From positions 1 through 24,120 of the IMG/VR virus record IMGVR_UViG_3300037010_001138: a stretch of DNA of 24,120 nt; one strand, given 5' to 3'. The notes below the pieces were generated by a model that was given only the letters and a program-made list of their open reading frames with translations, was not told the origin of the DNA and did no database searches. A program made the position numbers and the translations under genes. This DNA is from a virus. Shown in pieces: positions 1 to 24,120 of the stretch. Within the stretch, counting starts at the first letter, position 1, and each line of letters opens with the position of its first letter.

Positions 1-428
1 CTGGGCTCATGCGCCCAACTCAAAGCCGGTGGACTCAGGGATACATATACGGTTCTGGGGTGACGTGTATCGCTCGCCGGTACAACGGTCTGGCTAGCCC
101 TGTTCTGTCGGCTGGGCTCATCGCGGGAGTTATCGGGGATGGACAATATTGCTTTGGGTACTACGGCATGCTGCCGTTTCCGAACCCAATCGATAGCCGC
201 TACTACCTCGAGCAAATCAAAGTGACGGAGGACAGTAACATTCGCGGCACACTGCCGTACTACCAAGGTCTGCACGGCACAGTTCACGGCCATCGAGAAC
301 TGATAGACAATGTGATTGGCCTTGAGGGGCGTACGCTCATGTATCTGCGCGCTACACCGGTCTCTTCCTCGTATCTCGGCGGCGTCTATATCGACATCAC
401 TGGGGACAGCAACGGAAAGTGGAGCTGA
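1..428 (+). CDS. Phage virion/tail-associated protein, C-terminal part (5' end outside window)
   Basis: The frame is open from the left edge (first full codon at base 3) to the TGA at 426-428, so the N-terminus is missing. The ATG at 9 is only the first Met inside the window and is probably not the start. The visible 142 or so residues are rich in Gly, Tyr and small residues, as in beta-structured virion proteins. They align by eye with the C-terminal part of the next gene: both carry LP(F/Y)P(N/H)P, then a stretch with R-G-x-(L/M)-P and LHG, then G-R-x-(L/F)-M, and both end in DITGDSNGKWS. The two are therefore tandem paralogues. The stop lies 1 nt before the next ATG, so translation is probably coupled. 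The role is likely a tail-tip or decoration component, inferred only from neighbours and composition. No enzyme motif is visible. Confidence 0.75.
   Translation, partial: GLMRPTQSRWTQGYIYGSGVTCIARRYNGLASPVLSAGLIAGVIGDGQYCFGYYGMLPFPNPIDSRYYLEQIKVTEDSNIRGTLPYYQGLHGTVHGHRELIDNVIGLEGRTLMYLRATPVSSSYLGGVYIDITGDSNGKWS
391..428 (+). repeat. Direct repeat copy 1 (3' end of the first paralogue)
   Basis: The last 38 nt of the first gene match 34 of 38 positions at the end of the second gene (1601-1638). All four differences are third-codon, synonymous changes (GGG/GGT, GAC/GAT, GGA/GGG, AAG/AAA), so the shared peptide DITGDSNGKWS is kept at protein level. Confidence 0.85.
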
Positions 429-429
429 C

Positions 430-1638
430 ATGGCCATCAAGGTTTTCCATGCCGGGCAGGCAGGCGCGCCACAGTTGATAGGCGCGAACGGTTCGTTGAT
501 CACCGTGCTGGACGCGGTGCTCGTCAACGGCTACAACTCGGTTAGCGTCGCCAGCATCACTCGTAGTGACAGTACTGCTACGGTGGCAACTAGTGCTGCA
601 CACGGGCTCTCTACCGGGGATTCAGCCAGAATCACCGGTGCAGATCAGGCTGACTACAACGTTGAAGCTGTGGTCTCGGTGATCGATCCTACGCACTTTA
701 CATACACCGTGGCAAACGCACCTGCCACGCCTGCGACAGGCACTATCACCGTGACCCGCGCCCCTGCGGGGTTTGATAAGGTCTACATCGCTACCAATAA
801 AGCGGTGTATCGCTCGAAGGATACAAGCGGTTCGCGTCCGTATCTTCAGGTCATCGACGACGGTTCCACCGCCGGCGCTGCGCGCGAGGCCAAGATTCGC
901 GGTTACCTAACCATGTCGGACGTGAACACGGGTACCGAGCCATTCCCTACTTCCACACAGTACACCAACGGGCTGATGGCGTACAAATCAGCCACAATTT
1001 CTAGCGACGTTCGGCCGTGGGTGCTGATCACTGACGGCAAGACGATCTACTTCCAAGCATGTATGGACCAATCTCCGCCCGGCATGCAGGCGTCGGGCGG
1101 GTATCTGTGGTGGGTGGCCTTTGGCGACATCATTTCTACGCGCGCGAATGATCAGTACACAGCGTTTCTAGCCGGCTGTCACTCTGAGGGCTATCAGACC
1201 AGCTCGGCTACCGGCGCGTGCCATAACGGTCTCAGCGTTCCAGCAGTTCGCACGGCGAACCCCGCGTCTGGTTCGTGCTACATCGTCCGTTCGTTCAACC
1301 AGACGCTCGGTGCAGCCATCATGAATCAGATGGGTCACGGCTGGGACCAATACGGGCTCGGTCAGGCTGCGATACTTCCGTATCCGCATCCGCCGGACAA
1401 CGGTTTTATGATGACTCCGCTCCTGTGTATGCAGGGCGGCGTTCTGCGTGGCCGGATGCCGGGTGTGTTCGAGCCGCTCCACGGCCGCTGTTTGAATCAG
1501 TTCGACATCGTTGAAAACGTCGATGGCTACCCCGGTCGCAAGTTCATGGCGCTGTGGGCTTATGCCTTGAACTCCAATGCCAGTACCGGAATGCTCGTGT
1601 TCGACATCACTGGTGATAGCAACGGGAAATGGAGCTGA
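430..1638 (+). CDS. Phage virion protein with HGL..GD beta-domain, paralogue of the upstream gene
   Basis: 402 aa. The start at 430 is chosen because it follows the previous stop by 1 nt and has a GGAG-like Shine-Dalgarno at 421-424; an in-frame ATG at 316 would overlap the upstream gene by over 100 nt. Residues 1-35 (MAIKVFHAGQAGAPQLIG, then a Gly/Leu-rich stretch) resemble the start of a common phage structural family. Residues about 38-110 contain HGLSTGDSARITGA followed by a threonine-rich beta stretch, a small beta-domain often inserted in phage tail proteins and sometimes annotated as 'E1 FCCH-like'. The remainder matches the paralogue upstream and ends in DITGDSNGKWS. Likely a tail or tail-tip protein. 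The family resemblance is recalled without a search; the exact position in the virion is unknown. Confidence 0.85.
   Translation: MAIKVFHAGQAGAPQLIGANGSLITVLDAVLVNGYNSVSVASITRSDSTATVATSAAHGLSTGDSARITGADQADYNVEAVVSVIDPTHFTYTVANAPATPATGTITVTRAPAGFDKVYIATNKAVYRSKDTSGSRPYLQVIDDGSTAGAAREAKIRGYLTMSDVNTGTEPFPTSTQYTNGLMAYKSATISSDVRPWVLITDGKTIYFQACMDQSPPGMQASGGYLWWVAFGDIISTRANDQYTAFLAGCHSEGYQTSSATGACHNGLSVPAVRTANPASGSCYIVRSFNQTLGAAIMNQMGHGWDQYGLGQAAILPYPHPPDNGFMMTPLLCMQGGVLRGRMPGVFEPLHGRCLNQFDIVENVDGYPGRKFMALWAYALNSNASTGMLVFDITGDSNGKWS
1601..1638 (+). repeat. Direct repeat copy 2 (3' end of the second paralogue)
   Basis: Second copy of the 38-nt repeat also found at 391-428, with 34 of 38 bases identical and only synonymous differences. 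It also contains the ribosome-binding GGAG (1631-1634) of the next gene. Confidence 0.85.
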
Positions 1639-1641
1639 TCT

Positions 1642-2511
1642 ATGGCAGCGCATCGCTACTGGCGCCTTCAGGTGCGTGGTAATGGTGGGTCCAATTACGT
1701 CGGCGTCGGCGAGCTGCAGATGCGCACGTCCATCGGCGGTGTGAACGTAGCTACTGGCGGTACTGCGTCGGCCAGCAGTACATATAACACTAGCTACACC
1801 GCAGCGAAGGCTTTTGACGGCCTCACATCAGATACCGGCGCGGGCAACGGCTGGGATTCTGCATCCCTCTACAATGGTGGCGATGGCATCAGTGGCTTAG
1901 GCTCCTTTCCGTGGCTCATGTACGACTTTGGGTCTGGTAACGCCAAGGACATCCAAGAAATCGCTATATTTGCTCCCGGTACCGGGGGCGTTGCTGTCGC
2001 CGAACTCCCAACAGCGTGGAACTTCCAGTACAGCGATGACAACGTGTATTGGGCGACGCAGCGCTCGTATGCGTTCGATGCATCCACCCCCGCATGGACA
2101 CTAAACTCTTCGCGCGTGTATGACGTTCGTCCGCTGGGGCCGATCGACATCCACAACTACACGCTACTCAATAAGGTCAAGGCGGCATATACACCACCGC
2201 GTGGTGACCCATTGCATCCGAACCAAACAAACAAACCGCTGCTCGGCTGCACACTCCTTTCCCAACGGAATTGGCATGCAGGCCCCTACAAGGTTGCTGG
2301 TACAACCACAGTGCTGGGCAACCCTGCGCCACGTCGCGTTCGTCTGTATGCTCAGAACGATGGTCGTATCTACGCAGAACAGATCACGGGGCCCGACGGT
2401 CTCTTCGAGTTTCGCAACCTCGATATCGGCCCGTGGACGGTTGTGGGTGTCGACGACACCGGCACCCAGAACGGGGTCATCTTCACGCACATAAACGCGG
2501 TACCGATGTAA
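1642..2511 (+). CDS. Virion protein with F5/8 type C (discoidin-like) and transthyretin-like domains
   Basis: 289 aa, starting 3 nt after the previous stop with GGAG at 1631-1634. Residues about 5-165 look like a discoidin/F5-8 type C carbohydrate-binding fold: RYWRLQV near the start, GVGELQMR, ASASSTY, AFDG, WLMYDFGSGNAKDI, then QYSDDNVYW. Residues about 195-289 look like a carboxypeptidase-regulatory/transthyretin-type beta-sandwich: RRVRLYAQNDGRIYAEQI, then GPDGLFEFRNLDIGPWTVVG and a VD-D-G segment. Both folds are known as binding or spacer modules in phage tail fibres, so a host-surface glycan-binding or fibre-adaptor role is inferred. No catalytic residues are recognised. It lies between the paralogous pair and the giant repeat protein and is probably co-transcribed with them. 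Confidence 0.85.
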   Translation: MAAHRYWRLQVRGNGGSNYVGVGELQMRTSIGGVNVATGGTASASSTYNTSYTAAKAFDGLTSDTGAGNGWDSASLYNGGDGISGLGSFPWLMYDFGSGNAKDIQEIAIFAPGTGGVAVAELPTAWNFQYSDDNVYWATQRSYAFDASTPAWTLNSSRVYDVRPLGPIDIHNYTLLNKVKAAYTPPRGDPLHPNQTNKPLLGCTLLSQRNWHAGPYKVAGTTTVLGNPAPRRVRLYAQNDGRIYAEQITGPDGLFEFRNLDIGPWTVVGVDDTGTQNGVIFTHINAVPM

Positions 2512-2518
2512 GGAGGAG
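2511..2518 (+). promoter_or_regulatory. Strong ribosome-binding site AGGAGGAG
   Basis: AGGAGGAG begins on the last base of the preceding stop codon and lies just upstream of the ATG at 2522. It is the best match to the 16S anti-Shine-Dalgarno in the window and fixes the start of the 1167-residue repeat protein. It suggests this protein is made in quantity (inference). Confidence 0.8.
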
Positions 2519-2521
2519 TCT

Positions 2522-5500
2522 ATGGCGGCTCCTCCCGGCAACCGCTTGAATCTGAACTTTAGCGATTCGCTGGCACCGCCGGCGGGCGGTAATGTCGCGC
2601 TCAACTTCACAGGGCTGTCGCTACAGCCGTCGTTGGTTGGGCTGGGCGATACCTCGAAGTTCGGTGTTACCTTCGTCGGTCTAAAGTCCCGGTTCCTGAA
2701 ACCCGTGGGGTGGGAGGACGGCGTGCCCCCGGCATGGCCCCCCTCCAAGCCGCCGAGTGTCGGAAGACCGAATCGTAGTATCTTCCCGTCGCCGTGGGTG
2801 GACGGTGTTATGCCGAGGCCGACCTATGTCAGCTGGCGGCAGTACCTGAGCCCTACCGGGTTCATGAACTACGGCGTCTTTATCGAGCAGGTGCCGCTTG
2901 TCCACGCGCGCTATTTCGGCGGCTACATTACGCCTCCGGGCGGCCCGAACCTGATTCTGAACTTCTCCGAACCGCTGGTATCGCCTCCCGGCGGCAGTGT
3001 AGTTCTGGAGTTCGGCGCCTTCGGCGCCGGTGACATCCTTGGAGCAACTCTTGGTCAGCAGGGAGGTTTCGGCACGGTTGCGCTGAGACAAGCCTCGCAA
3101 GTCCGACCACCGAGCATCGCACCTGCCCTCGCGTTCGGTGCGACCAAGGTAGAAGGCAACATTCGCTACGTTCAGCTGAGCACCGGCATCGACGCGCAGG
3201 CGTTCGGCACCGCTGTAGTCAAAAAGGCCGCACAGGCCATCGCCTCACCGGCTGTCACCCAGACCGGTGACGTCGGGACACCGTGGGTAAGCTTCCGCGT
3301 CCGCTATCTGACCCCCAGCGGCATCTACGCGACTGCCATACCGAATACGCACAGTGTCACGCCGGATGTTCAACACGTCGATATCGCTGGGCGCGGCATC
3401 ACTCCGCTTGATGTAGGTGCTGGTAGCAACATCCAGTTTCGCCAACGCGAGATTTTTCCGATATCCGTTCTCGGGCCGTACTGGGGCGTCGCGACGGTCA
3501 AACGCCGCATCTTCGTTGAGCCTACCGGCTGGGATTCGTCGTTCATCAGCGAGAACGCTGAGCTGCTGGTCAACACGAGCCGCGTGTATGTCTATACCGG
3601 CGAGGCTGACCCAGCGCAGTATGGTACCGCTACGATCTTCAACTGGCGGCAGGACGTCAACCTGCACAACAACGGGTGGTATGACACGCAGTGGAACTTC
3701 CCCATTGTCTACAACCTGAAGCAAGAGGTCGTCGTCGCTCCGTTCGCGGACAACCTCGACCCCGACCAGTGGCCGCACTACTCCCCGTTCGTCGAGAACA
3801 AGGACCGAGTGCTGGGTACGTTCGGCCACATCTCGTCGCGCGTCGGCCTTAGCACGTGGATTCGCAACAACGCAGATCCTGTCAAGCCCGATGGCACTGA
3901 CATGACGCTGTGGGGCGCGGGTACGTTCATCACCCACCGCAACCGCACTGTGCAAGCACAGGGATGGGACTCGTTCTACAACGAGCGCTACACGGTGGTG
4001 TGGAACAAGGCCGTTGCGCTCGGCCCGGCCGGCATCGGTGACACGTCTGCGTTCGGTCGCCCCAACCCCGTCGCCAATTTGAACCGCGAGGTGAAGCACC
4101 ACAGCGGCTGGACCGGCCCTGAGTGGGGTGTACCGTTTATCGCCTTCGCCCGCCGCTTCATCACCCCGGGATTGTTCTACGACGTGCCGGCCTCGTTTCC
4201 CGAGGTACGCTACAACCCATTCCCGATCGCTCCGGTGGGTATTCCGTGGCAGGGCCAAGTTGGTGGTCACGAAGTTAGGATCTTCCGCCGTGAGGTGTTC
4301 CCCAAGTCGACGAATGTCCACAGCGTGGAGTGGGTTGGCGAGCCTATCGTCCAGAACCGCAATCTTACCGTCGGTCCGTACGGCTACGACCAGAGCTTGT
4401 TCGGCCGCACTGACATCCAGAATCTGGTGCGCTACGTTGCGCCGGAGTGGGTCAACCCGGACTACTTCACCCCTCCACTTATCACCTACCGCACGCGGAC
4501 GGTGTATCCGGCGCCGATCTCAGTACCGCTGATCACGGTGCTGCACCGCATCCGTAAGGACTCTCCGGACCCGCCGTCTCAGCAGCGTATCGCGCTGAAT
4601 GACCAGAACGGAGACGGCAATGAGTCCGACGGGCTCGGCATCGCGCCGCCGAACATGAGTTCGCCTACGCTGAGGCTGGCTACGATCTACCCCGAGGGTA
4701 TCGATGCAGTAGCCAAGTTCGGAAACCACAAGATCCAGTCGAACGGTATCACTGTAGGCTTCATCTTCGAGGACGGGCTCGTTGGCACCCCCATGCTTGT
4801 CTTCACACAGATCGTGCGGGCGCAGGGTTGGAGGAACAACGTCGTAGTTTCCGACGGCATCCGCATGACGCCGTGGAACATCTACGCCCCCGGTGGTGAC
4901 CAGATGCCGTTCGGCTACACCCCCGTCAGGTACACCGCACATGTCATTCGCTCCGAGGTTGTGTTCGGCACGCCCACGGTGACAAACCAGCACCGCGCCA
5001 TCGGTCCTGTGCCAGCCCGGATCTACGGTGGTGATCCATGGTTCGACTCGTTCCCGATGTTCGGAACGGCCACCTTCACTTTGCGCCGCCAGTACGTCGC
5101 GCCGAACGGCATACGCTCGCTGCGCTTCGGGCAGATCGTTTTTCTGAACGTGCCGCAGTACGTGAATCTGGATGACGAGACGAACCATCAGGGCATCGGA
5201 CCGAGCACGCAGTGGGGGGATAACGTCATCGGATATCCGCCTGTACAGCCGTCGCTGAACCGCCCGGTGTACCCGGTCGGCCTCAACGCTGCGCTCTGGG
5301 GTGCGCACGACGCTGAGCTGCTGAACCGCACGATCGCGGTAAGTGGCATCCCGCACCGTGGCAACCCGCAGCAGAACCTCACGACCCCGTGGGGCACCCC
5401 GCTTGTGGGCTACCCACGTCGGTACACGATCGGCATGGATGTTCAGACCCTGTGGGGCAACGCGCTGATCGAGTTCAAGAACCGCCCGGTGTATCCGGTG

Positions 5501-6025
5501 GGGTGGAACAGCAGCTCGTTGGAGGACGGTAACTTCGATAATTACCGCTTCCCAATGAAGGTCGTGCGCAAGAACCTACCCGTCCGCACGCCGTCGCTAC
5601 CGACCGGGGAGGCCTTCGGTACCTGCATGATCTCTCTATTTGCTCGGACGGTGTACTCTCGGGGCGTCAGCGGCTACAATAGCGGCAGTCACTCTGTCAA
5701 GACGTCTAGCACAATTGGTGTGCAGGGTTGGGAGAGCCTGCTGATCGGCGACATTGATCGCTGGGAGGCCGGCAAGATCAAGGCTCATGGTGATGACATG
5801 AGCACGGTCGGAACCCCACGTCTGCTTCATCCACTGCGCCCCAGCGGCTTCGACAGTTGTGTGGTGGCAACGCCGAACACCGCCCGCTGTTTGTCGCCGG
5901 TGGGGATTCCGAACATCGCTTTCGATGGCCCGAGTGTGACGAACCCCCACGGCTGTACGAACCGTGTGGTGACTCCGCTGCCAATCCTGTCCACCCAGAC
6001 CGTACCATCACCGGTCGTCGCTTGA
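2522..6025 (+). CDS. Large repeat-built virion (tail/fibre) protein, 1167 aa
   Basis: The start at 2522 is fixed by AGGAGG five bases upstream. The protein opens with a motif NRLNLNFSDSL..P.GG.V.L.F (from residue 7) that recurs at residue 143 as NLILNFSEPL..P.GG.V.L.F. Most of the rest is a degenerate repeat of roughly 40 residues with a recurring core: R-x-(V/I)-x-P-x-G-(W/I/L)-(D/N), a few residues, then (F/W)-G and a short hydrophobic strand. Examples are RRIFVEPTGWDSS, NRTVQAQGWDS, NRPVYPVGLNAALWG and NRPVYPVGWNSS. About two dozen copies can be picked out. An acidic, Asn/Gly-rich break near residues 685-720 separates two halves. The pattern suggests an elongated beta-structural filament, presumably a tail or fibre component. 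No signal peptide, enzyme motif or coiled coil is seen. Precise function unknown. Confidence 0.9.
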   Translation: MAAPPGNRLNLNFSDSLAPPAGGNVALNFTGLSLQPSLVGLGDTSKFGVTFVGLKSRFLKPVGWEDGVPPAWPPSKPPSVGRPNRSIFPSPWVDGVMPRPTYVSWRQYLSPTGFMNYGVFIEQVPLVHARYFGGYITPPGGPNLILNFSEPLVSPPGGSVVLEFGAFGAGDILGATLGQQGGFGTVALRQASQVRPPSIAPALAFGATKVEGNIRYVQLSTGIDAQAFGTAVVKKAAQAIASPAVTQTGDVGTPWVSFRVRYLTPSGIYATAIPNTHSVTPDVQHVDIAGRGITPLDVGAGSNIQFRQREIFPISVLGPYWGVATVKRRIFVEPTGWDSSFISENAELLVNTSRVYVYTGEADPAQYGTATIFNWRQDVNLHNNGWYDTQWNFPIVYNLKQEVVVAPFADNLDPDQWPHYSPFVENKDRVLGTFGHISSRVGLSTWIRNNADPVKPDGTDMTLWGAGTFITHRNRTVQAQGWDSFYNERYTVVWNKAVALGPAGIGDTSAFGRPNPVANLNREVKHHSGWTGPEWGVPFIAFARRFITPGLFYDVPASFPEVRYNPFPIAPVGIPWQGQVGGHEVRIFRREVFPKSTNVHSVEWVGEPIVQNRNLTVGPYGYDQSLFGRTDIQNLVRYVAPEWVNPDYFTPPLITYRTRTVYPAPISVPLITVLHRIRKDSPDPPSQQRIALNDQNGDGNESDGLGIAPPNMSSPTLRLATIYPEGIDAVAKFGNHKIQSNGITVGFIFEDGLVGTPMLVFTQIVRAQGWRNNVVVSDGIRMTPWNIYAPGGDQMPFGYTPVRYTAHVIRSEVVFGTPTVTNQHRAIGPVPARIYGGDPWFDSFPMFGTATFTLRRQYVAPNGIRSLRFGQIVFLNVPQYVNLDDETNHQGIGPSTQWGDNVIGYPPVQPSLNRPVYPVGLNAALWGAHDAELLNRTIAVSGIPHRGNPQQNLTTPWGTPLVGYPRRYTIGMDVQTLWGNALIEFKNRPVYPVGWNSSSLEDGNFDNYRFPMKVVRKNLPVRTPSLPTGEAFGTCMISLFARTVYSRGVSGYNSGSHSVKTSSTIGVQGWESLLIGDIDRWEAGKIKAHGDDMSTVGTPRLLHPLRPSGFDSCVVATPNTARCLSPVGIPNIAFDGPSVTNPHGCTNRVVTPLPILSTQTVPSPVVA
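2696..5770 (+). repeat. Protein-level tandem repeat array (about 40 aa units)
   Basis: Within the 1167-aa gene, a motif R-x-(V/I)-x-P-x-G-(W/I/L)-(D/N) followed by (F/W)-G recurs about two dozen times. Units have diverged strongly, so the repetition shows in protein but hardly in DNA. Array limits are approximate. Confidence 0.75.
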
Positions 6026-6032
6026 GGTAACG

Positions 6033-7277
6033 ATGAGCGTAACCCGCCCATACCCGCTGCCAGCCGCTGGGATCGACTCCCTGAGCGACGAGACCGCCCT
6101 CTTGAAGGGGGCGGTCCGCAAGGCCGTCAATGTGGACATCGGACGCGCCGGCTGCTTCTCTCGCCGTGTCGGCCAGACCCTCCGCCTGCCCGGCTCGGAC
6201 TACCACAGCATCTGGGGCGCCCAGCAGCGCGGCACCATGCTGGTGGCCAAGGGCAACCAGCTTCTGCGCCTGAACGACGACCTCAGCACCACGCCCCTCG
6301 CTACGCTGAACTCAGCTGATCCGCTCTCCTACACCGAGTACAACGGTAACGTGTACTGGACCAACAAGAGCACCATTGGCTGGCTCCCGTCTGATTCTGA
6401 TACTGCGCGCCCAGTCGGCGTACCTACCCCCGAGATCGTACCCACGCTGTCTGCAACGGTGGGCAGTCTGCTGCCGGGCAAGTACGGTGTGATCCTGACG
6501 TACCTCGACGAGCGCCGCGAGGAGGGCGGTGCCACTGAGGTTCAGCTCGTCGACCTGCCTGTAGGTGGCGGCATCCTGCTCAACAACATGCCACGGCGCA
6601 TGGGCTGGACCCTCCGCATCTACATCACGGACCCGAACGGTGTGACCTTCCACTTCGCTGAAGAAATCCCCGCCGTGTTCCCCAGTTATACGGTGGCGGA
6701 GACCGCCGGCGGCGGTGACTGCAACACACAGTTCTTGACCCCCATGCCTGCGGGCGAGTTCGTCACATGGCTTGGCGGTCGTCTGTATACGGCCAAGTTC
6801 GGAACGCTCTACTTCAGCGAGGCGTTGCGACCGCACCTGTACAACCGCGCGCACAACGCTATCCCATTCAGCGGCTACATCTCGTTCGTCGAGGCTGTCA
6901 CGGACGGGTTGTATGTCGGTGACTCTCGCGGCGTGTGGTTCCTCGGCGGAACTGACCCGACACAATTTACGCTGAAGCTGGTGAGTCCGCATCGCGCGGT
7001 GCGCCGTAGTGGCACGAAAGTAGGCCCGGGATTTTTCCCGAATGACAAGGTTCCTTCCCCCAACCCCGTTGCCCTGTGGCTTAGTGTCACTGGCTATGTA
7101 GTTGGTATGGATGGAGGTACGACAGCGGAGCTGCAGCCTGATCGTGTCAGAGTTCCGACGGGGCTGGTGGGGCGGACCACCGTCCTCGTCCGGAAGGGTG
7201 TAAAACAAGCCGTCACTCCTGTAAACTCCACGTCTACGGTGGCTTTCGGTACCGCCGTCGATTCGGTGATCTCATGA
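6033..7277 (+). CDS. Propeller-like phage structural protein
   Basis: 414 aa, starting 7 nt after the previous stop with GAGG at 6024-6027. The N-terminus has the pattern PLP.AGIDSLSDETALLKGAVRKAVNVDI, then RR.GQTLRLPG and a short HSIW segment. This resembles a phage family whose members begin by defining 'NVD' and 'RPG' strands and continue as repeated beta-blades. Further blade-like segments follow: MLVAKGNQLLRL, GNVYWTNKSTIGWL, GGRLYTAKFGTLYFSE, GLYVGDSRGVWFLGG and GYVVGMDGGTTAEL. These are compatible with a beta-propeller, the fold of the P22 gp10-type tail hub/stabilisation protein. Sequence similarity to gp10 itself is not evident, so the tail-hub role is inference. The 3' end overlaps the next gene by 4 nt (ATGA). 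Confidence 0.85.
   Translation: MSVTRPYPLPAAGIDSLSDETALLKGAVRKAVNVDIGRAGCFSRRVGQTLRLPGSDYHSIWGAQQRGTMLVAKGNQLLRLNDDLSTTPLATLNSADPLSYTEYNGNVYWTNKSTIGWLPSDSDTARPVGVPTPEIVPTLSATVGSLLPGKYGVILTYLDERREEGGATEVQLVDLPVGGGILLNNMPRRMGWTLRIYITDPNGVTFHFAEEIPAVFPSYTVAETAGGGDCNTQFLTPMPAGEFVTWLGGRLYTAKFGTLYFSEALRPHLYNRAHNAIPFSGYISFVEAVTDGLYVGDSRGVWFLGGTDPTQFTLKLVSPHRAVRRSGTKVGPGFFPNDKVPSPNPVALWLSVTGYVVGMDGGTTAELQPDRVRVPTGLVGRTTVLVRKGVKQAVTPVNSTSTVAFGTAVDSVIS
6092..6116 (+). other. Strong hairpin inside the coding sequence (11-bp stem, 3-nt loop)
   Basis: Bases 6092-6102 pair with 6106-6116: eleven pairs including one G-U wobble, around a three-base loop (TGA at 6103-6105). It lies 60 nt into the propeller-like gene and encodes part of TALLKGAV. 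No T-tract follows, so it is not a standard intrinsic terminator. It may be a translation or RNA-stability element, or a chance result of codon choice. Confidence 0.5.
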
Positions 7278-7531
7278 GCGACTTCTACGCAGGCAAGTTC
7301 TTCCCGCCAAACCCAAACAGCCGTGTTTGGAAGGCGGGCGGCTTTGTCAACGGGATTACCTCCGCCGGGGTGGCGCCTGAGAAACGCGGCCTCATCGACG
7401 TCTCTGACGTCAACAACCTGCAAGAAGCGCTGGACGGCAAGAGCGACGTCGGGCATCATCACGGGCTGAGCGACATAGATCCAACCCCAATTGCCGAAAG
7501 TGGAAACATTGACGGCGGCACCTTTTTCTAG
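7274..7531 (+). CDS. Small fibre-associated protein with KSDVGHHHG motif
   Basis: 85 aa. Its ATG overlaps the preceding stop as ATGA, so translation is coupled. The mid-region LQEALDGKSDVGHHHGLSDI is the motif found in many phage tail-fibre proteins ('L..LD.KsdvgHtH..sDI'), usually just before a fibre shaft or tip. The protein ends at SGNIDGGTFF, nearly the same as the end of the following ORF (VGNIDCGTF). This is therefore probably a short, separately encoded fibre segment or fibre-attachment peptide and not a full fibre. The first 40 residues (MSDFYAGKFFPPNPNSRVWK and on) are not recognised. Function is inferred from motif and location. Confidence 0.8.
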   Translation: MSDFYAGKFFPPNPNSRVWKAGGFVNGITSAGVAPEKRGLIDVSDVNNLQEALDGKSDVGHHHGLSDIDPTPIAESGNIDGGTFF

Positions 7532-7539
7532 GAGAAATC

Positions 7540-7992
7540 ATGCCTCGGATTCAACTCAAGCGCGGTCTCAAAGCCAACCTGCCCACCTCCGGGATGCTGG
7601 CTGGCGAGCCAATGATTACCACGGACCGTGGCACGCTGCACATCGCCATCGATGCGACCACCAAGCTGCCGATCGTTCCGGCCCTCGACGATCTCGTGAC
7701 TTTGGCGTCGGTGGACGGCGCTTCTGACTATCTCCTGATCCATGACGCGAACAGTACCGGTCAGAAGGAGAAGAAGATCACCTTCGACGCGCTCAAGGCT
7801 GCGATGAACATCCCCGCGTCCTCTACCGACGAGAAGGTGGCCGTTGTCGCTGGCGGGACTGCTGGGTACATCTGGGGTACCGATGGCACGGATGGTGTTG
7901 TCCGGCTCAACTCGTCTATGAGCTGGACAAAGGACGCGGGCAACGCATTCGTGACTCTGGCTGTCGGCAACATCGACTGCGGGACGTTCTAA
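7540..7992 (+). CDS. Tail-fibre protein with MTD/fibre N-terminal KRG domain
   Basis: 150 aa, with AGGAGA at 7530-7535 giving a clear start. Residues 4-38 (IQLKRGLKANLP, LAGEPMITTDRGTLHIAI) match the N-terminal virion-attachment domain seen in phage tail fibres and in the major tropism determinant family ('i.lKRG...nlp.l..GEp.~tTD...l.i'). The middle carries KKITFDALKAAM, another common tail-fibre segment. Residues about 105-150 form a small Gly/Thr-rich beta tip ending in AVGNIDCGTF. The protein is too short for a complete receptor-binding fibre, so it may be an adaptor or a small accessory fibre. It is followed at once by the next ATG (0 nt gap). Confidence 0.85.
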   Translation: MPRIQLKRGLKANLPTSGMLAGEPMITTDRGTLHIAIDATTKLPIVPALDDLVTLASVDGASDYLLIHDANSTGQKEKKITFDALKAAMNIPASSTDEKVAVVAGGTAGYIWGTDGTDGVVRLNSSMSWTKDAGNAFVTLAVGNIDCGTF

Positions 7993-8217
7993 ATGCCAGA
8001 CATTAGCCACAAGCGCGGTACTCGTGCCGCGCTTATCGCCTTGGCTGGAGCTAACGGGCTCAAGCCGGGGCAGCTATACGTCTTGACGGACGAGAACCGC
8101 ATCGCAGTGGCAATGAGCGTGAGCACGTTCGAGACTTACGCCAAAGAGTCCGAGGCTGGCGGTGGCGGCGTATCTGCTTCAGATGCCGTTGCCAGCAACA
8201 ATCTTGGGGGGTTCTGA
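7993..8217 (+). CDS. Small KRG-type fibre-adaptor protein
   Basis: 74 aa. The ATG directly follows the TAA of the upstream gene, with only a weak GGGA (7980-7983) about 10 nt upstream, so re-initiation is likely. The N-terminus ISHKRGTRAALIALAGANG, then LKPGQLYVLTDENRIAVAMS, is a second, divergent version of the KRG attachment domain of the previous gene. The tail is Gly/Ser-rich with GGGGVSASDAVASNNLGGF. Such short proteins precede the large fibre in some phages and may form its base (inference). The last codons contain the G6 run that serves as ribosome-binding site for the next ORF. Confidence 0.75.
   Translation: MPDISHKRGTRAALIALAGANGLKPGQLYVLTDENRIAVAMSVSTFETYAKESEAGGGGVSASDAVASNNLGGF
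8206..8211 (+). promoter_or_regulatory. G-run ribosome-binding site inside the upstream coding sequence
   Basis: GGGGGG encodes part of the C-terminal LGGF of the 74-aa protein and sits five bases before the ATG at 8217, which itself overlaps the TGA (TGATG). It is the only Shine-Dalgarno-like signal for the 399-aa fibre gene. Confidence 0.5.
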
Positions 8218-9416
8218 TGCTCTACCTGAACAACGGCGACGCGCTCATTGTCTCGAACTCCAATGCGCTGGCATGTAAGACGCATGTATCGTACGCCGAC
8301 GCATCTGGTACGACGCTCATTGGTGGGCGCGCCAACGTCTCGTCTAGCGCTACGAGCTTCAACGCCGTCTCGTACAGCGGGGCAGCTACGCGCAACGTGC
8401 GTGCTGTGGCGATCACAAACGCCGACAGTTCAAACGCCGGGGTGTTTAGCCTCCTGCACAGTGACGGTACGACCCAGACCCCACTGTACACCGCCTCTCT
8501 GCAGCCGGGGCAGACGTTGAGCTATACCGAGGGCAAGGGCTTCGAACTTTCGACAGCCGCGACTTCGTCGCTCGCCACGCTGGTACTGCCAGACACGCAA
8601 AACCCGGCCGCCCCGGTGTCTAACTACGGCACCATCTTCATGAAGAAGATAGCGGGTCGGATGACGGCTTCTCAGATTGACCCCTCTGGCTTAGCTGCTA
8701 CCCTGCAGCCTAACTTGGGCGAGACCAAGGCGGCCATCTGGATGCCGCCCGGCGGCTCGGCGACGGTCCCCGGTGTTTTTGGGATGAACGCATTGTCAGC
8801 AACCGGGACTGCCACCGCCCGATCCGTCGCCACCACCAACGTGCAGACTCGGATGACACGACTTGGCTACGTCTCCGCCACCACCGCAGGATCGCTGGCC
8901 GGCGTTCGTGAAACAGTAACCAAGTACGCAACAGGTGCAGGAGCTGGGCTGGGGGGATTCTTTGCACGCTATCGATTCGGTGTCAGCGACCCTGCTTATG
9001 TCTCAGGAGCCCGGATGTTCGTTGGCCTCGACGCAGCCTCGGCCACCGCCCCTACAAACGTCGAGCCGTCCACCAAAGTCAACTGCGTGGGGGTTGGGCA
9101 GATTTCGACGTCTACCAACCTTCAACTCATCTACGGCAACGCAGCAGCAAAGACACCCATCGACCTTGGCGGCAACCTCTCCGCCACCAGCAACACCGAC
9201 GCGTATGAGCTCATCCTCTTCAGCCCTGCGTCCGGAGGTATTTTCTGGCAGGTTAACCGCCTCAACACTACGTACAATGCGTCCGGATTCATCGCAGCCA
9301 CCGACGCACCTGCTGCCACAACGTTCCTTGGGCACCAGCTGTGGCGCTGCAACAACGCCACGGCGCTGGCTGTCGCTCTCGATGTGGGCAGCATCTACAT
9401 CGAGACCGCCCTCTGA
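8217..9416 (+). CDS. Tail fibre / receptor-binding protein candidate
   Basis: 399 aa, starting in a TGATG overlap with the upstream stop. Residues 1-115 match a pattern frequent in phage fibre proteins: an initial LNNGDALIVSNSNALACKTH and a VSYADASG strand, then RNVRAVAITNADSSNAGVFSL, then SLQPGQTLSYTEGKGFEL. This is probably the particle-anchoring domain. After a linker, residues about 165-399 form a Ser/Thr/Ala-rich beta domain with GGFFARYRFGVSD, ARMFVGL and a C-terminal VALDVGSIYIETAL, resembling a C-terminal fibre tip module found in several phages. It is the largest fibre-like protein of the local cluster and the best candidate for contacting the host. No lyase or hydrolase motif is visible. 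Confidence 0.8.
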   Translation: MLYLNNGDALIVSNSNALACKTHVSYADASGTTLIGGRANVSSSATSFNAVSYSGAATRNVRAVAITNADSSNAGVFSLLHSDGTTQTPLYTASLQPGQTLSYTEGKGFELSTAATSSLATLVLPDTQNPAAPVSNYGTIFMKKIAGRMTASQIDPSGLAATLQPNLGETKAAIWMPPGGSATVPGVFGMNALSATGTATARSVATTNVQTRMTRLGYVSATTAGSLAGVRETVTKYATGAGAGLGGFFARYRFGVSDPAYVSGARMFVGLDAASATAPTNVEPSTKVNCVGVGQISTSTNLQLIYGNAAAKTPIDLGGNLSATSNTDAYELILFSPASGGIFWQVNRLNTTYNASGFIAATDAPAATTFLGHQLWRCNNATALAVALDVGSIYIETAL

Positions 9417-9444
9417 TCGGTGTATAACCCACCACCCCCCACTG

Positions 9445-9452
9445 AAAGGAAA
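9445..9452 (+). promoter_or_regulatory. Ribosome-binding site AAAGGAAA in the longest intergenic gap
   Basis: The 41-nt gap at 9417-9457 is the largest in the window. It contains a C-rich run and then AAAGGAAA five bases before the ATG at 9458. I see no promoter or hairpin in it. Confidence 0.6.
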
Positions 9453-9457
9453 TCATC

Positions 9458-10054
9458 ATGAACGACCTGCAGAAACACGCTGGCGAATTCGCTGCTGCGC
9501 TCGCCTCCCACAAGTACGAACGCACCGGCGACGAGCGCGGGCTGTATTTCCCGAAGGCCAAAGCCTTCATCTCGGGCATGTACGTCCACGACGTGAACGG
9601 TGAAGACGAGCGCGTTGACCCCAACCTGCTGCCCGACGAAGGCCTGATGTACCTGCTCACTGTGGGGTTGTACAACGGAACCAAGCTGCCGACGTGGAAC
9701 CTCGCGCTGTACGCTGCGAACTACACGCCGCTGGCCAATCTGACTGCTGCATCGTTCCCTGCAACCGCGAACGAGATCACCTCGAACACTGAGGGCTACA
9801 CCGAGTCGACCCGTCCCGTGTGGACCCCGTCGACCCCGAGCACCAACAGCATCGACAATTTGGCCAACAAGGCAGCGTTCACCATCGCCACGGCTTCTAG
9901 CCTGACGGTGCAAGGCGCCGCCCTGCTCAGCGAGGCGGCCAAAGGTGCAGTGACTGGCAAGCTGGTGTCAGCCACCAAGTTCAGTGCGGCTCGCACGCTG
10001 TACAACACCGACGTGTTCAACCTTGCGTACCGCGTGCAGCTGACTTCGAGCTGA
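9458..10054 (+). CDS. Phage structural protein, unknown (198 aa)
   Basis: 198 aa with a good Shine-Dalgarno. The N-terminal 50 residues are mixed helical and hydrophilic. Residues 63-85 contain DEGLMYLLTVGLYNGTKLPTWNLALY, a pattern I associate with a widespread small phage virion protein ('..eGl...ld..l.g......w.v.Ly'). It continues with AANYTPLANLTAASFPATANEI, then a Thr/Pro-rich segment (TESTRPVWTPSTPSTNSI) and a beta-rich Ala/Thr C-terminus. Its size, composition and location next to the fibre gene suggest a tail-associated or decoration protein. The biochemical role is not known to me. It ends 7 nt before the next gene. Confidence 0.8.
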   Translation: MNDLQKHAGEFAAALASHKYERTGDERGLYFPKAKAFISGMYVHDVNGEDERVDPNLLPDEGLMYLLTVGLYNGTKLPTWNLALYAANYTPLANLTAASFPATANEITSNTEGYTESTRPVWTPSTPSTNSIDNLANKAAFTIATASSLTVQGAALLSEAAKGAVTGKLVSATKFSAARTLYNTDVFNLAYRVQLTSS

Positions 10055-10061
10055 TCCGACG

Positions 10062-12422
10062 ATGGCCTCCTATGATGGGGCCCCGTCGATCCGTCTGGAG
10101 GGTGATGAGAAACGTGCGCTTGCCCTCATTTCCGAGGGCACGCTGCTGCTCAGCAAGGCACAGGCGTTCACGAAGCGGGCCGAAGTCCCCACGTACTCGA
10201 TGAGTCGTCGCGTCAGCGACGACGAGTACATCTACGTGCTTGTGGCGGGTGGCCAGAACATCATCCAGATCAGCGCGGGGGTGAAGTATCCCAGTCTGGT
10301 CCACAGAGAACCCGAAGAAGAAGAACCCGAAATCCTCGAGTCCTCTGCCTCCCCCAACTTCCTATCTGGTCTCGTGTTCAACGGTATACTGGACACGCGC
10401 GAAGAGACCATGCCCGACGGTTCCAAGATCTCGTATACGGTGATCCGCAGCTGGGCGCCCACGCCAAACTGCGCCGAGATTCAGGACATCAGTCTTGGCC
10501 GGCAGCCGTCTCGTCGCCTCGCTGTGCGCCCGCACAGCACGATGCCCGAGTGGAACAACAGCGACGACATGCTCGGTACAGCCGAGTACAGCCAAAACGT
10601 GGTTCCCCGCGCCTCCGACTGGTCGGGCACCATGAAGAAAGTCGTACAGATCGTGTTCGGCCTCGGGCGCATCAACAAGAACAAACTGCGAGACCCGAAC
10701 AAGCCCGGTCCTGCGACCCAGTACATGAACGACGTCGACCAGAATGGCGTTCAGGTTCAATACGACTACAAGTTCATGCGCACCCACGGCGTCTACAAGG
10801 GGGCGGACAACACGTTGTGGCTTGTAGAGATCAGCTCGACCAAGGGTGTGATCGCTATGCCCCTGCCGATCTTCCCCGGTTCAGACAAAACCGACTTCGC
10901 TCTGCGCGCGGAAGGACGTGGTGACACAGCCATGCAGAAAGCGCTCGATGAGCTGGGCTGCCTGCCCACCGGCGAGGGGTTCCCTACCGGCAAGACCTTC
11001 CAAGAGAAGCTGACCAAGGGCGACATCCTCCAGCTGCTGCCACCCGCAGACCTGCAGGAGTTCTATCGCCTGTCGGCGTACAGCTCTGCCTGTGGCTGGG
11101 CATTCAACGAGAAGGGCAACGAGGCTCACAACGTCGGGTACATGTGGCCGGAGGACGACGTCTTCCAGAAGGGCTACTGGTATCAGATCAACATCAACAT
11201 CGGTCCGGTGAACAAGAACCGGGAGCCGGGCCAGCCCATTGCGAGCGGCTCGGCCAGCCTGCGTAAGCAGCAGGAAGGATACCTGTACTCCCCGCCGGTG
11301 AAGAACAGCTTCATTCCCGTGAAGTACTACGAGCCGCTGTTGCCCGGCCTGTTGAGCCACAGCGCCAAGCCCACTGGACCGACCCCGTTCGTCGTGAACT
11401 GCGACACGGTTGTGTTCGTTGCCTTCATGAACGGCGACCTGAAGGCCGCGCGCTACTTCAAGCTTGGGCAGCCTGAGAGCCACGGGTCCGTTGAGGACGA
11501 GCGCTGGGGTGAGAAGTGCCTGCTAGAGGGGTCGTGGTCGTGGAAGACTGTCACAGGCTCGCGCTCGCTACCGGCGATGCCATACACAAATGACTTCGAC
11601 CCTCGTGCTGTGCTCGAAGAGCACGTGCTGGAGGGTACGTTGACGTCCAACACGCTCGGCTTCGACCCGCCCTCGTTCAGCGACTTTATAGATGCGCCCG
11701 AGGGCTGTGTGGTCTGGCGTCAAAAGGTATGGAAGCAAGTCACTGTGCAGGAAGAACGCGGCGGCGAGAGCCGCAGCGCTTGCCTCATGGTACCTGCGCA
11801 TTCGCGTGAGGCGTACTACTACTTCGAGGGGCACTCGTACAACGGCGGGAGGCACGGGTCGACGTCTGTGAACTACGTCTACGTGACGGACCCATACATC
11901 TACTATGGCTGGCGCAAGCTCGTGCGCATCGCCTCGCCACCGTACCCGGCAGGCTGCGATTGCCGCACGAGCAAGTGCGGTGGCAAGCACACGGAGCGGC
12001 GGATCATCTGCTGGGAGTACAGCGAGCACCAGTGCTACGACTACGCCGATAGCGGGCCGTGGGCGCAGGAGTGTCAGGACATTGTGTCTCTGTGCTCTGC
12101 CAATCCGCCGTCGCGCAGATCGACCTACGAGTCGTGGGACAAAGGGACTGACTTCAAGGGTACGTGGAACTTCGTTTCTGACGGCCTGAACGGCCCCGTG
12201 TCTGGCCCGACGACTGAGAACCAACACGCGTATGCGATGACACCAAGTCCTGATCCCGAGACTGGTCTGGTCCAGTTTATCTCTGCGGAGCACTCTGCAA
12301 TCGGCGAAGATTGCGTCATCTACACCAAGGGGTTTGGCGATCGCGTGGTGACCGGCTACACGCCTGTTCCGCTCACTCAGGATGACGGCATGCCCCTCTT
12401 CATTGGAGTGAATCAGCCATGA
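10062..12422 (+). CDS. Large phage protein of unknown function with C-terminal cysteine cluster
   Basis: 786 aa. The start at 10062 is 7 nt after the previous stop but has a poor Shine-Dalgarno, so coupling is likely. No family is recognised with confidence. Visible features are an acidic run EPEEEEPEILESS around residues 82-95, many Trp/Tyr/Gly residues of globular type, and a Cys cluster with Cys at 632, 634, 639, 650, 658, 671 and 678 (CDCRTSKC then C, C, C, C). That density is unusual for a phage structural protein and could be a metal-binding or disulfide knot. No signal peptide or transmembrane helix is seen. Position between fibre and coiled-coil genes suggests a virion component. The last 4 nt overlap the next gene (ATGA). 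Confidence 0.8.
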   Translation: MASYDGAPSIRLEGDEKRALALISEGTLLLSKAQAFTKRAEVPTYSMSRRVSDDEYIYVLVAGGQNIIQISAGVKYPSLVHREPEEEEPEILESSASPNFLSGLVFNGILDTREETMPDGSKISYTVIRSWAPTPNCAEIQDISLGRQPSRRLAVRPHSTMPEWNNSDDMLGTAEYSQNVVPRASDWSGTMKKVVQIVFGLGRINKNKLRDPNKPGPATQYMNDVDQNGVQVQYDYKFMRTHGVYKGADNTLWLVEISSTKGVIAMPLPIFPGSDKTDFALRAEGRGDTAMQKALDELGCLPTGEGFPTGKTFQEKLTKGDILQLLPPADLQEFYRLSAYSSACGWAFNEKGNEAHNVGYMWPEDDVFQKGYWYQININIGPVNKNREPGQPIASGSASLRKQQEGYLYSPPVKNSFIPVKYYEPLLPGLLSHSAKPTGPTPFVVNCDTVVFVAFMNGDLKAARYFKLGQPESHGSVEDERWGEKCLLEGSWSWKTVTGSRSLPAMPYTNDFDPRAVLEEHVLEGTLTSNTLGFDPPSFSDFIDAPEGCVVWRQKVWKQVTVQEERGGESRSACLMVPAHSREAYYYFEGHSYNGGRHGSTSVNYVYVTDPYIYYGWRKLVRIASPPYPAGCDCRTSKCGGKHTERRIICWEYSEHQCYDYADSGPWAQECQDIVSLCSANPPSRRSTYESWDKGTDFKGTWNFVSDGLNGPVSGPTTENQHAYAMTPSPDPETGLVQFISAEHSAIGEDCVIYTKGFGDRVVTGYTPVPLTQDDGMPLFIGVNQP

Positions 12423-13600
12423 GCGATTGTTGCGAAGTTTGCGAGGGCGTAGCCGGCGCCACGTCTTCCTGCCCGGCCACGGATGTGATCATGGTGCTCG
12501 TTGAGACGGCGGACACCACGTCGTCGATGGTAGCCGCGCCGCAGCCGCAAGGTGTTGTCATCAGCGCTGGCGATGGCACAAGCCCGATCACGATCGATGC
12601 GTACGCCGTGCTGGTGAACTCGGCCGACGCTGCATCGATTGCGGACACCACGACGGTTGTCGCCGACCTGCTGCTTGACAGCGCGAGCGGTGTGTCGTCC
12701 GCCGTGCAGGGCCTGAATCAGACGGCTGAGGCAGCCGCCTATGCCACGGACAAGATCCTCGTCGCCGACGCATTGCAGCTGCTGGTCTCGGCCGCACAGG
12801 CCATATCCGGCATCGCTGGTGCCGGTACGGCCGCTGGCGCGTTCGTTGAATCCAGCGGCAATGCCAAGTCATTTGCCTCCCTCGGTCTGCTGGAGGCCGT
12901 GACATCGTCGGCGAACGCCACGGGGCTCATCGCTGTACTGCAGCGTCGTGTCGACGTCGACGCGACTTCTACCGCTGCTGCCACGTCCTCTGCTGACCCA
13001 AACGGTGTGCCGGAGACCTACCTGCTGATCTCGACCGCCGATGGCACGTCGCTGATGCAGGTCCAGAACGACGCGGTTCTGTCTATCAGCTCTTCGGCCG
13101 AAGTGACTTCGGACGTCTGGTTCGAGGACCCGAGTTCCAAGGCGTGGGTGATGAACACCGAGACGACGGCGATGGGCTGGTACGACAATTTCAAATTCGA
13201 GTCGATCGTTTCGTGGAAGGGCCGCGAGTTGGCTGTGGGACCGGACGGCATCCACGAGTTGACTGGCGCCTCCGACAACGGCCGGAAAATCGACTCGCTC
13301 GTGGAATCCGGCTTCACCGACTTCGGTGCAGCTCAAACGAAGCGGCTAGATAGCATGTACTTCGGCTACACTAGCGACGGTCAAATTGCCGTGAAGACCG
13401 AGGTCTATGAGTCTGGGTCTCCCCCATACACCTACTCCCTTGAAAAGCGCAATGCGAATGCCCCTCGCAATAGCCGTGTGACCCCCGGCAAGGGCCTTTG
13501 GGGTCGGTACTGGCGTCTGACGATCACGAACGTGGACGGCGCCGATTTTGAAGTCCATGATGCGACTGTCGACATCGCCATGTCGACTCGGAGGATCTGA
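12419..13600 (+). CDS. Virion protein with repetitive Ala/Ser N-half and beta-rich C-domain
   Basis: 393 aa, overlapping the upstream stop as ATGA, with GGAG at 12405-12408. Residues 1-20 carry Cys at 4, 5, 8 and 18 (MSDCCEVCEG). Residues about 25-230 are Ala/Ser/Val/Asp-rich and loosely periodic (about 25-35 residues per unit, with recurring 'V.SA.A.S' and 'VADALQL'), as in elongated phage structural proteins. Residues about 241-393 form a domain recurrent in phage virion proteins: AWVMNTETTAMGWYDNFKFE, ELAVGPDGIHELTG, SGFTDFGAAQTKRLDSMYFG, GKGLWGRYWRLTITN and DFEVHDATVDIAMSTRRI. The domain looks beta-rich and may cap a tail or propeller assembly (inference). No catalytic motif seen. Confidence 0.8.
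   Translation: MSDCCEVCEGVAGATSSCPATDVIMVLVETADTTSSMVAAPQPQGVVISAGDGTSPITIDAYAVLVNSADAASIADTTTVVADLLLDSASGVSSAVQGLNQTAEAAAYATDKILVADALQLLVSAAQAISGIAGAGTAAGAFVESSGNAKSFASLGLLEAVTSSANATGLIAVLQRRVDVDATSTAAATSSADPNGVPETYLLISTADGTSLMQVQNDAVLSISSSAEVTSDVWFEDPSSKAWVMNTETTAMGWYDNFKFESIVSWKGRELAVGPDGIHELTGASDNGRKIDSLVESGFTDFGAAQTKRLDSMYFGYTSDGQIAVKTEVYESGSPPYTYSLEKRNANAPRNSRVTPGKGLWGRYWRLTITNVDGADFEVHDATVDIAMSTRRI
13590..13595 (+). promoter_or_regulatory. Ribosome-binding site GGAGGA
   Basis: GGAGGA lies within the last codons of the upstream gene, seven bases before the ATG at 13603, and fixes that start. Confidence 0.7.
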
Positions 13601-13602
13601 AT

Positions 13603-15558
13603 ATGGCTGCGAGTGGTGCTTTTGCTGAGGCATACAGCACGGTCGAGAACGTAGAGAGGCTGGTTGAGGATCGCGTCAAGGCGTCGACAGATGTCGCCAA
13701 AGACCTCCAGTCCTCGGCCATGCAGACTGTATTTGCCCTTGGCCACACCGACCTCAACTTCAACGCCGGCAGCCCGCCAGCGTTGCCGAAAATTGACCCG
13801 TCGATCAAAGTCGACCTAAACCTGCCCCACATCTCGCCGACATCGTTCGGGACAATCACGTCGATCGTCCCGGACGTGCCTACGCTCGATCCGGTGCCGG
13901 CCATTCCCGACCTGACGATCCCCGACTTCGTGTCGTCGATTGGTTCGCTGAATATCCCGAATGCCCCTGCGTGGTCAGCCACCCCTCAGCTGCCTACTGA
14001 GCCTACGATCGAAGACGTTGTCGTGCCAGACATGCCGGCGATAACGATACCTGCTCCACCCACACTGGCAGAGATCACCGTACCCGACTTCTCCGGGATA
14101 ACTCTCCCTACGTTCAACGCAACGGCGCCCGAATTCGAAGGCACTGCGCTGCCCGGCATCCTGCAATGGGGCGAGCCGACCTACCGCCCAGAGATCCTCG
14201 AAGACGTAATGGCGCAGCTGCGCAGGCTATGGGACGGCGGCTCTGGCATCCCCCCTGCTGTGGAGCAGGCCATGTGGGCGCGCGCGGCTGACCGCGAAGA
14301 CCTGACTGCCAAGCGTGAACTGGACTCTGTGTCTGAGGAGTTTTCAATGCGCGGCTTCACCATGCCTCCGGGCATGCAGGCCGCGCGTATCGACCAGCTG
14401 CGCCAAGACCTCGCTGTCAAGAAGCTTGGTCTGAACCGCGAGCTGACGATCCAGATCGCCCAGTGGCAGGTCGAGAACGTGCGCTTCGCCTGCACGCAGG
14501 CCATCGCCGCCGAGAACGTCTATGTCAACCTGTTCATGAATCAGGCCCAGCGCCTATTCGAGGCCGCCCGGTTCCAAGTTGAGTCGCAGATCAGCATCTA
14601 CAACGCGCAGGTCGCGCTGTTTAACGCACGCATGAACGGCTATGAGATCAGTGCCCGGGTGTTCAACACGCTGATCCAAGCCGAGCTGTCCAAGATCGAA
14701 GTGTTCAAGGCCGAGGTCGAAGCCGAGGTGGCGCGCGGCCAGCTGAACACACAGAAAGTGCAAGCGTACGCAGCAATGATCGACGCGCTGAAGGCGCAGA
14801 CCGAGGCATACCGTACTCAGATGCAGGGCGCGGAGATCAAGTCCAGCGTGCTGCGCGACAGGATCGAGGTGTTCAAGGCCAAGATCCAAGCCTACGCGGA
14901 GCAGATCAATGCGCAGAAGATCGTGTTCGATGCCTATGAGTCGCAGGTGAAGGGTGAGGCGGCCAAAGCCGGCATCATCGACGCCGAGGCCCGTGCATAC
15001 GCTGCCTTGATTCAGGGCAAGACGTCCGTTGCTGACATCGACATGAAGAAGGCCGACGTGACCATCCAGAAGAACAAGGTGCTGATCGAGGGCTATCAAG
15101 CGGCGTTGGAGGCCGAGAAGGCTCGCATTCAGTCCCAGCTGTCGATCATTCAGTCAGGTGCGCAGGCGTATATCGCCGACACCCAGCGCTACACCGCAGT
15201 GGCTCAGGCCGAAGGCACGAAAGCCCAAGTGCAGGTGACTGCCAAAGAAGCGGAGCTGCGCACCAACGTGGCGTTCTACCAAGCTCAGGTGCAAGCGTAC
15301 ATCGGCAACATGGAGCAGTTGATTCGCAAAGCCGCGCTGGCCGTCGACGCTCTGAAAGCGGCTGGCAGCATCTCGTCCACCCTTGCTGCAGGCGCCATGG
15401 CCGGTGTCCACGTGGGTGCGACGCTCTCTGGTTCCGGTGGTGTCGCTGCTACGGGTGCTGAGCAATACACCCAGTCGTTCGCGAAGAACGAGGCAACCTC
15501 GAAGATTGAGGCGAACTACGTTAACCAGACCTACACCCACGAAGGGGGTAAACCATGA
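13603..15558 (+). CDS. Elongated virion protein: proline-rich shaft plus long helical rod
   Basis: 651 aa. Residues 10-50 are helical. Residues about 56-190 are an unusual Pro-rich beta-like stretch with regularly spaced Pro and Ile/Val (IPDLTIPDF, VVPDMPAITIPAPPTLAEI, VPDFSGITLPTF). A conserved-looking hinge follows with WGEPTYRPEILEDV and EFSMRGFTMPPGMQAARI. Residues about 265-585 are almost continuous helix with repeated aromatic-x-A-x-V/I-x-A units (IYNAQVALFNARM, VFKAEVEAEV, VFKAKIQAYAEQI, FYQAQVQAYI), suggesting a long coiled coil. The C-terminus is Gly/Ala-rich (STLAAGAMAGVHVGA, then GSGGVAATG). This fits a long virion rod, such as a tape-measure-like or DNA-ejection component. The exact role is inferred. 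Its 3' end overlaps the next gene by 4 nt. Confidence 0.85.
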   Translation: MAASGAFAEAYSTVENVERLVEDRVKASTDVAKDLQSSAMQTVFALGHTDLNFNAGSPPALPKIDPSIKVDLNLPHISPTSFGTITSIVPDVPTLDPVPAIPDLTIPDFVSSIGSLNIPNAPAWSATPQLPTEPTIEDVVVPDMPAITIPAPPTLAEITVPDFSGITLPTFNATAPEFEGTALPGILQWGEPTYRPEILEDVMAQLRRLWDGGSGIPPAVEQAMWARAADREDLTAKRELDSVSEEFSMRGFTMPPGMQAARIDQLRQDLAVKKLGLNRELTIQIAQWQVENVRFACTQAIAAENVYVNLFMNQAQRLFEAARFQVESQISIYNAQVALFNARMNGYEISARVFNTLIQAELSKIEVFKAEVEAEVARGQLNTQKVQAYAAMIDALKAQTEAYRTQMQGAEIKSSVLRDRIEVFKAKIQAYAEQINAQKIVFDAYESQVKGEAAKAGIIDAEARAYAALIQGKTSVADIDMKKADVTIQKNKVLIEGYQAALEAEKARIQSQLSIIQSGAQAYIADTQRYTAVAQAEGTKAQVQVTAKEAELRTNVAFYQAQVQAYIGNMEQLIRKAALAVDALKAAGSISSTLAAGAMAGVHVGATLSGSGGVAATGAEQYTQSFAKNEATSKIEANYVNQTYTHEGGKP

Positions 15559-17834
15559 CCAGCCAAATAACGAAGGATTTCAAAATGAAGTCTCGCTTGC
15601 GCGCCCTAGCTGACGGTGGTTCCGTCGACCCTAACATGCTCGGCACCGGTGCCGCTGCACGCGCGGGCAACCTTCTAGTTGGACGCGGTCGCCAGATCGA
15701 CGATGCCGTGGACGCCGCCACTGGCACGGCGGCCCCTGCCCCAGCGCAGCAGCAACAACAGGTTGTTCAACCTACGAAGAAATCCGGCCTCCGTGGTCTG
15801 CTGGGTTTGGCCGATGGTGGCTCGTATAACGCTCAACTGCGTGACGGCGGTCGCGTGAAGGGTCCCGGCGGCCCGACGGGCGACAAAGTCGGCCCCGTGA
15901 TGCTGAGCAACAAGGAGTATGTGCTCCCCGGTGACACGGCTGATGCCATTGGCCGCGACAAGCTGGACGCAATCCGTCTCGCCACTCACGATTTCAAGAG
16001 TGATCGCAAGGAATCCGCCCTGCGCAAGCGCGTTGGCAGCGACGGTGATAGCGACAGCGACGGTCGGCACGATGGCGATGGCGATGGCGATGGTCGACGC
16101 GGCAGTGCGATGCCGGCGCCCCATCTGGCCGATGGTGGTAGCCCGAAGGCTGTAGACCCAAATGACGATGTGTACCTCCCGAACGCATTAGGGGATGTCG
16201 CCGCCGGCCCTAGCTATCAGCAACCCGGCGCGGTAGCGCAGGCGAGTTCGGCTGGCAATCCTCCGCCTCCCGCTCAGGTCGCGAATAAAGCCACCGACTC
16301 GACCCCCAACACCCCTCTGGCCCATATCTTTGACCCGGGCAGCAGCAGCAGCGCGCTGCGACTCATCGCGCCGTTTGCCAATGTCGCCGGCAACATCTCG
16401 TCGGATCTTGGTGGCCGTATCGGTCACGGCATGACTAGCGCCTTTAGCGGCGGCAAGTTCATGGACGGGTTCACGAGCCCGCCCGACAGTGGTCAGCGCC
16501 CAGCGCAGCAGCAACCGAGCACCAATGCGCCCTCAGCTCCTGCAGCTCCTGCGGCGGCCGCCCCACCAGTCCCGGTCTCGGATCAAGGGCCCGCGCAGCC
16601 GGTAGCCCCGAGCTCGTATCAGTCGCGGCGTCTCTCTGAGATGGGTGTGCCGATGGAAGTACAGAACAGCAATCCTGTGGTGGACTCCGTCACTGACAAT
16701 ACCCGCAATTTCCTGCGTACTGGCGGTACCAAACAGTACCAAAACCTCGGGACCTACGGCGGCGACGGCAACATCTATGGCAAAGCCGATGACCCATCGC
16801 GTCCCAGCCGCATCAACAACTTCGTTGGCGTAGGTGCTACTGCATCCCCGTCCAGCGGGGAGCAGAACCCGTTAATGGAAGCCATCACCTCTGCCCTGCG
16901 CAGCCCCGGTGGCGGTTCGTCTGCCTCTGGCGCTCAATCGCCCAACGTAGACCCCGAAGCCGCTATTAACGCTCGCTACGACAAGATAGCCGAAGAGATT
17001 CGCAAATCATATGGCCCTGAAGATAAGGGCCTCTACGCCAGAAGGCTAGCTGAGATACAGCAGGCGCGTGCCGGCGAGCTGAACAGCCTCCGCTCGACTA
17101 GGACCATGCACGATGATGCGCAGCTCAACGCCGATACGCTGCGACATACCAATGCAGTCACTGCCTTGGCCGGCATGCAAAACGCAAGCATGGCGCGGGA
17201 AAAGGAGTATGCGGTAGCGCGGATGAGGGCCTTGCAGCAGGCCCAGCAGTTCCAACGAGAGGTCGAAAAAGATGGAGCCGCACACCTAAAACAAAGCCTC
17301 GAGCAGATGTACGTCACCACCGACAAGAACGGTAATCAGGTCACGAACAAGGAAGCGGCGGCAGACCTCTTCTCGTACATCATGGGTAGCAACCCCATGG
17401 CAGACAAGGAATTCGCCTCCATGAAACCGCAGGAGCAGGACGCTTGGCTGCAGAGATTCAAGGTCTTGCATGATATTGGTACGACCGCTGACGATGTTGC
17501 GAGGAGAGGCCATCTGTTCTCCGCCAACGGCGGGACGACGCATTACGCAGATCTGCCGACCAGTTTGCGTGGGCTGGAGTGGAACGATGTCGTGAACAAC
17601 GGCGTACCGACATGGGACTATCTTCTGGGGAAGGCTACCGGAAATAACAAGGCAATGGTGATGGAGTCTGGGCGCGTGGTGCCACTCTTTAGGGCCACCA
17701 ATGAAAACGGGTCGCCGTTTAGTGTGCGTAATCTGGACGTTGAGAACGTCATCAACCAGTCTGTAGAAGCCGCACAGAAAGCGCAGAGCGCGCAAAACGT
17801 AAAGGCTAAGCAGTCAGCACTACGGAACAACTGA
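15555..17834 (+). CDS. Low-complexity phage protein with LADGG repeats and GPGG/LSNKEYVLP motif
   Basis: 759 aa from the ATG at 15555 (ATGA overlap, AAGGGGG seven bases upstream). A second start at 15585 (residue 11) has its own AAGGA and is equally plausible. LADGG occurs at residues 18-22, 85-89 and 191-195, with RDGG at 96-99. Right after the latter comes a conserved phage motif GPGGPTGDK..P.MLSNKEYVLPGDT and LDAIR (103-140), seen in many phage virion proteins ('GPG...D.i.a.LS.GEyVi.a'). Residues 163-180 are an Asp/Gly repeat. Residues about 210-430 are Pro/Ala/Ser-rich and disordered. Residues about 455-600 are helical with ARRLAEIQQARAGEL and EYAVARMRALQQAQQFQREV. The rest is globular and unrecognised. 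Its location between the rod protein and the giant protein suggests an internal or ejected virion protein (inference). Confidence 0.82.
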   Translation: MTSQITKDFKMKSRLRALADGGSVDPNMLGTGAAARAGNLLVGRGRQIDDAVDAATGTAAPAPAQQQQQVVQPTKKSGLRGLLGLADGGSYNAQLRDGGRVKGPGGPTGDKVGPVMLSNKEYVLPGDTADAIGRDKLDAIRLATHDFKSDRKESALRKRVGSDGDSDSDGRHDGDGDGDGRRGSAMPAPHLADGGSPKAVDPNDDVYLPNALGDVAAGPSYQQPGAVAQASSAGNPPPPAQVANKATDSTPNTPLAHIFDPGSSSSALRLIAPFANVAGNISSDLGGRIGHGMTSAFSGGKFMDGFTSPPDSGQRPAQQQPSTNAPSAPAAPAAAAPPVPVSDQGPAQPVAPSSYQSRRLSEMGVPMEVQNSNPVVDSVTDNTRNFLRTGGTKQYQNLGTYGGDGNIYGKADDPSRPSRINNFVGVGATASPSSGEQNPLMEAITSALRSPGGGSSASGAQSPNVDPEAAINARYDKIAEEIRKSYGPEDKGLYARRLAEIQQARAGELNSLRSTRTMHDDAQLNADTLRHTNAVTALAGMQNASMAREKEYAVARMRALQQAQQFQREVEKDGAAHLKQSLEQMYVTTDKNGNQVTNKEAAADLFSYIMGSNPMADKEFASMKPQEQDAWLQRFKVLHDIGTTADDVARRGHLFSANGGTTHYADLPTSLRGLEWNDVVNNGVPTWDYLLGKATGNNKAMVMESGRVVPLFRATNENGSPFSVRNLDVENVINQSVEAAQKAQSAQNVKAKQSALRNN
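15573..15577 (+). promoter_or_regulatory. Alternative ribosome-binding site for an internal start at 15585
   Basis: AAGGA lies seven bases upstream of the in-frame ATG at 15585. It would remove only the first 10 residues (MTSQITKDFK) and give a protein starting MKSRLRALADGG. I cannot tell which start is used; the ATGA overlap favours 15555. Confidence 0.4.
16071..16093 (+). repeat. GATGGC hexamer tandem repeat
   Basis: Three complete GATGGC units followed by GATGG, encoding part of the Asp/Gly tract (DGDGDGDG) in the 759-aa protein. It lies within a longer Asp-rich segment starting at 16041 (residues 163-180). It is a likely site of slipped-strand length variation. Confidence 0.85.
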
Positions 17835-17835
17835 C

Positions 17836-20800
17836 ATGGCAACTTCAATCTCATCCCTGCGCACCAATCGCGACGAGCCAAACCCATTCACTCGGCTCAC
17901 CACGGATGGTCAGATCTCTCCGGCTGCCCAGTACGCCTTACTCCCGGAGGAGAGCCAGTTCACCAAGGGCCTGCGTACTACCGCTGCGGCCCTTACCGCC
18001 GGTTCGTACACCGACGAGGCGCTGAGCAAAGAAGCAGCCGGTGATCCCGCATACACCGACGCACTCAACCGCGCTACGCAGGTCCTACAAGACACGCGTA
18101 TGTACGCACCGCGTGTGTCGTCACTGCGCGACGTCCATTCGCTCGGTGATGCCGGTGACTACGCCGCTAGCGCCCTTGGCCAGGGTGCCATGAGCATGGT
18201 TCCGATGATCCCAACGCTCGCAGCGGCCGCGCTGACTCGTAATCTCGGACTGGTCGGCAAGGCCATTGGGCACGGCGTTGCAGCGGTGCCGATGTACGAC
18301 ATGGGGCGCGGCGCAGCTGCATTGGAACAGTATCAAGATCCGGAGCAGATGAAGGCCCCGGTTCAGGACCGCGAGACGGCTGCTCGGGCCAGAGGAGTTA
18401 TTGACACTGCTTTTGCATCCGCTGTTCCTATCGGCATCGGTAAAACGCTTCTCCAAAAACCAGCTGGGTCGCTTTTGGGCCATATCGGTCGAGAAGCCGC
18501 CATCATGGGCGCCACAGGAGGAGCACAGCGGGTCGCAGACTACGGCACTGAGAAATACATCGATCCGAACAAGCAGCTCGATCCATGGGACGTTGCCGAT
18601 GCCGTAGCGGGCGGTGCTCTCACGGGCGGTGCCATGTCCGGTGTGTTTCGCGGCCCGGCCCACGCTGCAGCGGCCTTGTTGGGGCGCGGCAAGGACGCGA
18701 TGCCAGACATGTCCGGGATCAAGAACCCGTTCCAGCGTGGTGACGACACTGGTGATGGTGCTGGTGCTGGCGGCGTCGCGGATATGCCTAACGAGGGCGG
18801 GGGTGGCGGCGCTGCCGCTGGCCCTGCTCCTGCTGACACGGTACTGGATAAGATGGCTGGCTTCGGCCAAGCAGTGAAGGAGCGCTTCGGTGATGACTTC
18901 GCGGCTGCCGGCGACAAGGCCAAGGACGTGACCGGCAAGGCCAAGGATATCGTCTCTGACACCCTTGACCGCATGACCGAGGCTGTGCGCACTGCTGAAA
19001 ATCCGGGCGATTTTCTGAGTAAGGTTTTCGGTACCAGCCTCGAAGACGAAGCTTCGGCCGATGCGTTCGGGCAACCCAAACCTACGCTCAAGGGGGGTAC
19101 GATTGAAGAGACCGAAGCCAACGTCAGGCACGATGACGAGCAGCGTGCTACGCGCGCCTCGCGTTATGCCGACGAGCTGCTGAATGACCCGGTCACTCCG
19201 GACGAGGTCAAACAGCGTGTGGTCGACATGGGCGGTGACTTCACCGACCCGGACAACCAATCCTTCCTAGCCCGCACCCTCGTTACCCAGCGTGGTGGCG
19301 AGAAGGCCGGGAGTGCTGTGAAGGATCTGATCGACCTCGACAAGAGCGTATCCGCCAAGGGCTCGGAGATTGCGGGCGACGCCACTGACGGTGCACAAGA
19401 CCGTGTCGTCAAGAAGAACCTGCAGAGCGCTACGCCAGCCGAGGAGGCTGCGTTCAGCAAGGTGGTGTTCGACGGCTTGACCGACGAGGCCAAGGCCAGC
19501 CCTGACGTGCGCCGCCATCTTTCGGACGTAACCAACGCCATGATGGCCTTCGCTGCCAAGACCGGTGACGTGACGGCCAAGGACCTACCGACGCTGACCA
19601 AGCTGTCGAACGCCATGTCCCTGTTCAAGGACCCGGACGCCATGGCCAAGACGCTGGTGGAGTACGCTAACCTGCCGCGTCCCGAGGATAGCTTCTTGTC
19701 GCGTATCAAGAGCATCACGAACGCCCAGCAGGACATGAAGCAGCCAAACAGCTTCCTCGTGTCCAGCCTGACGCCCGAGGCGCGCCGCCAGCTCACTGCT
19801 CCGCAGCTCCAACGCATCGCCCAGCTGGTAGACCAGTTCACCCTCATTGACTCGGCCGACTCGAAAAAGGGCACGGCGCTGGTGAACGGGCTGGCTAGCG
19901 CCTTCGGCTCGCCTGAGAGCGCCAAGGCCGTTCTGGATTACTACGCCAAGCAGAACAAGGCTGATCTGCGCTTCGACCCGAACGAAACCCTGCAGGAGGA
20001 CGGCAGCAACCCGATCAACGTGCATGAGGCACCTGAGGCGTCATACCAGTTCAAGGACGCGAAGTCCATGCGTCCGTTCAGCGTGCTGCGCGGCACGCAG
20101 CGCGGCGCCAAGGAGTCGTCGCGCGCAGCCGTCGATATGATGGGCAGTGGCTCTGTTGGCCCTGACGCCCGGGCCCACCCGGTACCGTACAGCGAGTACG
20201 TGGCCCGCACCGGGCGCGACCCCGGGGCTGAGGTCAGGCGTATTGCTAACGACATCAAGGAGCGTATCGCCGGGCACGAGAGCCGTACCGGCGAAGACCG
20301 CTCGCAGCAGATCAACGAGTTGAAGGGTGAACTGAGCGCCATGCGCGAGGCGTACAAGAAGGGTGGCGCTAAGGCGGCTCTCGACCTGTACGAGGTGCTG
20401 AAGGTCTCAGACGCCAAGGCATACGACGGCACGATCGCGTCGGATGAAGACGTCGCTGCCTACGGCAAGCTTACCAAGGACCCGTCGGCCTCGAAGACTC
20501 GTGTGACGTTCGAGCGCACTGATGGCTCCAAGCTCACCCTATCCGCCGAGTCCATGTGGAAGTCGCAGGGCGATAAGGAGGGTTCAGGCCGTGGTGAGGG
20601 CGCCAGCAGGCGTATGCGCCGTCTGTTCTCCGACGCCGTGGCCTCCGTGCTGGCGCGCGATGATGTTAAGGGATTGTCGACCAATCTCGACGACGTGGTG
20701 CTAGACCGCAAAACAGGGGCGAGGCTCAAGCCTGAGCGTGACGACGAGTACTACGACATGGTGAAATCCGCTCTGAAAGGGGCTGAGGGTTCCCTGAAAG

Positions 20801-23800
20801 AACTGGAAGGGAAACTGTCCGAAGTTGCCGACGAGTTCACCGAGCTGCTGGACGACGACAGTGGGGTGGCTGAGTCACGCCGCGCGGAGATCAAACTTGC
20901 ACTGCAACGAAACGTAGACCGCTTGCAGGAGCGTCTCAACGAACTCAAGAAGAACAGAGGCGGTGTGCCGGCGGAAACTGTTGTGAAGAAGAGGCTGCGC
21001 ATGTACACCGAAGCAGCTGCGAACATCAGCGCTCTGGAGTTCGAGCACGAAGTAGAGCAGTCTGACATGAACCGCAAGGGAGTGACCGGAGAGGACGACG
21101 GCAAATCAATCGGCTCAAACGGCCTGCCGCGCACGCGTTCTAACGAGGAGCTAAACAACACTAGCCCTCGTCGCTACGAAGAAGACACCGGTGCTGCCTT
21201 GGGGTCCACGCGTGCGCCGATGACAGGCGCTGGGGGTGGTAGTAAGAATGGCGACGCGCGACCGCTTTCACCCAAAGAGCTCACCACTCTGCACGACGTG
21301 GCGGTGAAGGGGAACTGGGATCGCATAGACACGCCCGAGAAGATGCAGAGTTACAAGGAACTGGCCAGCAGAGCGATAGAGGAGCTTGGACAGATTCCGG
21401 AGGACAGACTGACCCGTATGCAGAGAGGGCTGCTGGACAAGCTGCGCTGGGGTGCTTCGCCGCCCTCGGAGCCGCCCTCGGAGTCACCGAAGAAGGACGT
21501 GGCGTACAAAAACAAAGTCGAGCTCACTGGGGACAGTCCGTATCTTGGCAAGGATCAAGAGAAATCCGATCGTGCCGACAAGTTCATCGGGCGCGGTAGC
21601 GAGAAGTCCAGCACCAACCAGTACATGAAGGACTGGGGGGAGTTAGCCAACACCGGCAAGTACACGAAAGACGACACCGTATTCATAAGCGCTGAGGGTA
21701 ACCGCAAAGGACGAATCGAGCCAGACTGGAATGAGATAAAGAAGGCCGTCGACGCTGGGGCTACGCTGATCACAGACGCGAAAGCAGATCGGGGGCGTCA
21801 GTACAACGTCGGTGAACGTGAAGTGGCTAAGTTCTTGTCCGACAACGGTTATGCTGAGTCGTCACCCGGTACTTGGGCGCCTGTGCAGCGCGAGGGGCGC
21901 GCCGAAACGCCAAAGACCGAACCGAACCCGGCCGCCTCGTCACGTGAGACCGCCAAGAAGATCGACGACACACGGGCGCTGAGCCCAGATGCGCTCACCG
22001 ACCTGTACGACGTGGCAGTGAAGGACAACTGGGGCCGCCTCGACACTCCGGGTAAGGTGCTGCGCTTCACTGATATGGCTGTCAAGGCCTTTGAGCAGCT
22101 CAAGAAGATCCCAGCGCTGGATCTCACTGACACGCAAAGCCAACTGCGCTTCAGGCTGGAAGAACTGCTTGACCCGAAAGGCTCCTTCGACTGGGGTAGC
22201 ATGTGGGACGGGCTCGAACCGACGGATGCACAGCGTGCGCGGCTGGAGGAGCTGATCCGCCCAAAAGCTGAGCCGGGCAGCGCCCGGCAATCCGCGATGA
22301 ACCCCAATAGCGGGGAACCGGGGAAGATTGACAAACAAGCGATCATCGATGAGATCGCCCGCATTCGCGGCAAGGACGTTAAGGTAGCGTTTGCCAAGTT
22401 CGCTGATATCGGTGCGTCTGGCGAATTCTCCATGAGTCCCGACAAGACGAAGCGGCTGATCAAGATCGCGGTCGATTCGTTGAACCCGATGTCCGTGGCG
22501 TGGCACGAGTCGCTACACGACTTCATGGCCGTGCTGGGTGGCTCTAAGGCCGAACGCAAGCTGAAGGCCGACCTGCTTGCCGCTTCCGAGGCACCGCAAG
22601 TCATGTCCAAGATGCGGGAGCTGCTGAAAGACCATCCCGAAGCGCTCATGCAGATCGAGAAAGACCGCGAGGAGCGGCTGGCCTACATGTACCAGTTCTG
22701 GGCCGAAGGTGCGCTGAAACTGGGCCCGACCGGGACGAACATCTTCTCGCGCATAGTGACGTTCTTCCGCGAGATGTTGGGAGTGCTGAGCCAAGACCAG
22801 AAGATCGATCGGCTGCTCACGGCGCTGCACGGTGGCAAGTTTTCGGAGCCCAGCCTCGTTGGAGCTGTGCTCGAAGACCTGAAGGCCGAGACGTTGCCCG
22901 ACCGTATACGCAGGGTGTCAGGTCCGCTTGGCGATACCGCCGAGGCCCTGTTCACAGCCACTACGGACCGTTTGCGCAACACCAACGTCGAGGCGCTGAC
23001 CGAGCTGGCTGACATGTTCCATCGCGAACCGGGCCGTGAAGCCCCGGGCAAGCTGCCATTCATGCAGCGCCGCGCACAGCAGACCGGTAAACGCCTGAAC
23101 CAGCTGCAGGATATCTTGGGTGATACGTCGGCTGAGGACCGCCGCCGCGCGCTGGAGAATATGCAGGCTATGAAACCGCCCTCCAGCCCGCTGGAGATGA
23201 GGCTGGCTGCATATCTCAAGGACATACACGACTATATGGTCGAGAACGGCGTAAAGCGCTTCGACCACAGTACCAAAAAGTGGGAAGATCTGGGCTACGT
23301 CAAGAACTACTTCCCGCGTGTCTGGGACAAGGGGACCATCCGCAACAATGAGGCGGAGTTCGTCAAGCTGCTGGAGCAGTACGTCGGTAAGGAACAGGCA
23401 CGGGAAACGTTCAACGCGCTGGTGAACGGTGACGGTTCGATCGAGCTGGCCGAAAACGAACACTCGCTGGGCTTCACCCCTTGGAACCCATCGGTGCTGG
23501 ACCGCCGGTTTACCTTCATCGACCCCAGCAACGCGGGCGATTTCGCCAAATACCAGTCCAAGGACTTGGTAGACGTCATGACCACATACGCCCAGCGCGC
23601 GGTGCATCGTGCTGAGTACGCCAACGACTTCGGCAACGACGGAGAAGTGATCACCTCGAAGCTCCTCAAAGCCCAGAAGCAAGGCGCGACGCAGGACGAA
23701 CTCGACATGGCGCGCAAGGCGACCATGGCTATGGAGGGTACGCTGGGCTACAACTTCAACCCGCACCTCAAGGAGGTTATGAGCGGTCTCATGGCGTACG

Positions 23801-24120
23801 AGAACATCGTGCTGCTTCCGCTTAGCCTGTTCTCGAACCTGATCGACCCGCTAGGCATAGCCCTACGCTCGAACGACATGAAAGAGGCGTGGACCGCGTT
23901 CAAGTACGGCATAAAGGGCCTCGTCGATCAGGTACGTGGTGCGGGCCCTGACGCCCAGACTGAGATGGCCAGAACGCTGGGGCTCATCGGCGACCAGCTC
24001 GTACTAGATTCCATGGGGCAGATGTACAACTCGATGTACATGAGCAAATTCCTGAAGAACCTCAACACGAAGTTCTTCCGCTACAACGGCATGGAGAGGT
24101 GGAATCAGAACATGCGGGTG
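17836..24120 (+). CDS. Giant polyvalent-type phage protein with zincin metallopeptidase domain (3' end outside window)
   Basis: The frame is open from the ATG at 17836 (1 nt after the previous stop; weak GGA at 17824-17826) to the right edge: 2095 codons, no stop. Read codon by codon, it shows the following. Residues 90-290 are a Gly/Ala-rich hydrophobic region (RVSSLRDVHSLGDAGDYAAS, MSMVPMIPTLAAAAL, AVAGGALTGGAMSG), typical of phage ejection proteins that touch membrane. A Gly/Ala linker follows at about 302-335. Long helical regions come next, including RVTFERTDGSKLTLSAESMW (about 889-908) and a coiled coil (986-1041). Two copies of a module (1142-1208, 1380-1454) bracket a conserved domain (1249-1347). 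A zincin-like domain has HESLH at 1557-1561 and Glu1612/1613. The end is a helical region with GYVKNYFPR (1820) and a hydrophobic stretch (1991-2009). Probably packaged and injected, perhaps acting on host or phage proteins (inference). Confidence 0.9.
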   Translation, partial: MATSISSLRTNRDEPNPFTRLTTDGQISPAAQYALLPEESQFTKGLRTTAAALTAGSYTDEALSKEAAGDPAYTDALNRATQVLQDTRMYAPRVSSLRDVHSLGDAGDYAASALGQGAMSMVPMIPTLAAAALTRNLGLVGKAIGHGVAAVPMYDMGRGAAALEQYQDPEQMKAPVQDRETAARARGVIDTAFASAVPIGIGKTLLQKPAGSLLGHIGREAAIMGATGGAQRVADYGTEKYIDPNKQLDPWDVADAVAGGALTGGAMSGVFRGPAHAAAALLGRGKDAMPDMSGIKNPFQRGDDTGDGAGAGGVADMPNEGGGGGAAAGPAPADTVLDKMAGFGQAVKERFGDDFAAAGDKAKDVTGKAKDIVSDTLDRMTEAVRTAENPGDFLSKVFGTSLEDEASADAFGQPKPTLKGGTIEETEANVRHDDEQRATRASRYADELLNDPVTPDEVKQRVVDMGGDFTDPDNQSFLARTLVTQRGGEKAGSAVKDLIDLDKSVSAKGSEIAGDATDGAQDRVVKKNLQSATPAEEAAFSKVVFDGLTDEAKASPDVRRHLSDVTNAMMAFAAKTGDVTAKDLPTLTKLSNAMSLFKDPDAMAKTLVEYANLPRPEDSFLSRIKSITNAQQDMKQPNSFLVSSLTPEARRQLTAPQLQRIAQLVDQFTLIDSADSKKGTALVNGLASAFGSPESAKAVLDYYAKQNKADLRFDPNETLQEDGSNPINVHEAPEASYQFKDAKSMRPFSVLRGTQRGAKESSRAAVDMMGSGSVGPDARAHPVPYSEYVARTGRDPGAEVRRIANDIKERIAGHESRTGEDRSQQINELKGELSAMREAYKKGGAKAALDLYEVLKVSDAKAYDGTIASDEDVAAYGKLTKDPSASKTRVTFERTDGSKLTLSAESMWKSQGDKEGSGRGEGASRRMRRLFSDAVASVLARDDVKGLSTNLDDVVLDRKTGARLKPERDDEYYDMVKSALKGAEGSLKELEGKLSEVADEFTELLDDDSGVAESRRAEIKLALQRNVDRLQERLNELKKNRGGVPAETVVKKRLRMYTEAAANISALEFEHEVEQSDMNRKGVTGEDDGKSIGSNGLPRTRSNEELNNTSPRRYEEDTGAALGSTRAPMTGAGGGSKNGDARPLSPKELTTLHDVAVKGNWDRIDTPEKMQSYKELASRAIEELGQIPEDRLTRMQRGLLDKLRWGASPPSEPPSESPKKDVAYKNKVELTGDSPYLGKDQEKSDRADKFIGRGSEKSSTNQYMKDWGELANTGKYTKDDTVFISAEGNRKGRIEPDWNEIKKAVDAGATLITDAKADRGRQYNVGEREVAKFLSDNGYAESSPGTWAPVQREGRAETPKTEPNPAASSRETAKKIDDTRALSPDALTDLYDVAVKDNWGRLDTPGKVLRFTDMAVKAFEQLKKIPALDLTDTQSQLRFRLEELLDPKGSFDWGSMWDGLEPTDAQRARLEELIRPKAEPGSARQSAMNPNSGEPGKIDKQAIIDEIARIRGKDVKVAFAKFADIGASGEFSMSPDKTKRLIKIAVDSLNPMSVAWHESLHDFMAVLGGSKAERKLKADLLAASEAPQVMSKMRELLKDHPEALMQIEKDREERLAYMYQFWAEGALKLGPTGTNIFSRIVTFFREMLGVLSQDQKIDRLLTALHGGKFSEPSLVGAVLEDLKAETLPDRIRRVSGPLGDTAEALFTATTDRLRNTNVEALTELADMFHREPGREAPGKLPFMQRRAQQTGKRLNQLQDILGDTSAEDRRRALENMQAMKPPSSPLEMRLAAYLKDIHDYMVENGVKRFDHSTKKWEDLGYVKNYFPRVWDKGTIRNNEAEFVKLLEQYVGKEQARETFNALVNGDGSIELAENEHSLGFTPWNPSVLDRRFTFIDPSNAGDFAKYQSKDLVDVMTTYAQRAVHRAEYANDFGNDGEVITSKLLKAQKQGATQDELDMARKATMAMEGTLGYNFNPHLKEVMSGLMAYENIVLLPLSLFSNLIDPLGIALRSNDMKEAWTAFKYGIKGLVDQVRGAGPDAQTEMARTLGLIGDQLVLDSMGQMYNSMYMSKFLKNLNTKFFRYNGMERWNQNMRV
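18100..18660 (+). other. Predicted membrane-active region of the giant protein
   Basis: Residues about 90-275 are enriched in Gly, Ala, Met and Val in amphipathic or hydrophobic blocks (MSMVPMIPTLAAAAL; GLVGKAIGHGVAAVPM; GVIDTAFASAVPIGIGK; AVAGGALTGGAMSG). Similar segments start large internal proteins of other podo- and siphophages and are thought to help form a channel in the host envelope. Here this is inference from composition. Confidence 0.45.
21259..21459 (+). repeat. Internal duplicated module, copy A (giant protein residues 1142-1208)
   Basis: Starts R-P-L-S-P-K-E-L-T-T-L and contains HDVAVKGNWDRIDTPEKM, then a helical Ala/Glu region and LTRMQRGLLDKLRWG. It matches copy B (21973-22197) across its whole length at protein level; DNA similarity is low. 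Confidence 0.8.
21580..21876 (+). other. Conserved globular domain between the duplicated modules
   Basis: Residues 1249-1347 of the giant protein: KFIGRGSEKSSTNQY, an aromatic-rich turn, DTVFISAEGNRKGRIEP, DAGATLITD, RQYNVGEREVAKFL and a final GTWAP. The same pattern (KFIGRGS..SST, VF(V/I)SAEG.R.GR, AGAT(F/L)ITD, YNVGEREVA..L) recurs, as I recall, in other giant phage proteins. Alternating strands and helices suggest a Rossmann-like, possibly nucleotide- or ligand-binding fold; this is inference and the molecular function is unknown. Confidence 0.6.
21973..22197 (+). repeat. Internal duplicated module, copy B (giant protein residues 1380-1454)
   Basis: Starts R-A-L-S-P-D-A-L-T-D-L and contains YDVAVKDNWGRLDTPGKV, then an Ala/Phe helix, LTDTQSQLRFRLEELL and FDWG. 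It shares the D-V-A-V-K-x-N-W-x-R-x-D-T-P core with copy A. Confidence 0.8.
22330..22860 (+). other. Zincin-like metallopeptidase domain of the giant protein
   Basis: Residues about 1499-1675. HESLH (His1557, Glu1558, His1561) is the HExxH zinc-binding/catalytic signature, preceded by a strand RLIKIAVDSLNPMSVAW and followed by helices. A second Glu in EERLAYMYQFWAEGAL (Glu1612 or 1613) is well placed as the third zinc ligand of a gluzincin. The layout fits the metallopeptidase-like domain described in polyvalent phage proteins. Catalytic residues look intact; the substrate is unknown. Confidence 0.7.

What the first reader, a model, noticed from the sequence alone, without database searches (positions are those of the whole stretch)
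17836..24120. Giant (at least 2095-codon) multidomain protein with hallmarks of an injected polyvalent effector
One open frame occupies over a quarter of the window and runs off its end. It combines a membrane-active N-terminus, helical scaffolds, a duplicated module around a conserved globular domain, and a metallopeptidase motif. Established: large 'polyvalent' proteins of phages and conjugative elements are delivered into hosts and often carry peptidase and anti-defence domains. Inference: this protein is packaged and works in the newly infected cell. The combination of domains seen here, and what follows beyond the edge, may be new.
Basis: partly seen in the sequence, partly recalled or inferred. 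Interest (0 to 1): 0.8.

Follow-up and report, generated by a model that had tools for sequence, protein, structure and literature searches.

The report
Giant phage ejection protein with swappable cargo
A short-tailed-phage-like virus in this metagenome encodes a 2,321-residue particle protein whose ends and metal-protease-like region are conserved while the middle is a bay in which related phages swap different small domains, so it is probably shot into the bacterium with the DNA and carries helper activities with it, one of them an undescribed domain.

Summary
The open frame at 17836 runs off the contig; a second IMG/VR contig identical over the gene gives the end: 2,321 codons, 226 beyond the window edge.

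It is the last gene of a virion operon and a divergent relative of the giant 'virion structural' proteins of short-tailed Pseudomonas phages (KPP25 group; PHROG 30152, E=3e-84). The C-terminal ~840 residues recur in 13 distinct giants. HExxH...EER is invariant in all 13 and lies in a predicted zincin fold. The only significant solved-structure match of this part is the phage PhiM1 ejectosome. A 927-residue Vibrio phage particle protein keeps the helical C-terminus and, weakly, the N-terminus, without cargo or HExxH.

Just before the zincin is a variable zone. Relatives carry LPD23 plus a second HExxH, an ART-PolyVal domain, or other segments. In a near sibling (79-88% identical in the carrier) an unrelated HExxH segment replaces one repeat copy.

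The window's cargo is a confidently folded ~125-residue domain found in no family library. It recurs in unrelated giants, including an N4-type virion RNA polymerase, in conjugative-plasmid proteins and as stand-alone genes.

Best reading: a polyvalent ejection protein with a swappable cargo bay. Packaging, injection, proteolysis and cargo activity remain inferred.

The parts
17836..24120 (+). Giant gene, 5' part (2095 of 2321 codons); remainder read in L002:11664-12344
17836..18735 (+). N-terminal module (residues 1-300), shared with L025, L028, L039, L040, L037 by BLAST and weakly with Vibrio phage VPp1 gp14
   Evidence: VPp1 profile match E=5.7e-4
18748..18840 (+). Gly/Ala-rich low-complexity linker (residues ~305-335)
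   Evidence: sequence
18946..20835 (+). Middle module (residues ~371-1000), shared with L025, L039, L028 and in part L026
21250..21453 (+). Repeat copy A (residues 1139-1206); in sibling L043 an unrelated segment with a HERSH (HExxH) motif stands here
21514..21885 (+). Central cargo domain (residues ~1227-1350), recurrent in unrelated giant phage proteins, plasmid proteins and stand-alone genes; no family model
21967..22146 (+). Repeat copy B (residues 1378-1437), 50% identical to copy A; single copy in L025, L028, L039, L037
22321..22710 (+). Predicted zincin metallopeptidase domain (residues ~1496-1625): helix, three strands, HExxH helix, later helix with EE
22504..22518 (+). HESLH = HExxH motif (residues 1557-1561); H, E and H invariant in 13 homologues
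22669..22677 (+). EER (residues 1612-1614), invariant; candidate third zinc ligand
22933..24120 (+). Helical C-terminal carrier (from residue ~1700; continues to residue 2321 in L002)
23803..23868 (+). Hydrophobic helix inside the carrier (residues 1990-2011), the only segment above 1.5 Kyte-Doolittle
6033..17834 (+). Virion-gene operon upstream (head-closure-like, virion structural and KPP25-shared families), same strand

Best explanation
This is the large ejection protein of a podophage-like virus, built as a carrier with a cargo bay. The N-terminal and middle modules and the C-terminal helical carrier pack it into the head and pass it through the tail with the DNA (inferred). The zincin at the carrier's N-terminal edge is positioned to cut the chain and release the cargo that sits just upstream, in the head or in the new host (inferred). 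The cargo slot is exchanged between phages: here it holds a duplicated helical element around a ~125-residue alpha/beta domain that also rides in other ejected or transferred proteins, including an N4-type virion RNA polymerase. Shown: gene, homology, module boundaries, swaps, invariant HExxH/EER, predicted folds. Inferred: packaging, injection, proteolysis, cargo activity. For the cargo the most likely role is handling a nucleotide or nucleotide-derived signal in early infection (weak, from context only).
For: Virion homology: phrog_30152 'virion structural protein' E=3e-84 over 1538-2094; KPP25/R18/CRPAP1904 structural proteins, 32% identity, E=1e-78, also encoded right after shared virion genes. 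Carrier: 13 distinct giants align over ~840 aa with invariant H76 E77 H80 and E131 E132 R133; model with helix, three strands, HExxH helix, EER helix, the topology Iyer et al. give for polyvalent-protein zincins (PMC5512222). Foldseek of the carrier: one significant solved structure, the PhiM1 pre-infection ejectosome 8vb2_A, E=1.4e-4, probability 1.00; MMP-11 also listed (probability 0.90, E=2.1). Core form: VPp1 gp14 'particle protein', 927 aa, keeps the helical C-terminus (E=2.9e-21) and the N-module (E=5.7e-4) without HExxH. Cargo exchange: L025 LPD23 + second HExxH, L028 LPD23-like + second HExxH, L033 ART-PolyVal E=1.4e-16, L041 central domain; sibling L043 has an unrelated HERSH-containing segment in place of repeat A while the carrier is 79-88% identical. 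Central domain in N4-type vRNAP L019 and in unrelated giants L015, L017, L020 at 55-61% identity.
Against: No proteomics or infection data for this virus or its giant. The Foldseek match to PhiM1 has a low whole-chain TM-score (0.22) and no sequence support. The carrier model has moderate confidence (mean pLDDT 72). Profile comparison with the N4 vRNAP C-terminal domain is not clearly above shuffled controls. HExxH plus EER does not prove peptidase activity. The VPp1 core form lacks HExxH, so the zincin is not needed for the carrier role. The cargo's function has no direct evidence: SLOG membership was tested and not supported.
Confidence: 0.7

Rival explanations
1. It is a purely structural large ejection protein: a channel-forming or DNA-clamping core protein of the T7 gp16 / PhiM1 type. 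The variable middle is tolerated decoration and the zincin is a structural or assembly-maturation domain, with no effector cargo.
For: Ejectosome match; VPp1 core form without cargo or HExxH; most of the variable zone has no recognised domain.
Against: The variable zone repeatedly holds conserved domains known or recurring elsewhere: ART-PolyVal, LPD23, second zincin-like motifs, and the central domain shared with a vRNAP and with plasmid proteins. The HExxH and EER residues are invariant where the zincin is present, and dN/dS in the central domain is 0.24.
Confidence: 0.2
2. It is a tail-side or baseplate structural protein that never enters the cell.
For: It lies at the end of an operon of tail or connector-like genes; relatives are annotated only as 'structural protein'.
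Against: Match to an internal ejectosome protein; PHROG category head and packaging; central domain shared with the virion RNA polymerase family that is ejected into the cell (PMC12633501).
Confidence: 0.07
3. The central domain is a SLOG-family nucleotide-signal domain that counters NAD/ADP-ribose-based defence (a rival on the cargo only, compatible with the carrier model).
For: [quoted passage not shown] relatives in cyanobacterial conjugative-plasmid proteins carry SLOG-like VSGSG...GNAxGTDxL motifs; a stand-alone copy lies beside a YAcAr SLOG gene in a Novosphingobium genome.
Against: hhalign against an alignment built from PF10686 (YAcAr) loci gives no match for either alignment; the best SLOG structure in the PDB fold search has E=3.9; no Pfam SLOG hit.
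Confidence: 0.2

Closest known systems
Giant virion structural proteins of Kochitakasuvirus phages (KPP25, R18, CRPAP1904; phrog_30152)
   Same: Homologous C-terminal ~615-840 aa with the HExxH zincin; encoded right after shared virion genes; similar size (2107 aa in CRPAP1904)
   Different: About 32% identical; different middle; no central domain seen in the CRPAP1904 protein
Polyvalent proteins of phages and conjugative elements (Iyer et al. 2017, PMC5512222)
   Same: Large multidomain protein, zincin with HExxH, exchangeable domains; relatives carry LPD23 and ART-PolyVal
   Different: The window protein has no recognised effector domain above cut-off; its central domain matches no LPD model in Pfam
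Podophage large ejection proteins (T7 gp16, PhiM1 tetrameric ejection protein)
   Same: Carrier model matches the PhiM1 ejectosome structure; mostly helical; at the end of the virion operon
   Different: No detectable sequence similarity; no peptidoglycan-hydrolase domain found; about twice the size
N4 virion RNA polymerase (Schitoviridae gp50)
   Same: Same layout: N-terminal domain, cargo, zincin-motif domain, large helical C-terminus (PMC12633501); the window's central domain occurs inside a vRNAP homologue, L019
   Different: No polymerase domain; C-terminal homology tested and not significant

Membership tests
KPP25-type giant virion protein (phrog_30152) | Significant profile match over the C-terminal region | tested here: met
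   E=3e-84, residues 1538-2094; tblastn E=1e-78
KPP25-type giant virion protein (phrog_30152) | Encoded directly downstream of shared virion genes | tested here: met
   Shared families upstream in the same order
Polyvalent proteins | Zincin-like domain: helix, three strands, HExxH helix, later helix with Glu | tested here: met
   Invariant H-E-x-x-H and EER in 13 sequences; predicted secondary structure
Polyvalent proteins | Known polyvalent-associated domains in the same family | tested here: met
   In relatives: LPD23 27.7 bits vs cut-off 27 in L025, the closest full-length giant; ART-PolyVal E=1.4e-16 in L033
Polyvalent proteins | Known polyvalent-associated domain in the window protein itself | tested here: not met
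   No Pfam family near cut-off
Polyvalent proteins | Combination of disparate enzymatic activities in one chain | tested here: inconclusive
   One predicted zincin plus a domain of unknown activity
Polyvalent proteins | Packaged in the virion and delivered to the host | not testable with these tools
   Needs virion proteomics and a delivery assay
Podophage ejection protein (T7 gp16 / PhiM1 TEP type) | Fold similarity to a solved ejection protein | tested here: met
   8vb2_A E=1.4e-4, probability 1.00, though TM-score 0.22
Podophage ejection protein (T7 gp16 / PhiM1 TEP type) | Sequence similarity to a solved ejection protein | tested here: not met
   such proteins diverge fast, so this is a weak criterion
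Podophage ejection protein (T7 gp16 / PhiM1 TEP type) | Located in the internal core of the capsid | not testable with these tools
   Needs cryo-EM or proteomics
N4 virion RNA polymerase | Single-subunit RNA polymerase domain | tested here: not met
   No vRNAP model matches the window protein
N4 virion RNA polymerase | Homologous C-terminal domain | tested here: not met
   Top hhalign score 30.1 against a maximum of 29.6 in 30 block shuffles
SLOG superfamily (central domain) | Profile or fold similarity to known SLOG domains | tested here: not met
   hhalign no match to PF10686 loci; Foldseek best SLOG E=3.9

The most novel reading that the evidence does not exclude
The central ~125-residue domain is a new, mobile effector module that phages insert into at least five otherwise unrelated ejected giants (this carrier family, an N4-type virion RNA polymerase, and three unclassified giants), and that conjugative plasmids place in large proteins too. 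It would disarm a host response, probably one using nucleotides or NAD-derived signals, in the first minutes of infection.
Probability: 0.35. Interest if true: 0.75.

Novelty: new variant of a known kind. Interest (0 to 1): 0.55.

Why it matters
It ties together two literatures that are mostly separate: podophage ejection proteins (structural biology) and polyvalent effectors (comparative genomics). A conserved ejection carrier with a defined cargo slot predicts which piece of each phage's giant acts in the host, and gives a list of natural swaps to test. If the carrier really transports different domains, it is a natural protein-delivery chassis of phages. The recurrent central domain is a concrete unannotated candidate for an early-infection function, shared by phages and conjugative plasmids.

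Tried and rejected
Pfam, NCBIfam and PADLOC on the whole protein: no meaningful hit. SLOG identity of the central domain, suggested by motifs and DUF4326 fusion: no profile or fold support. Homology of the carrier to the N4 vRNAP C-terminal domain, suggested by the identical layout: a few weak local matches in the same order along both chains, but the top score is barely above shuffles, so kept only as an analogy. Strongly hydrophobic N-terminus: not seen. Solved-structure sequence searches with the carrier profile gave only coiled-coil-like chance hits. Fold search of the central domain against PDB and viral models: no match below 0.001; the viral model with the highest probability is another giant phage protein (Microbacterium phage Burro, probability 0.82, TM 0.38). 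A tblastn search for the N-terminal module in named phages found nothing at E<=0.01. In a sample of 369 genomes from the class of one betaproteobacterial MAG that holds the domain, no other genome had it, so it is rare in cellular genomes there.

Full report
OBSERVATION. The frame at 17836 is open to the window end, 2095 codons. The window is the entire 24,120-base IMG/VR record. A second contig (L002) is identical over the 6285 bases of the gene, with 11,633 of 11,663 bases equal over the overlap, and gives the remaining 226 codons and the stop: 2321 aa. Base shuffles of the gene never gave an open run above 285 codons. Against the near relative L043, dN/dS is 0.26 over 1410 codons, so the gene is under purifying selection. 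The gene begins two bases after the stop of the previous one and ends a same-strand series of virion genes; in L002 and two relatives the next gene downstream is a ribonucleotide reductase.

FAMILY. tblastn in phage records finds the KPP25, R18 and CRPAP1904 giant structural proteins over residues 1482-2094 (32%, E=1e-78), and PHROGs gives phrog_30152 'virion structural protein' (3e-84). CRPAP1904 is a short-tailed phage by electron microscopy, and the KPP25 publication cited in that paper names the family Podoviridae (PMC13340246). Several upstream window genes share families with that operon. A profile of the C-terminal region finds 18 loci in IMG/VR.

CARRIER. Thirteen distinct homologues align over ~840 residues; H-E-x-x-H and EERxAYM are invariant. 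The AlphaFold2 model (pLDDT 72) begins with a helix, three strands, a helix bearing HExxH and a later helix bearing EER, the topology Iyer et al. define for polyvalent-protein zincins. Of the whole PDB, one structure matches significantly: the PhiM1 pre-infection ejectosome (8vb2_A, E=1.4e-4). Whole-chain TM is low (0.22), so this is a lead on fold and role, not proof of homology; sequence profiles do not reach it. Vibrio phage VPp1 gp14, a 927-aa 'particle protein', keeps the helical carrier (E=2.9e-21) and weakly the N-module (E=5.7e-4) with no HExxH and no cargo. I read this as the core of an ejection protein, with the zincin and the cargo as additions.

CARGO BAY. Between the middle module and the zincin the giants differ. 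Window: repeat A, central domain, repeat B. L025, the closest full-length giant: central domain, one repeat, LPD23, second HExxH. L028: one repeat, LPD23-like, second HExxH. L033: ART-PolyVal. L041: central domain next to the zincin. L039: one repeat. The near sibling L043 (88% identical in the zincin, 79% in the helical carrier, and 93% identical in the neighbouring ribonucleotide reductase) lacks both recognisable repeats; an unrelated ~180-aa segment with a HERSH motif stands between the upstream module and the central domain. This is a natural swap at a defined junction between close relatives.

CENTRAL DOMAIN. It has invariant polar residues (K27 D28 K31, S46 S47 Y51, N60, R109, N112, E115 R116), a confident alpha/beta model (pLDDT 91) and no match in Pfam, NCBIfam, PHROGs or PADLOC at a significant level or in PDB and viral fold libraries below E=0.001. 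It occurs in giants that share nothing else detectable: L015, L017, L020, and L019, which carries three N4 virion RNA polymerase models and LPD3. It occurs alone just upstream of ribonucleotide reductase genes in Vibrio phages SUMAE and Kuja, fused to DUF4326 in L010, and, at hhalign probability 99 (E=3.7e-20), in large proteins of cyanobacterial conjugative plasmids. Cellular copies are few. SLOG identity was the obvious guess and failed the tests. Neighbours (ribonucleotide reductase, DUF4326, a YAcAr SLOG gene) point loosely to nucleotides; I give that role little weight.

MECHANISM. Most likely the protein sits in the head, leaves through the tail with the DNA like PhiM1 and T7 core proteins (PMC11440229, PMC8954989), and brings the cargo into the cell; the zincin is placed to free it. 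N4 vRNAP, experimentally known to be ejected, has the same order: N-terminal domain, cargo (the polymerase), a domain with HExxH, a large helical C-terminus (PMC12633501). Shared ancestry with that C-terminus was tested and not supported. Packaging, injection, proteolysis and cargo activity are inferred.

VERDICT. Real, and well explained as a polyvalent ejection protein; the class is known. New here are the module map, the carrier's link to an ejectosome fold, the observed swaps and an undescribed domain shared across unrelated giants.

Noticed in passing
L002:12684-14597; L039:10470-12377; L043:4974-6887: A ribonucleotide reductase gene (phrog_367 for the first two) lies directly downstream of the giant gene in three relatives; stand-alone copies of the central domain in Vibrio phages SUMAE and Kuja also lie directly upstream of ribonucleotide reductase genes. 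Whether this is more than coincidence was not tested.
   Followed up: partly
window 3-428 and 316-1638: Two adjacent proteins share a near-identical C-terminus (...DITGDSNGKWS) and related sequence, likely paralogous tail or fibre proteins.
   Followed up: no
L010:5992-6690: Central domain fused to DUF4326 (PF14216, E=2.4e-13), a domain proposed by others to act on ADP-ribose derivatives.
   Followed up: partly
L044:4813-5808 and 5950-6360: In a Novosphingobium genome a stand-alone central-domain gene follows a YAcAr (SLOG) domain gene by about 140 bases.
   Followed up: partly
L045:5275-8925: In an Akkermansiaceae MAG the stand-alone central-domain gene lies among genes that by eye look like an HTH regulator, a phosphoribosyltransferase-like and a RadC-like (HNHPSGDP) protein.
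   Followed up: no
L046:5941-7002: In a Coriobacteriales MAG the central domain is joined to a C-terminal part that by eye resembles RelA/SpoT synthetases (YRGVNTLF...ELQFHT); Pfam gave no hit.
   Followed up: no
L035:7293-10493: In one relative the carrier with zincin is a separate 1066-aa gene without the long N-terminal part, a possible natural split of the giant.
   Followed up: no
L048 (Gloeothece plasmid) 1-3972: A protein of about 1,987 aa annotated 'ribonuclease H' on a conjugative plasmid contains a relative of the central domain.
   Followed up: partly
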